Assembly: GCF_023091865.1 (NCBI RefSeq) | Contig: NZ_JAHXDI010000001.1 | Location: forward strand, 930,001 to 994,000 | From: Chromohalobacter moromii | GTDB taxonomy: Bacteria > Pseudomonadota > Gammaproteobacteria > Pseudomonadales > Halomonadaceae | Direction of reading: 5' to 3' | Length of the DNA: 64,000 nucleotides | Shown: piece by piece, positions 1 to 64,000 of the stretch | How the letters are laid out: the number at the start of each line of letters is the position of its first letter | Position numbering within the stretch: the stretch's first letter is position 1 | Translations under genes and position numbers: made by a program | The notes under the pieces: model-generated | The model's database searches: none | Told to the model about the DNA's origin: nothing | The model's input: only the letters and a program-made list of their open reading frames with translations

Positions 1-2
1 AC

Positions 3-341
3 GATGGTCACCTGGACGCCGCGCGCAAGAAGCCCAAGCGTGCGCCGATGATCATCGCGGTGATCGCCAAGGTCACGCCCGATCACCCCAAGGTGCCGCG
101 TATCGAACAGCTGCTTTCCGCCGGCTGCGCGGCGCATGGCATCCTGCTCGCGGCGCAGGCGCAAGGCCTGGGCGCCATGTGGCGCACCGGCCACTACGCC
201 TTCGACCCCACGGTGCGTGAAGGCCTCGGCCTTGCCGAAGACGATGAGCTGGTCGGCTTTCTGTACCTCGGTCAGATGGGAGGGCGCCACAAGCCGCTGC
301 CCGAACGCGACCCAAGCGACTTCGTCGAGCGCTGGTCGTGA
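3..341 (+). CDS. Nitroreductase family protein, C-terminal part
   Basis: This is the 3' end of a gene that begins before the window; the frame is open from base 3. The visible 112 residues resemble the C-terminal part of small NAD(P)H/FMN nitroreductases of the YdjA type. They include the segment around GLGAMWRTGHYA and the late GFLYLGQ stretch that in this family precedes the C-terminus. Such enzymes are cytoplasmic flavoproteins that reduce nitro or quinone compounds; the physiological substrate cannot be read from sequence. The stop overlaps the start of the next gene by 4 nt (GTGA), suggesting translational coupling. Assignment is by family resemblance; the FMN-binding N-terminus is outside the window. 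Confidence 0.75.
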   Translation, partial: DGHLDAARKKPKRAPMIIAVIAKVTPDHPKVPRIEQLLSAGCAAHGILLAAQAQGLGAMWRTGHYAFDPTVREGLGLAEDDELVGFLYLGQMGGRHKPLPERDPSDFVERWS

Positions 342-847
342 ACGCTACGCCACGCCGCCCGGGAGTGATGCATCCCCGCTTGCCGTTACCTGAGGCGAGC
401 GACGGAGACGACCTCGAGGGCTTTCTCGCCTGGTTGCGTGAGGCGATCCCGCAGGTCGCGCATTACGGCATTCACTCGCCCGCCTGGGACGCGACGACGC
501 TCCGCTGGCAAGTCGCGCTGGATGCCAACCTCAATGACAAGGGCACCGGCTTCGGCGGCGCGCTCGCCGCGGAGACCACCTTGCTCGGCTGGTGCTGGAC
601 GACGCTATGGCTACGCGCCCGGGGCAGGGCGCAAGACGTGGTGATTGCCGAAGGCCAGCAGCGTTTTCTCGCCCCCGTCACCACGGACTATTACATGCAG
701 TGTTTCCCTCTCGAAGCCGACGGCATTGCTCGCCTGGAAGCCTCGCTGGCGGAGAAGGAGCGAGGGCGCATCAAGCTCGTTCAGCGCGTCTACTGCGGCG
801 ACACCCTATGCATGGAAGCTCAAGGCAGTTACGTGGTACTCAAGTGA
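338..847 (+). CDS. YiiD_C-type thioesterase domain protein
   Basis: The 169-aa product resembles the thioesterase-like (hot-dog fold) C-terminal domain of YiiD. Supporting features are the segment around DKGTGFGGALAA, followed by a hydrophobic helix and a late block of beta-strand-like sequence ending ARGSYVVLK-like (QGSYVVLK). The family is predicted to hydrolyse acyl-CoA thioesters, but the substrate is unknown. The start used is GTG at 338, which overlaps the upstream stop by 4 nt. An alternative ATG at 368 has a GGGAG only 3 nt away and would remove ten residues. The gene probably shares a transcript with the nitroreductase gene. Confidence 0.7.
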   Translation: MNATPRRPGVMHPRLPLPEASDGDDLEGFLAWLREAIPQVAHYGIHSPAWDATTLRWQVALDANLNDKGTGFGGALAAETTLLGWCWTTLWLRARGRAQDVVIAEGQQRFLAPVTTDYYMQCFPLEADGIARLEASLAEKERGRIKLVQRVYCGDTLCMEAQGSYVVLK

Positions 848-953
848 TTCCTTGTCGAGACGGAAAATCGCTTGCAAAACAGCACTTAGCTCGATAGTAT
901 GTGCGCCGTTCTGACGGACATGGTCAACGCCATTCGGCGGAACGACAATTTGC

Positions 954-1041
954 GGAGGGGTGTCCGAGTGGTCGAAGGAGCGCGCCTGGAAAGCGCGTAA
1001 GTCGAAAGGCTTCGAGGGTTCGAATCCCTCCCCCTCCGCCA
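954..1041 (+). tRNA. tRNA-Ser (GGA anticodon)
   Basis: This 88-nt tRNA has a 7-bp acceptor stem (GGAGGGG at 954-960 pairing with CCCCTCC), a long class II variable arm and an encoded CCA end at 1039-1041. The anticodon stem CGCGC/GCGCG (981-985 and 993-997) encloses a loop with anticodon GGA at 988-990, reading UCC and UCU serine codons. The T loop is GTTCGAATC. Serine tRNA genes are frequent integration sites for islands. Here accessory DNA of clearly different composition follows immediately. Confidence 0.97.
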
Positions 1042-1053
1042 AGATTTTTGATT

Positions 1054-1080
1054 AAGCCGCTGATTTCAGCGGCTTTTTCT
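1054..1080 (+). terminator. Rho-independent terminator after tRNA-Ser
   Basis: A 9-bp perfect stem AGCCGCTGA/TCAGCGGCT (1055-1063 and 1066-1074) with a TT loop is followed by a T-rich run. It lies 13 nt after the tRNA CCA end and would terminate the tRNA transcript. Confidence 0.85.
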
Positions 1081-1679
1081 TTTTCTGTATCTTGGCAACC
1101 CACACTTTGACCCACACCTTGTACTTGGCTTCCATCGGCCCTTCTTGGATACCTCTGGACTGTTTTCCTCTCCACTATCCCGCACTTCCTTTATGCACAT
1201 CCCCATCTTTGTCAGTCTTATCTAATTCAGGGATGACAACAGCAGCTCAGGGTTTTGGGTACTATCATCCTAATTATTATGAATGGTAGTTGGCTTCGGA
1301 TTTGGTAATTCCAGCTTTCTGTCCGTTGGCATCGCTCATAGCGAGCATCGCCTTCGGTTAAAAGCCTTATGTCCATGTTCGCCTGCCCCATCTCCTGCTC
1401 CCTATCGTTATTGTCCTGTAACAATAGGATACCACCATGCAGGGCAGAGCATCATGCGACCAGCTAGGGTAGCTATCTAGAGTGGACATGATGACGCCCC
1501 AGTATGCTTCAGACCTGTTTGATCGGCAGTAATGCTATGCATCCCACAGGATCCATATTCACGTTCCTTTCCGCATGACCTTTGAGTTTTTTCTCGGTCA
1601 ATTCCTCTGTGTTCGGATTCAGCTATCGCAATATAGACCTGTCCCGTCATTGGTGGCGGGCCAACACAAGGAGACTGAC
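1081..1679. other. 600-bp stretch with no recognised gene
   Basis: Only short ORFs without family resemblance are present, and the composition is more AT-rich than the flanks. This is the position where an integrase would be expected in a tRNA-anchored island. I could not recognise an integrase or a clear remnant in any frame. It is probably non-coding or decayed DNA at the left end of the accessory block. Confidence 0.5.
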
Positions 1680-1796
1680 ATGGCCAAGCAAGATGATGAC
1701 AACCGCAGCCGACAACTGGACCCGGAACATGATGCCTACTGGCAATCTCGGGGCGAAGACGAAAGGCCGGATGACTGGCAGGATCGCATAGACTAG
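1680..1796 (+). CDS. Small acidic protein, 38 aa
   Basis: An ATG at 1680 has a good ribosome binding site (AAGGAG, 1668-1673) 6 nt upstream and is followed by a strong terminator, the layout of an independent small gene. The 38-residue product is very hydrophilic and acidic, with a DDDNRSRQLDP segment and a YWQSRGEDERPDDW segment. It has no membrane segment, and no cysteine or metal-binding pattern. I believe similar short DNRSNQLNP...YWxSRG proteins occur in related gammaproteobacteria, but I know no function. An in-frame upstream start at 1575 exists but lacks a binding site. Confidence 0.6.
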   Translation: MAKQDDDNRSRQLDPEHDAYWQSRGEDERPDDWQDRID

Positions 1797-1808
1797 GGCT
1801 CTATGCTG

Positions 1809-1838
1809 GCGGGGCCGTTTCCGCCGGCCCCGCTTTTA
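1809..1838. terminator. Terminator, probably bidirectional
   Basis: A 9-bp GC stem GCGGGGCCG/CGGCCCCGC (1809-1817 and 1825-1833) is followed by TTTT. It ends the 38-aa gene. The minus-strand gene that converges on it has its stop codon within the T run (1836-1838). Confidence 0.8.
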
Positions 1839-2999
1839 CGCCATCGATTGGGCGATCGCTGTTGAAGCTTTGAGGTACTCTGGCTGGAATACTGAAAAGA
1901 CCTCTTCGATCATGGGGATGGGTACCTTTGCTACGCTCATGTCATTTTGTACCACCCGGCAGGTTTCTAGCAGCACGAAAGCCCGTGCATAGCCCTCGGC
2001 CACCAACTCAAAACCCGGTTCTTCCGGTTTTGTCACCTGATGGGCTACTACCTTGGTCAAGGCTCGAACAGACCCCAACTTGGGGCGTCCACCTACCCCT
2101 TTGATCCAGTTTCGCAACAGCCTTTGCTTTGATGCTATCTGCTCGCCTCGGCCACAGCCTTCAGAATCTTCCCGGAACTCATGGTCAGCCCATAGCTTAC
2201 CCAGGCAGGCGCTGGCCGTGCTTTCAGGAGGGCACTTGGCCTGCATTGCCATGTATTTGATGAAGACCTGAACAGGATTGTTCCATGCCCCTGCATCAGG
2301 GTTGTACTGAGGCAGGAACCTTTCGAGTGGTACCCTGGCTTCAAGGGTGTCCGTTAGATATTCCCACTCAGCGACGAGCCAGGCAGCAAAACAAAGCAGC
2401 GTCGATAGGACGGCGCATAGACGGAATCGTCTCAACTCGAGGCAGTTCTCGTAGCTTTCATTGCTTGGATCGCTGGCTAGCAAGTCTTCCACATCATGTC
2501 GAGCCAGGGAGCAGCCGGGTTTCGATGCAAGATTACATCTCAGCAACAGGCGTAGCTTGTCGTGAACATTCTGCGACTGATGCAGCTGTATTATCAATTG
2601 CAGTTCTGCATCGACTCGTTTTTGCCAGTACGCTTTACTGACGGCAGCTTTGAGGCAATGACTTGCGATGAGGGTCGACCAGTCATGGTAAGGCCACCAT
2701 ACAACATCGAGCTGCGCAGGATCGATGCGTAACGCCTGTGTCTCAGGGATTTCGGCTGCCATTCGTTCGAGTTTGGCAAGGGTGCTTGGACGCATTCGTT
2801 CCACGGCGAGGGGATTGTCCTGCAATTGTTCAAAAGTCTTCCATGACGGCCAGCCGGGGGATTTCATTGCTTCGTACCCATGCTTCAGAGCCGTCGGCAT
2901 ATTCAGCAGGCGGCAGAGAAGCTTCGTCGGGTAAAAAAAGAGAAAGCCCTCCAGATATGGTATTTGTAGTTCAGGGTCTGCCATGAGGTGTTTTGACAT
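1836..2999 (-). CDS. Unrecognised 387-aa protein
   Basis: I do not recognise this protein. It is predicted to be a largely helical soluble protein rich in Leu, Ala and Trp, with one more hydrophobic segment near residues 195-215 (LCAVLSTLLCFAAWLVAEW) that could be a buried helix or a single membrane pass. The ATG at 2999 (MSKHLMADPELQ) is preferred over the upstream in-frame start at 3038 because GAGGAG lies 10 nt before it. The gene is in the accessory block, divergent from the Hsp70-like gene across 540 bp. Its base composition is more AT-rich than the core genes, consistent with horizontal acquisition. Function unknown; linkage to the Hsp70-like gene is only positional. Confidence 0.6.
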   Translation of the reverse strand: MSKHLMADPELQIPYLEGFLFFYPTKLLCRLLNMPTALKHGYEAMKSPGWPSWKTFEQLQDNPLAVERMRPSTLAKLERMAAEIPETQALRIDPAQLDVVWWPYHDWSTLIASHCLKAAVSKAYWQKRVDAELQLIIQLHQSQNVHDKLRLLLRCNLASKPGCSLARHDVEDLLASDPSNESYENCLELRRFRLCAVLSTLLCFAAWLVAEWEYLTDTLEARVPLERFLPQYNPDAGAWNNPVQVFIKYMAMQAKCPPESTASACLGKLWADHEFREDSEGCGRGEQIASKQRLLRNWIKGVGGRPKLGSVRALTKVVAHQVTKPEEPGFELVAEGYARAFVLLETCRVVQNDMSVAKVPIPMIEEVFSVFQPEYLKASTAIAQSMA

Positions 3000-3540
3000 A
3001 GTAGGGGTGCTCCTCTTGGCGCTGATAGGCCGTGACACATTGGCTCAAGCGCTCCAGCGGTATTCAGCCCTCCTGTTGACAGCGATCACCAAATTGGTTG
3101 TTTCCTCTCGGGTCATGGCAAAAATCAAGGATAATTGATAAATGAGCCGATAGCTGTCCGGTACTCGACGGATGGCTTGTACTGGAAAACCTGCGTAGTT
3201 TTTTCAACATGACTACAGTACATCCTTATAGGCTTTAGGCATACGCTCCTTAGTATGGCTTTTTTTATAGCTTCACAACCATTCCTTCGCCAAGAAGGGC
3301 GGTAGCTGGCTGAGTTGTCTTCCATTGCTCAAGCGAGTCATGCGCCCTGCAGTTGATTCCTGTCTCCCGGCCTTGTGCCAGTGGCGTTATCTCATTCATG
3401 GCGATACTCCATGCTCATGTTGCTTGAGACCAGTGTTCACCGATATAGCGACAACTTGTGTCGTACAGCAGGCCTATTTGACTCCCAGGCCGAATTACTG
3501 CATTGAGAAAAGGTCACCATACACGAACGAAGGAAAGATA
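3000..3540. other. Divergent intergenic region, 540 bp
   Basis: This AT-richer spacer separates the divergent 387-aa gene and the Hsp70-like gene and must hold both promoters. No gene, RNA or clear operator was recognised. The open frame from 3325 that joins the Hsp70-like frame is not convincing as coding: it lacks Hsp70 similarity, and a better start with a binding site lies at 3541. Confidence 0.5.
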
Positions 3541-5070
3541 ATGCACGCAGGAATCGACTTCGGCACCTCCAACTGCCTCATCAGTACCGCCCAGAGTGGT
3601 GCGGCCAGGCCACTTCCCCTTACCGGGGATACTGATGAAATGCCCTCGGCCATCTACGTGCTGAAAGCAGCCATCGCCGCCCAAAGCATCGATGATCCTC
3701 GTCACCAAGAGACGCTCAGCCGTCGCATCGCTTCGGCTAAGACTCAGCAGACGGCCGAAGTGAACCGCGCCAAGGAAAAATACGAACGCGCGCTCAGCGC
3801 TAGCCGTCGCCACGGCAACCAGCAGCGGATGCCCGCTTCGTGGAAGGAGTACATGTCGACCCGGGTCATGATGGATTCCGAGATCGAGGGGCAACAACGC
3901 ACCGTGCTGCAGCGGGAACTGAACGCCACGGCGGAAGAAGGTTTTACCCAGCAGGGCATAGCCTTCGCCCTCTCTGGAGGTGGCGAAACGACATTCGGGC
4001 AAGAAGCGATCAGCCAGAACCTGCTTGCCGGGAGTGATGGCTTCTTCATCAAATCGCCCAAGTCCTTCCTCGGCGCCAGCCTTCATCAGCGCCAGCTCGA
4101 CGTCTTCCAGGAAGTCTCCTCTCGGATGCTCGCCCACATCAAGGCCAACGGCGAACAGCAGGTCGATGAGCCGATCGACTCGGTCGTGATAGGTCGGCCG
4201 GTCAACTTCCACGGCACGCGCGGAGAGGAAGGCAACCGCCAGGCGATCGAGATCCTTCAGGCCGCGGCAAGGAAGGCTGGCTACAAGCATGTTGAATTCA
4301 TGCTCGAGCCTGTCGCTGCGGCGATCGATTTCGAACGCACCTTGACCGAAGACAATACGGTCCTGGTAATCGATCTTGGGGGTGGTACTACCGACTGCAC
4401 GGTATTGCGACTCGGTCCAAGCCATCGCAACAAGGATCACATTGAACGGGACGTACTGGCGCACACTGGCAGTCGCATTGGCGGTATTGATCTCGACATT
4501 CAGCTCGCCTTCCATGAGTTCATGCCCCATTTCGGCAAGGGCACCTCGCGCCGGGACGGGCTCCCCATTCCACAGCACATCTTCCTGGAGGCATGCTCCG
4601 TCAATGACCTTCCCGCGCAGCGACGCTTCGGCAAGGAGGATCTTGACTTCCTCTGCTCGCGTGCCGATGAGCCGGAAAAGCTAAGTCGCCTGCTGTCACT
4701 GCAACGCAATGCTGCCATGCCGCGACTCAGCCTGACTGCGGAGGAAGCGAAGATCGCCCTATCGGATGCAGAGATTCACTCCGCCAGCTTGGACTATCTG
4801 GAGCCGCGCTTTGTTATCGAAGCGCGACGTGAGATATTCGAGGCCGCCATTGAGCAACAGCTCTCCAAGTTTGCCGGACTGGCGCATGAGGCCGTACGAC
4901 AGGCACAGGTTACGCCCAGTCTTGTGTATGTCACTGGTGGGACCGCGAAGTCCCCGGTGATTCGTAGGGCATTGCGTCAGGCCTTGGGGAGCGTCGAGAT
5001 CGTTGCTGGCAACCTGTTCAATGGCGTTGTCTCGGGCCTGGCCACCCATTCCGAAAGCGTTTACCGCTGA
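3541..5070 (+). CDS. Hsp70-family protein (YegD-like)
   Basis: The 509-aa product has the actin/Hsp70 ATPase fold. The phosphate-1 motif GIDFGTSNCLI is at residues 4-14, EPVAAAI is near residue 257, phosphate-2 DLGGGTTDCTV is at 278-288, and a late VYVTGGTAKSPVIRRAL matches the adenosine motif. It lacks the canonical DnaK substrate-binding and lid domains, as in YegD-type Hsp70 homologues, and carries a basic coiled-coil-like insertion around residues 60-110. A chaperone-like or ATP-dependent scaffold role in the cytoplasm is inferred; no client is known. The start is ATG 3541 with AAGGAAAG upstream; the frame is open further upstream but without similarity. It lies between the unknown minus-strand gene and an IS66 remnant in the accessory block. 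Confidence 0.85.
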   Translation: MHAGIDFGTSNCLISTAQSGAARPLPLTGDTDEMPSAIYVLKAAIAAQSIDDPRHQETLSRRIASAKTQQTAEVNRAKEKYERALSASRRHGNQQRMPASWKEYMSTRVMMDSEIEGQQRTVLQRELNATAEEGFTQQGIAFALSGGGETTFGQEAISQNLLAGSDGFFIKSPKSFLGASLHQRQLDVFQEVSSRMLAHIKANGEQQVDEPIDSVVIGRPVNFHGTRGEEGNRQAIEILQAAARKAGYKHVEFMLEPVAAAIDFERTLTEDNTVLVIDLGGGTTDCTVLRLGPSHRNKDHIERDVLAHTGSRIGGIDLDIQLAFHEFMPHFGKGTSRRDGLPIPQHIFLEACSVNDLPAQRRFGKEDLDFLCSRADEPEKLSRLLSLQRNAAMPRLSLTAEEAKIALSDAEIHSASLDYLEPRFVIEARREIFEAAIEQQLSKFAGLAHEAVRQAQVTPSLVYVTGGTAKSPVIRRALRQALGSVEIVAGNLFNGVVSGLATHSESVYR

Positions 5071-5229
5071 TACAGAGTATCGATAAAGTGAGGTCTGTAT
5101 GACGCTTTATGTTACGCAGGTATCTCGTATCTCGTGTCTTGTTCGAGACTGACCCTATGGGGACCTGCTGTAAGGAGAACGATTGCTTCGATGAGTATGC
5201 TGCAATCGCCAACGATATCGTCTCGCGAC

Positions 5230-5704
5230 GTCAGCGTGGCCAGCCCTATCAGGTGGAGCGTGAAGCCCAGTCGCTGACCGTGGAAGAACGCCGACGACTA
5301 CGGAATACAAGAGCGAGGCCCATTACCGATGCGTTGCATCGCTGGATGCTGGCACATCGCGAGACAGTGCCGAACGGTTCGGCGTCGGCGAAAGCGTTGG
5401 ACTACAGCCTGAAGCGTTGGGCGGCGCTGACGCGCTACCTCGATGACGGCGGGTTGCCCATCGACAACAATCGGGTCGAGAACCTGATCCGCCCCTGGGC
5501 ACTGGGCCCCAGCAACTGGCTATTCGCCGGGTCACTGCGTAGCGGCCAGCGTGCGGCCAACATCATGAGCCGGATCCAGTCCGCCAAGCTGAACGGCCTT
5601 GAGCCGCATGCTTACCCGAGAAAGATGTGCTGGCTCAGCTGCCGACGCACAAGGCCAGCCAGATCCACGAACTCCTACCTCAGCACTGGAAACCGGGCGA
5701 CTGA
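5230..5704 (+). pseudogene. IS66-family transposase remnant (C-terminal part)
   Basis: The frame from about 5230 encodes the C-terminal end of an IS66 transposase: YQVEREAQSL, then ARPITDALHRWM, then IDNNRVENLIRPWALG, LFAGSLRSGQRAANIMS and SAKLNGLEPHAY. A frameshift near 5610 moves the end of the protein into another frame, where PEKDVLAQLPTHKASQIHEL is followed by LPQHWKPGD and a stop at 5702-5704. The N-terminal two-thirds of the transposase and the accessory IS66 genes are absent, so the element is dead. It marks past insertion-sequence activity between the Hsp70-like gene and the defence operon. Confidence 0.85.
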
Positions 5705-6139
5705 TTACTCGCGAAGGATAATGCCCGTGCGCTTACGTATCGCAGACCTTATGAGCAAGCCAACCAGCGCCATCGAGCGCTGGATCGACAGCTGGACCGA
5801 GATCGCTCTACAGGTGCTGTCCTGGCACGAGGGGTTGAACTGCCTTACCGTCTACTACCTCAAGAAAGCCGGCATCACCAGACCTCGATAGGTGCAATGA
5901 AGCAATGGCAGGCTGACAGACCCAAATTATTCTGGAAGTGCGTAATTAATCATTCGGGCCCCGACACTCCTCCCTCTTACTCAATTTAGTCAGCTGGCGT
6001 AACATGGCCTCCTAATACCCATAAGCGAGCTGGCCAGGGGTCTACGCCTCGTCGAAGCATCCCTATGCCGGCCTTGAACCTCGTCGCTGATCAGAGGGGC
6101 ACCCTGGTCGGCAGCAAGCAGCACTGCAGGGAGCAACCG
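5705..6139. other. Region upstream of the defence operon
   Basis: After the IS66 remnant a short frame (to 5891) containing MSKPTSAIERWIDSW is open but unrecognised; it may be more transposon debris. The rest, about 250 bp, has no gene and should contain the promoter of the ATPase gene that starts at 6140. No palindromic operator stood out. Confidence 0.45.
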
Positions 6140-9100
6140 ATGCGAGACGTCCTTTCCACCTGCCAGCCACGCCCCGAGATCCTGGCGGGCACTTTTAACC
6201 CCGAGATCTTCACGGCGAGCCTGAGCCGCGTGCTGGGCGACTATCGTAAGGGCGAGGCCCGCGAAGGGGCCAGCTCGCTCTACTCCGACCCAGTGGCCTT
6301 CTTCAGGGATGCCACACACCCGACCCAAGGCCTATGCACGATTCTGGACAACGTGTTAGCCAGGCTGACCAACGGCGACCTGTCCCGACCGGCGATGCAG
6401 CGGTTGGATACCGCCTTCGGTGGAGGTAAGACCCACACCCTAATCGCGTTGGCCCACGCGGCCATGCAGGGCAAGCCGCTGGCCGAGCACATGACGGGGA
6501 TCGTGGCGTCCGAGCGACTGCCAGAGCCTGGTCAAGTGCAAGTGGTGGGCATCATCGGCGACACCGTGGACACGCTGCGGGAAACCGCCGGAGGCTCGTC
6601 CAGCAAGCCCAACACCCTATGGTGGCAAATCGCCCAGCAGACCCTTTCATCCGACCAGCAGGCTTCCATCCAGGCACGCCTGGATGATGTCTCGGCGCCG
6701 GCCTCGGATGAGTTCTTCGAGACGCTGTTCGGCGACCGGCCGACGCTGATTATCGTCGATGAGATCGCCCAGTATCTCTCGCGCATGGAGGCCGCCTTCC
6801 CGGGCGTGGGGGCCGAGCAGACCGCTGCCTTCCTGATGTCGCTTTCGACCTATGCCGCCGGCAAGCCTAACGTGGCGGTGGTATTGAGCCTTGCCTCGGC
6901 GACCAATGCCTTCGGCGATTTCAACAAGCTGATCCGAAAGCTACAGTCCACTCACAGCATGAGCTCTGCGGAAGCCGAGGCAGTTGTCCAGGAGGCCCAG
7001 CGTGGCGTGCTGGACGTGGTGAACCGTACCTCGGAAGCGACCACGCCGGTTCAGGAAGGTGATCTGTCACGCATCATGGCCAAGCGCCTATTCGTGTCGG
7101 TCGATCTCGATGCGGCCCATGAAGTGGCCTCAGCATTTATCGAAACCTACCGCCAGGCAGGTACCGACCTGCCGGCCGGGGCCAACGATCCACAGCTGCA
7201 TGATCGCCTGGTGGCTCACTATCCCTTCCACCCCACGCTGATCGAGTTTCTCTCCGAGGAGCTGGCCCAGGTCGAGAGCTTTCAGGGTACCCGGGGGCTT
7301 CTACGCACCCTGGCACGGGCCGTGCGGCGGATCTGGGAGGCCAAGCTCGCTATCCCGCTGATCCAGACCGGCCATATCGATCTCTCGGATGGGACCATCC
7401 GCGGTGAGCTGCTGGGCAAGACGGACAACACCGATTTCGTCTCCGTGCTCGACTCCGATATTAGTAAGGCCTCAGGCACCCAGACCACTAGCCGCACCGT
7501 GGCCGGCGAACTGGATGCCGCCAACCCCCATCCCGATGGCTACCCGGTGCACGAGTGGGCTTGGCGCGTGGTTTTCCTGCACAGCCTGATCGGTCGTGGA
7601 GGTGGTCTGCAGGATGAGAAGTTCGGCATCGACATGACCTCGGCGGTCTATGAGATGGCCTCACCCGCGATCAAGCCGGCCACCGTGCGTTCCGCCCTGG
7701 AAACCATCGAGCGTGAGGCGAACTATCTCCGCGAGCGTAACGGTCGGCTGTATGCCGATACTGTACCGACGCTCAACAACATCCTGCGTCGCATCGAAGG
7801 CAACGTGGCCTACGCGGAGGCCATGACACGCGTCGAGCAGGTCGTTCGGGGCCTGATCAAGCAGTCGTCCGTGTTCGATATTCATCCCAATATCGATGAT
7901 GGTGAAGGGATTCCCGACAAGACGCGCAAGCCGCAGCTGGGCGTCATCGCCTTCGAGGTGGAAGAACTGGACCCGGCGCGCTTTATCGAGCGCCGCGGCG
8001 AGGCAGTTCGCGAGTACCAAAACCAGGTGTTCCTGCTGGCTCCCAGCACCACCCATATTGCCGGCTCGACCTGGACGGAAGCGCGTACGCACCAGGAGCA
8101 CCGCACCCGGCAGAACATCCTTACCCTGGCGCGCAAGGCCATCGCCGTGGAGCGCCTCAAGGAAAACCCCGAGAACTGGGGCGTTAGCCATGACCAGCTT
8201 CAAAAAGGTGAGTTCAGGGAGCGGGCCGCCAAGAGCCCGGCCGAGCTGCGCACGGCCATCGATGAAGCCTATCGTTTCCTGATCTACCCGGGGCGCGATG
8301 GTGGCCGCGTGGTGGTGCGCGATCTCGGCAAGCGTGGTGCCGGTCCCACCGCAGGTGGCTCCAGCGGCCTGCACCTGGAAGATGCCATCCTCAAGCAGCT
8401 TGCCGAGGAAGGCGAGCTTATCACCGAGGAACGTGCCTCCACCGCAGAAGCGGCGACGCTGCTTGGCAAGCTGTTCTTCGAGAACCAAAAGCAGGTCAAT
8501 GTCAGTGATCTCGTGGAGCGCTTCGCCACGCGCCGTAACTGGCCGATTCTGCAACGTCCAGCGCTGCTGGCCACCGTGCTGGTAGAAGGCGCCAAGCGCA
8601 GCAGCTGGTGTCTGGGCCACATGCCAGACAAGAAGGCCCACAAGCCCGATGCGCTGTATCACAAGGACAACCCGCCGCCGCTGACGGTGGAGCCTCTGGA
8701 AAAGGACGGCGAAGGCTGGATTCTCTGCACCAAGGAGCACGCCAAGCAGCTGGGCTGGCTGGAAAGCATCGTACGCGACCCCAACACCGTCGCCGCTTGG
8801 ATCGAGCAGACCATCCAGAGCCGCGATCAGGTCGACCTCACCCAACTGCCGCAGATCATCGAGCAAGAGCACGACAAGGTCGATCCACACGTCTACCAAC
8901 AGCAGCTGGAGAACCTCTTCGCTCAGCGGCAACTGGCGGCCTATCCTCAGGAAGCCTTCAATGAGGAAGGGGACGCCGACCCCGAGCAGGCGATGACAGG
9001 AGATACTGTACCTGTTGGCGGCGTAACCGGTGGCATCGTGGTGCCTTACCAGACGGCCCAGGCGCGAGGATGGATTACCAAACCTAAGGTAGAGAACCGC

Positions 9101-9406
9101 ATGCTTCTGCTGCGGGCGCCCGACAAGGTCAAGCAGCTCTTTCATATACTGTCCGGGACGGCACTTAGCCAATCGAAGACAGAGGTGCAATCACTGCAAA
9201 TTTCAGCGGAAACACCCGACAAAGGGCGTTTCCAGCTGGTCATGGGCCCTACCACAATAGGTGGCCTGGTAGAGAGCCGCTCCCTGTTCGCGGCCCTGAA
9301 CAGCCGATTGCGCTTCACGACTGAACAGCATCAGATCCGGCTGACCTTGGGTGAGCTGGATCAGAACTGCAAGTTCACCAAGATGCTCGATCAATTTGAA
9401 GGATAA
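6140..9406 (+). CDS. DUF499-type ATPase of a defence operon
   Basis: The 1088-aa product is a large P-loop ATPase. Walker A is DTAFGGGKTHTL (about residues 91-102, lysine 97) and the Walker B-like LIIVDEIAQYLSR has D207/E208. These match DUF499 family ATPases, which occur next to DUF1156 methylases in defence islands. The rest is helical with a long C-terminal portion of unknown role. It is the first gene of a + strand operon; the next gene starts 9 nt after its stop. The likely role is ATP-driven remodelling or signalling in a methylation-based anti-phage system, by analogy with other modification systems that carry a large ATPase; no activity is demonstrated here. Start ATG 6140 is chosen for the AGGGAG 8 nt upstream; an in-frame start at 6065 lacks one. 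Confidence 0.85.
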   Translation: MRDVLSTCQPRPEILAGTFNPEIFTASLSRVLGDYRKGEAREGASSLYSDPVAFFRDATHPTQGLCTILDNVLARLTNGDLSRPAMQRLDTAFGGGKTHTLIALAHAAMQGKPLAEHMTGIVASERLPEPGQVQVVGIIGDTVDTLRETAGGSSSKPNTLWWQIAQQTLSSDQQASIQARLDDVSAPASDEFFETLFGDRPTLIIVDEIAQYLSRMEAAFPGVGAEQTAAFLMSLSTYAAGKPNVAVVLSLASATNAFGDFNKLIRKLQSTHSMSSAEAEAVVQEAQRGVLDVVNRTSEATTPVQEGDLSRIMAKRLFVSVDLDAAHEVASAFIETYRQAGTDLPAGANDPQLHDRLVAHYPFHPTLIEFLSEELAQVESFQGTRGLLRTLARAVRRIWEAKLAIPLIQTGHIDLSDGTIRGELLGKTDNTDFVSVLDSDISKASGTQTTSRTVAGELDAANPHPDGYPVHEWAWRVVFLHSLIGRGGGLQDEKFGIDMTSAVYEMASPAIKPATVRSALETIEREANYLRERNGRLYADTVPTLNNILRRIEGNVAYAEAMTRVEQVVRGLIKQSSVFDIHPNIDDGEGIPDKTRKPQLGVIAFEVEELDPARFIERRGEAVREYQNQVFLLAPSTTHIAGSTWTEARTHQEHRTRQNILTLARKAIAVERLKENPENWGVSHDQLQKGEFRERAAKSPAELRTAIDEAYRFLIYPGRDGGRVVVRDLGKRGAGPTAGGSSGLHLEDAILKQLAEEGELITEERASTAEAATLLGKLFFENQKQVNVSDLVERFATRRNWPILQRPALLATVLVEGAKRSSWCLGHMPDKKAHKPDALYHKDNPPPLTVEPLEKDGEGWILCTKEHAKQLGWLESIVRDPNTVAAWIEQTIQSRDQVDLTQLPQIIEQEHDKVDPHVYQQQLENLFAQRQLAAYPQEAFNEEGDADPEQAMTGDTVPVGGVTGGIVVPYQTAQARGWITKPKVENRMLLLRAPDKVKQLFHILSGTALSQSKTEVQSLQISAETPDKGRFQLVMGPTTIGGLVESRSLFAALNSRLRFTTEQHQIRLTLGELDQNCKFTKMLDQFEG

Positions 9407-9415
9407 ACACGACCG

Positions 9416-10048
9416 ATGGCCACCACCGCCACCAAGACGGCGCCCCGCGGGCGCCGCAAGAGCTCACAGGCCGATGAAGCGCAGCTGGCCAAGCTGGCCA
9501 GGCGCTCGCCCTATGTGCTGCGCCTGACGCGCCACAAGGATCTGCCGCCCCCGGTGCTGGTCGTCAAGGAGCGCATCGCCCCGGAAGACCGTGACGATAC
9601 CGAAGGGTTGACCAACCCCCGCGCCAAGCATATGGAGCGTGGCACCCTGCATGGCGAGAGCGTGCGTGCGTGCCTGCCGGTACTCAAGCGCATCCTGGAA
9701 GAGGTAAAGGACGAGCAGGGTATCCCACTGGGCCTGGAGCGTTTCATGTCCGCCCAGGGGCTCAAGCAGACCGACGTGAACTTTCCCCTAGACGAAGCTG
9801 CCGGCGCGCGCCTGGCGCTGTTCTTTCGCCTGCAGACCAAGGTGAAGGACGTCGACCGCATCGAGTTGATCGGCCGTCGGGTCGCGATGTTCTCCCGGGA
9901 AGAGGCCGTCTACTGGCTGGCCAACGTGACAACAGCCGACCCGGCGCTGCGCAGCTGGGCCACCAGTGGGCTGCGCATGCTGCTTTGCGGCGAGGCTGGT
10001 GACAAGCGGGTGCCACGCATCCTGGAGAAAGTGCGTGCCCGTGGCTGA
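9416..10048 (+). CDS. 210-aa defence-operon protein
   Basis: This is a small protein between the DUF499 ATPase and the DUF1156 methylase. The N-terminal 25 residues are basic and Thr/Lys/Arg-rich, suggesting nucleic acid contact or a flexible tail. The middle contains ESVRACLPVLKRILEEV, and a conserved-looking block FSREEAVYWLANVT precedes SGLRMLLCGE near the C-terminus. Related operons carry a small DUF protein at this position, but I cannot assign the family with confidence. No catalytic motif or membrane segment is visible. It lies 9 nt after the ATPase stop, so it is almost certainly co-translated. A subunit or adaptor of the ATPase-methylase complex is the natural inference. Confidence 0.65.
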   Translation: MATTATKTAPRGRRKSSQADEAQLAKLARRSPYVLRLTRHKDLPPPVLVVKERIAPEDRDDTEGLTNPRAKHMERGTLHGESVRACLPVLKRILEEVKDEQGIPLGLERFMSAQGLKQTDVNFPLDEAAGARLALFFRLQTKVKDVDRIELIGRRVAMFSREEAVYWLANVTTADPALRSWATSGLRMLLCGEAGDKRVPRILEKVRARG

Positions 10049-10132
10049 GGGATAGGAATCGACGTGGCTCGCAGAGCGGGCCGGAATGGCAGTTTAGCCG
10101 TACCAAGAACGGCAGCGCCAAGAACGAATGAT

Positions 10133-10155
10133 CAGCCAGGCCGGTTGCCTGGCTG
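10133..10155 (+). promoter_or_regulatory. Intra-operon hairpin before the methylase start
   Basis: A perfect 9-bp stem CAGCCAGGC/GCCTGGCTG with loop CGGTT lies in the 132-nt gap between the 210-aa gene and the methylase, ending 9 nt before the ribosome binding site (AGAGGAAG, 10165-10172). It has no T run, so it is more likely an attenuator, mRNA-stability or processing element than a terminator. The function is inferred. Confidence 0.5.
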
Positions 10156-10180
10156 TCGCCTTGTTAGAGGAAGCAACCGT

Positions 10181-13100
10181 ATGGACGTCAACGAATCAGG
10201 CCTGACTGCTACCAGCATGCCGACTACCAGCACCGCCCAGTCATTGATCGACGATCAGCGCCTGATTGAAGCTGGGTTCCCCTGCCACCAGGTGGGAGCG
10301 GAAACCCAGCGTGAGCGAGGTGCCAGCTCGGCGTTGCCGCCGCTCTATTATCTGCACGTTTGGTGGGCACGGCGCCCCCTGACGCCCAGCCGCGCGGCCA
10401 TCCTGGCCTCTCTGCTGCCTGCTGATGCCGACTCTGAGGAGTTTGTGAAAAGCCTTGGGATTCGACTGCAAGTAGCCAAGGTTGGTGGCGTTGGGTGGGT
10501 TCTGGGTGAAGCCAAGCTTCGTGATCGGGTTACTGTGCGTGATGGTCAAGCGATACTAGAAGTGGATGGGGTCATTCACCGTGCCTTGATAAAGGAGCAG
10601 GAAGCACGCTCCGAACAGCAGGTCTTAATCAGGAAAATGCTCGATAAGACGCCTGAGCTTGCAGAGGAAGAAGCTATACAGAAATGGCAACAGCTAGTTC
10701 AGGATTTCCCTTATCTGCCGCAGCAGGGAGAAAGGCTCCACGTTCATGAAGAAATGGGCGACCCTGCCTGGTTCAAGGAACTAATGGAGCTTGCCAAGCA
10801 AGCAGGGGTGAGGGTGCCGAACCTTTACGGCTATGATCGTGCGTACCAGAATGCAGCACCGCTTACCAAAGAGCCCAAGGTGATTCTGGATCCCACTTCT
10901 GGTGGCGGCTCTATCCCTTTCGAGGCGCTTCGCCTCGGCCATAAAGTCATCGCAAATGAGCTTAACCCTGTTGCCAGCATCATACTCAAAGCTACTCTAG
11001 ACTTTCCGGTGCGTTTTGGCAGTGAGCTGCTGCAGGATATTAGGCGTTGGGGGGAGCTCCTTGAATCTTCCCTCGACGAAAAGATGCGGCCTTTTTTCCC
11101 TAGCTGCGATGCTGAAATTGATCTGTCGCACCCTAAAGCAGTTAATCGAGATGCGTCTTATCTTTATTGCCGACAGGTGACCTGTCCCCACTGTGCCGGC
11201 GATGCTCCGCTGCTCAACTCCCTGTGGCTCTCGAAAGAAGGCGAGAAATGGGGCGTGGCGGTCAAACCCCAGCCCGACAGGACGGTGCGCTTTGAGCCCT
11301 TCGAGATGACAAGCGGCAATCGCGGCCCAAATGGTGAGGACCTGGATGCTGGAACCGTTAGCCGTGGCGTGGGTCAATGCGTCCACTGCCACCAGGCGAT
11401 CTCGGGTGATGAGATCAAGCGCCAGGCCCGTGGCGAGTCTGAGCTGGGCAAATGGAAGGACGTGCTCTACTGCGTGGTCGGCATCCGTATCGAGCCCAAG
11501 CTCGACAAACATGGCAAGGTGCAGCGCTTCGCCTCAGGTGAGCGGAAGGGAGAGATCAAGACAGGCAAGATGCGTTACTTCCGTGCGGCGAATCAGAAAG
11601 ATTTTGAAGCGCTACAGGCGGCAGAGCAGGAGCTGGAAGAGCGTCATCTCGAGTTTGAGATGAAGGGCCTGGTTCCTAACGAGCCATTTCCGCCTGGTAA
11701 CGACATGCGCCCGGTCAACTATGGCATGCCAACCTGGGCAGATCTGTTTACTCCACGACAGCTGCTTGGTCACTTGACGGTAATGGAGGCTCTTCAAGAG
11801 GCGAAGCCGTCGATTCTTTCAGAGTTAGGAGAAGAAAAAGGGCGAGCGCTGATTACCTACCTTCAGTTCGCGATCGATAAGATCGTTGACTATAACAGCC
11901 GACAGACTCGTTGGGAGTATACTCGGGGTGTCATTAAAGGCGGCTTTGGTCGACATGACTTTTCCTTGAAGTGGACCTTCGGTGAGATGGTGTATGCTGG
12001 ACCCTCTTCAGGGTTTAAATGGGGCCTTTCTCAAGCGACCGATGCCTATAAGGGGTTAGCAGAGCTGGTGAAAGAGCGGAGTGCTCTCGGTGTCGAGGAC
12101 GGTGATATATTGCAGATTCAAGGGTCGGCGACAGATATGTCTAATGTCGCCAAGGAAAGTGTTGATGCCGTTGTAATGGATCCGCCTTATTATGACAACG
12201 TCCAATACAGTGAGCTCTCCGACTTCTACTACGTCTGGCAGAAAAAGACGTTGGGTGATTTGTATCCAGGCTGGTTTGATCAGGAAGTGACTGATAAAGC
12301 GCTGGAGGCTGTCGCCAATCCAGCTCGTGATGGGTCAGCCAAGAGTGCCAAGGGGCGCTACGAGGAGCTGATGCAGGGCATCTTTGCCGAGAGCAAGCGG
12401 GTGCTGAAGCCGGACGGCATCATGACGCTGATGTTTACCCACAAGAGCTCCGATGCCTGGGAAACGCTGACCAATGCCTTGATCCAGGCAGGGTGGGACA
12501 TTACGGCCTGCATGCCGGTTGAGTCGGAAAGCGGCTATTCCACCCACCAGATGAATATGGCTTCGGCGGCTTCCACCATCTTTATTGCCTGCCGTCCGGC
12601 TGAACGCCATGAGCGTGAGCCCTCCAGCTGGGCGTACGAAGTGAAGGGAAAACTGGAAACCGCGGTGCGTGAAGGCCTGGGAGAGTTCGAGCGCCTCAAG
12701 CTCAACCCCGTCGACCGCATGATCGCCTCCTGGGGCCGAGCGCTGCGCGTCTACTCCGCCCACTGGCCGGTGCAGGATGGCGACGAGGACGTACCCCCCA
12801 CCCGCGCCATGCAAGAAGCGGCCCGCGTGGTGGCCGAGGAAGAGGTCAGCCGGCTTTCCGGTGGCCTCGTCACCGTCGACGACCTGGATGCCGAATCCCG
12901 CCTGGCGGTGATTGCGCTCGGTATCAACGGTCTGGGCGATTTCGCCTTCGATGACGCTCTGCAGATGAGTCGGTCCCTCAGCTTCCGCCTGCAGAACCGC
13001 AACGGCAACTACCGAGTCAGCGACGACATGGTGGCCTACGCCTACGCCAACGCCAACGCCAACGCCAACGCCAACGTCGGCGAAGACGAGCGCGCCGCTC

Positions 13101-13369
13101 CGCTGGCCATCAAGGGTAACAAGCTGCGTCTGCTCAAGCCGGAAGAGCGTGCCGCTGCGCGCCTGGATAACCCCCAGACCCTGTGGGATGTGCTGGGTGG
13201 GTTAATCGTCACCTACCGCGACGGCGGCATCGTCGCAGCACGTAACTTCCTGGCTCAGCATGGCAAGCGCGACAGCGAGGCTCTGCGCGGTCTACTCAAA
13301 GTGTGGGCCAAGGAATGCCGCGACGACGAGCTCAAGCGCGAAGCCCAGCTGATCGACTACGAACTCTAA
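10181..13369 (+). CDS. DUF1156-type adenine DNA methyltransferase
   Basis: The 1062-aa product is a large N6-adenine methylase. The N-terminus has the DUF1156 pattern (LIEAGFPCHQVGAE, then VWWARRPLTPSRAAILAS at about residue 58). The SAM-binding motif region DPTSGGGSIPFEA starts at D237, and the catalytic motif DPPYYDNVQYSEL is at residues 667-679. A Cys pair CPHC (near 333) and a second CVHC (near 400) suggest a zinc ribbon. The inferred role is self-DNA modification, or sensing of it, in the defence operon. Start ATG 10181 follows AGAGGAAG; an upstream in-frame extension to 10064 is unlikely. The middle of the gene (about 10440-11180 and 11600-12340) is visibly less GC-rich than its ends, suggesting a mosaic. 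A run of Ala-Asn dipeptides near residue 960 comes from a hexanucleotide repeat. Confidence 0.88.
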   Translation: MDVNESGLTATSMPTTSTAQSLIDDQRLIEAGFPCHQVGAETQRERGASSALPPLYYLHVWWARRPLTPSRAAILASLLPADADSEEFVKSLGIRLQVAKVGGVGWVLGEAKLRDRVTVRDGQAILEVDGVIHRALIKEQEARSEQQVLIRKMLDKTPELAEEEAIQKWQQLVQDFPYLPQQGERLHVHEEMGDPAWFKELMELAKQAGVRVPNLYGYDRAYQNAAPLTKEPKVILDPTSGGGSIPFEALRLGHKVIANELNPVASIILKATLDFPVRFGSELLQDIRRWGELLESSLDEKMRPFFPSCDAEIDLSHPKAVNRDASYLYCRQVTCPHCAGDAPLLNSLWLSKEGEKWGVAVKPQPDRTVRFEPFEMTSGNRGPNGEDLDAGTVSRGVGQCVHCHQAISGDEIKRQARGESELGKWKDVLYCVVGIRIEPKLDKHGKVQRFASGERKGEIKTGKMRYFRAANQKDFEALQAAEQELEERHLEFEMKGLVPNEPFPPGNDMRPVNYGMPTWADLFTPRQLLGHLTVMEALQEAKPSILSELGEEKGRALITYLQFAIDKIVDYNSRQTRWEYTRGVIKGGFGRHDFSLKWTFGEMVYAGPSSGFKWGLSQATDAYKGLAELVKERSALGVEDGDILQIQGSATDMSNVAKESVDAVVMDPPYYDNVQYSELSDFYYVWQKKTLGDLYPGWFDQEVTDKALEAVANPARDGSAKSAKGRYEELMQGIFAESKRVLKPDGIMTLMFTHKSSDAWETLTNALIQAGWDITACMPVESESGYSTHQMNMASAASTIFIACRPAERHEREPSSWAYEVKGKLETAVREGLGEFERLKLNPVDRMIASWGRALRVYSAHWPVQDGDEDVPPTRAMQEAARVVAEEEVSRLSGGLVTVDDLDAESRLAVIALGINGLGDFAFDDALQMSRSLSFRLQNRNGNYRVSDDMVAYAYANANANANANVGEDERAAPLAIKGNKLRLLKPEERAAARLDNPQTLWDVLGGLIVTYRDGGIVAARNFLAQHGKRDSEALRGLLKVWAKECRDDELKREAQLIDYEL
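13046..13075 (+). repeat. Tandem hexanucleotide repeat (GCCAAC)x5 in the methylase gene
   Basis: Five perfect GCCAAC units are preceded by two GCCTAC units (13034-13045). They encode an (Ala-Tyr)2(Ala-Asn)5 stretch in the C-terminal part of the methylase. Unit length is a multiple of three, so gain or loss changes linker length and not the reading frame. Confidence 0.95.
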
Positions 13370-13386
13370 TTTTACAAGGAGGTTGT

Positions 13387-15099
13387 ATGAGCTCTATTAA
13401 GGGAGCAGAACTTAAACTGCATAAAGTGTTTTCAAGCGATTTTCAGTTTGAAATACCAGACTACCAACGGCCTTACTCATGGCAGGCCGAACATGCTGAA
13501 GAGCTTTTGGATGATCTCTGGACGTTTCGTGAGCAGGAAGATAAGAGCGAAGAGTATTTCCTTGGCAGTGTAGTTCTTATTAAAAGTGATCAGTCAAACC
13601 AAACGGATGTCGTGGATGGCCAGCAACGGCTGACTACGTTGACCATTTTGCTTGCTGCCATTCGTGATCGGCTTAAAAGCCACACTAAGTGGGGCGGCGC
13701 CTTCGATAAGTACATTATGGAGCCAGGGGATATCACTCTGGATCTTTCCCCTAAACCCCGCCTTTTTCTGCGCAAAAAAGATCTCAGCTTTTTTGAAAAG
13801 TATATTCAAAGCCCCGGGGGGATTGAGGAGCTGGCGAATCTCGATGCCAGTCGGTACAAAGACTCCAAGCTTAATATAATTAATAATGCCCGGGCCTTTC
13901 AGAACCGGCTGGCGGATATTGATGACGAATTGGTAGGTCAATTTGGACAATTTGTCGTTCAGAAATGCCTGTTGGTCCTAGTGACAACCGAAAACTTCAA
14001 ATCGGCATACCGTATTTTCTCAGTAATGAATGACCGCGGCCTGGAGCTCGCCCCTTCAGATATTTTGAAAGCCAACATTGTCAGTAGCATCGGGGAGCAT
14101 GAGAGAGAGGGGTATACTGAACTATGGGAAGATATGGAAGAACGCTTAGGACGTGATAATTTTAATGACCTTTTTGCTCATGTTAGGATGATTTTTCGTA
14201 AGGAGAAGTATCGTCGTTCTGTTCTTGATGAATTTACTGATTATGTAGTGAAACCGAGCGTCAGTGGAAAGAAATTACTTGATGATGTGCTGTTGCCTTA
14301 CACGGATACGCTTGAAGTTATCATGACTCGAAGTTTCAAAAGCGAGGAAAATGCTAACAGAGTTAATGAGTTAATCGAGTGGCTACACTATCTGAATAAC
14401 AGCGATTGGATACCAGTGGCGATGGAGCTTATTCGTCGTTTCGATACCGATACGGATAAGCTTAGGGCGCACCTTGAAAAGCTAGAGCGTCTGGGGGCAA
14501 GCTTATTTATCCGTGGCGTTTATGCTACCCCGCGCATCAATCGCTTTGGTGATGTGCTCCACGAGCTAGAGGAGGGCAAGGATCTCTTGGTAGAAGGCTC
14601 AGCACTTGATCTGGACCACAATGAGCGTCGAGATACATTATATTGGCTGAACAGCCATGTTTATCGCTATTCAGGAAGGCTCCGTTTGTACATCATGATG
14701 CGCCTTGATGCCTTTATGTCCGATCAGTATGTGAGTTATCGCGAAAGAACTAAAACAATCGAACATGTTTTGCCACAAAATCCTGCCACACAGTCTCAAT
14801 GGCGTAAGGACTGGAGCGATGAGCAGCGTGAGGATTGGGTCGATCGCATTGGAAATCTATTGCTATTAAGTCGTAAAAAGAACTCAGAGGCATCTAACTA
14901 TGATTTTTTACAAAAAAAGGATCGGTATTTTAGGTCTCGAACAGGAGTGTCAAATTATGCAATATCGACAGACGTCCTTAATCATAGTGACTGGAAGCCA
15001 GTTACTGTAAAAACTCGGCAAAAGTTTCTGATTAACCTATTTGCTGAGAAATGGGCACTAAAAACTGGCTTAACATGGGACGATCTCGAAATTCTCTAA
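13387..15099 (+). CDS. GmrSD-like DUF262/DUF1524 nuclease
   Basis: The 570-aa protein carries the two hallmarks of single-chain GmrSD-type type IV restriction enzymes. The N-terminal DUF262 domain has IPDYQRPYSW (around residues 23-32) and the ParB-like VVDGQQRLTTL motif starting near residue 75. The C-terminal DUF1524 domain has the His-Me-like EHVLPQNP motif (E459, H460), then GNLLLLSRKKNSEASN (491-506). Enzymes of this family cleave modified phage DNA or act with modification systems; NTP binding is attributed to the DUF262 part. The gene starts 17 nt after the methylase with an AAGGAGG site. Its composition is clearly more AT-rich than either neighbour, so it looks like a module inserted into the operon. 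Confidence 0.85.
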   Translation: MSSIKGAELKLHKVFSSDFQFEIPDYQRPYSWQAEHAEELLDDLWTFREQEDKSEEYFLGSVVLIKSDQSNQTDVVDGQQRLTTLTILLAAIRDRLKSHTKWGGAFDKYIMEPGDITLDLSPKPRLFLRKKDLSFFEKYIQSPGGIEELANLDASRYKDSKLNIINNARAFQNRLADIDDELVGQFGQFVVQKCLLVLVTTENFKSAYRIFSVMNDRGLELAPSDILKANIVSSIGEHEREGYTELWEDMEERLGRDNFNDLFAHVRMIFRKEKYRRSVLDEFTDYVVKPSVSGKKLLDDVLLPYTDTLEVIMTRSFKSEENANRVNELIEWLHYLNNSDWIPVAMELIRRFDTDTDKLRAHLEKLERLGASLFIRGVYATPRINRFGDVLHELEEGKDLLVEGSALDLDHNERRDTLYWLNSHVYRYSGRLRLYIMMRLDAFMSDQYVSYRERTKTIEHVLPQNPATQSQWRKDWSDEQREDWVDRIGNLLLLSRKKNSEASNYDFLQKKDRYFRSRTGVSNYAISTDVLNHSDWKPVTVKTRQKFLINLFAEKWALKTGLTWDDLEIL

Positions 15100-15117
15100 C
15101 TTGAGGGCTTGCTGGCT

Positions 15118-15798
15118 ATGACTGGATTCTTCCGCTTCCCCCATACACCGCACCTTGTCTGGCTCGGCGAGGGAGAGTCCCGCGACGACAAACTGCTCGA
15201 TCCCCCCGAGATCGAGGCGCTGCTAGCTGGCGACGTGCTGGCTGAGGAGAAGCTCGACGGTGCCAATTTGGGCATTTCCTGGGGAGATGAAGGCCAGCTG
15301 CGTATGCAGAATCGTGGTGCCTATCTCGAGGCGCCTTACCGCGGCCAGTTCTCTCGCCTGAACCAGTGGCTGATGCAACACCTCGCGGTGTTCCAGCAGC
15401 ACCTACCCGGTCACGTCATTCTATTCGGCGAGTGGTGCGCAGCGCGCCACTCGCTGGATTATGCCGCCTTGCCGGATTGGTTCCTGATTTTCGATGTTTA
15501 CGACCGTCAGGCCCAGCGATTCTGGAACCACGATAGACGCAATGCCTTGGCCAGTCGGCTCGGCCTATCTGTTGTGCCGCTACTCAAGCGGAGGTGTTTC
15601 ACCGTCAAGGAGTTGGAAGCTCTGGTGCATACCGGTCGCAGCGCCTACCGGAATGGCAAGCTGGAAGGCCTCGTGATCCGCCAGGATGGGCCAAAGTGGT
15701 GTGAACACCGCGCCAAGCTGGTTCACCCTGATTTTGTGCAACAAATCGAGGAGCACTGGCGGTCAAGGGCCTTGGAGTGGAATGAGCTTCTCTCTTGA
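15118..15798 (+). CDS. RNA-ligase-like nucleotidyltransferase
   Basis: The 226-aa protein shows the motifs of the covalent nucleotidyltransferase superfamily as in Rnl2-like RNA ligases: motif I EEKLDGANLG with the adenylated lysine K45, motif III LFGEWC (102-107), motif IV LEGLVIR (182-188) and motif V-like AKLVHPDF with K200. The expected activity is ATP-dependent sealing of 3'-OH/5'-phosphate ends, probably RNA, in the cytoplasm. Only the catalytic domain is present; no extra domain is visible. The start used is ATG 15118, with TTGAGGG 10 nt upstream; a TTG at 15109 is too close to that site. It lies between a nuclease and a helicase gene, so repair of self RNA or DNA cut by the system, or capping of an end, is a plausible inference. 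Confidence 0.85.
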   Translation: MTGFFRFPHTPHLVWLGEGESRDDKLLDPPEIEALLAGDVLAEEKLDGANLGISWGDEGQLRMQNRGAYLEAPYRGQFSRLNQWLMQHLAVFQQHLPGHVILFGEWCAARHSLDYAALPDWFLIFDVYDRQAQRFWNHDRRNALASRLGLSVVPLLKRRCFTVKELEALVHTGRSAYRNGKLEGLVIRQDGPKWCEHRAKLVHPDFVQQIEEHWRSRALEWNELLS

Positions 15799-15850
15799 GT
15801 CGTATGCTGGTCGAGCTACACAGGGCAGAACTTAGTGAATGAGGCCAAAC

Positions 15851-18800
15851 ATGGCAATTCGTAATTTCGACTGGGAGCCCAGCTATGCCACCTCCGATAT
15901 CCGTGAGGATGGCAAGCTTGTCGATGTGCTGCACGACTTCTATATCCCGGCGCTGAGACGGTCGACCCGCTATGATCGTGTCGCCGGCTATTTCACGTCT
16001 TCGTCGCTTGCAGCGGCGTCACAAGGCTTTTCGCATTTCGTCGAAAACGGTGGTGTGGCGCGCCTCGTGGTAGGCATGCAGCTCGACCCTGAAGATGCCG
16101 CCGCGATTCTGCAGGGCGATGAGCAGCGTGCCAGTCAGGTGATGCTGGCCGAGTTAGAGTCCTCCCAACAATGGCCCACCGCATTACGCCATGGCGTCGA
16201 ACTGTTGGCATGGATGGTGGCTCATGGCCATCTGACCATTCGGGTGGGGCTACGTGTGCATGCGCAGAACGGAACCCCTCAGTCAATGGAGTTTGCCCAA
16301 GATGGCTACCTGCATGAAAAGTGGGCCATTATTGGCGATGGTCAGGATGAGCTATTCATTTCGGGTTCGTTGAACGAATCTCGAACGGCGCTTGCCATCA
16401 ATGCCGAAAACATCACCGTCCAGCCCTCGTGGGAAGAGTGGAATCGTAAGCTCTTCGTACAAAAGCATCGCAGCTTTCTCGCTCTTTGGGAGGGGAAGCA
16501 TCCTGCTATCAAGACGTTCTCTCTGCCTGAGGCGGTCAAGGCCGAGCTGGTGAAAATCGCCAGTAGCACCAGTGAGCTGTTTGAGATCGATGGCACGCCC
16601 ATGTCGCGGGATTCACATGAAGTCCGTGAAAAAGACGAGCTCAAGCCGAGCTTATCCGAGCGCCTTCGCTTCGCCATGATCCGTCTGGCACCATTGCTTC
16701 CCGGTGGCGAACGAGTCGGGATCGAGACCACTCCCATTGAGCCATGGCCGCATCAGCGCTTCGTGGCCAGCCGCTTGCTGGACACATATCCACGTAACCA
16801 TCTGCTCTGTGATGAGGTAGGTCTCGGCAAGACCATCGAGGCGGGCCTGGCTTTCCGCGCCCTATGGCTCAGTGGCCGTGCCAGCTCAATACGGGTGTTC
16901 GCGCCTGCCTCGTTGACCTCGCAGTGGTTGGTTGAGATGGCCGAGAAGTTCTTCCTGCCCTTCGTGAGGCGCACGAGTCGAAAGGGACGCTGGGAGTGTC
17001 TTGACATGCTCAGCGGCGAGCCTATCCAGGGCGATGGCCAGATGTTCGATGCCCCGCTGGAGATCGTCTCTACTGGCCTGGTTATCAACCGCCATGGGGG
17101 GCGATTGCTGGCGAATTTGCCAGAGACGGACCTGGTACTGGTGGATGAGGCCCACAAGGCCAGGCGCCAGACGCCCGATAACCAGACCACCATGCCTCGC
17201 TTCAATAAGCTCTATCAGGAGCTGCAGAGCTCGCTGTATGGCAACTCACGGACCCTGCTGCTGGCCACGGCGACACCGATGCAGCTCAATCGGGTCGAGG
17301 CCTTTGATCTGCTGAAGCTGATGCCCTCTGCAGGTGCCGTACAGTTCTCCGAAGACCTATGCGAGATCTTCTACCGGGTCCGGGACAAGCTGCTGAACAA
17401 CGATCCCATGGCGGACTACGAAAGCGAGTGGCTACGTCGCTACCTGAACAATGTCCGCGCCTCATCGCCCGAGCAGTGGAAGTTCGTAAATGATCATGTG
17501 CTGAGTCTGTTTGGCAAAACAGGGCTGGGGGATTTTACTGATCGCGGGCTGGACCCGTTGAGCTGGGATGAAGTTCAACCGGCGCTGAGCTTACTGGCAC
17601 CACTGGGACGTAGCATGCTTCGCCACACCCGCTCGCTCCTGCGTGCTTACCAGCGAGAGGGCTTGCTGAACGCTAACCTGGCCTGGCGGGAAGTCCACCC
17701 GGGCATCATCCCGCTTGCTAGGGTGGAGCGTGAGGTCTATGACGAGCTTCAGGCTTACTGTGCCGAATTGGCCAGCCATATGGCGGCCAACATAGAAGAG
17801 GGTCAACAGAGGGCAGCTATCGGTTTCTACCTCAGCTTCCTGCGCCTCCGTTATTCGTCCTCCTTCCATGCACTGCGCTGCTCTCTCGAGCGGCGACTGG
17901 AAAAGATCCAGCAGACTCTCGACCACAAGGCGCAGCAGTTCGCCAATAGCGGCGCCGACCGGGAAGAGTTGGAAGAGCTACTTGATGAAGAGGTCGAAGG
18001 GTTGATCCTCAAGCATCGCACCGAAAGTGACCTGACGTGGGAGCAGGGCGCTGTAGCCCGTTTGATTTCCACAATGGACCGGCTCCCGACGATGCCGTCT
18101 AAGATGCAGCAGTTGCTGAAGGACATCGAAAAGCGACGAACCAATGGCACTGACCGTGTACGGCAGTTGGTACTGTTTACACGCTACGCCGACACCATGA
18201 ACTACCTTCATGACGAGTTGAGGCGGCTACTCCCTGGATGTCCAATCGGCACCTTCTCCGGAGCTGGTGGTACCCTGCGCCGTGCTGGTGAGTACCATCC
18301 TGAAAGGCTTGATCGCACGACGATCAAGCAACGTTTCGTCGCTGGCAATATCGACATCCTGCTATGTACAGATGCGGCAGCAGAAGGTTTGAACCTGCAG
18401 AGCGCTGACCTGCTGATCAACTTCGATCTGCCGTGGAATCCGATGATGCTGGAGCAGCGCATCGGCCGCATCGATCGTATCGGTCAGCATCACGAGCACA
18501 TTCACGTGCTTAACTACCTCTACCAGGATAGCGTGGAGGAGGTGGTGTACTCGCGCTTGGTCAGGCGTTTCCGTGAGGCACTTACTGTATCCGGCGAGCT
18601 GCAATTCTCGCTCCTGCCCATCCAGCCAGAGGATTTCGAGGATTACGCCAAGGCAGAAGGTGAAGAGGACAAGATTGATGAAGAGGAGCTGATTCGCCGA
18701 GCCCAGCGGCATGCCGAGCGCATCAAGGAGCGACAACAGCTCACGGAGTTCAAGGCGGAAGAGCAGAAGGCGGCCTATGAGCATCTCGAGGCCCAGCGTC

Positions 18801-19627
18801 GTGCAGAGCCGATGCCGGCGACTCTGGAGGATATCTGGCGGGCCATTAGCGAGAGTCAGTATCTCAGGGCTCTGGGAGGCGGCATCGAAAGCTTCAAGCA
18901 TGGGGATGCTTACCGGGTGGTCGACGTCCCCGGGTTACCTAAGGAAGTATTGCTGACGACCTCCCGGTGGCTCTATGAGCATGGCCTTGGGGAATCTGAT
19001 TATCGCAGGCTGCACTTTGCGACCTTTGGCGACCCTGTCTTTGAGAAGCTGCTGGATTACATGCTGCAACCACTGGAATCTGTGCAAGCCGCATGGCAGT
19101 CGCGCAAACCACTGGCATCAGTGCGCGTAGCTGACCATGACCTGGAAACCTTCGAGGAAGCCTTTGGCATTGAAATTGGTGAAGAACCCGAGATTGAGCT
19201 AGTAGAGCGCTTCCTCCCGTTAGCGAAACGACAAGATGACCGGATAGGGCGTCAGCAGAGAGTCATGCTGGATACGGTATCCGCCAGCCTCGCTGAGCTG
19301 AAGCTAAAACCCAACCCCGATACAGCTAATAACCAGATTGCTGAGATTGATCAGTTCCGATCTGATGTCAACAACCGACATGGACAACGAGTGCATCTGA
19401 AATTTGATGCGACGGATCGTAGTGGAATGCTGGTGTTGAAGGACAAGCTTTTGTGGCCAGTGTTACAAAAGAATGATGGGCTAACAGTCGATGCGGATCC
19501 TCTGCTGTTAAGTGCAGCTCGAGATGTCATATTCAGGCAGCTAGGAGATATGAAAAAAGACAGTCGGACTAGTCATGATGTGGCAAAGAGGTTGGCTGCA
19601 TATGCAAAAGAATTTTCGGGGGGGTGA
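15851..19627 (+). CDS. PLD-SNF2 helicase fusion of the defence operon
   Basis: The 1258-aa protein combines an N-terminal phospholipase D-like domain with an SNF2/Swi2 helicase. The PLD part contains YDRVAGYFTSSSL and an HxK motif LHEKWAIIGDG (H155, K157), then FISGSLNES. Helicase motifs are DEVGLGKTIEAG (Walker A, 321-332), VDEAHKARRQ (DEAH at 432-435), LLATATPMQLN, TDAAAEGLNLQ (841-851) and EQRIGRIDRIGQ (868-879). Only one HxK is obvious, so the PLD domain would need to dimerise or may be inactive. Such fusions translocate on and may cleave invader DNA. Start ATG 15851 has GAGG 6 nt upstream; an in-frame ATG at 15839 has a poorer site. The C-terminal part is a long acidic coiled-coil-like region and an unassigned domain. 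Confidence 0.88.
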   Translation: MAIRNFDWEPSYATSDIREDGKLVDVLHDFYIPALRRSTRYDRVAGYFTSSSLAAASQGFSHFVENGGVARLVVGMQLDPEDAAAILQGDEQRASQVMLAELESSQQWPTALRHGVELLAWMVAHGHLTIRVGLRVHAQNGTPQSMEFAQDGYLHEKWAIIGDGQDELFISGSLNESRTALAINAENITVQPSWEEWNRKLFVQKHRSFLALWEGKHPAIKTFSLPEAVKAELVKIASSTSELFEIDGTPMSRDSHEVREKDELKPSLSERLRFAMIRLAPLLPGGERVGIETTPIEPWPHQRFVASRLLDTYPRNHLLCDEVGLGKTIEAGLAFRALWLSGRASSIRVFAPASLTSQWLVEMAEKFFLPFVRRTSRKGRWECLDMLSGEPIQGDGQMFDAPLEIVSTGLVINRHGGRLLANLPETDLVLVDEAHKARRQTPDNQTTMPRFNKLYQELQSSLYGNSRTLLLATATPMQLNRVEAFDLLKLMPSAGAVQFSEDLCEIFYRVRDKLLNNDPMADYESEWLRRYLNNVRASSPEQWKFVNDHVLSLFGKTGLGDFTDRGLDPLSWDEVQPALSLLAPLGRSMLRHTRSLLRAYQREGLLNANLAWREVHPGIIPLARVEREVYDELQAYCAELASHMAANIEEGQQRAAIGFYLSFLRLRYSSSFHALRCSLERRLEKIQQTLDHKAQQFANSGADREELEELLDEEVEGLILKHRTESDLTWEQGAVARLISTMDRLPTMPSKMQQLLKDIEKRRTNGTDRVRQLVLFTRYADTMNYLHDELRRLLPGCPIGTFSGAGGTLRRAGEYHPERLDRTTIKQRFVAGNIDILLCTDAAAEGLNLQSADLLINFDLPWNPMMLEQRIGRIDRIGQHHEHIHVLNYLYQDSVEEVVYSRLVRRFREALTVSGELQFSLLPIQPEDFEDYAKAEGEEDKIDEEELIRRAQRHAERIKERQQLTEFKAEEQKAAYEHLEAQRRAEPMPATLEDIWRAISESQYLRALGGGIESFKHGDAYRVVDVPGLPKEVLLTTSRWLYEHGLGESDYRRLHFATFGDPVFEKLLDYMLQPLESVQAAWQSRKPLASVRVADHDLETFEEAFGIEIGEEPEIELVERFLPLAKRQDDRIGRQQRVMLDTVSASLAELKLKPNPDTANNQIAEIDQFRSDVNNRHGQRVHLKFDATDRSGMLVLKDKLLWPVLQKNDGLTVDADPLLLSAARDVIFRQLGDMKKDSRTSHDVAKRLAAYAKEFSGG

Positions 19628-19754
19628 AGTTGGTTTCTCTCGCAATGTCTTGTTCGGATGTCTCGATATATAAAAACTATTAAATAATTATATATCTCTG
19701 CCGATATGGATATTAATTTTTTCATTATTACACTTCGGGTGACAAGGATGCATG

Positions 19755-20501
19755 ATGGAAAATACTCTTGACATAAGAGGGGACGAGGATCTTCTTGAGC
19801 TGCTGATGAATGCAGACAAAGAGGATATATCACTGTTGATCGATCATTTGACCGATAATGGAAAAGGACGCATTTCTCTTCCGAAATCGGTTCGAATACA
19901 GCTATGTAATGCTCAGGAGAAAAGGAAATATTCAGAAGCTATTATTAGATTGCTTATTCGTGAGATTCAATGTTTTGGCGGGAATAGCTTTGCTAATACC
20001 TTTAGAAGAAACGGCGTCCCTTACGCAGAAATATTGAAAGATGTGACTGAAAGCTTGGGGTGTGTACGTTCAGATACTGATAGCGTTGAAGATATAGAAA
20101 TTAAGCTTTTAAATAAGGTTGCTGAAAAAGCATGGGAGAACATGACGGACGAAGAAAAAGAATCCCTTGCTCGGCAGTTTGGTTTTAGTGTTGTAAGAGA
20201 TGGGTTGGGGGTGTCGCATATAAAAGAAAAGATTGCGAATGAGAACCTGTCTTCTCTTACCATGGCTAAAATTCTTTCTGGCGGTTTTGCATCTATACTT
20301 GGAAGAGCACCTAGCCTTGGCCTTGGCGTAAAGACTTTGCTGTCTAGAATACCACTTGGGATTGCTGGAGGGGTGGCTGGGGGGTTCTTAACTGCCGCCG
20401 CGGGTGCATATGGGCTTTCTCGGCAGGCTTATCGAGTAACCACGCCATGCGCCGTGCAAATTGCATATATACGGCAGAAGTCAATTCAGAATAATACTTA
20501 A
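19755..20501 (+). CDS. YaaW-family protein (DUF3944/Ubiq_cyt_C_chap-like)
   Basis: The 248-aa protein matches the architecture of E. coli YaaW. An N-terminal block with ELLMNADKEDISLLIDHL and DNGKGRISLP is followed by EIQCFGGNSFANTFR and GVPYAEILKDV, then a Gly/Ala-rich hydrophobic C-terminus (GIAGGVAGGFLTAAAGAYG) and the terminal SRQAYRVTTPCAVQIAYIR. The hydrophobic segment suggests membrane insertion. The molecular function of the family is unknown. The coding sequence is markedly AT-rich compared with the genome, indicating transfer. AAGGA at 19744-19748 favours the ATG at 19755 over the one at 19752. It probably forms a unit with the next gene, 32 nt downstream. Confidence 0.75.
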   Translation: MENTLDIRGDEDLLELLMNADKEDISLLIDHLTDNGKGRISLPKSVRIQLCNAQEKRKYSEAIIRLLIREIQCFGGNSFANTFRRNGVPYAEILKDVTESLGCVRSDTDSVEDIEIKLLNKVAEKAWENMTDEEKESLARQFGFSVVRDGLGVSHIKEKIANENLSSLTMAKILSGGFASILGRAPSLGLGVKTLLSRIPLGIAGGVAGGFLTAAAGAYGLSRQAYRVTTPCAVQIAYIRQKSIQNNT

Positions 20502-20533
20502 GTATATATTTGCTAACTTAAGAGGAGGTGATT

Positions 20534-21655
20534 ATGCGACAGCCCAGTTATGAGGGTGAAAAGGCTCCAGTGGTAGCGTTAGGTGCTACCAGCGAAGCAC
20601 CATTGATAAAGTTTTATGCATTAGAAAATGACCACAGTTTTAATAAAAAACACAAAATCAATATCGAGGAATCTGGGGTAGATAGGCTGTCACCATTGTT
20701 TCAGGCAATTCCTGGGGTGTTAATTAAAGGGAAGGAAAGCAGTGAGAAGATAATGAAAGTGGTTGTCAACGGCCCCCTGAGCTCAGCTGCAGACGGGGAT
20801 GGGTTGAGAGCCTTTGTACGAGATTCAAAAAATCAATTCACTGAACATGCTAGGCTATATGAGGCGGATGGCCTATCTCAGTTAATTGGTGCCAATGCAG
20901 TGTTTAATATTGCATCTGCAGTGGTTGCACAAAAACATCTTGCTGACATAAATGAAAAGCTGATAGAAATAAAAGATGGTATTGAAAAGATTAAGGCATT
21001 TCAGGAGAATGAAAGAAGGTCGAAAATAACAGGCACTGTTGAATACCTCCAACAAGTCTCGCCAGTGGTGATTGGCGGCAAAGCTTCACCACATGTTCGC
21101 CAACAGCTAGAAGAGTTTGAAAGCAACCTTGCACAGGTGCAGCACCATCTAACTCAAGATGTCCAAGACTTTTCGGACGATAAAATATTTTCTCCCAAAA
21201 AGTTTGATTTTTTCGGAAAAAGTGTCAGGCAGGGGATACTGAAACGACAAGCAGAAATGTCTGATGTTTTGCAACAGTGGTGGCTCTGTTTTTCTTCACG
21301 AATTCTTGCTTGTAGGTTGCTGGCTTACTTCCCTGGTGAGAGCGAATTAGCAAAAGCCAGGTATGCCCATCTAAAAAATATAGCAGACAAGTTTTTTAAT
21401 GAAGATGTAAGTGCCTTCTTGGCTTCCATTCGACCTGCAATAGATTCCACGTCTTCCATATTTGAAACAAAGTCTGAGCAATTTGCCAATAGGATTTCTC
21501 TTCTAGAGTGGGAGGAAGAGTTTTTACATGACTTTTTGAATAAAGCCAGGTTTGGTATAAGTAGCAATGAGGCGTGCCTTATTGAGAATGAAAGTCCAGT
21601 AGAGATTTTCGTCAGGGTTAACGAAGGGAAAATAGAGCAGTGCTATGCTCAATGA
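20534..21655 (+). CDS. Unrecognised 373-aa partner of the YaaW-like protein
   Basis: I do not recognise this protein. The first 110 residues look globular. A central hydrophobic helix (GANAVFNIASAVVAQKHL, near 120-137) is followed by a coiled-coil-like segment LADINEKLIEIKDGIEKIK that is typical of signalling or toxin-type linker regions. The C-terminal half is helical. ATG 20534 follows a strong AGAGGAGG site; a GTG at 20528 overlaps that site. AT-rich codon usage matches the YaaW-like gene, so the two arrived together. By position and composition it could be a two-component defence or stress module; there is no direct evidence. Confidence 0.6.
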   Translation: MRQPSYEGEKAPVVALGATSEAPLIKFYALENDHSFNKKHKINIEESGVDRLSPLFQAIPGVLIKGKESSEKIMKVVVNGPLSSAADGDGLRAFVRDSKNQFTEHARLYEADGLSQLIGANAVFNIASAVVAQKHLADINEKLIEIKDGIEKIKAFQENERRSKITGTVEYLQQVSPVVIGGKASPHVRQQLEEFESNLAQVQHHLTQDVQDFSDDKIFSPKKFDFFGKSVRQGILKRQAEMSDVLQQWWLCFSSRILACRLLAYFPGESELAKARYAHLKNIADKFFNEDVSAFLASIRPAIDSTSSIFETKSEQFANRISLLEWEEEFLHDFLNKARFGISSNEACLIENESPVEIFVRVNEGKIEQCYAQ

Positions 21656-21871
21656 CCTGACTAGGAACTTTCGACTGGCATCAGGTATTTTATTAGTATT
21701 GATTGATTTATAATTATGCTAAATTTGCAGATATTGTTGCTGGGACCAGGAAGGTGCTGATTGGATATGTGCCCGCTTCGCCCCCTACACTGATCCTTTC
21801 GTCGTCGCCCACTGTTACTGGGCACAACTGACGACACAGGTCGGGTCGAGTCGGTGTCACCACGAGTTTCG

Positions 21872-22110
21872 TCATGCTTCGGCCGTCGAGCGAGCGACGA
21901 TGGTCTTGGCTGTGGACAGAATCCCCTGCCGCCAGACGGTTGGAGCCAGTACGTCCACGTTAGCGCCGAGCCCCATCAGCCACCAAAGAGTCTGCTGATC
22001 GTCCGGAACATTCACCTCCAGTCGCTATCGGGCAGGGGCGTGAGGGTCTGTGCTTCGACCAGGGAAGTCTCGGTCAGCAGCCAGGCCACCTGAGGGGAGA
22101 CGTTGAAGTG
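21872..22110 (-). pseudogene. WYL-domain regulator remnant (C-terminal end)
   Basis: On the minus strand the frame reads HFNVSPQVAWLLTETSLVEA and then TLTPLPDSDW. A single-base deletion near 22028 moves it into another frame, reading LEVNVPDDQQTLWWLMGLGA and then NVDVLAPTVWRQGIL, to a TGA at 21872-21874. This is the C-terminal extension found in WYL-domain transcriptional regulators. The DNA-binding and WYL parts are missing, and the upstream edge is cut by an IS3-family element starting near 22109. WYL regulators often sit in defence islands, so this may be the dead remains of such a regulator. Confidence 0.7.
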
Positions 22111-22746
22111 ACCCCCTTCAGAACTGCACAGGCTATAGTGCAGTCATCAGGAGGACAGAATGAACGACGACACTCCCATCAAGCGATGGACCGCAAAGCG
22201 CAAAGCGTCCGCGGTCATGGACATCTTCAAGGGCAAGACCACGGTCGCTGAGGTCGCCCGGCAGCATGACCTCACTGTCTCCTAGGTCGAAGGCTGGATC
22301 GATGAAGCCCAGCGCAACATGGAGAACGGGTTTAAGGCCCGTCCCAAGGATATCCGCGAGCAATACGAGTTCGCCTGGCGGGAAAACAAAGAGGTGCTGG
22401 GCGGGTCCACTTGCAGATCTACGTACTAAAGAGGTGGCGTCACCTGCTTTACGAGGACGAGAATTCGTAAGGTCGCTGCAGGCGGGAATGGCTTGGGAAG
22501 GCCGCGTGGTATCACTTGCCAAATTTTGCCGCTGGTTGGGATCCCCTCGGCGCAGTTTGTATTACCGGCCAAAAGCGCGGTCTCGTGTCGTTAATACGGA
22601 ACTGACGGCCCGGGTGAAGCTGGCGCTGGGACGTTTCCCCAGCTACGGCTATCGTCGGCTGGCGTGCGTACTGGGCGAGAACCGCAAGATGATTGGTGCG
22701 CGCATGACGATGTTGGCGAGACGAGGCTTCACTGACCCGAGACCAT
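22109..22746 (+). mobile_element. Decayed IS3-family element
   Basis: The left end starts near TGACCCCCTTCAGAACTGCA. OrfA starts at ATG 22160 behind AGGAGG (MNDDTPIKRWTAKRKASAVM, then VAEVARQHDLTVS) and is stopped at 22283-22285 by TAG; the frame continues as VEGWIDEAQRNMENGF, which suggests a CAG-to-TAG nonsense change. Further frame damage follows near 22400. The start of OrfB is recognisable (VVSLAKFCRWLGSPRRSLYY, then RFPSYGYRRLACVLGENRK). The catalytic DDE half is missing and the element is abutted at 22747 by an intact IS. It cannot transpose. Confidence 0.8.
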
Positions 22747-22778
22747 TGGACTTCCCCCAAAAAAGTGGACACGCGCCA

Positions 22779-23663
22779 TCAGTGCAAATCCTCAAATTCC
22801 AGCGGCGTCCTGTAACCAAGGCTGCTGTGGAGCCGTTGGGTGTTATAAAAGCCTTCAATATAGCGATTTATATGTTTCCGTAATTGCCGCATCGTCACGA
22901 AACTGGTGGCGTGCAGCAATTCTCCCTTCAACGTCTTGAAGAAGGACTCAACCTCGGCGTTGTCCGTGCATTGGCCCGGGCGGTTCATGCTGTGACGTAC
23001 CCGATGCTGTTTTAGCAATCGTTGCGTCTTTTGGGCCCGGTATTCGATACCTCGATCCGTGTGAAGCAATAATCCAGCAGCGGGACGCCGCAATTCGAAA
23101 GCCTCTCGCAGGGTCGCTCTGGAGAAATCCGCACTCAGTCTCTCACCCAATCGCCAGCTCAGCACTCGACGCGAGAACAGATCCAGCACCACCGCCAGGA
23201 AGACGTATTTCGAACCCAGCTTGATGTAGGTGACGTCGCTGCTCCACTGCTGATCGACAGCGTCCGGTGCGGAGGCTTCCAAACGGTGATTGGGCAGCGC
23301 TTTCAGCTCATGACGGCGCCTCGCCAAGCGCCGGTAGACACGGGAAACACGCGCCCTCATTCCCCATTGCTGCATCACCTTCGCAACCCGGTTTTCACCT
23401 ACCGTGACGCCCTCACGGCGCAACGCTTGATAAACCCGTGGACTGCCATATCGTCCCCCGCTGTCATCGTAGATCTTGCGGATCTGGGACAACAGCACAG
23501 CCTGCTCGGACATTCGTTTGCTTGGCTTTCGGTTGACCCAGGCGTAGTAGCCGGAGCGTGAAATGCTCAGGTGCTGGCAAAGCGACTTTACGCTGTATCG
23601 TTGCCGGTGTTTCCAGACGAACCGGAACGCTTCCGTCGTTCCTCGGCCTGAAAACGTTGAAAC
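22779..23663 (-). CDS. IS3-family OrfB integrase, made as OrfAB fusion
   Basis: This frame encodes the DDE recombinase. An HTH_21-like segment VLLSQIRKIYDDSGGRYGSP precedes WSSDVTYIKL (first D), LLLHTDRGIEY (second D) and NAEVESFFKTLKGE (catalytic E). The last part contains YIEGFYNTQRLHSSLGYRTP, typical of IS3-family ends. It has no good start of its own; the frame joins OrfA at a CTA AAA AAG heptamer (23671-23663), so it is expected as an OrfAB fusion by -1 frameshifting. After the shift the sequence reads VSTFSGRGTTEAFRFVWKH. It catalyses excision and insertion of its own element. Confidence 0.88.
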   Translation of the reverse strand, partial: VSTFSGRGTTEAFRFVWKHRQRYSVKSLCQHLSISRSGYYAWVNRKPSKRMSEQAVLLSQIRKIYDDSGGRYGSPRVYQALRREGVTVGENRVAKVMQQWGMRARVSRVYRRLARRRHELKALPNHRLEASAPDAVDQQWSSDVTYIKLGSKYVFLAVVLDLFSRRVLSWRLGERLSADFSRATLREAFELRRPAAGLLLHTDRGIEYRAQKTQRLLKQHRVRHSMNRPGQCTDNAEVESFFKTLKGELLHATSFVTMRQLRKHINRYIEGFYNTQRLHSSLGYRTPLEFEDLH

Positions 23664-23959
23664 TTTTTTAGGACATCGTTTTCCTCCTCAAGCTCCGCAA
23701 TCCGGCGTTTGAGGCGGGTGAGTTCATCCTGCTCCCTGACCTTTTCCTTGGCCTCGGCAGGCGCTTTCTTGACCCGTTTCATGGCAAATTTTCCCTCTCG
23801 GTACTCCTTTCGCCAGCGTGACAGCATGAACGGGTGAATATCCAGCGCTTCCGCGACCCCTTGGACGCTTCGGTGAGCCTGATGGCTCCACTCGACCGCC
23901 TTCACCTTGAACTCAGTGCTGTAACGTTGCGTTTTCTTCCCCGTGATGATTGCGGGCAT
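23588..23959 (-). CDS. IS3-family OrfA
   Basis: The 123-aa product has an N-terminal helix-turn-helix (FKVKAVEWSHQAHRSVQGVA, then HPFMLSRWRKEYREG) that binds the terminal repeats. A C-terminal leucine-zipper-like coiled coil follows (LTRLKRRIAELEEENDVLKK). It overlaps the OrfB frame; the slippery heptamer A AAA AAG lies at 23669-23663 and gives the OrfAB transposase. Alone, OrfA usually represses transposition. Confidence 0.9.
   Translation of the reverse strand: MPAIITGKKTQRYSTEFKVKAVEWSHQAHRSVQGVAEALDIHPFMLSRWRKEYREGKFAMKRVKKAPAEAKEKVREQDELTRLKRRIAELEEENDVLKKFQRFQAEERRKRSGSSGNTGNDTA
23663..23671 (-). promoter_or_regulatory. Programmed -1 frameshift site
   Basis: Reading on the minus strand in the OrfA frame the codons are CTA AAA AAG, containing the classical A6G slippery heptamer. 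The -1 frame after it is open straight into OrfB. This is the standard way IS3-family elements make transposase. Confidence 0.85.
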
Positions 23960-24037
23960 CGGTTTTCTCCTCCGTGGGAGTTATCGATGCGTGTCTACTA
24001 AACCGGGGGAAGTCCACCATTCAGGGCTATGGGCCTG

Positions 24038-25114
24038 TTATTCGAGATATTCGCTCACAGTCGTTTTCAGTTGATCTTTGTGCTGAAAGAGGTCGCTGAC
24101 GGAGTCTATCTCGATGCGGCTTTCTTGTTTGTCGGTGAAGAAGCCTACCCGTTTGACTGACTTCGCGTTGAAGTGGAAGCGGTAGATGGGCTTGCGGTTG
24201 TTGTCATCGAGGATTACTGCGCAGTAGGACTTCGCATCGCGCATGGCTATACGGCTGACATCGACCTGTTCTGCGAGCAGTGATCGAACGATGTTATAGG
24301 CGTCGATCTCTTCCTGGGTAGTGATGATGCCATCATCATCAGGCTCGGGCTCTTGCGATGCACTTTCGGGAGTCGAGGTAGGGTGGGGCGCATCAATATC
24401 GTTGCTGGCTAGAGCACCACGTAGTCGCTGGGCGACTTGCTCTTTGATATAGAGCTTGCCTGCTTCCCTGATGATTGGCGTGAATTCTTCGACGACTTGC
24501 CGTGTCTGGCGACCCTCGTAGATCTTGCCTACTACGAACTTGACGAATTCTTCTGGTATGTCTCGAAAGACTTCGCCAATGGCCTGTTTGGCAAGGTTGG
24601 TGTACTTGAGCCGGTTGGCCGTACTGAGAATGGCATCAACATCAAAGTTGGGCTTGGTGAATTTCTGAAGCTCGTCGATATCTTGTTCGTTAAAGTCTTC
24701 CAGATTGAAAGTGAAGAAGGGGCGCGTGTCTAGCTTGTTCTCGGAGTCCAGATCAGAATAGAAGCGGTATTCAAAGCCGTTCGTCAAAATGGCGAATTTT
24801 GCATCCGTGCAAGAAAAGTAACGGTAGAGTTGGTTGTACTGGACGTTGGCGAGATTGGTGCCCAAGGGTTTGCATTCCATGAGGATCGAAATGTTGCCAT
24901 CTGCACGAATGGCGTAATCGACCTTTTCACCCTTCTTGGTGCCTACATCCGCCGTGAATTCTGGCACTACCTCTCGGGTATCGAAGGGATCGTATCCAAG
25001 CGAGTTGATGAAGGGGAGCACTAACGCCGTCTTGGTCGCTTCCTCGTTCTTGATGTGTTCTACCTGTTCTTCACCACGACGTGCGATGCCATAAAGCTTC
25101 TCGCTCAAGTCCAT
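24038..25114 (-). CDS. Solitary HsdR-N-domain nuclease-like protein
   Basis: The 358-aa protein carries the N-terminal nuclease domain of type I restriction R subunits without the helicase. The PD-(D/E)xK pattern is visible as VDYAIRADG (D66) and ILMECKPLG (E80, K82), after an NEEATKTALVLPFINSLGYD segment typical of HSDR_N proteins. Residues 235-265 form an acidic, Ser/Pro-rich linker. The C-terminal 95 residues form a separate alpha/beta domain (YCAVILDDNNRKPIYRFHF) of unknown role. There are no hsdM or hsdS genes beside it, so it is either an orphan restriction effector or a repurposed nuclease. The start MDLSEKLYG at 25114 is supported by family alignment from memory. It is the last clearly accessory gene of the block. 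Confidence 0.8.
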   Translation of the reverse strand: MDLSEKLYGIARRGEEQVEHIKNEEATKTALVLPFINSLGYDPFDTREVVPEFTADVGTKKGEKVDYAIRADGNISILMECKPLGTNLANVQYNQLYRYFSCTDAKFAILTNGFEYRFYSDLDSENKLDTRPFFTFNLEDFNEQDIDELQKFTKPNFDVDAILSTANRLKYTNLAKQAIGEVFRDIPEEFVKFVVGKIYEGRQTRQVVEEFTPIIREAGKLYIKEQVAQRLRGALASNDIDAPHPTSTPESASQEPEPDDDGIITTQEEIDAYNIVRSLLAEQVDVSRIAMRDAKSYCAVILDDNNRKPIYRFHFNAKSVKRVGFFTDKQESRIEIDSVSDLFQHKDQLKTTVSEYLE

Positions 25115-25324
25115 GATGCCCCCTGTGTTTAGTTTTTGGCGTATAGGTAAACTTACATTACGCGAAGTTTCCTGAATTTACCAAAAGACCAAAGTCAAAT
25201 GAGGGCCTCGTCCTGTCTACTCCCATGCTGTTCTATTCAGGCGACCAAGCCCGGCCGCTGATCGAGCAGCGGCAGAGAAGTGGGCCATCAAGGGAGAATA
25301 GAGACGGTACGATACCGTGAACGC

Positions 25325-25849
25325 CTAACGTCCAAGCATCCGGTGTAGCGTGTCGTCACGCCGAATCAACCGGTGGTAGCCGGCCATGAGGATATGCCCG
25401 GTCACCAACGCGGAGAGGAACCAGGAAAGTGGTGCATGGAGTTGGCCGAACGCGGCGGCCCAGGGCACATCGGCGTCGGTCCAATACGCCGTGCCGAAGA
25501 CATAGACGCCGTAGCCAAGCCCCCAAGTGAATGCCATGCCCGAGAGCGGCATCAGCAACAGCACCAGATACATCAGCGCGTGACCCCATATCGCCGCCTT
25601 TTGAAGTGCGCCACGGTGCTCCGGCCGGTGCCTGAGCTGCGAGATGGCCCACAGCGTGCGTATGGCCATCAAGGCGAGAATGCCGACGCCGATGGTCGTG
25701 TGCCACTGCACGATAGCCTGACTGTAGACGTTCCCCTCCCACAGAATATTGAAAAACGAGCTGGTCAGTTGAAGGATGACCAGAATCGCGATGAGCCAGT
25801 GCAGGCATCGTGTGATGCTGCCGTAGTGGCTGGGTGAGTCACGCAACAT
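25325..25849 (-). CDS. Cytochrome b561 family protein
   Basis: The 174-aa membrane protein has four predicted transmembrane helices, starting HWLIAILVILQLTSSFF. Candidate haem-ligand histidines lie in TRCLHWL (helix 1), VQWHTTIGVG (helix 2), QLHAPLSW and VTGHILMAGYH (late helices). These proteins are di-haem inner membrane electron carriers that oxidise quinol or reduce superoxide. The ATG at 25849 (MLRDSPSHYG) is used because family similarity begins there; the open frame runs further upstream into sequence that is a remnant of another gene. The promoter region upstream is occupied by the decayed efflux gene fragment. Confidence 0.85.
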   Translation of the reverse strand: MLRDSPSHYGSITRCLHWLIAILVILQLTSSFFNILWEGNVYSQAIVQWHTTIGVGILALMAIRTLWAISQLRHRPEHRGALQKAAIWGHALMYLVLLLMPLSGMAFTWGLGYGVYVFGTAYWTDADVPWAAAFGQLHAPLSWFLSALVTGHILMAGYHRLIRRDDTLHRMLGR

Positions 25850-25906
25850 GGCGCAAGTCCGTATTAACAATAATGCTTCATATTCGCATCTTTGGATGCA
25901 GATTTC

Positions 25907-26009
25907 CTCATCGATGTTTTCGCTATAATGGCTCGATGGTCTTGTTAGCCGATGGCCTTCACATGGGCCCTCATGCCACGGCTTTGGGCATCGCAGCATT
26001 TGCCCATCG
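25907..26009 (+). pseudogene. Decayed partial copy of the downstream cation efflux gene
   Basis: The segment reads GSMVLLADGLHMGPHATALG then IAAFAH, nearly identical to residues of the DmeF-like protein encoded at 27030-27980 (GSMALLADGLHMGSHATALG). The DNA matches 27140-27249 closely, with a short deletion near 25930 and divergence beyond 26009. No start, and no downstream part of the gene is present. The higBA module lies between this fragment and the intact gene, so the region looks like a duplication or insertion scar. Confidence 0.85.
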
Positions 26010-26054
26010 TTTATCAGGCCTTCGCTCTGCATCTGGTTATCTGCTTGCCGATTA

Positions 26055-26070
26055 GTAACTTATAAGTTAC
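26055..26070. promoter_or_regulatory. Perfect 16-bp palindrome upstream of higB
   Basis: GTAACTTATAAGTTAC is a perfect palindrome ending 9 nt before the toxin start codon. In this position it is the expected operator for autoregulation by the HigA-like antitoxin. Binding is inferred. Confidence 0.75.
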
Positions 26071-26079
26071 CATTCTTCC

Positions 26080-26421
26080 ATGAAGATCGAACTCCGAGAA
26101 TTTCTACGTGATGACGGGGCCAGCCCTTACCAGGAGTGGTTTGAAGGGCTCGATGCTCAGGCCGCGGCGAAGGTGGCCACCGCCGAGTACCGTATGTCGA
26201 TGGGCAACACATCGAACATCAAGTGGTTCGAGGGGATCGGTGAATATCGAATCGACTGGGGGCCGGGATATCGCATCTATCTGACTCGTGATGGCGAGCA
26301 ACTGATCGTTCTGTTCGGAGGCGGTACGAAAAAACGCCAGCAGGCCGATATCGACAATGCCAAGGCGCTACGCGACGAATACAAGCGGCGCAAGCGCCAG
26401 GCGAAGCAGGGAGGGAAGTGA
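26080..26421 (+). CDS. higB: HigB-type toxin (RelE/Gp49 family)
   Basis: The 113-aa protein matches RelE-superfamily addiction toxins of the phage Gp49-like type. It contains FREFLRDDG-like MKIELREFLRDDGASPYQEW, IKWFEGIGEYRIDWGPGYRI and LIVLFGGGTKKRQQADID, ending in a basic tail. Such toxins cleave mRNA at the ribosome. The antitoxin gene follows 1 nt after the stop, the toxin-first order characteristic of higBA. A perfect palindrome precedes the start. The pair sits between two copies of the same efflux-gene segment, which suggests that it arrived by recombination. Confidence 0.88.
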   Translation: MKIELREFLRDDGASPYQEWFEGLDAQAAAKVATAEYRMSMGNTSNIKWFEGIGEYRIDWGPGYRIYLTRDGEQLIVLFGGGTKKRQQADIDNAKALRDEYKRRKRQAKQGGK

Positions 26422-26422
26422 A

Positions 26423-26746
26423 ATGGCACTGACCCGTGATTTCAAGGCGACGATTGCCGCGCGCGTCGAACGCGATCCAACGTTTGCGAAAGCCATGTTG
26501 GATGAGGCCGTCACGCTGTTTCTCAATGGCGAGCCCGATACCGCGCGCGCGATGCTCCGCGACCTGGTCAATGCAACCGTGGGGTTCGAGGCACTGGCCA
26601 ACGAGATTGGCAAGCCCAGCAAGAGCCTCCACCGCATGCTGTCACCGTCGGGCAATCCCGGCATGGACAATCTGTCTGCGATCATCGGTGCGATCCGTAA
26701 GACGCTGAAGGTTAATCTTGAAGTGCATACTGTCAGCGCGGCGTGA
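26423..26746 (+). CDS. higA: HigA-type antitoxin
   Basis: The 107-aa protein contains a helix-turn-helix-like segment FEALANEIGKPSKSLHRML followed by NLSAIIGAIRKTLKVNLEV, as in antitoxins paired with Gp49-like toxins. It would bind and neutralise the toxin and repress the operon through the palindrome at 26055-26070. ATG 26423 is preceded by GGGAGGGAAG within the end of the toxin gene; an in-frame start at 26357 inside the toxin gene is less likely. Confidence 0.88.
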   Translation: MALTRDFKATIAARVERDPTFAKAMLDEAVTLFLNGEPDTARAMLRDLVNATVGFEALANEIGKPSKSLHRMLSPSGNPGMDNLSAIIGAIRKTLKVNLEVHTVSAA

Positions 26747-27029
26747 TTCTGGCGCTGTACGCGAAAAGTAGCTCACTCGGCGGGGCATTGCCCTGCCGAT
26801 TTTAAATCTAGCCCCTGCCTATCCGCTCGTCGCTTTTTCCCCACCTCGCACCTACTGCACCCTCGTACCAAAGCCGTTGTCATCGAGTGAATCTTCCACT
26901 TCCGTGATCAGCCAGGGTGTGGCGTCGATACTTGGTCACCAACGTTCATGCCTTGCGGCATTCCGGATATCCGGTTCTTGGCTATCCTGTTGGCAACATG
27001 TCATTGCCTGATGGCTGCGGGGAGAATCC

Positions 27030-27980
27030 ATGCATACGCAAGATATCAGCGCCTGGAGGCACGACCATGTCTTCGACCAGGACTGCGTCCGCTCGGGAGA
27101 GCGCCGTACGTTGATCGTCGTTCTGCTGACGCTGGTCACGATGTTCATCGAGATATTCGCCGGCATGGTATATGGCTCGATGGCCTTGTTAGCCGATGGT
27201 CTTCACATGGGCTCTCATGCCACGGCCCTGGGCATCGCAGCATTCGCCTATGCGTATGCTCGCCGCCACGCTGGCGATCATCGCTTTAGCTTCGGTACCG
27301 GCAAGATCAATGCGCTGGGCGGGTTCACCGGAGCGGTATTATTGGTGGGCTTTGCGGTTTTCATGGGCATTGAAAGCATCAACCGCTTCTTCAACCCGGT
27401 CGCCATCGTGTTCGATAAAGCCATTCTGGTGGCGGGCGTCGGGCTGGTGGTGAATGGCATTTCTGCCTGGATTCTGGGGGCGCACGGGCATGACCATGAA
27501 GCCGGTCACGGTGGGCAGAATCACCATCATGAGCATGACCATAACCGACGCTCCGCCTATTTCCACGTGCTAGCGGACGCCTTGACATCCCTGCTGGCAA
27601 TCTTCGCCTTGCTGGCAGCGAAGTACCTTGGGTTGCAGTGGATGGATCCGGTCATGGGCATCGTGGGGGCCATCCTGATAACCCGCTGGTCCTGGGGATT
27701 GCTTCGCGATACCAGCCAGGTATTGCTGGACCGCCAAGTGCATGAGCTCGATGAGAAAATCCGAGATGTCATTGAAATTGGCTCGAGTGACCGGATCAGC
27801 GATCTTCATGTCTGGTCGATCGGGCCGGGCATCTATGCCGGCATTATTGCGATCGTCTCCGATGCGCCTGCAACACCGCATGACTACCGGGATAGGGTAC
27901 GACAGCGACTGCCCCAACTGGTGCATGTCACATTCGAAGTGGAGCAGTGCGCCGGGCATCGCCATCCGCAAGCCGCATGA
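27030..27980 (+). CDS. dmeF: CDF cation efflux protein, DmeF-like
   Basis: The 316-aa inner membrane protein belongs to the cation diffusion facilitator family. Six transmembrane helices are predicted, with metal-site motifs ADGLHMGSH in helix 2 and HVLADALTS in helix 5. A His-rich cytoplasmic loop lies between helices 4 and 5 (HGHDHEAGHG and HHHEHDH), and a C-terminal cytoplasmic domain begins near LDRQVHELDEKIRDVIE. It resembles the DmeF/RcnA-like group that exports cobalt and nickel by proton exchange; metal specificity is inferred. The start ATG 27030 has GGGGAG upstream. No metal regulator gene is adjacent. A fragment of a second copy lies at 25907-26009. Confidence 0.88.
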   Translation: MHTQDISAWRHDHVFDQDCVRSGERRTLIVVLLTLVTMFIEIFAGMVYGSMALLADGLHMGSHATALGIAAFAYAYARRHAGDHRFSFGTGKINALGGFTGAVLLVGFAVFMGIESINRFFNPVAIVFDKAILVAGVGLVVNGISAWILGAHGHDHEAGHGGQNHHHEHDHNRRSAYFHVLADALTSLLAIFALLAAKYLGLQWMDPVMGIVGAILITRWSWGLLRDTSQVLLDRQVHELDEKIRDVIEIGSSDRISDLHVWSIGPGIYAGIIAIVSDAPATPHDYRDRVRQRLPQLVHVTFEVEQCAGHRHPQAA

Positions 27981-28126
27981 TCCAGCAGAAGTGGCCTCAT
28001 ATCGAGGCCGCTATCTTTGTCTAATGTCAGCGATCCGCTTATGCTGGACGTCGGGTTGATAGCAAAATGAAGGGTCATACCCGCCGATCAATCAACAATT
28101 AAGGTCTGCACAAGGAGTCTTCTGCA

Positions 28127-29341
28127 ATGACCGTCAAGAAACCGCTTATCGGTGCTATTTCCGCGGTGGCCCTGGCCACCAGTCTTTCTGCCATGGCCGA
28201 GCCGCTCAAGATCGGTGTGCTGGTGCCGCTGACCGGCGACCTGCAAAGCTATGGCGAACCCGCGCTCAAGGCGGCGCAACTCGCGGCCAAGGAGATCAAT
28301 GCCGCCGGCGGCGTACTCGGTGAAGACGTCGCGATCAGCAGTGGCGACACCCAGACTTCACCGCAGCCCGGTGTCGCTGCGGCTCAGAAGCTGGTCAATA
28401 TCGAAGGCGTCAGCGCGATCATGGGCGCACTCTCCAGTGGGGTGACCATTCCCGTGGCGCAGAGCGTTTCCAAGGCCGGGCAGATACCGCAGATCAGCAG
28501 CGCCTCGACTTCGCCGGTGATCACCTCGCTGGATGACGACGACTTCCTGTTCCGGACCGTGCCGTCGGATGCCTTTCAGGGCGTAGCGCTCTCCGAGGTG
28601 ACTCAGGAGAAGGGCTATGAAAATGTCAGCATCATCTATATCAACAACGACTACGGCAAAGGACTGGCCGAGGCCTTCACCCAGGCTTTCGAAAAGGCGG
28701 GGGGAGCGGTTTCCGCCACGGTAGCCTACGAGCAGGGCCAGGCGGCCTATCGCGGTGAACTGCAGCAGGCGGCCAGCGACGATGCAGAGGCGCTGGTCCT
28801 GGTCGGCTATCCGGAGAATGGACAAACCATCCTGCGTCAGGCGCTGGAAGGCGGTTTCTTCAGGAACTTCGTGTTCACCGATGGCATGAAGGCGCCCGAG
28901 CTGGTCGATAACCTGGGCGCTCAATACCTCGAGGGCTCGGTAGGCACCGTGCCGCAGGCGCGTGCCGACTCGCCGGGCGCCCAGCATTTCAGCAGCGCCT
29001 ATGAGAGCGAATACGACTCGCTGCCGCCCAAACCTTATCTGGATACCGCTTACGACGCCTTCTATCTGTTGTCGCTGGCGGCTCAGGCGGCGGGTTCCAC
29101 CGACAGCGTGGCGATTCGCGACCAACTGCGCGCGGTGGCCAATCCGCCGGGCGAGCAGGTCGGTCCGGGTGAGTTCGAGAAAGCCGCCAAGCTGCTCGAG
29201 GAAGGCAAGGAAATCGATTACGAAGGCGCATCCGGTTCGGTCAACTTCGACGATAACGGTGACGTGCCGGGAACCTTCGGCGAGTGGACCTTCAAGGATG
29301 GCGAAGTGGTGACCGAGCGGATCTTCGAACCCAAGATGTAA
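28127..29341 (+). CDS. Branched-chain-type ABC transporter binding protein
   Basis: The 404-aa precursor has a signal peptide (KKPLIGAISAVALATSLSAM, cleavage near AMA-EPLK) followed by KIGVLVPLTGDLQSYGEPA, the start of the Leu/Ile/Val-binding (Peripla_BP_6) fold. It delivers a solute to an inner membrane permease. The substrate cannot be fixed; amino acids, amides and small carboxylates are all bound by this family. CAAGGAG lies before ATG 28127. The livMHFG genes lie downstream on the opposite strand, convergent, so this is presumably their binding protein although expressed separately. A strong hairpin follows the gene. Confidence 0.85.
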   Translation: MTVKKPLIGAISAVALATSLSAMAEPLKIGVLVPLTGDLQSYGEPALKAAQLAAKEINAAGGVLGEDVAISSGDTQTSPQPGVAAAQKLVNIEGVSAIMGALSSGVTIPVAQSVSKAGQIPQISSASTSPVITSLDDDDFLFRTVPSDAFQGVALSEVTQEKGYENVSIIYINNDYGKGLAEAFTQAFEKAGGAVSATVAYEQGQAAYRGELQQAASDDAEALVLVGYPENGQTILRQALEGGFFRNFVFTDGMKAPELVDNLGAQYLEGSVGTVPQARADSPGAQHFSSAYESEYDSLPPKPYLDTAYDAFYLLSLAAQAAGSTDSVAIRDQLRAVANPPGEQVGPGEFEKAAKLLEEGKEIDYEGASGSVNFDDNGDVPGTFGEWTFKDGEVVTERIFEPKM

Positions 29342-29409
29342 TCGCTCGTCAGGCGGTCGGGAACCATCTGGCCGTCGCGACGAACGTTTCGGCTCTATCG
29401 CCATTCACG

Positions 29410-29435
29410 CAACGCCCGGCTCAGGCCGGGCGTTG
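29410..29435. terminator. Hairpin between convergent binding-protein and permease genes
   Basis: An 11-bp perfect stem CAACGCCCGGC/GCCGGGCGTTG with loop TCAG lies between the convergent stop codons at 29341 and 29488. It is the likely bidirectional terminator, although the T run is weak. Confidence 0.75.
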
Positions 29436-29487
29436 TCGTGACTGTCATGACAGGAGAAGTATCGGGCGAGGCCGCTGAAGCAGATGC

Positions 29488-30432
29488 TCAGCGCTTTCTG
29501 GCGATCAGCTTGGGCGGTTTCTCGGGGAGTACCCCCTCGGGCCGAGTGACCAGGATTACCTGCAGCAGTACCCCGATCAGCAACACGCGCATCGCCGCGC
29601 CTTGGGTGGCGTACTCGGTGGGCAGCAGCCCGGTGAGCAATTCGGTACCCGACCACACGCCCCATACCAGGACGGCGCCGAGAATCGCGCCACGATTGTT
29701 GCCGCTGCCGCCGGCGATCAGCATCACCCAGACCAGGAAGGTGCCGTATAGCGGCATGAACGCCTCGGGGCTGAGAAAGCCGAAGAAGTGGGCATAGAGC
29801 CCGCCACCTAGGCCCATGATCGCCGAGCCCAGCACGAATGCCTGCAGTCGGAAGCCGGCGATCGACTTGCCGGCCGCCGCGGTGGCCGGCTCATTCTCGC
29901 GAATGGCGCGCAGCACGCGGCCCCAGGGCGAGGCGTAGGCGCGCTCGACCAGGAAATATACCCCGACAACGAACAGTGCCACGATCACCAGGTAGGTGAG
30001 CGGGCTATCCAGCACGGTGTCAGCGAACGGCCGCTCGATGCCGGCGATGCCGCGTACGCCGTTGGTCAACCAATCCTCGTTCTTGACGAACAGGCGGACC
30101 ATCTCGGCGATGCCGATCGAGGCGATGGCCAGGTAGTCGGTGCGCAGCCGCGCGGTGATCAGGCCGACGACCAGCCCGAGCAGCGTCGAGGCGATGACCG
30201 CGCCGGCCAGGCCGATCAGAAACGGCATGCCGAAGCCGCCTAGGTAGGCAGGGCTAGACGGTGTGGTGAGGATCGCACTGGTATAGGCGCCGACCGCGAA
30301 GAAGCCAGCGATGCCGATGTTGAACTGACCGGTGAAGCCCCACTGCATGTTGAGGCCCAGCGCGAGGACGGCGTAGACGCCGGCAAAGGTCAGAAACGAG
30401 ATCAGGTACGAGGCGATGCCGGAAAGTTCCAT
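29488..30432 (-). CDS. livM: ABC transporter permease LivM-type
   Basis: The 314-aa multi-spanning permease shows LivM features: the N-terminal LGLNMQWGFTGQFNIGIAGF, the central LRTDYLAIASIGIAEMVR and the coupling-helix region LRAIRENEPATAAAGKSI. It forms the membrane channel with LivH. The start is ATG 30432, sharing one base with the livH stop (TGATG), so the two are translationally coupled. The open frame continues beyond the start over livH but is only a shadow there. It is the last gene of the minus-strand operon livGFHM. Confidence 0.9.
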   Translation of the reverse strand: MELSGIASYLISFLTFAGVYAVLALGLNMQWGFTGQFNIGIAGFFAVGAYTSAILTTPSSPAYLGGFGMPFLIGLAGAVIASTLLGLVVGLITARLRTDYLAIASIGIAEMVRLFVKNEDWLTNGVRGIAGIERPFADTVLDSPLTYLVIVALFVVGVYFLVERAYASPWGRVLRAIRENEPATAAAGKSIAGFRLQAFVLGSAIMGLGGGLYAHFFGFLSPEAFMPLYGTFLVWVMLIAGGSGNNRGAILGAVLVWGVWSGTELLTGLLPTEYATQGAAMRVLLIGVLLQVILVTRPEGVLPEKPPKLIARKR

Positions 30433-31301
30433 CACACAGTCCCCTTGAAGATGCCCTGCGGACGCAGGATGAGCATGCCGACCATGATCGCGAAGGCCAC
30501 GGCGGGCTTGTAGGCGGCGGGAATCAGCAGCGTCGACATCTCCATCGACACGCCGATGATCATGCCGCCGGCGATGGCGCCGTAGGGCCGGCCGATGCCG
30601 CCGAGAATCGCTGCCGCGAACACCGGCAGCAGAGTGGTCCAACCCATCACCGGATGCAGGCGCGTGTCGATGCCCAGGAACACGCCGGCCGCGCCTGCCA
30701 GCGCCCCGCCGATCACCCAGGTGACCATGATCACGCGCTCGGCGGGAATCCCCGAGACCAGCGCCAGGTCCATGTTGTCGGACATCGCGCGCATCGCCTT
30801 GCCCAGCCGGGTGCGCGTCAGGAACAGATGCACGCCGGCGACCAGGCCCAGCGAGATCAGCATGATCCATAGATGATCGGGCTTGAGCCGCATGCCGCCC
30901 AGCCAGTCGAGTTGCCACGGAAACTGGATGCCCGAGGTGTAGGTCTGGTTGTCGGACCCCCAGATCAGTTGCACCAGGCTGCGCAGGATCAACGCCATGC
31001 CGAACGAGGCGATCAGCAGAATCACCGGCTGGGTACGCCGGATGCGTCGGTAGAGTACCTGGTCGATGAATACCGCGATCACCGCCATGCCGACCATCGC
31101 CGCGGGCAGCGCCCACCACGAACTCAGGCCGAAGGCCGAGATGAAGGAGAGGCCGAGGTAGGCGCCCAGGGTCATGAAGTCGCCATGCGCGAAGTGCGCG
31201 AAGCGCAGGATGCCGAAGATCATCGACACGCCGATCGCGCCCATGGTCAGGACGCTGCCCAATACCAGGCCATAGATGAGAAGTTGCAGGATATCGGTCA
31301 T
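30432..31301 (-). CDS. livH: ABC transporter permease LivH-type
   Basis: The 289-aa permease starts LQLLIYGLVLGSVLTMGAIG and has RFAHFAHGDFMTLGAYLG, the signature of LivH. The coupling segment GKAMRAMSDNMDLALVSGI and the late AAILGGIGRPYGAIAGGMI also fit. It pairs with LivM in the inner membrane. It lies 3 nt after livF and overlaps livM by one base. Confidence 0.9.
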   Translation of the reverse strand: MTDILQLLIYGLVLGSVLTMGAIGVSMIFGILRFAHFAHGDFMTLGAYLGLSFISAFGLSSWWALPAAMVGMAVIAVFIDQVLYRRIRRTQPVILLIASFGMALILRSLVQLIWGSDNQTYTSGIQFPWQLDWLGGMRLKPDHLWIMLISLGLVAGVHLFLTRTRLGKAMRAMSDNMDLALVSGIPAERVIMVTWVIGGALAGAAGVFLGIDTRLHPVMGWTTLLPVFAAAILGGIGRPYGAIAGGMIIGVSMEMSTLLIPAAYKPAVAFAIMVGMLILRPQGIFKGTV

Positions 31302-31304
31302 GGT

Positions 31305-32012
31305 TCAGCCTCCCAGGAACATTTCGGCGACTTCCGGGTTGGCCAACAGATTGGGACCGGTGTCTTCGTAGCGGTTGCTGCCGGTGGCAAGCACGTAGCC
31401 CCGGTTGGCGATGGCCAGTGCCTGCTTGGCGTTCTGCTCGACCATAAGCACGCCGATGCCCTGGGCATTTATTTCCTGAATGCGCTCGAAGGTTTCGTCG
31501 ATCAGTAGCGGCGAGAGGCCGGCGGTGGGTTCGTCGAGCATCAACAACTGCGGGTCGATCATCAGCGCACGGCCCATGGCGACCATCTGGCGCTCGCCGC
31601 CGGACATTAGTCCGGCCTGCTGGCGGCGACGATCGGCAAGCTTGGGAAACAGCGTGTAGACCTTGTCGAGACGCTGGGATAGGTCGCCCTTCATCAGGTA
31701 GGCCCCCATCTCGAGATTCTCGCGTACCGTCAACGATGGAAAGACGTTCTTCTCCTGAGGCACATAGGCGATGCCGCGGCGGACCATCTGTTCGGGCTTG
31801 GCATTGGTGATCGCCTCGCCGCGGTAGCGGACTTCGCCCTCACGGATGCGCAGCAGGCCGAACACCGCCTTCATGGCAGTGGACTTGCCGGCGCCGTTGG
31901 GACCGACGATGACCACGATCTCATCACTTTCCACGCGCAGGTTGGTGCCTTGAAGGATGTCGGCGCCGCCATAGCCGCCGTAGAGGCCCTTGGCTTCGAG
32001 CAGGCTACTCAT
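31305..32012 (-). CDS. livF: ABC transporter ATPase LivF-type
   Basis: The 235-aa ATPase has Walker A GPNGAGKST, the signature LMSGGERQMVAMGRALM and Walker B LLMLDEPTAGLSPLL, then the H-loop-like MVEQNAKQALAIA. The QN in place of the usual switch histidine region is typical of LivF. It drives import together with LivG. The start overlaps livG by 4 nt. Confidence 0.92.
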   Translation of the reverse strand: MSSLLEAKGLYGGYGGADILQGTNLRVESDEIVVIVGPNGAGKSTAMKAVFGLLRIREGEVRYRGEAITNAKPEQMVRRGIAYVPQEKNVFPSLTVRENLEMGAYLMKGDLSQRLDKVYTLFPKLADRRRQQAGLMSGGERQMVAMGRALMIDPQLLMLDEPTAGLSPLLIDETFERIQEINAQGIGVLMVEQNAKQALAIANRGYVLATGSNRYEDTGPNLLANPEVAEMFLGG

Positions 32013-32824
32013 GAGGGGGCCCCTTCATCCGTTGAGGGCTGGCGGCCCGTTTCGCCCATCCGGCCACTGGCGCCACCGCCCAGATAGGCCTCGCGGACCT
32101 CGTCGTTCTGGCGCAGCGTCTCCATCGAGCCGGAGGCGATGAGCTCGCCGTCGGCCATCACATGGACCGGTTCGCAGAGTGCCGAGATCAGATCCATGTC
32201 GTGTTCGATGACGCAGAAGGTGTAGCCGCGTTCGCGGTTGAGCCGCAGGATCGCTTCGCGGATTTTGCCGAGCAGGGTGCGGTTGACGCCGGCGCCGGGT
32301 TCATCGAGCAGTACCATCTTCGCATCGGTCATCATCGTGCGGCCCAGATCGAGCAGCTTCTTTTGCCCACCCGAGAGATTGCCGGCCAGTTCGTCAGCGA
32401 CGTGAGTGATCTCCAGAAACTTGAGCACGTCGTCGACGCGGTCCAGCACTTCGCTGTCCTGCTGCTTGACCTTGCCCCAACGCAGCCAGGTCTTGAACAG
32501 GTTCTCACCGCTTTGCCCCGGCGGCACCACCATCAGGTTCTCGCGCACCGTCATGCGCGAGAATTCATGCGGAATCTGGAAGGTGCGCACCAGGCCACGG
32601 TGGAAGAGTTTGTGGGGCGGCAGGCCGGTGATGTCGTGGCCGTCGAGCAGCACGCGGCCGCTGGAAGGGGGGAAGAGTCCGGCGACGATATTGAACAGCG
32701 AGCTCTTTCCGGCCCCGTTGGGCCCGATCAAGCCGGTGATGCTGCCCTGCGCTACCTCGAAGGAAACGCCCCGTACCGCCTGCAAGCCGCCGAACGCCTT
32801 GGAGACGTTGTCGATTCGAATCAA
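32009..32824 (-). CDS. livG: ABC transporter ATPase LivG-type
   Basis: The 271-aa ATPase has Walker A GLIGPNGAGKSSLFN, Q-loop region LVRTFQIPHEFSRMTV, signature NLSGGQKKLLDLGRTMM, Walker B MVLLDEPGAGVN and switch histidine CVIEHDMD. It is the first gene of the operon, giving the order livG-livF-livH-livM, which differs from the classical livHMGF order. The product is slightly longer than usual because of a hydrophilic C-terminal tail. Confidence 0.92.
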   Translation of the reverse strand: MIRIDNVSKAFGGLQAVRGVSFEVAQGSITGLIGPNGAGKSSLFNIVAGLFPPSSGRVLLDGHDITGLPPHKLFHRGLVRTFQIPHEFSRMTVRENLMVVPPGQSGENLFKTWLRWGKVKQQDSEVLDRVDDVLKFLEITHVADELAGNLSGGQKKLLDLGRTMMTDAKMVLLDEPGAGVNRTLLGKIREAILRLNRERGYTFCVIEHDMDLISALCEPVHVMADGELIASGSMETLRQNDEVREAYLGGGASGRMGETGRQPSTDEGAPS

Positions 32825-33191
32825 GGAAGAATGCCTCGTAAGCGTTTTGTTGTGGTTGTGTGCGCGCGGACATCAGCGGGCGGGAAGTGCGCCTCGCCTG
32901 CCTTGACCGGCAACGCTTTTCACGGATCGATAGTGCGACATTGAGTCGTCGCCATACCTTATAGCGCGACGCAAAGGGCGTCGGCCAAAGCATCACGCAA
33001 TGACCTTTGTCACGCAATGATACAATCGAGTCTATCAGGCTCTTGATATCGACGTCATGCCTGCCTGGCGACGGTGTCCGGCCTACGTGCAATTCGCACT
33101 ATGGTCGAGCACATCGCCCGCAAGCCAGTAGTGAGTACTCAATCGCAGCGTCCCAGATTCGAACAGGCCGCCCTTTGGCGGCCTGTTCGCG
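32825..33191. other. Intergenic region with a 12-bp hairpin
   Basis: This 367-bp stretch lies upstream of livG and downstream of nhaC. It must hold the livG promoter. A perfect 12-bp hairpin GAACAGGCCGCC/GGCGGCCTGTTC with loop CTTT is at 33161-33188, just after the nhaC stop; it has no T run but is placed to act as the nhaC terminator. No gene was recognised. Confidence 0.6.
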
Positions 33192-34706
33192 CTAGGCGCG
33201 TCTCGAGGCCAAGAGCCTGATGATCACGGCCTGCAGGGCCAACCCGATAGCCAGCAAGATATAGGGGGATGCGATGACGATCGTCCCGAGGTAGAGCAGG
33301 GCGCTCACTGAAGCCGGAACGAGCGCATAGGGGATTTGGGTTTTGACGTGTGCGACGTGGTCGGAGCCGGAGAAGATCGAGGCCATGACTGTCGTGTCCG
33401 AGATGGGCGAGCAGTGATCGCCGAAAATCGAGCCGGAGAAGATGGCGCCGATCGCCATGCTCACGAGCGTCATGTCGCCGATGTTGTATGCCAAGGGGAC
33501 CCCGATCGGCGTCAGGATCGCCATGGCGCCCCAGGAACTGCCGGTCGAGAAAGATATCACCATGGCAATGGCGAAAATGAGGATCGGCAAGAGCGTCGGC
33601 GATAGCCAGCTCTCCGTCGCTGCAATGACGTGATCGCCGGTTTCGAGCGCACCGGTGACGGTGCCGATCGACCAGGCCAGCACCATGATGACCAGCGCCG
33701 GCAGCATGGTCTTGAAGCCCGCCAGCAAGGTGTTCTCGCAGGCTTCCAGCGATTGACGCTGAAGCAGCGCCATGACGATCCCGACGACGACCATCGCGAA
33801 CGCGGCCCAACTGAGCGAGACACTGACATCGGTATCCGCGAGGGCCTCCATCAGCGGCTTGCCTTCGCTGCCGCCGCCCGTGTACCAGAGCGCCCAACAC
33901 GCGACGCCAATGAGTACCACAAGCGGAATCAAGAAATTCCAGACGCGTCCTCTGCCTTCAGGGACCTCTCCCAAGTCTTCTTCGACGCTGGATAACGGGT
34001 TGTCGCCGGGGGCGACGAGTTCACCGGTTTCTTGCGCGCGACGCTCGGCGCGTTGCATGGGGCCGAAGTCGCCCATGAGGAGGATCATGGGCACCGAGGC
34101 GAGGCACAGCAGGGCATAAAAATTCCAGGGTATCGATTGTAGAAAGGCCCAGTAGGGTTGTTCGCCGGTCAAGCTGAGCACGGCGAACGCGCCGGCGATG
34201 AGCGAGACCTGATAACCGATCCAGTCGGAGACGGGGCCTAGAGTCGCCATCGGCGCGGACGTTGCATCGATGGTCCAGGCTAGCTTTTCCCGCGAGACGT
34301 TGTGCCTGGCCGTCAGGTCTCGCGAGGCGTTCCCCACGATGACGGAATTGACGTAGTCGTTGAAAAAGATCACGACACCGAGCAGCCAGGTGAGCAGTAG
34401 GGAACCTCGCGAGGAGGAAACCTTGCCGGAAAGCCACTTGGCCAAGGCCTGAGAGCCACCGGTGGTATGCATGAAGGCAGCGCCGGCGCCGAGCAAGGAG
34501 ACAAGTACGAGAAAGCGCGCATTCCATTCATCGGTCATCACCTTCGCGAACCAGTCGAACGTCTGGCCAACGGCGGCAATCGGGTTGCCTGCGACGATCC
34601 AGGCGCCTAGTAAAATACTCAGGAAGAGCGAGATATTGACTCGGCGGGTCAATAAAGCCAGCACAACGGCGGCGATGGGTGGAGCGAGCGATATGAGAGC
34701 ATCCAT
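33192..34706 (-). CDS. Na+/H+ antiporter, NhaC family
   Basis: The 504-aa protein has about twelve transmembrane helices. Motifs typical of NhaC-family carriers are FFNDYVNSVIVGNASRDLT, ISREKLAW-like VSREKLAWTIDATSAPMAT, FSTGSSWGAMAILTPIGVP and GSIFGDHCSPISDTTVMAS. It exchanges cytoplasmic Na+ for H+ (or carries a related amine or dicarboxylate), a role well suited to a halophile. A hydrophilic loop near residues 215-250 is cytoplasmic. ATG 34706 is used; a GTG at 34718 is in frame and neither has a strong binding site. Confidence 0.88.
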   Translation of the reverse strand: MDALISLAPPIAAVVLALLTRRVNISLFLSILLGAWIVAGNPIAAVGQTFDWFAKVMTDEWNARFLVLVSLLGAGAAFMHTTGGSQALAKWLSGKVSSSRGSLLLTWLLGVVIFFNDYVNSVIVGNASRDLTARHNVSREKLAWTIDATSAPMATLGPVSDWIGYQVSLIAGAFAVLSLTGEQPYWAFLQSIPWNFYALLCLASVPMILLMGDFGPMQRAERRAQETGELVAPGDNPLSSVEEDLGEVPEGRGRVWNFLIPLVVLIGVACWALWYTGGGSEGKPLMEALADTDVSVSLSWAAFAMVVVGIVMALLQRQSLEACENTLLAGFKTMLPALVIMVLAWSIGTVTGALETGDHVIAATESWLSPTLLPILIFAIAMVISFSTGSSWGAMAILTPIGVPLAYNIGDMTLVSMAIGAIFSGSIFGDHCSPISDTTVMASIFSGSDHVAHVKTQIPYALVPASVSALLYLGTIVIASPYILLAIGLALQAVIIRLLASRRA

Positions 34707-34940
34707 TCGATTTATCACTTTTATCGTTGGCTGATGCGTGTCAGGACAGGCTCTGGCCGGTATACCGACGTCCAGTCCTTAATCCTTGTTTAGCCCTTCA
34801 CGTTTTATCAGCCCTTAAGGCTCCCCGTCGACACATCCTGTGTCTCTGGGGAAATCTCGCAACAAGTGCTGGAACGAAATGCGGGAGTGGTGCCGGCTCT
34901 GAACGCTCGGCTAGCCACAAGCGCCGGGACTGCCAAGTGC

Positions 34941-35300
34941 TCAGATCTCTCGCCAGATGCGCTCTATGAATTCGTCACTGAGTTCCGAGACCATGCGTGC
35001 GCGTTTTGAGGTGGCTTCCGCCATGTCGCTGCCGATTTCATGATAGCAGGACGCCATCGACGCCAGGGTCAGCTGCCCGCCGAGGCCCAGCATGCAATTT
35101 GTGAGCTTGTTGCAGGAAGTCGCCATGGTCGAGAAGAACTCGAGTTCGTGACGGGCGACATCGTTGCATGTTTCCAGCCATACCCCCTGTATCTTGACTG
35201 CCGAGCCGATGGCCTCGCCCCAAGGTTGGTACCACCACAAGTAAAGACTATCGGTGCTGTCAGATGTTAAAGGCGTTTCCGGTCGTTTCGACGTTGTCAT
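34941..35300 (-). CDS. Phasin-like protein
   Basis: The 119-aa protein is helical. A central stretch SLYLWWYQPWGEAIGSAVKI is followed by amphipathic helices with ETCNDVARHELEFFSTMA and ASCYHEIGSDMAEATSKR. This pattern resembles small phasins that coat polyhydroxyalkanoate granules, which are common in Halomonadaceae, but the resemblance is weak. ATG 35300 has GGGGATAAGG upstream and is preferred to the in-frame ATG at 35399. The surrounding intergenic regions are AT-rich. No PHA synthase gene is adjacent. Confidence 0.5.
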   Translation of the reverse strand: MTTSKRPETPLTSDSTDSLYLWWYQPWGEAIGSAVKIQGVWLETCNDVARHELEFFSTMATSCNKLTNCMLGLGGQLTLASMASCYHEIGSDMAEATSKRARMVSELSDEFIERIWREI

Positions 35301-35558
35301 CGCCTTATCCCCTAAAGGAAGAGTATTGAGTATAGGAGATTTTTCTTTTTCCTTGCGGTGTTGTTTGATGATCTCGATGGAGCGCATCTCTCTATACATT
35401 CAGGTTAATGTTAAGTTTTAATTTATTATTTTTTAGAGTTTCTGGCGGGCTATCAATATCATGGTCGCTTGATTGTTTGCCTCAGTGGTCAAGCTGAATG
35501 CCGGTGTCTGCCGTGTGCCTGGCTGGCGCCGTCATGCGGCATGGCGCGTCGCTGCGAG

Positions 35559-35873
35559 TCATTCGAGCTGCAAGCCGGCCGCACGGAGGCGTCTTCTCAG
35601 GTGGTCCACTTCCTCGAACAGGTCGGCCACTAGGGCGGCGAGTTCTGGGTCGGCGTCGAAGTCGAATTCCATCTGGCGCAGGCGGCGGGCACGGGTCAGG
35701 TCGTGGCTGGTACATCGCCATTGAGATATGTAGCGCGTGCCGTCGCCGAGCATGCCGCTTTCGACGCGTTCCACGACCCATTGCCGTTCGACGGCGCAGG
35801 CGCGTGCGAACTCTTCCAGCGTCAGGCGGGCGTCGTCGAGCACCTCGGCCTCGATTGCATTGTATTCAGCCAT
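35559..35873 (-). CDS. cbpM: CbpM-like modulator of CbpA
   Basis: The 104-aa protein resembles CbpM, a MerR-like small protein that binds the J domain of CbpA and inhibits it. The N-terminal half has LTLEEFARACAVERQWVVE, a helix-turn-helix-like segment. The C-terminal half has a long helix with VADLFEEVDHLRRRLRAAG. The gene overlaps the end of the CbpA gene by 8 nt, the same arrangement as in E. coli. Confidence 0.85.
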   Translation of the reverse strand: MAEYNAIEAEVLDDARLTLEEFARACAVERQWVVERVESGMLGDGTRYISQWRCTSHDLTRARRLRQMEFDFDADPELAALVADLFEEVDHLRRRLRAAGLQLE

Positions 35874-36807
35874 TAGTTGGTCTCGTCTGGCGTGGGTTGA
35901 ACGGCATGTCTCGCGCCATGCTTTCGTAGAGGCGGCGAGCCTTGTCGGTGTGGGCTGGCGGCAGCACGACCTCCAGCACGAAATAGAGATCGCCTGGCTC
36001 GTCGCCAGGGAGGCCGCGTCCCCTCAAGCGCAGTTTGCGCCCACTCTGCGAGCCCTTGGGGATCTTCAGGTGGACCTGCCCCGAGGGCGTAGGTACGTCG
36101 ATGGCGGCGCCTAGGGCCGCTTCCCAGGGGGCCACCCGCAGCGTCGCGAAGACATCCCTACCTTCCACGCGATAGTCCGGGTCCGGCGTGAAGTGCACTT
36201 CGAGGTATAGATTGCCGGGCTCGCCACCGCCAATGCCGGGGTGTCCCTGGCCCGCCAGCCGAATGTGCTGACCTTCCTTGATGCCCTTGGGCAGACGTAC
36301 CTTGAGATTGTGTTCGCGCACCGAGACGTGCCCCTGGGCATCGGTTTGAGGCACGTGCAGCGTCACGGTGCGTATCGCGCCGCGGTAGGCATCCTCCAGG
36401 TCGACATAGATTCTGGCGTGGCGGTCGCCGCCCTGCATGCGATGGCCGCGATGCGTTCGCGAACCTCCTCGGCCGAACAGGTTGGCGAAGAAGTCACTGA
36501 ACTCGCCCAGGTCGATATCCTCGAAACCGCCGCCCGAGAATTCGAAGCCCGCGTCCCAATCCGGTGGCGGCCGGAAGTCCTGCCCGGCGTGATAGCGTTC
36601 GCCAAGCTGGTCGTAGGCGGCGCGCTTTTCAGGATCGGTGAGCACCGCCTTGGCCTCGTTGATCTCCTGCATGCGCAGGGCGGCATCGGGCTCCTTGCTG
36701 ATGTCGGGATGGTACTTGCGTGCCAGCTTGCGATAGGCCTTCTTGATGTCGGGGATGGCCGCATCCCGGTCGACTCCCAACGTCTGGTAGTAGTCTTTGA
36801 ATTCCAC
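35866..36807 (-). CDS. cbpA: Curved DNA-binding protein CbpA (DnaJ class)
   Basis: The 313-aa co-chaperone has an N-terminal J domain (KDYYQTLGVDRDAAIPDIKK with the HPD motif in RKYHPDISK, around residues 31-36). A Gly/Phe-rich region (FEFSGGGFEDIDLGEFSDFF) and two C-terminal substrate-binding domains with VRLPKGIKEGQHIRLAGQGH follow. It lacks the DnaJ zinc finger, which distinguishes CbpA from DnaJ. It stimulates DnaK and binds curved DNA in the nucleoid. It is cotranscribed with cbpM on the minus strand. Confidence 0.93.
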   Translation of the reverse strand: MEFKDYYQTLGVDRDAAIPDIKKAYRKLARKYHPDISKEPDAALRMQEINEAKAVLTDPEKRAAYDQLGERYHAGQDFRPPPDWDAGFEFSGGGFEDIDLGEFSDFFANLFGRGGSRTHRGHRMQGGDRHARIYVDLEDAYRGAIRTVTLHVPQTDAQGHVSVREHNLKVRLPKGIKEGQHIRLAGQGHPGIGGGEPGNLYLEVHFTPDPDYRVEGRDVFATLRVAPWEAALGAAIDVPTPSGQVHLKIPKGSQSGRKLRLRGRGLPGDEPGDLYFVLEVVLPPAHTDKARRLYESMARDMPFNPRQTRPTNG

Positions 36808-36918
36808 GGAATCGTTTCACTCGATCAACGCTGCATGGATGACACTATCAAGAATAGTCCTCGTTGCCTGATCGAGGGGGCGTTCATGCACGATGTATCG
36901 AAAAACGCGTGCTTATTG

Positions 36919-37242
36919 CTATGGCAGGTCGGCGCATTCCTTGCAGCGCGTCGTGTAGGGCAAGGCCTCAAGTCGCTCGGGCGCAATCGGATCGCCACAC
37001 TTCTCGCAGTCATCGCCGACGCCGGCATCGAGCCGTGCCAGGGCGCGCTCCACCTGGGCCAGTTCGGTCCTGGCCTCTTCTTCCAGCCGCGCGATCACCT
37101 CATCGTTTCGGACCTCCAGCGCCTGGTCATCGAGATCCTTGTCCAAGGCACCGCTCGTGCGATGCTGGTGTGCCTCGTAGTAACGAATGCGATCCAGCAA
37201 CTCCAGCCGCAGCGTTTCCAGTCTCGTTTTTCGTTCTTGCAT
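36919..37242 (-). CDS. DksA/TraR-family zinc-finger protein
   Basis: The 107-aa protein has an N-terminal coiled-coil-like region (RLETLRLELLDRIRYYEAHQ) and a C-terminal C4 zinc finger, CEKCGD followed by TTRCKECAD. These are the features of small DksA/TraR-type proteins that act in the secondary channel of RNA polymerase. It lacks the typical DxxDxA tip, so direct DksA activity is uncertain. ATG 37242 is used; an upstream TTG at 37251 is possible. It sits alone on the minus strand upstream of cbpA. Confidence 0.8.
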   Translation of the reverse strand: MQERKTRLETLRLELLDRIRYYEAHQHRTSGALDKDLDDQALEVRNDEVIARLEEEARTELAQVERALARLDAGVGDDCEKCGDPIAPERLEALPYTTRCKECADLP

Positions 37243-37420
37243 GATCGTCAAGCACCTGGGATGTCTCTTGACAGGATAGTCGCGTTGCGCGGCATGCGAG
37301 ACAGGCTATTTTGATACCGGTCACATCTTGCTGCAGCGAACTGGCTGGCGTGCTTCCAAGCGATTATTGCGCCAATAGTAAGCCGTTATATTGGTCGGGA
37401 GAGTCATGCGGTCATGCGGC

Positions 37421-38437
37421 TTATCGGTCATGCAGGTGGGCGACCAAAGCCTCGGCAAAGGTATCGGTAGTCCCGGTTCCGCCCATGTCAGGCGTCACTC
37501 GATCTCGAGCCGTTTCTAGCACCGTCCGGATCGTTCGACGAATCTGGGCTCCTTTATCCACCATGCCTAAGTGATCGAGCATATCCGCGGCGGCCAATAG
37601 TAGCGCACATGGATTGGCGAGCTTTTGCCCGGCGATATCCGGCGCCGAGCCATGCACCGCCTCGAAAATAGCGGCGTCTGTGCCAATGTTCGCGCCCGGT
37701 GCTAGCCCCAGGCCACCGACCAGCCCGGCACAGAGATCCGAGAGGATGTCACCAAAAAGATTGGTCGTGACGATAACGTCGAACTGGTGAGGGTTCATCA
37801 CTAGCTGCATACAGGCGTTATCGACAATCATTTCCTGGAACTCGATGTCCGGATATTCTTTCGCTACCTCACGGGCGACATCGAGGAAAAGTCCGGAACT
37901 GGTCTTGATGATGTTGGCCTTGTGAACGGCCGTGACTTTTTTTCGATTGCGCTGATGTGCCAGTTCGAAGGCATGGCGCACGATGCGCTCCGATCCCCGG
38001 CGAGTCACTCGGATGCTGGAGAGTGCCGTCTCGCCATCATCGGAGAGGCTCTGCCCGTCGGAGAGATACGCACCCTCGGTATTCTCGCGTACCGTGATCA
38101 GGTCGATGTTGTCATAGCGCGAGCGAGTACCGGGGAAGCTGATCGCTGGGCGAACATTGGCATAAAGATCGAATTCACGGCGCAGCTGGACATTCAGGGA
38201 CGATATTCCGCTACCGATCGGTGTCGTCAAGGGGCCTTTCAGTGCTATGCGATGTTTTCTAATCGCTGCGATCGTTTCAGCGGGCATCGGCTGTCCATGC
38301 TTTTCCTGCGCAGTCAGCCCGGCATCCAGAAATTCATATTGCAGGCCACAGTCCAGTGCATTCAGGACGCTGAGTGTCGCCTCCATGATTTCGGGCCCTA
38401 TACCATCACCCTTCAGTACTGCAATCGTCTGACTCAT
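37421..38437 (-). CDS. Isocitrate/isopropylmalate-type dehydrogenase, probably NAD-IDH
   Basis: The 338-aa enzyme belongs to the beta-decarboxylating dehydrogenases: [20 protein letters not shown] at the N-terminus, [14 protein letters not shown] for substrate arginines, AVHKANIIK with the catalytic lysine, and [15 protein letters not shown]. The [20 protein letters not shown] segment resembles NAD-dependent isocitrate dehydrogenases more than LeuB or tartrate dehydrogenase, but specificity is inferred. It would feed 2-oxoglutarate in the TCA cycle. Start ATG 38437 has GAGG 7 nt upstream; ATG 38443 is too close. It lies 9 nt after the SulP gene stop, suggesting one operon. Confidence 0.82.
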
Positions 38438-38446
38438 TGTCATGCC

Positions 38447-40219
38447 TCAGTCGGTGTTGCGATCCATTTCGTTTCGCTCGTGATACCAACGTAGCGCGAT
38501 GGTTCTGGCGAATTGCAAGTCGCTACAGTAGGTCAGCCTTCCAGCGACTTTTCGAATACCTGCACGGCGCAGCTTGACGATGATGCGTGTGGGTAACCCT
38601 ACCAGGATCAGTGCCACTCCCTTGCGATGCATTTCATCGATAAGCGACTGGAGGGCGACGATGGCCGTGCCATCCATGCTGGGAACCTTGCGCATGTCTA
38701 TCAATATGGTCTGGACGTGATGGTCCACCCGATGAAGGGAAGTAAGGGCTTTCTCGGCCACTCCGAAGAACAAAGGACCGCTGATTTCGTACACCGCCAT
38801 TTCCGGAGGCAGCCCGGTGACGACAGGATGCTGGTCGGTCTCGAGGCGATCGGTCGTGGTCAGCAAGGCCATGCGTCGGATAAAGAGCGCTGCGGCCAGC
38901 CCCATGCCGACTGCGACGGCCAGGACCATGTCAAACAGAACGGTCAGGCCGAAACAGGTGACCAGGATGGCGACGTCGCCGGGAGGCGCCGAGCGCAAGG
39001 TGTGCAGGAAATGACGCGCTTCGCTCATGTTCCAGGCAATGATGAACAGTAGTGCCGCCAGGGCGGCCATGGGAACGAGGCCCAGCAATCCAGCGAGCGC
39101 GATGACGGACAACAGCACCACGACGGAGTGCACCACCGCGGCGATGGGGGAGCGCCCGCCGCTGCGGATGTTGGTCGCCGTCCGAGCAATAGCCGCCGTG
39201 GCCGTTATGCCACCAAAGAGTGGCGCCACGATGTTGCCCAGCCCTTGGCCAACCAGCTCGGCGTTGGGGTCATGCTTGGTCTTGGTCAGCCCATCCGATA
39301 CCACCGCGCACAGCAGTGACTCGATGGCGCCTAGCATGGCGATGGCGAAGGCGGGCCCCAGCAGCGCTCGAATCAGCTCGAAATTCAGCTCCAAGGGAGC
39401 GCCATCGGGACCTGGTAGCAGCCAGGGAGCCGTGAAGGACGGCGCTATTGGGGGAATCCCCGTTCCCGTCTCGCCATTGGCCTCCCAGGTAAAACGAGAG
39501 TCAATCGTCTCGACGGCCGGTGCGCTTGCGTTTCCGAACCACTGATTGGCCGCGTAAGCCGCGATAGCGCCGACGACCAGCCCGACAAGAGGTGCGGGAA
39601 TGGGGATATGCAAGCGTGGCCATAGCAACATGACAACCAGAGCCAATGTCCCAATGCCGAACTCGAGAGGATCGATCGTGGGCAGTGAGGCGATGATTCG
39701 TCCCAGGTTTTCGACGAAATGCTCACCGAGCTGTCCGACGTTCAGTCCCAGAAAATCGGGAATCTGCAGGACCGCGATGACGACTGCAATCCCCGCCGTG
39801 AAGCCAAGAACCACAGGGTAAGGCACGAACTCGATCAGGCGGCCCATTCGGGTAATCCCCAGGGCCACGAGGATGATGCCGGCCATCATCGAGGCGATGA
39901 GCAATCCGCCGAGACCGTATTGCTGGACAATCGGGAACAGAATGACGACGAAAGCGGCGGTCGGGCCTGACACATTGAAACGCGAGCCGCCGGTTAACGC
40001 GATGATGGCCCCGGCCACAATGGCTGTGTAAAGGCCGTGCTGAGGAGGAACACCTGTCGCGATCGCCAATGCCATCGAGAGTGGCACGGCCACGGTGCCG
40101 ATGGTGAGGCCAGCCATTGCATCTTTGCGCAAATCGGCGAGGCCGTACCCGCTCCGCCATGCCGTGCGAAGTCCTGAAGAGATGCTGGGCAAGTCAACGG
40201 AAAACCTTTGGCGTGACAT
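38447..40219 (-). CDS. SulP-family anion transporter with STAS domain
   Basis: The 590-aa protein has the SulP membrane core (LRKDAMAGLTIGTVAVPLSM, VSGPTAAFVVILFPIV, and the conserved MLGAIESLLCAVVSDGLTKT) and a cytoplasmic STAS domain from about residue 470 (EISGPLFFGVAEKALTSL, DMRKVPSMDGTAIVALQSL). SulP carriers import sulfate, bicarbonate or, for DauA-like members, C4-dicarboxylates; the neighbouring isocitrate dehydrogenase gene fits a carboxylate, but this is inference. It is divergent from a small RHH-like regulator, and two palindromes lie in the 206-bp gap. Confidence 0.88.
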   Translation of the reverse strand: MSRQRFSVDLPSISSGLRTAWRSGYGLADLRKDAMAGLTIGTVAVPLSMALAIATGVPPQHGLYTAIVAGAIIALTGGSRFNVSGPTAAFVVILFPIVQQYGLGGLLIASMMAGIILVALGITRMGRLIEFVPYPVVLGFTAGIAVVIAVLQIPDFLGLNVGQLGEHFVENLGRIIASLPTIDPLEFGIGTLALVVMLLWPRLHIPIPAPLVGLVVGAIAAYAANQWFGNASAPAVETIDSRFTWEANGETGTGIPPIAPSFTAPWLLPGPDGAPLELNFELIRALLGPAFAIAMLGAIESLLCAVVSDGLTKTKHDPNAELVGQGLGNIVAPLFGGITATAAIARTATNIRSGGRSPIAAVVHSVVVLLSVIALAGLLGLVPMAALAALLFIIAWNMSEARHFLHTLRSAPPGDVAILVTCFGLTVLFDMVLAVAVGMGLAAALFIRRMALLTTTDRLETDQHPVVTGLPPEMAVYEISGPLFFGVAEKALTSLHRVDHHVQTILIDMRKVPSMDGTAIVALQSLIDEMHRKGVALILVGLPTRIIVKLRRAGIRKVAGRLTYCSDLQFARTIALRWYHERNEMDRNTD

Positions 40220-40291
40220 ACGGTGCCCTCGCTGTCATGCCCCTCACCATGGTGGTGTCGAGCGGAGCATTTGGTGTGAGGAATGAAGATT

Positions 40292-40310
40292 ATGTTAATG
40301 ACATTAACAT
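40292..40310. promoter_or_regulatory. Palindrome 1 between SulP and RHH-like genes
   Basis: ATGTTAATG-A-CATTAACAT is a perfect 19-bp palindrome, 73 bp upstream of the SulP start codon. It shares the TTAATG/CATTAA half site with palindrome 2. It is a likely operator for the small RHH-like protein encoded divergently. Confidence 0.75.
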
Positions 40311-40388
40311 GCAGTTATAATCATGTGCAAATGTGAACGCCCAGCTGCTCATGGGGCAGAGCAGGGCATTGCGACGTGAAGGTCATAG

Positions 40389-40408
40389 CATTAACATTTA
40401 ATGTTAAT
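40389..40408. promoter_or_regulatory. Palindrome 2 at the RHH-like gene promoter
   Basis: ATTAACAT-TTA-ATGTTAAT has perfect 8-bp arms, ending just before the AAGAGGAG ribosome binding site of the small gene at 40426. Same half sites as palindrome 1 but in opposite relative orientation. Consistent with autoregulation. Confidence 0.75.
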
Positions 40409-40425
40409 AAAAGAGGAGAATGCTC

Positions 40426-40617
40426 ATGGAAAAGAAAACGGCTCGCCTCACGTTGCTGATAGATCCACAAAAGAAACGCGCCTTCGAGGAGTTGTGTGCC
40501 TTACAGGACCTGACGCCATCGCAAGTCGTGCGACAGCTGATACGTGACTATCTACACAAACATGGTGTGGAGTACGGCTCGCAGCTGCAGGAAGACGAAA
40601 AAAGTTCCTCGACCTGA
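40426..40617 (+). CDS. Small ribbon-helix-helix-like regulator
   Basis: The 63-aa protein begins with a short beta-strand-like segment (KTARLTLLIDPQKKRAFEEL) followed by two helices (LTPSQVVRQLIRDYLHKH), the pattern of ribbon-helix-helix DNA-binding proteins. ATG 40426 is chosen because AAGAGGAG ends 7 nt before it; ATG 40420 is too close. It is divergent from the SulP gene and has palindromes on both sides of the promoter region, so it likely represses its own gene and the transporter. No toxin gene is adjacent, which argues against an antitoxin role. Confidence 0.75.
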   Translation: MEKKTARLTLLIDPQKKRAFEELCALQDLTPSQVVRQLIRDYLHKHGVEYGSQLQEDEKSSST

Positions 40618-40721
40618 CCCTCGAGTTTCTAGCAAGGCCGCGTTTGTCCTCCGTCACTCGGCATCTGTGAGCGAAAAGCTATGTCATGACCTCGGGTCTA
40701 TCGCCTTTAACGGACACTGCT

Positions 40722-41033
40722 ATGCACAATCTATGGATTCCTTTTGTCGCCATTCTCGCCGTTGCCGGCTTGATCTTTGGTGGTCAAGCCTATTCCGAGG
40801 CACAGCGTGATGCCCACATCGCCACGGCCATAGCGGAAGGGCACCAAAGTCAGACGCCTGCCGAGATTTCACACTTGATTCGCGTCAACAAGGGCTATGG
40901 CGTATGCGGCGACTACACGCTTGCCGACGGCGAGTCCGGTTCCTTCTATTACAACAGTGCCACCAAGCGCTTGGCGTTGGACGCGAATGCCGATCTGTAT
41001 CGCGACAATTGCGTGGGCGTCTCGGGCTCGTGA
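40722..41033 (+). CDS. Small membrane-anchored or secreted protein
   Basis: The 103-aa product starts with a hydrophobic segment (MHNLWIPFVAILAVAGLIFG) that could be a signal peptide or an N-terminal anchor. The remainder is soluble, with NKGYGVCGDYTLADGESGSF and a second cysteine in YRDNCVG; the two could form a periplasmic disulfide. No family recognised. The ATG at 40722 is preferred over the in-frame one at 40686 because the hydrophobic segment begins there. Confidence 0.6.
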   Translation: MHNLWIPFVAILAVAGLIFGGQAYSEAQRDAHIATAIAEGHQSQTPAEISHLIRVNKGYGVCGDYTLADGESGSFYYNSATKRLALDANADLYRDNCVGVSGS

Positions 41034-41237
41034 GATGTTGCTAAGACATGGTCGGCTTCTGAGGGGGGCTGCGGCCTCGAGGTCATGGTGAGTCTGCCTA
41101 TGGCTTGGCGCCAGGAAAGCGTGATACGTCCCTGTGTACGTGTCACCGCAGCCTTGCCTGCCATTCTCTTGCTAAGCTGTGTGTCTGTCATCCTGGCTGC
41201 TATCCAGTCTTTTCACCCGTCTTATAAGGATTCCCCC

Positions 41238-42239
41238 ATGCCGAATGTGTTGTCTCTTCTCGAGGAAGTCGCGTCGCCGACCATCGGGCTCGGTTGCATG
41301 AACTTGTCCCATGGTTACGGGACGCCGGTGCCGGAAGCCGAGGGCGTGCGGGCGTTGCAGGCGGCGTTCGAGATGGGCTATCGGCATTTCGACACCGCGA
41401 CCCTCTATGGCGCGACGGCCAACGAGTCGCTGGTGAGCAAGGCGCTCGAGGGGCGACGCGAGCAGTTGCTGCTGGCCAGCAAGTGCGGCATGGCGATCGA
41501 CCCGGCGCTCGGCCGCAAGGTGATCGACGGTCGCCCCGAGACACTGCGTCGCCAGTGCGAGGCGAGCCTGCAGCGTCTACGGACCGATCGGCTGGATCTC
41601 TATTATCTGCATCGAATGGATCGCCAGGTGCCCATCGAGGAGAGCGTCGGGGCGTTGGGGCGGCTGGTCGAAGAGGGCAAGCTGCGTGCCGTGGGGTTGT
41701 CCGAGGTCTCCGCCGAGACGCTGCGTCGTGCCCACGCCGAGTACCCGGTGGCCGCGGTGCAATCGGAATATTCGCTGTGGACGCGCAATCCCGAGATCGC
41801 CCTGCTCGCGGCATGCCGTGAACTAGGCACTACGCTAGTGGCGTTCAGCCCGCTGGGCCGAGGCTTTCTCGCGGATGCGGTCCCGGACCCGGCGCGTCTG
41901 GAAGAAAGCGACATGCGGCGCGGTATGCCGCGTTTCAGTGATGAGCATTATCCGCACAATCAGCGTCTGTTGGCGGATTTCACTGCGCTGGCCGCTGAGC
42001 TTGAGATAACGCCGGGGCAGTTGGCGCTGGCATGGGTGAAGGCGCAGGGGGCCGATATCGTGCCCATTCCCGGCACGCGTGATGTCGCGCACATGCGCGA
42101 GAACCTGGCAGCGGAGACATTGCGATTGGATGCTGCCTCGCTCGAAAAGTTGAACGCGATGATGACGCCCGATCAAGTCCGCGGCGGACGTTACAGCGAG
42201 GCCCAGCAGGCGGACATCGATACCGAGGAGTTCGCCTGA
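41238..42239 (+). CDS. Aldo/keto reductase
   Basis: The 333-aa TIM-barrel oxidoreductase has the catalytic tetrad in place: D and Y in YRHFDTATLYGATANE, K in LLLASKCGM and H in LYYLHRMDRQVP. The NADPH-binding end is VPIPGTRDVAHMRENL. It resembles the group of AKRs that reduce aldehydes and ketones and includes YajO/PLR-like proteins; the substrate is unknown. ATG 41238 has AAGGA 7 nt upstream. The gene is monocistronic, with two terminators after it. Confidence 0.9.
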   Translation: MPNVLSLLEEVASPTIGLGCMNLSHGYGTPVPEAEGVRALQAAFEMGYRHFDTATLYGATANESLVSKALEGRREQLLLASKCGMAIDPALGRKVIDGRPETLRRQCEASLQRLRTDRLDLYYLHRMDRQVPIEESVGALGRLVEEGKLRAVGLSEVSAETLRRAHAEYPVAAVQSEYSLWTRNPEIALLAACRELGTTLVAFSPLGRGFLADAVPDPARLEESDMRRGMPRFSDEHYPHNQRLLADFTALAAELEITPGQLALAWVKAQGADIVPIPGTRDVAHMRENLAAETLRLDAASLEKLNAMMTPDQVRGGRYSEAQQADIDTEEFA

Positions 42240-42354
42240 CGGCCATCCTGCGCGCGCCGCGTTTCGCGCACAGTGCCTGTCGGTGATCTCTGACAGGCAA
42301 ATGACCGAGCAGGCTCTAGGATGAAAGTGCGGCGAAGGAAGCGCCGTGCAAACT

Positions 42355-42378
42355 CCCGGCTAGGATGGCCGGGGTTTT
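42355..42378 (+). terminator. Terminator-like hairpin
   Basis: CCCGGC/GCCGGG stem (42355-42360 and 42368-42373) with TAGGATG loop region followed by GTTTTATTT. Likely terminates the aldo/keto reductase transcript. Confidence 0.65.
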
Positions 42379-42420
42379 ATTTCCTGCCGTATTCTGCTTT
42401 CTTCCGTGCCTGCTGTTCAT

Positions 42421-42449
42421 GCCGCCGACGCTGCCGGCGGCGCTTTTTT
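42421..42449 (+). terminator. Second terminator, strong T run
   Basis: GCCGCCG/CGGCGGC stem (42421-42427 and 42435-42441) followed by GCTTTTTTA. It is oriented for + strand transcripts and lies before the convergent RND pump gene. Confidence 0.75.
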
Positions 42450-42467
42450 ATCACGCTGTGCCTCTCA

Positions 42468-45400
42468 TCATGACGTTCCGCCCATTTCGCGTTCGAGTTG
42501 CCGTGTCACATCGCTGGGCGAGCCGGTACGCCGGGCCAGGATGTCGTAGGCGACGGGTACGACGAGCAATGTGAAAAGCGTGGCAGCGGCCACGCCACTG
42601 AAGATGACCGTGCCGATGACCAGGCGCGTTTCTGCGCCGGGGCCGCTGGCGAGGATCAACGGCACGGCGCCGGCCATGGTCGTCACGGCGGTCATTAGTA
42701 TCGGGCGTAGGCGCGTCACCGAGGCGTCGATCAGGGCGTCACGAAAGGTGCGCCCTTCATCGCGGAGCTGATTGGCGAATTCGACGATGAGGATGCCGTT
42801 CTTGGCGGCGAGCCCGACCAGCATCACCATGCCCACCTGACTGTAGATGTTCAGCGACTGGCCGGTCAGCCATAGGCCAAGCAGGGCGCCGCTGATCGCC
42901 AGCGGCACGGTCAGCATGATGACCAGCGGATGCACGAAGCTCTCGAACTGCGCGGCTAGGACGAGGAAGACGACCAGCAGGCCCATGAGCATCAAGAAGG
43001 CGGTAGCACCACTGGCGTCCTGATAGTCCCGCGAGGGGCCCTTGTAGTCGATCATGGCGGCGGCGGGCAGTTCCTCGTCGGCGATGGCGTTGAGATACCC
43101 CAGTGCCTCGCCCATGGAGGTGCCGTCCTCGAGGTTGGCTTCCAAGGTGATCGCGCGCGGACGCGATTGAAGCGGTTGAGCTCGCTGGCGTCGGCATAGT
43201 TGCTGAGAGTGACCAAGCTCGCCAGTGGAATCAATTCGCCGCTGCGCTCGGAGCGCACCTGGATGTTATCCAATGCACTGGGGCTGCGCTGTGTGTCGCG
43301 CTCGCCTTCGAGCATCACGTCGTATTCCTCGCCGTCATCCACGTAGCTGGTCACACTGCGCCCCCCGAGTAGCGTTTGCAGGGTACGGCCGATGGTGTCG
43401 ACGGTCACGCCGAGGGCGGCGGCGCGTTGGTAGTCGATCTCGATGCGCAGTTGGGGCTGGGTTTCCTTGTAGTCGCTCTCCACGGCGGTGAGTCCCGAAT
43501 CGTCCTCGCGAATGCGCTCGAACAGGCGGTCGCGCCAGACGACCAGCGATTCGTAGGTGCCGCCGCCGATCACGAATTGCACCGGTTTCTGAATGCGCCC
43601 GCCGAAGCCTTGTCGCATTACCGGGGCGGCCTCGACCCCGGGGAGGTCCGCGAGGCGCTGTCGCACGTCGGCCATGATATCCCAGGCTGAGCGCCGCTCC
43701 CCCCAATCGGCGAGACTGACAATCACCATGCCGTCGTTGAAGTTCTCGATATTGCCGTAGCCGCGTGGTGCGCGTACTGAGATGTTACGGATCTCGCCTT
43801 CGTCGACCAGTGGCAGCAGGCGCGCTTCTATCTCGTCCATGTAATCCTGCATGTAGTCGAAGGTGGACCCTTCGGGGCCGTTGACGAGGATGAAGAAATT
43901 ACCGCGATCCTCCTTTGGGGTGTATTCGTTGGGTAGCTCGGTGAACAGCCAGACCGTGGCGCCGAGCAATGCGACGAATACGACCAGGCACAGCCAGCGC
44001 ACGCGTAACAAAGTGAATAGTACGTAGCGATAGAGGCGCTGGGTGGCGTCGAGCAAGGTATGTACGGCATGGCTGATACGGCTCTCGTGCATCCGCGGAT
44101 CGAGGATCTTGGAGCACATCATGGGGGCTAGCGACAGCGCCAGCAGGCAAGAGATCGCCACGGCGGCGGCCAGGGTCAATGCGAATTCGGAAAACAAGCG
44201 TCCGATGTCACCGCGTAGAAAGCTCAATGGCACGAATACTGCGATCAGCACCAGGGTGGTCGCGATGACCGCGAAGCCGATCTGGCGTGTGCCATGAAAG
44301 GCGGCCACCAGCGGTGTTTCACCATAGAGCTGCATGCGGCGGTGGACGTTTTCGAGCACCACGATGGCGTCGTCGACGACTAGGCCGATGGCGAGTACCA
44401 GGGCGAGCAACGTGAGCAGATTAAGCGTGAAGCCGAAGGCGTTCAGGGCGATGAAGGTGCCGATGATCGAGATCGGCACGGTGACCGCGGGCACCAGCGT
44501 AGTCCGCACATTGCCCAGGAACAGGAAGATCACGATGACGACCAACCCCATGGCGATGAACAGCGTGGCGACGACTTCCTTCAAGGCACCGGAGACGAAG
44601 ACCGAGGAGTCGAAGTTGAGTCGCAGTTGCATGCCATCGGGCAGTGTCGATTCCAGGCGCTTCATCTCTGCCTTGACGCCCTGGGACACCTCCAAAATGT
44701 TGGCGGTGGACTGTTTCATGATGCCCAGGCCGACCATGGGCACGCCGTTGCCGCGAAACAGCGAGCGTTCCTCCACCGAGCCCACTTCGACACGCGCCAC
44801 GTCGCTCAGTCGCGTGAGATAGCCGTCATTTCCCTGGTCGATGACCAGGTCGCGGAAGTCGGCGGCGGTCTCGAAGCTGCGCGGCAGTCGCAGGGTGAAC
44901 TGGCGCGAGTCGGACTCCAGAAAGCCCGCCGGGAGTTCGACGTTTTCGGCGCGCAATGCGCCTTCCACGTCACTGACGGTCAGGTCGCGGGCGGCCAGTG
45001 CATTGCGCTTTAGCCACACACGCATGGCGTATTCTTTGCCACCGCCGACCCGTACGCGTGAGACGCCGGTTTGCGTGGAGAAACGGTCGACCAGGTAGCG
45101 ATTGGCATAATCGGTCAGTTCGGGGACCGAGTAGCCTTCCGCCGTGAGGCTCAGCCACATGATGACGTCGTCGCTGCTATCGGATTTTTCCACTTCAGGT
45201 GGGTCGGCTTCCTCGGGCAGATTATCGCTGACCCCGGACACCCGGTCGCGAATATCATTGGCCGCTGCTTCGATATCGCGGTCGAGATTGAACGTGATGT
45301 CGATCTCGGACTCACCATCACTGCTGGTCGATTCGATGAGATCAATGCCCTCGATGCCGGCGATACGATCTTCGAGTACTTGTGTGATGCGGGTTTCCAC

Positions 45401-45574
45401 GACATCCGCCGAGGCCCCCGGATAACGTGTCTCGATACTGACCACCGGCGGGTCGATGGCGGGGTATTCCTGTACCGGCAAGCGTTCGAGCGCGAGGATG
45501 CCGAAGGCGATCAACAACAGGGCGAAGACGGTTGCCAGCACCGGGCGCTGAATGGCGGTATCGGAAAGGCGCAT
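42468..45574 (-). pseudogene. RND efflux pump (AcrB/HAE1 type) with a 2-nt frameshift
   Basis: The gene encodes an inner membrane proton-driven multidrug-type pump: the N-terminal AIQRPVLATVFALLLIAFG, LPVQEYPAIDPPVVSIETRY, and the transmembrane relay GLVVDDAIVVLENVHRRM in helix 4. Near 43149-43162 the minus strand reads GTCCGCGCGCGATC. An extra GC pair in this alternating run shifts the frame after LNRFNRVRA. The remaining 225 residues, from ITLEANLEDGTSMGEALGY to the end, continue in another frame. Removing 2 nt restores a single 1034-aa frame, the normal family length. It is either a real recent mutation, slippage or a sequencing error. It overlaps the adaptor gene stop by one base. Confidence 0.85.
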
Positions 45575-46719
45575 CAGCCGTCTTCTCCGTCACGTTCTTG
45601 CTCGTCGTGTACCGCGCCGTCGCGCGCAGTTTCGAGGATTTCGCTGATGGTGAGGCTGCCATCGTCGAGCGCCAGGATATCCACGTGATCGCCATCGCGT
45701 ACCTTGTTCATGCCATGGCTGACGATCCAGTCGCCTGGCGAGAGGCCGTCGAGGATTTCGACGGTCCCGACGCGGCGTTTGCCGATCTCCACTTGGTGGC
45801 GTTGTATGCGGTTGTCCGCATCCCGCAGGATGCGCATGACGTATTGGCGGTCGCCGCTGGGCACCAGGACGGACTCCGGCACCACCAGTGTCTGGCGTGG
45901 ATTGCGCTCTAGTGTGACCACCATCAGCATGCCGGGGCGCAGAATGCGCTCGGGGTTGGGCAAGCGCGCGCGTACGCTGACGCTGCGCGAGACGGGGTCG
46001 ATACGCGTGCCGATGCTGGTCACCTCGCCACGAAAGGTACGTGTGGGATAGCTGGGAGTGGTGGCGCTGAGCGACAGCCCCGGTGTGAGCATGTCGAGTA
46101 CCGTCGCGGGGACAGTGAAATCGAGTTTCATGTCATCGAGCTTGTCGAGCGTTACCAGCTCGGTGTCGGGCGTGACCAGCGCTCCGACGCTGAGGTTGCG
46201 CTGGCCGACGGTGCCGTCGAACGGCGCGCGCAAGCGATGATCGGCGAGGCGTGCTTGGATCTCGTCGATTTGGGCGTCGACCTGGGCGAGTTGGGCCTGG
46301 GCGTCCTCGAAGTCGGCGCGGGTACCGACGTTGCGGTCTTGTAGTTGCCGGGCGCGCCGCACGGCATTCTCGCGTTCTTGGCGCAATGCGCGGGCGGCAC
46401 GCAGCTCGGCCTGTTCTGCGCTATCGTCGAGGCGGATCAGTAACTCGCCCTCGGCGACGCGCTGGGCGTCATAGAAATTGAGTTCGGCCACGGTCTCGGT
46501 CACGGTCGCGGAAAGCGTCACGCTCTCATCGGCACGCAGCGTGCCCAACGCTTCCAGCGGGTCGCTCCACGTGGCGGTGGAGGCCTTGACGGCGATGACC
46601 TGCGTGCGGTCGGTGTCTTCCTGTGCCTGAGCGCCTGTCAGTGCCAGCAGGCTCAATGCCGCCAGCCCTAGGGTGTACCGACCGAGTGCGCTCACGGTCG
46701 GGAGAGAAAATACGGGCAT
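45574..46719 (-). CDS. RND efflux periplasmic adaptor (membrane fusion protein)
   Basis: The 381-aa precursor has a signal peptide (LGLAALSLLALTGAQA). The adaptor fold follows: a lipoyl half ESVTLSATVTETVAELNFYD, an alpha-hairpin coiled coil (RAARALRQERENAVRRARQL, then DAQIDEIQARLADHRLRAPF) and beta-barrel strands ending VEILDGLSPGDWIVSHGM. There is no lipobox cysteine, so it is probably anchored differently or soluble. It links the RND pump to an outer membrane channel, whose gene is not present here. The stop and the pump start share one base. Confidence 0.88.
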   Translation of the reverse strand: MPVFSLPTVSALGRYTLGLAALSLLALTGAQAQEDTDRTQVIAVKASTATWSDPLEALGTLRADESVTLSATVTETVAELNFYDAQRVAEGELLIRLDDSAEQAELRAARALRQERENAVRRARQLQDRNVGTRADFEDAQAQLAQVDAQIDEIQARLADHRLRAPFDGTVGQRNLSVGALVTPDTELVTLDKLDDMKLDFTVPATVLDMLTPGLSLSATTPSYPTRTFRGEVTSIGTRIDPVSRSVSVRARLPNPERILRPGMLMVVTLERNPRQTLVVPESVLVPSGDRQYVMRILRDADNRIQRHQVEIGKRRVGTVEILDGLSPGDWIVSHGMNKVRDGDHVDILALDDGSLTISEILETARDGAVHDEQERDGEDG

Positions 46720-47006
46720 AGTGTCTCGTTATTATGCTACTCGTTGACGATGAGCGCGGGGACGCCCCTGCGTGGTACTGACCCTGTGACACCGGATAAT
46801 ACGCACCGGGAGACTGTCGTTGTATCCGACCCAAGTCATGGATGAAAGTGCAGGAAGCGTTTTGGCCCATCATGCACGGTTTTGACACGTTTGGCGCTGC
46901 GGGCCACGACCTTGCGTTCAACGCGGTAGGTGCGTGCCGAGCCTCCGCACTCGTCGCTTTCTCGGATAACGCTTAGAATGTTCGCCTTTGCCAGCAATGA
47001 GACGCG

Positions 47007-48194
47007 ATGATGGCGCAAACCTATGACGTAGTGGTGATCGGTGCCGGTGCGGCGGGACTGATGTGTGCACTGACCGCTGGTTACGAGGGGCGGCGTGTGT
47101 TGGTGCTCGACCATGCCAACAAGGCGGGCAAGAAAATATTGATGTCTGGGGGCGGGCGCTGCAATTTCACCAACCTGGCGACGGGACCGGAGCATTTCTT
47201 TTCCGCCAATCCGCATTTCTGTATCTCCGCGCTCAAGCGCTATACGCCGGGCCATTTCGTCGAGCTCGTCGAGCGCCATGGCATCGAACATGTCGAGAAA
47301 GCGCCTGGACAGCTCTTCTGTGCCGACTCCGCCAAGCAGGTGGTGTCCATGTTGCTCACCGAATGCGAATGGGCAGGGGCGGAGGTACGCCTCAAGACGC
47401 GTATTACGTGCCTCGATCGATACGGTGAGGGCATGCGTCTCGAGACCTCGAACGGTGTCATCGATGCCGGTGCAGTGGTCATTGCCACCGGCGGATTGTC
47501 GATTCCGACCATGGGGGCCACCGGTTTCGGCTATGACATCGCCCGTCAGTTTGGCTTGGGCGTCACCGAGACGCGCGCTGCGTTGGTGCCGTTCACGCTG
47601 ACCTCGCAGTGGCGGGAACGAGCGGCGTCGCTGGCGGGGGTGAGCTGCCCGGTAACGGTCGAGGTCGGCGAAGGCCGCTATCGTGAACCCATGCTGTTCA
47701 CGCATCGCGGTGTCTCGGGTCCGGCCATGCTGCAGGCCTCCAGCCATTGGCAGCCGGGTATGGCGCTGTCCATCGACTTGCTGCCGGATATCGACGTTGC
47801 CGGGGCGCTAGCCAACATGCGTCATGAAGCGCCCAAGCGGCATGTGTCCACGTGGCTGGGGGAGTGGCTTCCCAGGCGCTTAGCGCAGGCCTGGTGCGAA
47901 TGGCAAGGGGTGACAGAGCAACCGTTGGGCGCGCTTTCCAACCGTGAGGTGGCGCGCCTGGAGGGTGAGCTAAAACGCTGGCAGCTCAAACCCGCAGGGA
48001 CCGAAGGCTGGCGGACAGCCGAGGTGACGCTCGGTGGCGTCGAGACGCAGGCGATTTCTTCCAAGACTTTTGCGGTAGAAGGGCTACCGGCGCTACGTTT
48101 CATCGGCGAGGCGCTGGATGTCACCGGTCAGTTGGGCGGTTTCAACTTTCAATGGGCCTGGGCCTCGGGTGTGGCCTGCGGGCAGGCCGTGTAA
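47007..48194 (+). CDS. BaiN/RdsA-family FAD-dependent oxidoreductase
   Basis: The 395-aa flavoprotein has the N-terminal FAD-binding GxGxxG in VVVIGAGAAGLMCALTAGYE, the family motif ILMSGGGRCNFTN and the C-terminal FIGEALDVTGQLGGFNFQWA. It matches the HI0933/YhiN group, whose members reduce flavin-linked substrates; the physiological substrate is unknown. ATG 47007 is used with a second ATG immediately after. The gene is divergent from the RND operon across 287 bp. Confidence 0.9.
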   Translation: MMAQTYDVVVIGAGAAGLMCALTAGYEGRRVLVLDHANKAGKKILMSGGGRCNFTNLATGPEHFFSANPHFCISALKRYTPGHFVELVERHGIEHVEKAPGQLFCADSAKQVVSMLLTECEWAGAEVRLKTRITCLDRYGEGMRLETSNGVIDAGAVVIATGGLSIPTMGATGFGYDIARQFGLGVTETRAALVPFTLTSQWRERAASLAGVSCPVTVEVGEGRYREPMLFTHRGVSGPAMLQASSHWQPGMALSIDLLPDIDVAGALANMRHEAPKRHVSTWLGEWLPRRLAQAWCEWQGVTEQPLGALSNREVARLEGELKRWQLKPAGTEGWRTAEVTLGGVETQAISSKTFAVEGLPALRFIGEALDVTGQLGGFNFQWAWASGVACGQAV

Positions 48195-48224
48195 CAAGCG
48201 GCAAAAAGGGCAGAGGAGGCGTCC

Positions 48225-48647
48225 ATGCTGCAACGTGCATCGCAAGCGCTCTGGCATGCCATGGGACAGTGGCTTCCCGCTCGTCGTGCCAAGCAAGCGA
48301 CGCAGGAACGTATACCGGTCGTCGTGTGCGGATTGGAATATGCGCATTACCGGCTGCTGACACATTTCGCACGTTCGACACGCTATAGGGCTCTGGCGGT
48401 GATCGATGACTACCCCTGGCATCACGGCACGCAAGTTGAAGACGTACGTGTCTACTATCCCAGCGAGGTGCCGTCATTGGTAGAACGTCATGGCGTGGCG
48501 GCGGTGGTTTATTGCCATGCGGATGAGCTGACCGTCTTCGACGATGCAACGCGTGAGCGGTTGGCGGCGTGGGGGGTGCCCTGTGTACGCCTGTCGCCGG
48601 ACGACGAGGATATCGATGCCGAGCTGACGCGCCGGCTGACTTTTTGA
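48225..48647 (+). CDS. Rossmann-like small protein of unknown function
   Basis: The 140-aa protein has a nucleotide-binding-like alternation of strands and helices: ERIPVVVCGLEYAHYRLLTH, then YRALAVIDDYPWHHGTQVE, then GVAAVVYCHADELTVFDD. This resembles the N-terminal CoA/NAD-binding-like fold of CapD/PglD-type proteins, but the Gly-rich loop is not canonical. No function is assigned. It follows the flavoprotein gene by 30 nt and precedes a bidirectional terminator. Confidence 0.6.
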   Translation: MLQRASQALWHAMGQWLPARRAKQATQERIPVVVCGLEYAHYRLLTHFARSTRYRALAVIDDYPWHHGTQVEDVRVYYPSEVPSLVERHGVAAVVYCHADELTVFDDATRERLAAWGVPCVRLSPDDEDIDAELTRRLTF

Positions 48648-48655
48648 ATATGAAA

Positions 48656-48675
48656 AAGCCCCCGAACGGGGGCTT
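48656..48675. terminator. Bidirectional terminator
   Basis: AAGCCCCCG/CGGGGGCTT (48656-48664 and 48667-48675) with an AA loop, preceded by an A run for minus-strand transcripts. It separates the + strand gene ending at 48647 from the minus-strand gene ending at 48692. Confidence 0.85.
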
Positions 48676-48691
48676 CATGCAATCGCGGAAA

Positions 48692-48982
48692 CTAACGGCG
48701 TGTGAGGCGGTACAAGGCGCGCACTCGATTGACCAACAAGAAGGTCGAGAGCCCGCGGCGCATCCAGGCGCGAGTGGACCTGGGACGTCGCACGCCCTGC
48801 GCCGCAAGTAGGCCGAAGCCACCGATCAAGGGCGCACGCCACTGCATCAAGCGTTGCCAGCCATGATCGATAGGCGCCGTGGCATCACGCCAGTCATGCA
48901 GCGCATGCCCCATATCGAGACGCTGCTGCAGGATACGGGTCTCGAGATATTCGAGTTCCGCGGCGCGCTCACGACGATTCAC
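48692..48982 (-). CDS. YqjK-like protein
   Basis: The 96-aa protein begins with a helix (RRERAAELEYLETRILQQRL) and has a moderately hydrophobic middle (WRAPLIGGFGLLAAQGVRR) and a basic C-terminus. By position after the YqjE-like gene and by size it corresponds to YqjK of the ElaB/YqjD-YqjE-YqjK cluster; sequence similarity is weak. Overlaps the YqjE-like gene by 14 nt. Confidence 0.6.
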   Translation of the reverse strand: MNRRERAAELEYLETRILQQRLDMGHALHDWRDATAPIDHGWQRLMQWRAPLIGGFGLLAAQGVRRPRSTRAWMRRGLSTFLLVNRVRALYRLTRR

Positions 48983-49364
48983 GAGAGCCTCCCAACGCTT
49001 GGCGGTCTTGTTCCAAATGACTCAAGGTGGACTGCATCAGGCGCCGACGTTTGGCGATGCGCTTGGCACCGAACGCAAAGCATGCGGTGATGATGAACAG
49101 TACAGCCGCGCAAACGCCAATGGCTAGTAGGCGATGATCTTCCCAATACAGTACCACCAGCATTAAAAGCAGCATGCCGAGGGCGAACGAGAAGGTGATC
49201 AGCGCGGCACCTGCCAGCAATAGCAGGCTGAGCATGCGATCACGTTCGGCTTCAAGCTCAAGCACAGCGAGACGCAAACGCGTCTCGCCTGTGGCAATCA
49301 CATTGGAAAGCAGACGGCGCGCCGAGGTGATGACGCGCTCCGCCGGTCCCTGGCGATCCGCCAT
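48969..49364 (-). CDS. YqjE-like membrane protein (phage holin superfamily)
   Basis: The 131-aa protein has a cytoplasmic amphipathic start (ERVITSARRLLSNVIATGET), a pair of transmembrane helices (LLLLAGAALITFSFALGMLL and LLAIGVCAAVLFIITACFAF) and a basic C-terminus, as in YqjE/phage_holin_3_6 proteins. The role is unknown but it is usually found with YqjD. Its start overlaps the YqjD-like stop by one base. Confidence 0.8.
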   Translation of the reverse strand: MADRQGPAERVITSARRLLSNVIATGETRLRLAVLELEAERDRMLSLLLLAGAALITFSFALGMLLLMLVVLYWEDHRLLAIGVCAAVLFIITACFAFGAKRIAKRRRLMQSTLSHLEQDRQALGGSRESS

Positions 49365-49696
49365 TAGCGACGCCCGATGAGCAAGCCAATGACGACCCCG
49401 ACACCAGCGCCGATGCCGATGCTGGTCCAGGGATTGTCACGCACGTAACGATCACAGCAATCCATCTGGTCGCGTGCGCTTTCGTAGAATTTTTCACCGC
49501 GGGCTTCAAGCTTAGCGCGCGTTTCGCTGAGACGCTGTTGAGCACGCTCGCGTGCCTCGGTGATGTGGCCGCGAGAATCGTCAGCTGTCGCTTTGACCAG
49601 TTCTTCAACGGTCTGTGACAGATGACGCAGGTCATCCTTGAGCTGGTCGGTGGAAGCTTCGCTTTCGCGTTGGCCGCCGGTAGGCTGCATGGTCAT
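49364..49696 (-). CDS. YqjD/ElaB-like DUF883 protein
   Basis: The 110-aa protein has a coiled-coil body (QLKDDLRHLSQTVEELVKAT, RAQQRLSETRAKLEARGEKF) and a C-terminal transmembrane tail with VRDNPWTSIGIGAGVGVVIG and a double arginine end, the DUF883 hallmark. YqjD anchors ribosomes at the membrane in stationary phase in E. coli. ATG 49696 is chosen because GAGGAAG lies 6 nt upstream. First gene of the minus-strand yqjDEK cluster. Confidence 0.85.
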   Translation of the reverse strand: MTMQPTGGQRESEASTDQLKDDLRHLSQTVEELVKATADDSRGHITEARERAQQRLSETRAKLEARGEKFYESARDQMDCCDRYVRDNPWTSIGIGAGVGVVIGLLIGRR

Positions 49697-49779
49697 GGTG
49701 TCTTCCTCTGACAGGTTAATGGCGTCTTCAGCATAGCAGGCCAAGCAGACGTATCAACAGCCCTTCCTGGCCTGCATCG

Positions 49780-50814
49780 CTATTCTAGGCCAGGAATGCC
49801 GGCCAGGAAGGTGTTGATGCTGAAACCGAGCCCTATGCGGCGATTGCTGTGGTCGTAATCGATTAGGCTTTCGCCATAGCCGTGATAATACTGAACGTAA
49901 CCGCGCACCTTACCGAATAGCGGAAACGAGTAGTCCAGCTGGGCGCCGTAATGGTCCTTGCCGGGATTGCCACGCATCAGCAGAGAAATTTCCTGATCGC
50001 CGAAAGCGCGCACCATGGTGATGTCACCATAGCCGATATAGTCCTGAAGGTCGGGATTGTCGTCGTCTTCCTCGTTCTCGGGAACTCGCCAGTGGGGCGC
50101 GACACTCACCGCCCACTCGCCGCGTTGGAATACCATATCGGCGTAGACACGATTCCAGCTACGTGACAACGGGTCGGAGCGGCCGTTGGACTGGTGAGCA
50201 AAGCCGATGCGATTGATGGTATTGGTCCAGCCTAGGGCGCTCATACGGTTATCGAAGCTGATGAAAGCCTCGGGTTCGTAGTTGGTCTCGCGAAACGGTG
50301 CCGACGCTTCGGAATTGTAGGCTTGCCACCAGCTTCGCTGGGTGTAGGCGAAGTACACATCGCCGTTATCGTCGAACAGGTCTTCGATCAGGTTGACCTT
50401 GAAGCTCAACTGGTACTTGACCTCGGCGCTATCGGCGTTGGCCGCATCGCTGACCTGGCGGAAGCGGTCTTGATCCGGATTGGCGTTGTAGGCCCACGGC
50501 AATAGATAGTTGCGCCGATACGTGGTTACTGCCAGAGGATTACGAGACGACTCGCGTTCCAGCTCGCGACGTTTGTCGGCACGGGTTTCTACTTTCTGTG
50601 CCTCGCGTTCTTCGGGCGTGGCGTCGACCTCCGTGGTCGTGGCGTCGTCGGCCAAAGTGTCACGCAACTCGTTAAGCTCCGCTTCCAGTGACTGGACACG
50701 TGCTTCAATGGCCTCGCGCTCGCTGTCGCTCAGGGTGTTGGCAGCCTGCGCAGGGGCGGACAGCACGAGCGTGAGCAATACGAGAATCGGCAAGCAGGGG
50801 CGTGGTGACTCCAT
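49780..50814 (-). CDS. pldA: Outer membrane phospholipase A (OMPLA)
   Basis: The 344-aa precursor has a signal peptide (LPILVLLTLVLSAPAQA), then a 60-residue coiled-coil segment (EREAIEARVQSLEAELNELR) and a 12-strand barrel. The catalytic His-Ser motif is RIGFAHQSNGRSDPLSRSWN, with barrel strands such as VRGYVQYYHGYGESLIDYDH at the end. It hydrolyses outer membrane phospholipids when the membrane is disturbed, as a calcium-dependent dimer. The N-terminal coiled coil is an addition to the E. coli-type enzyme. ATG 50814 is used with AAGG upstream; an upstream ATG at 50844 is also in frame. Confidence 0.9.
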   Translation of the reverse strand: MESPRPCLPILVLLTLVLSAPAQAANTLSDSEREAIEARVQSLEAELNELRDTLADDATTTEVDATPEEREAQKVETRADKRRELERESSRNPLAVTTYRRNYLLPWAYNANPDQDRFRQVSDAANADSAEVKYQLSFKVNLIEDLFDDNGDVYFAYTQRSWWQAYNSEASAPFRETNYEPEAFISFDNRMSALGWTNTINRIGFAHQSNGRSDPLSRSWNRVYADMVFQRGEWAVSVAPHWRVPENEEDDDNPDLQDYIGYGDITMVRAFGDQEISLLMRGNPGKDHYGAQLDYSFPLFGKVRGYVQYYHGYGESLIDYDHSNRRIGLGFSINTFLAGIPGLE

Positions 50815-50960
50815 GTCATTTAGTACCTTGTCGATGGCGAGCATTGGTCATCGTTAATGTTTCTATCACGCTGGCGATAGAACGCAAATATCCGCACAAG
50901 ATTGCCATGTGCGTGTCACGCACCGACAATCGGCGCAACGCATGGGGACGAGGACAGAGC

Positions 50961-53900
50961 ATGTCGTGTCGACGCTGGCATCATTTATTCGCTTGGCAGT
51001 ACTGGCCTGGGCGGCATGGGCGTGCGCATGCCAAGTGGCGTGTCAGCCATTGTATCGCATATGTGGCGATTTGCCTGCTGTGGGCGGTTGGCGACGCCTC
51101 GGCGCAGTCGGCGTTACCTGAACACGACGCGTTGACGACGCGCCTGGATCGGCTGCAGTCCCTTGAGCAGCCCAATAGCGAACAGCGCGCGGCCATAGAC
51201 GATACTCGCGCGGCGCTTGAGGCGCTGAAAGAGCTCGACACGGTCGACGCTAAACTCGACGCACTCGAGCAGCGTGCGGAGAACGCGCCTCAGGAATCGA
51301 AATCCTTGACGCAACAGCTGCAGCGGCTGGAACAGGCGTCAGCGTCACCGAGTGAGCGCGATCTTGGCGATTTATCGCTGGACGCATTGCGCGAGCGCAC
51401 CGGCGATGCCCTAGAGCAGCTCGAGACGCTGCAAAGCCGTCTAGCGGACGTCAACGCCCAGTTGATCAGCGCCCAGACCCTGCCGGAGCGCGCCCAAACG
51501 GCGATCGCCGAAGCTCGGGAGCGTGCCGATACGCGCCAGTCTCAACTTGCCGATCTGGACGACGTCGAAGAATCCAACGAGGTGGAGCTGGCCAAACGCG
51601 ACCGCTACCGAGTCGAGCAGGCATTGGCGGAACGCCGCGCGCAGTGGCATCAGAGCGAGCTTTCTCACAACACTCGGCTGCGCGAGCTGGCAATGCAACA
51701 GCGCGATGTGTTGGAAAAGCGCATCGCGCTCCAGGAAGACCAATTGTCGGCGTTACAGTCGGCGCTGGACCGTGAGCGGCGTGAGCAGTCGGAGAAGGCT
51801 ATCGCCGATGTCGGCCGCGAAGATGCCGAGGCCATCGCTTCACATCCCGTGTTGACAAAGGTTCAGCAGGTCAACCGTGATTTGAGCGGTGAGTTGCTGG
51901 AGGTGACCGACCGCGCTAACGACCTTGTGCGTGAAGGGATCGAAACACGTACACAGCTTGACCGTGTACGTCAGGTCCAGCGCACACTCAATGAACAAAT
52001 CGATGCGATTCGCGGTAGCTTGCTGCTGTCGCGCATCCTCCGCGAGCAGCGTGAGTCGTTACCCGAGGTGGATGAGCTAGGCGGTTTGCAAGATGAGATT
52101 GCCGACCTGCGTTTGCGTCAGTTCGATCTATCCCAGCAACGCGATGTGCTGCGTCGTCCCCAGCAACTCGCTGATAAAAGCCTTGCCGAAGCGGATATCG
52201 ACGACGCCCCGGGCCTGCGCGAGGCGCTGATAAAGCTATTCGAGTCGCGCCGCAAGTTGCTCGATCAGCTCGACGAGGAATACGGCAACCTGCTGACGAT
52301 TGCCATCAACCAGCAGCTCAATCAGCAGCAGTTGCTGGAGATCAGCGGCGCGCTACGTGCGACCATTGAAGAGCAGCTTTTTTGGGTCGCCAACGGACGG
52401 CCCCTCGATTTGACATGGCTGCAGCAATTTCCACGCACGCTGTGGCAAGCCATGATGCAGGGTGACTGGCGTTCGGCGTTGGTGTCCGCGTGGCAGCGGC
52501 CCGATGCTGAGGCGTTTGCCATGTTACCGCTGTTGCTGCTTTCCGCTGTGCTGTTGTTGTTGCGGCGTCGTATCAAGGCGTCTCTACTTCGACTTCACGA
52601 GGAAGTCGGGCGTCTCAAGCGCGATACTCAGATGCATACGCCCCGGGCGATTGCGCTCAACGCATTGCTCGCAGCACATGGTCCCTTGTCGTTGGCGGCC
52701 ATCGGCGGCGTGCTCAACTTGGGCGGTCATGGGTTTGCCGTCATGTTGGGCGCCGCGCTGTTGCAGCTAGCGCTGGCATGGGGCGTCGTCGCTTGGTCGC
52801 GACGCTTGCTGGTCGCCGACGGGGTGGCGGCGCGCCACTTTCATTGGTCGCCGCAATACGTGTTGCGCTTGCGGCACTTGTTGCTGTGGCTGGGTATCGC
52901 GCTGATTCCGGTCATTTTGATCAGCAACGTCGCGCCCTATAGCGATGTGCGTCTGGCGGAGCGGCCGTTGTCGCTGCTGTTGCTGCTGCTGGGACTGGTG
53001 ACGATGACGGTGGTATTGGTGCGTCTGATCCTCGCCCATGTGCCGTTTTTCGGCCTCAAGCTCTTCCGTCTCCTGTTGGGCTTGGCGTTATCGATCGTGC
53101 CTTTGATACTCGCCGGCCTGATCGTCATGGGATTCGAGTATACCGCGCTCAGTTTGGTCGGACGTTTCATCACCTCACTCTATATTCTCGGGCTGTGGAT
53201 TCTCGTCGAGGCAGCGGTCGTCCGCGGTTTGGCGGTCGCGGCGCGGCGATTGGCATATCGGCGTGCGGTGGCGCGTCGCCGTGCGCAGGCCAAGGAGGAC
53301 ACCGAAAGCGGACTCGAAGTGGTCGAAGAGCCACCGCTGGACATGGAGCAGGTCAATCAGCAGTCGCTGCGGCTGTCCAAGCTGATCCTGTTTTTGGGCT
53401 TCACGCTGGTGCTGTACGTGGTGTGGGCGGATTTGCTGAGCGTTTTGTCTTATCTCGATAACGTCACCGTGTGGCAGATCGAGCGTGGCCAGGGCGAGGC
53501 AATGACCACCAGCCCGATCACCGTGGCCGATGTTCTCACGGCACTGGTGCTGGTCGCGTTGACCCTGATGATGGCGCGCAACCTACCCGGGCTTCTGGAG
53601 GTCATGGTGCTCTCGCGCCTGAGCCTCAAGCAGGGCAGTGCCTATGCCATTTCCTCGCTTCTGTCCTACACCATCGTGGGGACGGGGGTCGTGGTGTCGT
53701 TGGGAACGCTTGGGGTGTCGTGGGACAAGCTGCAATGGCTGGTCGCCGCACTGGGCGTAGGGCTGGGCTTCGGGCTACAGGAAATCTTCGCCAATTTCAT
53801 CTCGGGGCTGATCATTCTGTTCGAACGCCCGGTGCGTATCGGCGATACCATCACGCTAGGGAACTTGCACGGGACGGTCAGCCGCATCCGCATTCGCGCC

Positions 53901-54446
53901 ACCACAGTGACGGATTTCGACCGCAAGGAAATCATCATTCCCAACAAGACCTTCGTCACCGATCAACTGATCAATTGGTCGCTTTCCGACAACATCACGC
54001 GGGTGGTGCTGACCTATGGTGTCTCACACGGCTCTGACCTAGAGCAGGTCCATCGACTGATGCGCCAGGCCGCCGAAGAAAATCAACGCGTGTTGCGGGA
54101 GCCCGAGCCGCAGATATTTTGCCTCGAATACGGCGCGACGGCGTTCAGCTTCGAGTTGCGGATCTTCGTCAACGACTTGATGGATCGCCTGTATGCCAGT
54201 GATGAAATCAATCGACGCCTCGATGCCTTGTTCCACGAGCATGGCATCCGCATTGCGTTCAATCAGATGGATGTCTGGCTGCACGATGCGTCGGGGCGGC
54301 AGGCCTGGATAAGTTCGCAGCCCCAGGCGGATGCCCCATTGGGCGGTGAGGTGTCGACATCGAGGCCGGCGCGACGCGAGGGAATCGAGGATGCCGATAC
54401 CGGTCGCGGCCACGGCGGAGACGGTACGGCTGACAGCGATGAATAA
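50961..54446 (+). CDS. MscK/KefA-type mechanosensitive channel
   Basis: The 1161-aa protein has a signal peptide (IAYVAICLLWAVGDASA), a 450-residue periplasmic coiled-coil region rich in Gln/Leu heptads, a set of membrane helices from about residue 510, and the C-terminal MscS domain. The MscS pore region is visible as LQWLVAALGVGLGFGLQEIF, then ANFISGLIILFERPVRIGD and the beta domain. It opens under osmotic down-shock; a long MscK-type channel fits a halophile that releases solutes. ATG 50961 has GAGGA upstream; the open frame from 50802 has no supported start. Confidence 0.9.
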   Translation: MSCRRWHHLFAWQYWPGRHGRAHAKWRVSHCIAYVAICLLWAVGDASAQSALPEHDALTTRLDRLQSLEQPNSEQRAAIDDTRAALEALKELDTVDAKLDALEQRAENAPQESKSLTQQLQRLEQASASPSERDLGDLSLDALRERTGDALEQLETLQSRLADVNAQLISAQTLPERAQTAIAEARERADTRQSQLADLDDVEESNEVELAKRDRYRVEQALAERRAQWHQSELSHNTRLRELAMQQRDVLEKRIALQEDQLSALQSALDRERREQSEKAIADVGREDAEAIASHPVLTKVQQVNRDLSGELLEVTDRANDLVREGIETRTQLDRVRQVQRTLNEQIDAIRGSLLLSRILREQRESLPEVDELGGLQDEIADLRLRQFDLSQQRDVLRRPQQLADKSLAEADIDDAPGLREALIKLFESRRKLLDQLDEEYGNLLTIAINQQLNQQQLLEISGALRATIEEQLFWVANGRPLDLTWLQQFPRTLWQAMMQGDWRSALVSAWQRPDAEAFAMLPLLLLSAVLLLLRRRIKASLLRLHEEVGRLKRDTQMHTPRAIALNALLAAHGPLSLAAIGGVLNLGGHGFAVMLGAALLQLALAWGVVAWSRRLLVADGVAARHFHWSPQYVLRLRHLLLWLGIALIPVILISNVAPYSDVRLAERPLSLLLLLLGLVTMTVVLVRLILAHVPFFGLKLFRLLLGLALSIVPLILAGLIVMGFEYTALSLVGRFITSLYILGLWILVEAAVVRGLAVAARRLAYRRAVARRRAQAKEDTESGLEVVEEPPLDMEQVNQQSLRLSKLILFLGFTLVLYVVWADLLSVLSYLDNVTVWQIERGQGEAMTTSPITVADVLTALVLVALTLMMARNLPGLLEVMVLSRLSLKQGSAYAISSLLSYTIVGTGVVVSLGTLGVSWDKLQWLVAALGVGLGFGLQEIFANFISGLIILFERPVRIGDTITLGNLHGTVSRIRIRATTVTDFDRKEIIIPNKTFVTDQLINWSLSDNITRVVLTYGVSHGSDLEQVHRLMRQAAEENQRVLREPEPQIFCLEYGATAFSFELRIFVNDLMDRLYASDEINRRLDALFHEHGIRIAFNQMDVWLHDASGRQAWISSQPQADAPLGGEVSTSRPARREGIEDADTGRGHGGDGTADSDE

Positions 54447-54457
54447 GGAGGCAGCCG

Positions 54458-55216
54458 TCAGAGGCTCTTGGCCGCATGCAGGAGGAACTCGCGGTTACCA
54501 TCGCCGCCGCGCAGCGGGCTTTCCTGCCAGTGGCGGATCTCGAAGCCGGCATCGGCGCAACTCTCGCGGATGCGAGCTTCCACCGTCGCGTAAAGCGCCG
54601 GATCGCGGACGATGCCGTGGGCGTCGACCTTGTGGGGGCCGACCTCGAATTGCGGTTTGACCAGTGATACCAGGTGCGCGCCAGGGGATAGCACGGCGGC
54701 GAGCTGGGGCAGGATCAAGGTCTGCGAGATGAAGGAAACGTCCATGACCGCCACGTGGAGTCCTTCCGGCGCCAGGGCTGCGAGCCGTTCTTGGGGAAGC
54801 GCGCGGGCGTTGACGCCTTCCAAGCAGATAACGCGCTCATCCTTGCGCAGCGATGCGTCGAGCTGGTCGCGCCCGACTTCGATCCCCACTACGCTCGCGG
54901 CGCCGTAGCGCAGAGCGCAATCCGTGAACCCGCCGGTGGATTGCCCCACATCGATTACCGTCATGCCTTCGAGGCGAAGTCCCAGCGTCTCGAGCACGGC
55001 CTCCAGCTTGAGACCGGCGCGCGAGACGTAGCGTTCCTCCGGATCGTCGGCGAGCTGGAAACGGCTGTCGTCAGCGACTTTCTCGCTGGGCTTGGTCAGC
55101 GTGCGCGGAGGCTCCGTCGAGACCAGCGTGACGCGCCCATGACGGATCAGACGCTGGGCCCGCGTGCGTGAGCGTGCCCAACCCTGGGCGACGAGAAGAT
55201 GGTCGAGACGTTGCAT
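54458..55216 (-). CDS. tlyA: TlyA-family RNA methyltransferase
   Basis: The 252-aa protein has an N-terminal S4 RNA-binding domain (QRLDHLLVAQGWARSRTRAQ, RHGRVTLV) and an FtsJ-like methylase domain with SAM motif VIDVGQSTGGFTDCALRYGA, DVSFISQTLILPQLAAV and the conserved VKPQFEVGP. TlyA-type enzymes 2'-O-methylate ribosomal RNA or act as haemolysin-like proteins by old annotation. ATG 55216 is used; GTG 55222 is in frame. It converges on the MscK gene with 11 nt between stops. Confidence 0.9.
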   Translation of the reverse strand: MQRLDHLLVAQGWARSRTRAQRLIRHGRVTLVSTEPPRTLTKPSEKVADDSRFQLADDPEERYVSRAGLKLEAVLETLGLRLEGMTVIDVGQSTGGFTDCALRYGAASVVGIEVGRDQLDASLRKDERVICLEGVNARALPQERLAALAPEGLHVAVMDVSFISQTLILPQLAAVLSPGAHLVSLVKPQFEVGPHKVDAHGIVRDPALYATVEARIRESCADAGFEIRHWQESPLRGGDGNREFLLHAAKSL

Positions 55217-55299
55217 GCCCACACCGCTGGAGGAATTGATAAAAAGGCGTCGATAAAACGCCGTGTAGTATAGCGCGAGGCCGCGTGACGTTCATGCGG

Positions 55300-56400
55300 T
55301 CACGGCCCGTTGTCGCTGAGTCGCGTGTACTCGCGCTGCCAACGCTCGAGCAGCGAGTGGCGCTTGAGGGTGTCGAGCGTGGCCAGCAGGCTGGGGTCGA
55401 TGGCGATCGGGTGAAGGGCATCGCCAAGGGTCTTGCGTAAGTCACGGGCAGTGCCTTCGCCTTCGAGTGCGGTGTGTACCGCCCCGAGGGGCGTCTTGTC
55501 GCGGATCACCTGCTGACCTTGACGACTGAGAAGATAATCGACGAAGCGCTCGGCGGTCTCGGGGTGGGGCGCGCGCTTGGGAATCAGCACCAGGCGCTGT
55601 GTCACCAGGGCATAATCGCTGGGAATGACCATTTCCAGTTGCGGGTGATCGGCCACGAAATCGCGTGCATAAGAACCCAGCAAGTTATAGCCGACGGCGT
55701 AGCGTCCGTCGGCCAGACCGTCGAGCATTTCGCCGGTGGTATCGGCCAGCGCCGCTTTCACGCCGCCCAAGGCGGCCACCAGTTCCCAGTAGCGCGGTGA
55801 CATGTGCGCGTCTTCGGTGGCATAGGTATAGCCGGCGCCGCTGCGCCAGGGATCGTAAGTCACCACGCGGCCTGTTAGGCGCTGGCGTTCGTGGGTGAGC
55901 AAGCGCAGCAAGGCTTCGTGGCTATCCGGTGGTGTGGCGCCCTCGAGGGCATCGCGTCGATAGACGATGACCACGGGTTCGAAGGTGAAGCCGAACAATT
56001 CGTGGCGCCAGCGAGATGCCTGAGGCCACTGCCTGGCTGCGGAGGTGGTCAACGCCTGTGCATGGCCACGGTTGGCGAGTTGGTATTGCCAGGGCATCGC
56101 CGAGGACATGACGACATCGGCGGAAGCCTCGTCTTCTGCCAGGAAGCGCCGGTACAACGTGAGCGTGGTCAGGTTGCGGTAGGTGAGGTCGATATCGGGA
56201 TAGCGCGCATGAAAGTCGGCAAGTAGCGGGGCCATCAGATCATTGTCTAGCGCGCCGTAAATTTCCAGTGGCTGCGCGGTGGCCTCGTGGGCGGCGGCGT
56301 AACGCAGCACATGGGCGTCGTCGGCCAGCGCCATGGCCGATAGCATCAAGCCGGTGAGGGCGACGACCCAGTGCGCGAGTAAGCGACATGGCGTGGTCAT
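55300..56400 (-). CDS. Periplasmic binding protein in a two-component operon
   Basis: The 366-aa precursor has a signal peptide (HWVVALTGLMLSAMALA) and the extracellular solute-binding fold of iron or phosphoglycerate transport binding proteins: EIYGALDNDLMAPLLADFHA at the start, VVTYDPWRSGAGYTYATEDA and GYNLLGSYARDFVADHPQLE. There is no permease gene beside it. It overlaps the histidine kinase gene by 4 nt, so it is better read as a periplasmic sensor partner of the kinase, like PgtC in the Pgt system, than as a transport protein. Ligand unknown; a carboxylate imported by tctCBA is plausible. Confidence 0.8.
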   Translation of the reverse strand: MTTPCRLLAHWVVALTGLMLSAMALADDAHVLRYAAAHEATAQPLEIYGALDNDLMAPLLADFHARYPDIDLTYRNLTTLTLYRRFLAEDEASADVVMSSAMPWQYQLANRGHAQALTTSAARQWPQASRWRHELFGFTFEPVVIVYRRDALEGATPPDSHEALLRLLTHERQRLTGRVVTYDPWRSGAGYTYATEDAHMSPRYWELVAALGGVKAALADTTGEMLDGLADGRYAVGYNLLGSYARDFVADHPQLEMVIPSDYALVTQRLVLIPKRAPHPETAERFVDYLLSRQGQQVIRDKTPLGAVHTALEGEGTARDLRKTLGDALHPIAIDPSLLATLDTLKRHSLLERWQREYTRLSDNGP

Positions 56401-57779
56401 GGTGTTGAGTCCTCGGTGAAATGCAAGCGCACGCGCAAGCCCTGAGATTCGGCATTCGGGCGTGCCGGCACCAGGGTGAGTCTGGCGGCATGGGCGCGAG
56501 CGATACCGTCGACGATCGCCAGCCCAAGCCCCGAGCCTTGGCCGCCTTCCATGCCCCGATGAAAGGGGCGTAGCACCAGCAGGCGTTGCGCCTCGGGGAT
56601 GCCGGGGCCGTTATCCTCGACCTCGAGACGCGTCGGGGTCTCGCCGACGCGTACCGTAATACGCGATGCGCCGTAGCGGCTGGCGTTATCGATCAAGTTG
56701 GCCAGAGCCTCGGCGAGCTGCCATTGAACTGCACGCTGGATGACGGCATGTGACGGTGTCTCGACGCCCAGGTCGATCCCTGCGCGATGACAGCTCGACA
56801 GGGCGTCGCGTACGGCCTGCCGCGCGATGTCGCAAAGATCGATGTCGCGGGCTTCCGGCATCGACTCGGGATTGTTGAGGCGCGTCAGGGACAGCAGCTG
56901 CGAGGCGAGGCGTGCGGTCTTGTCGGCACTGCCGCGCATGACGCCGAGTGCATCGTGCCAGGCGCGAGGGTCGTTCTGACGCAGGGCAAGCTCGGCGCGT
57001 GCCGAAAGCCCCGCCAGTGGGGTGCGTAATTGGTGTGAGGCGTCGCCGATGAAACGTTCCTGGTTGGCGCGCACGCGGCGCATGCGCGCCAGCAGGTCGT
57101 TGAGGGTCTCACGTAGCTCGGCGAGTTCTCGGGGGAGAGGCAAGTCGAGCGGTGCCAGAGTGCGCGGGTCGCGGGCGCGAATTGCTCGGCGTAACTGGGT
57201 CAGGGGCATCAACGCCATGCGTACCCCGAGCAGCACCACGCCAATGGCCAACATCGCCATGGCGATCAAACGTAGCATGCTGCCCTGGAACAGCGTCTGC
57301 GTCAGTGCCTCGCGGCCTTCGCGGGTATGCGCTACACGGACCTCGAAAGGCTGGCGGTCGCGCCACCCTTCGAGTTGCGAGCGCCGCACGCCGAGGCGCA
57401 GTGCCATATCGTGCCACTGGATGTTGGTGAAGCGCATGTTGCCTTGGCCGTCATCGATGCGCGGTAGCTCGGCGTTGCCGCTGATGAAGTTGTCATGGGC
57501 ATCGTAAAGGGCATAGAAGACCCGCTCTTCGGCGTTCGAGGCCAGCATTTTCAGGGCGGCCGGGGGAAGATCCATCCATAATTGGCCTTGCTGGCGTTTG
57601 ACCTGCTCGGCGATGGAGAGCGAGGCCGACTCGAGCAGTCGGTCGAACGCCCGGTCGGCGGTATCGCGCGAGGCCAGATAGGCTTGAACGAGCATCACAG
57701 TGCCCAGAGCCAACATGGGCACCAGCAGCCAGATCAGCAGTCGCCGGTAGAGGCTGGGGGAGTTGACCGGTGGGCTCAC
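56397..57779 (-). CDS. Sensor histidine kinase (TctE-like)
   Basis: The 460-aa membrane kinase has two transmembrane helices (LLIWLLVPMLALGTVMLVQA and LRLIAMAMLAIGVVLLGVRM) around a periplasmic sensor of about 150 residues. It also has a HAMP region, the H box FIGDASHQLRTPLAGLSARA, the N box LANLIDNASRYGA and G boxes VEDNGPGIPEAQ and GSGLGLAIVDGIA. It belongs to the TctE/QseC-like group. It overlaps the response regulator gene upstream and the binding-protein gene downstream by 4 nt each. Confidence 0.9.
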   Translation of the reverse strand: MSPPVNSPSLYRRLLIWLLVPMLALGTVMLVQAYLASRDTADRAFDRLLESASLSIAEQVKRQQGQLWMDLPPAALKMLASNAEERVFYALYDAHDNFISGNAELPRIDDGQGNMRFTNIQWHDMALRLGVRRSQLEGWRDRQPFEVRVAHTREGREALTQTLFQGSMLRLIAMAMLAIGVVLLGVRMALMPLTQLRRAIRARDPRTLAPLDLPLPRELAELRETLNDLLARMRRVRANQERFIGDASHQLRTPLAGLSARAELALRQNDPRAWHDALGVMRGSADKTARLASQLLSLTRLNNPESMPEARDIDLCDIARQAVRDALSSCHRAGIDLGVETPSHAVIQRAVQWQLAEALANLIDNASRYGASRITVRVGETPTRLEVEDNGPGIPEAQRLLVLRPFHRGMEGGQGSGLGLAIVDGIARAHAARLTLVPARPNAESQGLRVRLHFTEDSTP

Positions 57780-58465
57780 GCGTCGCTCTCCAGCAGATAA
57801 CCCAGCCCCCTCACGGTGCGCAGTGTTAGCGACGAATCTGCAAGACGTCGCCGTAGACGGTGGATATAGACCTCAATGGCATTGTCACCGAGCGTTTCCT
57901 CGGCGAAGACGTGTTCGAGCAGGTGGGCTTTTTCCACTGGTTCGCCGGCATGGCGCATCAGGTAGGCCAGCAGGCGTTGCTCGCGGGGCGGCAGTTCGAG
58001 CGGGACGTCGTCGAGGGTAAAGCGTTGCGTCAGGGTATCGAAATGCAGCGCCCCGACATGCAACTGTGTGCCGTCGTCGTGCTGACGCCGACGCAGGAGG
58101 GCCCGCACCCGGGCTTCCAGTTCGTCCAGGGCGAAGGGCTTGGCCAGGTAGTCGTCGGCGCCCAGGTCGAGCCCTTTGACGCGGTCCTCGATGGCGCCGC
58201 GTGCGGTCAAGATCAAGACTGGCGTGTCGCGGTCGTGGCGACGCATGGCATCGAGTATCTCGAGGCCACCACGGCCTGGCAGGTTGAGATCGAGCAGGAC
58301 CAAGGCATGGCCATGGTCGGGAGCGGCGAGGCGCGTGAATGCGGCGTCGCCGTCCTCTAGGGCGTCTACTCGATAGCCGGCCAGGCTGAGGGCGTCGTAC
58401 AACGTACTGGCTAGCAGGGCATCGTCTTCGACCAGTAACAGGGGCGCGATGGTTTCGTGGCTCAT
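57776..58465 (-). CDS. OmpR-family response regulator (TctD-like)
   Basis: The 229-aa regulator has a receiver domain with DD in LLLVEDDALLAS, the phospho-acceptor aspartate in HALVLLDLNLPGRGG and lysine in LAKPFALDELEAR. A winged-helix DNA-binding domain has ELPPREQRLLAYLMRHAGEP and AIEVYIHRLRRRL. ATG 58465 overlaps the IclR gene stop by 4 nt (TCATGA region). It likely activates tctCBA, which is divergent. Confidence 0.92.
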   Translation of the reverse strand: MSHETIAPLLLVEDDALLASTLYDALSLAGYRVDALEDGDAAFTRLAAPDHGHALVLLDLNLPGRGGLEILDAMRRHDRDTPVLILTARGAIEDRVKGLDLGADDYLAKPFALDELEARVRALLRRRQHDDGTQLHVGALHFDTLTQRFTLDDVPLELPPREQRLLAYLMRHAGEPVEKAHLLEHVFAEETLGDNAIEVYIHRLRRRLADSSLTLRTVRGLGYLLESDA

Positions 58466-59052
58466 GACGGATAGTCCTGCAATGCGCGTTGGCTCAATCG
58501 TGCCGCGGCTTCTTGCAGGGCGCGCCTCGCCTCGCGGGCGGGCAAGCGTCCCTTGGGGCCGGAAAGGCTCAACCAGTACGCGGTATCGGGGACCGCTTGG
58601 CAGATCATCGTCCCGCCCGGCAATGCCAAAGAGGGGTCGCCGTCCTGCCATTGCCAGCGGTAGCCGGGGCGCAACGCATGGCGCAGATCCGTGTCCGGCA
58701 AGGTGCTCAAGCGGCATTCCATCTGGCCTTCCTCACATGACAGTAGCGCGGCGGTTTCTCCTGTGTCGTGGCATAAACGTTCGAGAACCGGCATCACCAG
58801 GCTGGCCAGCTGGCGCGAGGGCACATGGCGGCGGGCCAAGCGCGCTGGCGTAGCCCCCAGGCGATAGCGCCCGCGGGCATCGCGCTGCACGTAATCGTAA
58901 CGCTCCAGCGAGCCAAGCAAGCGTAAAAGCGTGCTTTTATAGAGTGTGGTGGCCTCGGCCAGCTCGGCCAAGGACAGGCTTTCATGCTGCGTGTCGAAGG
59001 CTTCCATGACAGATAGTGCACGTTCGACAGCTTCTACCCGATCTTGCGCCAT
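58462..59052 (-). CDS. IclR-type transcriptional regulator, short
   Basis: The 196-aa protein has an N-terminal winged helix-turn-helix (RALSVMEAFDTQHESLSLAE, then YKSTLLRLLGSLERYDYV) and an abbreviated IclR effector domain. It is about 60 residues shorter than the usual IclR proteins (about 250 aa), with the last part of the ligand domain reduced. It is the first gene of the minus-strand regulatory operon and divergent from tctC, so it probably acts at the intergenic palindromes. The start MAQDRVEAVE at 59052 fits the family; the frame is open upstream but without similarity. Confidence 0.82.
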   Translation of the reverse strand: MAQDRVEAVERALSVMEAFDTQHESLSLAELAEATTLYKSTLLRLLGSLERYDYVQRDARGRYRLGATPARLARRHVPSRQLASLVMPVLERLCHDTGETAALLSCEEGQMECRLSTLPDTDLRHALRPGYRWQWQDGDPSLALPGGTMICQAVPDTAYWLSLSGPKGRLPAREARRALQEAAARLSQRALQDYPS

Positions 59053-59171
59053 GGCGGGTCTCCCAAGGTATTTGTGTGCCGCAATGGCGATATTCAACTT
59101 TAGTCTTGAACGGCGGTGCGAGCGTTGACGCTCGCGCATGACACGCCTAGTTTTCTGCTCAAGGGAACGTT

Positions 59172-59218
59172 GTTCTGCCTTACAGAACTGTAAGGTAAGT
59201 GTCAGGTTGCCTGCAACC
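59172..59218. promoter_or_regulatory. Cluster of palindromes in the tctC promoter region
   Basis: Three inverted repeats are packed together: GTTCTG-CCTTA-CAGAAC (59172-59188), CCTTACAG-AA-CTGTAAGG (59178-59195, overlapping the first) and GGTTGC-CT-GCAACC (59205-59218). They lie 34-80 bp before the tctC start and between divergent IclR and tctC genes. They are candidate sites for IclR or the response regulator; none is assigned to a protein by sequence alone. Confidence 0.7.
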
Positions 59219-59251
59219 CATTTCAATTCTCGCTCAAAGGGGATAACAACA

Positions 59252-60238
59252 ATGGCTTTCAAAACGCCGCTCAAAATCGTCATGGCGGCCGCGCTGACAC
59301 TGGGTGCCAGTACGGCCATGGCTTTCGAACCGTCCGGCAAGGTCGAGTGCATCGCGCCCTCTGATCCGGGCGGCGGCTGGGACTTCACGTGCCGTAGCAT
59401 TGGCAATGTCCTCGAGGATCTCGACCTCGTGCCGCGCAGCGTGCAGACCATCAATATGGCCGGCGCCGGCGGCGGGGTCGCCTATGCCCATACCGTGAGC
59501 AAGCGTGCCGGAGACGAGCAGTTGCTGGTCGCCGCCTCGACGGCAACCACCACGCGCTTGGCGCAGGGCCAGTTTCAGGGCCTGGATGCTGACATGGTCA
59601 ATTGGATCGGTGCGCTGGGGGCCGATTATGGCGTCATCGCGGTCAGCAAGGATTCCGAGTACGAAAACCTCAATGAGCTGATGGATGCCCTCAAGGACGA
59701 CCCGCGTGCCGTGAAGTTCGCCGGTGGCAGTGCCAAGGGCGGCTGGGACCATCTCAAGGTGCTGATCGCGGCGAAAGCGGCTGACGTCGACAAGCTGCCG
59801 AAGATTCCCTATCTCTCGTACAACAATGGGGGCGAGGCGCTGACGCAGGTGGTGGGTGGCCACGTGGACGCATTTACCGGTGATATTTCCGAAGCGAAAG
59901 GCTTTATGGAGTCCGGTGACTTGCGCATTCTGGCCGTGCTCTCTGAAGAGCGCCTGCCCGGCGAATTCAGCGACATTCCTACCGCACGTGAGCAGGGGAT
60001 CGATGCGCTGGGCCCCAACTGGCGTGGTTTTTACATGCCGGCGGATATTTCCGATGACGCCCGTGAGTACTGGATCGATGCGATGGACACCGTCTACGCA
60101 AGCGACGAATGGAAAGAACTCATGAAGAAGAATGGGTTGATGCCGTTCCACAAGAGCGCCGATGAGTTCAACGAATTCGTGAAAAAGCAGATCCAGGATA
60201 TCCAAGAGCTCTCCAAGGAAATCGGACTGGTTAAATGA
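59252..60238 (+). CDS. tctC: Tricarboxylate transporter binding protein TctC
   Basis: The 328-aa precursor has a signal peptide (LKIVMAAALTLGASTAMA) and the TctC/BUG fold: VECIAPSDPGGGWDFTCRSI and INMAGAGGGVAYAHTVSK at the N-terminus, and FAGGSAKGGWDHLKVLIAA. It binds a carboxylate such as citrate in the periplasm. AAAGGGG lies before ATG 59252. It is the first gene of tctCBA and overlaps tctB by 4 nt. Confidence 0.92.
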   Translation: MAFKTPLKIVMAAALTLGASTAMAFEPSGKVECIAPSDPGGGWDFTCRSIGNVLEDLDLVPRSVQTINMAGAGGGVAYAHTVSKRAGDEQLLVAASTATTTRLAQGQFQGLDADMVNWIGALGADYGVIAVSKDSEYENLNELMDALKDDPRAVKFAGGSAKGGWDHLKVLIAAKAADVDKLPKIPYLSYNNGGEALTQVVGGHVDAFTGDISEAKGFMESGDLRILAVLSEERLPGEFSDIPTAREQGIDALGPNWRGFYMPADISDDAREYWIDAMDTVYASDEWKELMKKNGLMPFHKSADEFNEFVKKQIQDIQELSKEIGLVK

Positions 60239-60687
60239 AATGCAATGACCGCGTCTTCGGTCTACTGATGCTCGTCCTGGCCGTCGCGTACGGCTGGGGC
60301 GCCACTCAGTTTCCCGAACCATTCGGAGGAGGCGAGGCCATTGGGCCCGAGACCTTTCCCATCTTGCTGGCCGTGGTACTCGCGCTAAGTAGTTTGTATC
60401 TGATCGTCAAACCCGATCCGGGATCAAAATGGCCGCCGGCGCGCACGGGGCTGGAATTGCTGATCGCCGTGGTGGTGTTGATCGCTTATGTGCTGTTGCT
60501 TCAGCCCCTAGGCTTCATCATCACCACGACCCTGGCTGTCGGCACCTTGTGCTGGCGCATGGGCGCCGCTCCAATGCGCGCCTACGCCACGGGGTTGATC
60601 GCGGGCATCGTGGTGTATTTTCTATTTACGATCGGCCTTGATTTGTCCCTGCCGCTGGGCGTGCTGAGTGTACTGGAGGGAAGCTGA
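60235..60687 (+). CDS. tctB: Tricarboxylate transporter small membrane protein TctB
   Basis: The 150-aa protein has four predicted transmembrane helices (GLLMLVLAVAYGWGATQFPE, FPILLAVVLALSSLYLIV, LELLIAVVVLIAYVLLLQPL, and a C-terminal pair), with the PETFPILLA segment common in TctB. It is the small subunit of the TTT-family importer. It overlaps tctC by 4 nt and shares one base with the tctA start. Confidence 0.92.
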   Translation: MKCNDRVFGLLMLVLAVAYGWGATQFPEPFGGGEAIGPETFPILLAVVLALSSLYLIVKPDPGSKWPPARTGLELLIAVVVLIAYVLLLQPLGFIITTTLAVGTLCWRMGAAPMRAYATGLIAGIVVYFLFTIGLDLSLPLGVLSVLEGS

Positions 60688-62201
60688 TGGAAACCCTGGG
60701 CTATCTGATTGATGGGTTTGGCGTCGCGTTGGCGCCGCACAACCTGATGTTCGCCTTGATCGGGGCCTTTCTAGGTACCTTGATCGGGGCGTTGCCGGGG
60801 TTGGGGCCTGCCAATGGCGTGGCCATCCTGATCCCGCTGGCCTTTACGCTAGGCTTGCCGCCGGAAACTGCGCTGATCATGCTGACCTCCGTTTATGCCG
60901 GGGCCATGTATGGCGGGCGCATCTCGTCGATACTGCTCAATATTCCTGGCGATGAGCCGGCGATGATGACCTGTCTCGACGGTTACCCGATGGCCCAGAA
61001 AGGCAAGGCCGCCGAAGCGCTGGCGATCTCGGCGATTGCCTCCTTCATGGGGAGTTTGATCGCTACTATCGGCCTTATCTTGCTGGCGCCGTTGCTGGCA
61101 AAGTTCGCGTTGACGTTTGGGCCTGCGGAGTATTTCGCGTTGTTTGTGCTGGCCTTTGCTACCTTGGGAGGCATTACGGGCAAGAATCCCGTCAAGACGA
61201 TCCTGGCCGCGGCTATCGGGTTGATGATCGCGACGGTGGGTATCGACAGCACGGGGACCCAACGCTATACCTTTGGGGTGCTGGAGCTTTACGAGGGCAT
61301 CGACTTCATCATCGCCATCGTTGGCTTGTTCGCGATTTCCGAGTTGCTGTTCTTCATTGAAAGCCGTGCCGGTGGGGGTAAAGGGCCGATGAAGGTCAAC
61401 AAGCTCTCGCTGTCTTGGAAAGAGATCGGCTCCATTTTCCCGACCACGCTGCGTGGCGGTGTGCTGGGCTTTATCTCCGGTGTGTTACCGGGGGCCGGTG
61501 CCTCGCTGGGTAGCTTCATCAGCTATACCCTCGAAAAGAAAATTCTGGGCAGCAAAGGGCATTTCGGCGAGGGCGATCCGCGCGGTGTTGCGGCGCCCGA
61601 GGCGGGTAATAACGGGGCATCCTCCGGCGCCTTGGTACCCATGCTAACGCTCGGCGTGCCGGGAAGCGGCACGACGGCAGTACTGCTGGCGCTGCTGATT
61701 TCGATGAATATCACCCCTGGGCCGATGATGTTCACTCAGAATGCCGACATCGTGTGGGGGGTCATCGCTGCCTTGTTGGTGGGTAACTTCTTGCTATTGT
61801 TGCTCAACATTCCGCTGGTAGGCATCTTCGTCAAGCTGCTCTCGGTGCCGCCCAAGTATCTGCTGCCGATCGTCACTATGGTGGCCTTCGTAGGCATCTA
61901 CTCGATCAGCAATTCTGCCTTCGACCTCTATTTCATGGTGGCCTTCGGCGTGGCGGGCTATATCCTGCGCAAGTTGGAGATCCCGCTGGTGCCGATTATT
62001 CTGGGCTTGTTGCTGGGGCCGGAAATGGAAAAGAATCTCGGCCACGCGCTAACACTCTCCAACGGTGACTGGAGCGTACTCTGGAGTAGCGGCCTGTCGA
62101 TCACGTTGTGGGCGCTGGCCATCATCGGGCTGGTGTTGCCCGTAGTCGTGGGGCCGATCCTACGGCGTCGCATGCGCGCCGCTCAGGGGAATGTCGATTA
62201 A
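60687..62201 (+). CDS. tctA: Tricarboxylate transporter large membrane protein TctA
   Basis: The 504-aa membrane subunit has about twelve helices. The TctA signatures are ALIGAFLGTLIGALPGLGPA near the N-terminus, SVYAGAMYGGRISSILLNIP, the central GFISGVLPGAGASLGSFISY and PEAGNNGASSGALVPMLTLG. It forms the translocation path driven by ion gradients, likely Na+ or H+. It is the last gene of tctCBA; a short repeat region and a strong hairpin follow. Confidence 0.93.
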   Translation: METLGYLIDGFGVALAPHNLMFALIGAFLGTLIGALPGLGPANGVAILIPLAFTLGLPPETALIMLTSVYAGAMYGGRISSILLNIPGDEPAMMTCLDGYPMAQKGKAAEALAISAIASFMGSLIATIGLILLAPLLAKFALTFGPAEYFALFVLAFATLGGITGKNPVKTILAAAIGLMIATVGIDSTGTQRYTFGVLELYEGIDFIIAIVGLFAISELLFFIESRAGGGKGPMKVNKLSLSWKEIGSIFPTTLRGGVLGFISGVLPGAGASLGSFISYTLEKKILGSKGHFGEGDPRGVAAPEAGNNGASSGALVPMLTLGVPGSGTTAVLLALLISMNITPGPMMFTQNADIVWGVIAALLVGNFLLLLLNIPLVGIFVKLLSVPPKYLLPIVTMVAFVGIYSISNSAFDLYFMVAFGVAGYILRKLEIPLVPIILGLLLGPEMEKNLGHALTLSNGDWSVLWSSGLSITLWALAIIGLVLPVVVGPILRRRMRAAQGNVD

Positions 62202-62217
62202 CTCGGTCCCCGGTGTC

Positions 62218-62259
62218 TGATAAGTACGATTTAATTAGTACGATGTGATAAGTACGATG
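62218..62259. repeat. Three short direct repeats AGTACGAT
   Basis: The octamer AGTACGAT occurs three times within 42 bp after the tctA stop (TAAGTACGAT, TTAGTACGAT, TAAGTACGAT), spaced about 14-15 bp. They lie just before the hairpin that closes the operon. No function is known. Confidence 0.8.
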
Positions 62260-62266
62260 CGTGTTG

Positions 62267-62298
62267 TTCGCCCCCACCGGTATGCCGGTGGGGGCGAA
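62267..62298. terminator. Strong hairpin after tctA
   Basis: TTCGCCCCCACCGG/CCGGTGGGGGCGAA is a perfect 14-bp stem with a TATG loop, between the convergent tctA and the large unknown gene ending at 62313. The T run is poor, so it may work as a transcription roadblock or Rho-assisted terminator for both strands. Confidence 0.75.
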
Positions 62299-62312
62299 TG
62301 TCGTTTACGGCT

Positions 62313-64000
62313 TCAATGCGGGGAGGAAAGCGCCTGTAGTTCCGCGGCAGGGACACGATTGGCTCCCCAGCTGCGATAGACATGGCCGATCACGCGATCG
62401 AGTTCGGCCTGAGGAATATGCGCCAGTTCGCCGTGTTCCAGCGGATCGTAGTGGAAGATATAAAGCCGCGAGGCGAATTGCTCGAAGGGTAGCGACGCCT
62501 CGCCGAAGCGCTCGCCGCAACCGGCGGTGCTGACTTTGGTGTCGTCGCCCCAGTCCTGTCCGCTATCGTTGTTGGGATTGAAGAAGTAGGCGCGCATCAC
62601 GTCCTGAGGGTCCAGATTGACCCGCAGCAGGGTGATGGCGTGCCAGCCGATGAAACGAGCTGCACTGTCGGTCACTGCGATGCCGGCAGGCTGCGGGTGT
62701 ATCAGCGGCTGATTGCCGTTGTAATACGGATGGTAGCTGGCATAGAAGTGACGCAAGAACGTGTCGAGGTCCTGAAGTTGGCCGGTCTCGACATCCACAT
62801 TGATACGAAAGCCGCGTCCGGCCCACCAGCCATGGAATTCCGGATTGACCCAGCGATGAGGATCGCCCTCACGGCCTGCACAGCGCCGGCCCATTTCGGC
62901 GTAGATGCGGTCGAGATGGGGTACCACGATTAGCGATACCGGGTCGAGATCCAGCGGCAAGGCGGTGGCCACGCCGGATAGGCTGGCCATCGACGACAGC
63001 GGCATGCCCTCGAAATGCATGATGATCTCGTCGTCGCGGGCCGCCCAGGCGACCATCTGCAACAGATAGTCAGGGTCGTTATAGGCCCACATCGATAACG
63101 CTCGGGCCGACTGGCAGGTCGGATTGTTGCCCTGACCGACGCCCAGCGGCAGACCGAGCATGCACAGCACGCCTTCAAGCAATCGCGCGCGGGGCGCCAC
63201 GGCGTCGCCATAGGCCATGCGGATACGCTCCTGCGACCAGGCCGAGACCGGTAGACCGATCTGGCGCCACAGCGCGGGCGCGACCGGCGGCTGGTAGAGA
63301 ATGCCGCGCTCGAGCATTAACGCCAGCCCATACACCGCCTGGGGCGTCTCGGGGAAGATGCTTTCCTCGATGAGTGCCTGAATCAGTTGGCGGTAGCAGA
63401 GCAGGCAGTCGCGCCCGGTCGCTGAAAGGCCCAGCGCTTCGGCAAGAAGATGATCGCCCTGGTCGAGCAGGTGGCGCAGCAGTACCGCATGATAGGCCGA
63501 GACCAGCCCAGTATCGTGCATGGCGCGGGCGAAGCCGGTGGCCTCGTACTGCAGGGCACCGCTATCCATTGCCTGTAGGCGCTCGAGGTAAATCTCGACA
63601 CCAGGGTCCTCGCGGGACGCCTGGGTAGCCCCGAAGAGGCTGCTGACCAAGCGGTCGGCCCCTTGGCCGCTGGCGCCCAGATCGATATCGGGATTGGCCT
63701 GACAGATGGCGATCTGGGTAATCATGCGTTTGATCGCCTCGACCTGGATGGGGCGCTGCTGAAGGATGCGCCAGATCTCGTCGATCAACTGGTCGATGAC
63801 ATGTTCGTAGCCGATGGTTTCGGCCAGGTGCGTAAACAGGCTACGCGTCAACTGCGCCAAGCGGCCCTGGGTTTCGCGCTCGGCTTCGCTGGGTGCGCTA
63901 AACAGCAGCTCGAGATTGAGTGCCAGGACCTGCGTGAGGTAGTGGTGCGCCTGCTCAGCGGAGATCAGCGCATGTTCGTAGCGACCCTGCGCCACGGCAA
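62313..64000 (-). CDS. Unrecognised large protein, truncated by the window end
   Basis: The visible 560 residues are open at the right edge, so the N-terminus may lie outside; a GTG at 63995 is also possible. I do not recognise the family. The N-terminal part is helical (YEHALISAEQAHHYLTQVLA, HLAETIGYEHVIDQLIDEIW). The C-terminal third is a mixed alpha/beta region with HRWVNPEFHGWWAGRGFRIN, YASYHPYYNGNQPLIHPQPA and YFFNPNNDSGQDWGDDTKVS, rich in Trp, Tyr and Asn, suggesting a ligand-binding or enzymatic fold. No signal peptide or membrane segment is visible. Composition matches the core genome. It may be an uncharacterised cytoplasmic protein. Confidence 0.6.
   Translation of the reverse strand, partial: AVAQGRYEHALISAEQAHHYLTQVLALNLELLFSAPSEAERETQGRLAQLTRSLFTHLAETIGYEHVIDQLIDEIWRILQQRPIQVEAIKRMITQIAICQANPDIDLGASGQGADRLVSSLFGATQASREDPGVEIYLERLQAMDSGALQYEATGFARAMHDTGLVSAYHAVLLRHLLDQGDHLLAEALGLSATGRDCLLCYRQLIQALIEESIFPETPQAVYGLALMLERGILYQPPVAPALWRQIGLPVSAWSQERIRMAYGDAVAPRARLLEGVLCMLGLPLGVGQGNNPTCQSARALSMWAYNDPDYLLQMVAWAARDDEIIMHFEGMPLSSMASLSGVATALPLDLDPVSLIVVPHLDRIYAEMGRRCAGREGDPHRWVNPEFHGWWAGRGFRINVDVETGQLQDLDTFLRHFYASYHPYYNGNQPLIHPQPAGIAVTDSAARFIGWHAITLLRVNLDPQDVMRAYFFNPNNDSGQDWGDDTKVSTAGCGERFGEASLPFEQFASRLYIFHYDPLEHGELAHIPQAELDRVIGHVYRSWGANRVPAAELQALSSPH

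Follow-up and report, generated by a model that had tools for sequence, protein, structure and literature searches.

A BREX-related cassette of Chromohalobacter moromii with DUF7680 in its core and an orphan RNA-ligase-family gene in its cargo slot

We describe a six-gene cassette that we read as a DUF499-centred BREX-related (BR, or Hma-type) system resembling restriction-modification (R-M), a DUF7680 variant whose exchangeable slot is occupied by two cargo genes. Taken jointly with the mechanism proposed below, we give this reading a probability of about 0.6. Systems combining DUF499, DUF1156 and helicase genes have been described before as Hma or BREX-related systems (PMC12839542). Three things are new here: the DUF7680 variant, which adds a branch to the BREX-related systems; an RNA ligase as the third gene of HEC-03, a module hitherto listed with two genes; and an orphan copy of that ligase.

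The cassette lies in a window of 64,000 nts, the whole stretch of DNA that was analysed, in which an ORF check finds six intact, co-oriented genes on the + strand. The first is a DUF499 AAA+ ATPase (6140..9406, frame open from 6065), an HmaC-like core gene (Pfam DUF499 8.6e-33, PADLOC HmaC 4.8e-66) with GGGKT and IIVDE motifs. The core fourth gene comes next (9416..10048), followed by an HmaB-like core gene for a predicted adenine-type DNA methylase of the DUF1156 family (10181..13369, frame open from 10064; Pfam DUF1156 8.7e-14, HmaB 2.7e-67) with DPTSGGGSIP, DPPY and two CxxC motifs. Two cargo genes then encode a GmrSD-like type IV nuclease (13387..15099; Pfam GmrSD_N 3.5e-39, GmrSD_C 4.9e-28) and an RNA-ligase-family nucleotidyltransferase (15118..15798; PF09414 RNA_ligase 4.8e-32). 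The last gene (15851..19627) encodes the putative core effector, an N-terminal HKD/PLD nuclease joined to an SNF2 helicase (Pfam Helicase_C 6.6e-17, SNF2 2.5e-7; PADLOC PLD_Helicase 4e-65) with intact HEK...D, GSLN, DEVGLGKT, DEAH and QRIGRIDRIGQ motifs. Its PLDc_2 match is sub-threshold (0.0029), and the PLD domain is supported by a match to NCBIfam phospholipD_antiphage (2.2e-92) that spans residues 31-967. With the starts chosen here, the intergenic gaps are 9, 132, 17, 18 and 52 nts. Catalytic motifs are complete in all five enzymes. The positions and families proposed by a sequence-only reading thus stand, and what it called a small partner belongs to a named family, DUF7680 (PF24728, 2.9e-32). 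The cassette is more than a chance arrangement: its core is shared by 12 Halomonadaceae loci, and its frames align lengthwise to those of relatives.

The core order DUF499-DUF7680-DUF1156-helicase is kept in 12/12 Halomonadaceae loci, with ATPase identities of 69-96% between the window and the 11 others. The DUF499, DUF1156 and helicase genes also occur together in L041 and in the viral contig L137, which has the four core genes and nothing between methylase and helicase; in all core loci, these two included, a DUF7680 gene stands between DUF499 and the methylase. The core is nearest to Type-2 BR (PMC12839542), with DUF7680 in place of DUF3780. It brings together the DUF499 ATPase, DUF1156 N6-methylase and helicase by which BR systems are recognised, it has the HKD/PLD nuclease N-terminal to an SNF2 helicase that distinguishes Type 2, and like Type 2 it has a small fourth gene upstream of the methylase. 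It also overlaps the PADLOC Hma and DUF499/DUF1156/PLD_Helicase models. It differs from Type 2 in that its three core proteins score well under the NCBIfam equivalog cut-offs, and in the fourth gene, which in 98% of taxa with Type-2 BR is a standalone DUF3780 gene (PMC12839542). We do not find DUF3780 in this genome with a model that matches 5/229 other genomes. The AlphaFold2 model of the DUF7680 protein (pLDDT 74) has four strands followed by five helices, a secondary structure that resembles the published description of DUF3780; a profile comparison of the two families is not significant (hhalign P 0.26), and homology between them is unsupported. Neither sequence searches nor Foldseek give DUF7680 a convincing match in PDB, and the name does not appear in the journal papers searched. 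A single-sequence DUF7680 query found no match in viral contigs or plasmids; alignment-based queries outperformed such scans. Type-3 BR, which has PglZ and iSTAND in its core locus, does not describe the cassette: PglZ matches none of its proteins, and all six genes are otherwise assigned.

The sequence-only reading had noted that the SNF2 helicase, methylase and PLD domain types recall DISARM, while arguing that the cassette is something else, and our searches agree with it. The SNF2 helicase and PLD domains do match the DrmD/DrmA profiles, but the matches are confined to the shared SNF2 helicase domain and fall under the NCBIfam cut-offs. DrmA- and DrmB-like genes are absent from the cassette under Pfam, PADLOC and NCBIfam profiles, including DUF1998 (DrmB), and the methylase is from another family. 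We give next to no credence to a DISARM variant.

Between the methylase stop and the helicase start (13370..15850, + strand) the cassette is a mosaic. Homology to the related locus L043 ends at 13369, returns at 15118-15788, and returns again from 15872. Other relatives compared carry AbiL, AbiU, MNT-HEPN or HEPN-like genes in this slot, which can also be empty. GmrSD is present in the slot of 8/12 Halomonadaceae loci and the ligase in 9/12. From these comparisons, we take the interval between methylase and helicase to be a swap site, with GmrSD and the ligase as its cargo. No repeats that could explain a swap are found at the cargo borders. Such loci let a cargo exchange inside an operon of this kind be seen at near base-pair resolution.

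This variability bears on the proposal that the six genes form one combined R-M and nucleic acid repair or sensing system. The R-M-like defence cassette built on DUF499 and DUF1156, with a nuclease and a ligase added, is upheld; the single six-gene system is rejected, because the core is invariant, GmrSD and the ligase come and go, and the slot content differs elsewhere. Lack of conservation of the nuclease and ligase genes with the rest had been named as evidence against the proposal, and this is in part what the neighbourhoods show. One co-evolved machine of six components would fit the shared orientation and short gaps, and also the six relatives in which GmrSD adjoins the ligase, though in the reverse order to the window. 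We consider it very improbable: three of the Halomonadaceae loci have no ligase and four have no GmrSD in the slot, gene order is not kept, and GmrSD proteins are 50-64% identical where the core proteins are 65-98%. The one exception is the GmrSD of L050, 87% identical to that of the window and likewise 3' of the methylase.

The GmrSD protein itself shows nothing unusual. It is a fusion of GmrSD_N and GmrSD_C, with the DUF262 DGQQR and DUF1524 HNH domains of the family and intact DGQQR, EHVLP and GNL motifs, set in an R-M-like locus. In these respects it is like other GmrSD type IV restriction enzymes, some of which back up BREX (PADLOC Orf5 / HEC-06). At 44%, its GC content lies below the 57-67% range of the remaining five cassette genes. 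In the window this low-GC gene, which we regard as imported, occupies, exactly from methylase stop to ligase start, the place that in relatives belongs to two genes of a module to which the ligase belongs.

That module consists of an OLD-type ABC ATPase, a putative PIN-like RNase and the RNA ligase, and it is widespread. In PADLOC the ABC gene falls under HEC-03B (e-129) and the small gene under HEC-03A (e-27), where HEC stands for Hma-embedded candidate; the PADLOC definition of HEC-03 comprises A and B alone, without the ligase. All three genes are present in 8/9 ligase-bearing Halomonadaceae loci, and in a sample of Pseudomonadota the ligase adjoins HEC-03 in 10 of 14 HEC-03A loci. The PIN stop and the ligase start overlap by 4-8 nts in most copies. 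Free-standing ABC-PIN-ligase modules occur on plasmids of Azotobacter, Aeromonas, Tistrella and Rhodococcus, and in L071 the module is embedded in another, PglZ-bearing BREX-like system. The HEC-03A proteins of relatives have an invariant acidic pattern (D-T-N, E, D..D, D), and for a HEC-03A model of modest confidence (pLDDT 67) the top 11 rows in VIA-align are without exception PIN-domain proteins (VapC, FitB and relatives), at Z scores of just 4.4-5.1. Foldseek gives no significant match for the same model, and a search of the PIN profile against PDB returns only de novo TIM barrels, which we judge to be chance matches. The word "ligase" is absent from PMC12839542, and the journal papers searched mention "HEC-03" only in passing or in unrelated senses, with no paper found that names its ligase. 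The ligase may be mentioned in the HEC-defining preprint or in the 2020 ABC-ATPase survey.

The module puts the idea of repair or sensing in context: the ligase of the cassette derives from an ABC ATPase/PIN RNase/ligase module, and the first two genes of that module are missing here. The window has no trace of PIN or ABC genes, HEC-03A is not found in the genome, and HEC-03B has one partial weak match there. Of a HEC-03 module, the window retains the ligase alone.

In a tree, the ligase is nested in the Halomonadaceae ABC-PIN-ligase clade (support 100/100), with L052 as sister (98/80). Motifs I, III, IIIa, IV and V (KLDG, FGEW, FDVYD, EGLVIR, RAKLV) are all intact, and the catalytic positions are invariant over 10 aligned ligases. 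A phmmer search of PDB has no match, and a profile gives weak matches to archaeal and Naegleria RNA ligases. The protein is predicted to join 3'-OH and 5'-phosphate RNA ends.

With its partners lost, perhaps recently, the ligase may be decaying. If it is a relic of a recent cargo swap, only GmrSD and the core would be at work. Both upstream partners are gone, the boundary falls exactly at the ligase start, and elsewhere a partnerless ligase fragment (L021/L008) is broken by a stop. Against this, the frame of the window gene is intact along with its motifs, and its dN/dS with the nearest relatives is 0.14-0.19, a signal of selection that may be older or younger than the loss of the partners. 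Changes in the window lineage are 17 synonymous to 10 non-synonymous, as compared to 20 to 10 in the L043 lineage. These similar ratios and the low dN/dS give no sign of relaxed selection, and we regard a relic as possible but doubtful. We prefer an orphan ligase that is most likely still a working sealer of RNA, limiting the damage done by RNases of other defences or of invaders.

We find it unlikely that the ligase is instead an effector, with the third HEC-03 gene as an effector slot and a nucleotidyltransferase that modifies or mis-joins RNA and so stops phage growth. Such a role would suit an Acinetobacter plasmid (L079) in which an HNH nuclease takes the ligase place as third gene, and a single-domain ligase without a visible C-terminal RNA domain. 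However, the PIN protein would already supply the nuclease of the module, the motifs are of the sealing-ligase type, and one distant homologue (L016) is paired with a kinase/HD protein. Distant phage kin (L089) stand alone, without PIN or ABC, as RNA repair predicts. One observation speaks against our preferred reading as well: with the ligase as a strict antidote, HEC-03 without ligase should not exist, yet 4/14 sampled HEC-03A loci lack it and the Acinetobacter plasmid has the HNH nuclease instead.

Under the preferred reading of a working sealer in a BR cassette, we infer the following mechanism, whose core steps are taken from the published BR model (PMC12839542). The DUF1156 methylase would put a mark on the DNA of the host. 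The DUF499 ATPase, together with DUF7680, would assemble on DNA and inspect it, and the PLD-SNF2 helicase would translocate and cut unmarked invader DNA. GmrSD would be a second-layer nuclease against modified phage DNA. In complete modules, the ABC protein would gate the PIN RNase, which would cut RNA (most probably tRNA), leaving breaks for the ligase to seal. Here GmrSD has taken the place of the ABC and PIN genes, with the ligase retained.

PIN nucleases leave 5'-phosphate and 3'-OH ends, which Rnl-type ligases join. The sealing of RNA cut by an ABC-gated nuclease is, as an idea, that of T4 Pnkp/Rnl1 against PrrC; there the ligase is phage-encoded, whereas here a defence module encodes it, and ends left by PIN would not have to be healed. 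HEC-03B also recalls PARIS (AriA OLD-ABC with AriB Toprim), in that it is an ABC protein of the OLD type and matches AriA weakly, but its partner is a putative PIN-type RNase rather than a Toprim protein and a ligase is added; of these components the window holds only the ligase. Tentatively, and with a good deal less than even confidence, we suggest that ABC/PIN/ligase modules are "cut-and-seal" immune devices that encode their own RNA repair, making growth arrest reversible. The window would then hold a sealing gene that has parted from its module and persists as stand-alone immunity against such RNases. If the ligase seals PIN cuts, the module would be an immune device with built-in repair, and phages with a lone ligase, which mirror the arrangement in the window, would carry a natural countermeasure.

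All six genes that the sequence-only reading placed in the cassette (6140-19627) are present in the window as described, all on the + strand, and the intergenic gaps it gave are reproduced when each gene begins at the start backed by relatives, which are the starts we adopt (6140, 9416, 10181, 13387, 15118 and 15851). The families are DUF499, DUF7680, DUF1156 methylase, GmrSD, RNA_ligase and PLD-SNF2 helicase. Walker A/B, methylase motif I and DPPY, the DGQQR and HNH motifs of GmrSD, ligase motifs I to V, and the HKD half-site and SNF2 motifs of the helicase are all intact. The further proposal that the six genes make up one combined system is not upheld: the order DUF499-DUF7680-methylase-[slot]-helicase is constant in 12/12 family loci, and the genes in the slot, which lies between methylase stop and helicase start (13370-15850 in the window), vary.

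DUF7680 occurs in 11 of 275 Halomonadaceae genomes, one of them with two copies. The slot holds an OLD-type ABC ATPase, a PIN-like RNase, an RNA ligase and GmrSD in six loci (L043, L044, L045, L046, L047, L052), the first three of these genes alone in two (L018, L048), GmrSD-AbiU in L050, MNT-HEPN in L049, a HEPN-like protein (assigned by eye from sequence) with a ParA-type ATPase in L051, and GmrSD-ligase in the window. Outside Halomonadaceae, L041 carries AbiLi/AbiLii in this slot, and a viral-collection contig (L137, 6672-16437) has the bare four-gene core DUF499-DUF7680-methylase-helicase, with an empty slot and a methylase-helicase gap of 6 nt. Because the contents differ between loci and the L137 slot is empty, we interpret the slot as a place for cargo, which agrees with published proposals that Hma/BREX loci can harbour other defences (PMC12839542). 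Genome G591 has two DUF7680-type loci with unlike cargo, L050 and L043. In L049 (13714-17609), two GmrSD-like genes stand in tandem right behind the helicase gene, outside the slot.

A survey of January 2026 reports DUF499 ATPase, DUF1156 N6-methylase and helicase together as 'BREX-related' (BR) systems in thousands of taxa, elsewhere named Hma; in Type-2 BR, helicase and HKD nuclease form one fused protein, and there is also a DUF3780 gene (PMC12839542). The window helicase matches this type, but DUF3780 is found neither in the window nor in the whole genome, and DUF7680 occupies the position before the methylase. Profile comparison does not demonstrate homology between the two families; the predicted structure of DUF7680 (pLDDT 74), with four strands followed by five helices, appears to resemble DUF3780 as described in print. 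Since all three core proteins score far under the NCBIfam equivalog cut-offs, the core is a divergent branch, and this DUF7680-type BR branch is new here. By the published BR model, the core would mark self, inspect, translocate and cut.

In almost every complete locus, relatives of the ligase that share more than ~38% identity with it follow immediately on two genes, one encoding ~178 aa and the other an OLD-type ABC ATPase. These partners are the Hma-embedded candidates HEC-03A and HEC-03B of the PADLOC profiles. HEC-03A keeps the acidic residues of PIN RNases invariant, and in structure comparison its model comes closest, though with low Z, to PIN proteins of the VapC and FitB types. Among 398 sampled Pseudomonadota genomes HEC-03A occurs in 14, with the ligase adjoining in 10 of these. 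The module is also free-standing on plasmids of Azotobacter, Aeromonas, Tistrella and Rhodococcus, and present in viral contigs (L088, L090, L091). In most copies the end of the PIN gene runs 4 to 8 nt into the ligase gene, which suggests co-translation. Relative to PADLOC, which lists only A and B, and to the papers found, an RNA ligase that regularly fills the third position of HEC-03 is new here. A PglZ-bearing BREX-like locus (L071, 284-14690; methylase, Ppl-like ATPase, pAgo-like protein, helicase, PglZ) encloses the module, so it embeds in more than one kind of host system. On an Acinetobacter soli plasmid (L079, 6639-9296), HEC-03B/HEC-03A have an HNH nuclease at the ligase position.

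Aligned as DNA with L043, the window is homologous up to the methylase stop (13369) and then not until the ligase ATG (15118); the ligase is 87% identical and gapless, and homology returns in the helicase at 92%. With L050, homology is unbroken from the methylase to the GmrSD end (15106), at 74%. GmrSD has 44% GC, against 57-67% in the other five cassette genes. The ligase tree puts the window copy within the Halomonadaceae three-gene clade (support 100/100), as sister to L052 (98/80). From these homology edges, the GmrSD composition and the tree, we infer loss of the ABC and PIN genes, with GmrSD now standing in their place; the window has no remnants of either gene, and HEC-03A is missing from the whole genome. 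A ligase orphaned in this way, within a mosaic cargo slot, is new here.

PIN nucleases yield 5'-phosphate and 3'-OH ends, and Rnl-type ligases seal exactly such ends. Because these chemistries match, the ligase of the parent module could reverse PIN cuts with no end healing. The most likely reading of the module is cut and seal, in which the PIN RNase would cut and the ligase would seal. The window ligase evolves under constraint (dN/dS 0.14-0.19 against its nearest relatives; 17 synonymous and 10 non-synonymous codon changes in its lineage, 20 and 10 in that of L043). This is compatible with a working orphan or a very recently orphaned copy; of the two readings, a retained sealing role seems to us somewhat likelier than a relic. 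GmrSD would contribute cleavage of modified DNA.

An 80-kb viral contig encodes a lone HEC-03-type ligase (L089, 5998-6663; 45% identity), with no PIN or ABC genes nearby. It fits a candidate phage counter-measure, by analogy with T4, which repairs PrrC damage (PMC12409363). On a Pseudomonas aeruginosa plasmid (L016, 7956-9974), a distant RNA ligase neighbours a protein that combines HD and AAA_33 (kinase-type) domains; together they resemble a healing-and-sealing set for RNA ends.

The defence island of the window has IS remains as borders, with an IS66 transposase fragment before the cassette (5109-5891) and, past its other end, a pair of IS3-type transposase genes (22779-23959); an HSDR_N-type nuclease gene lies at 24038-25114 on the - strand. 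Directly after the cassette come a JukA-like gene (19752-20501; PADLOC JukA, 2.8e-41) and a 375-aa gene (20528-21655), both of ~42% GC and possibly a Juk-type anti-jumbo-phage pair.
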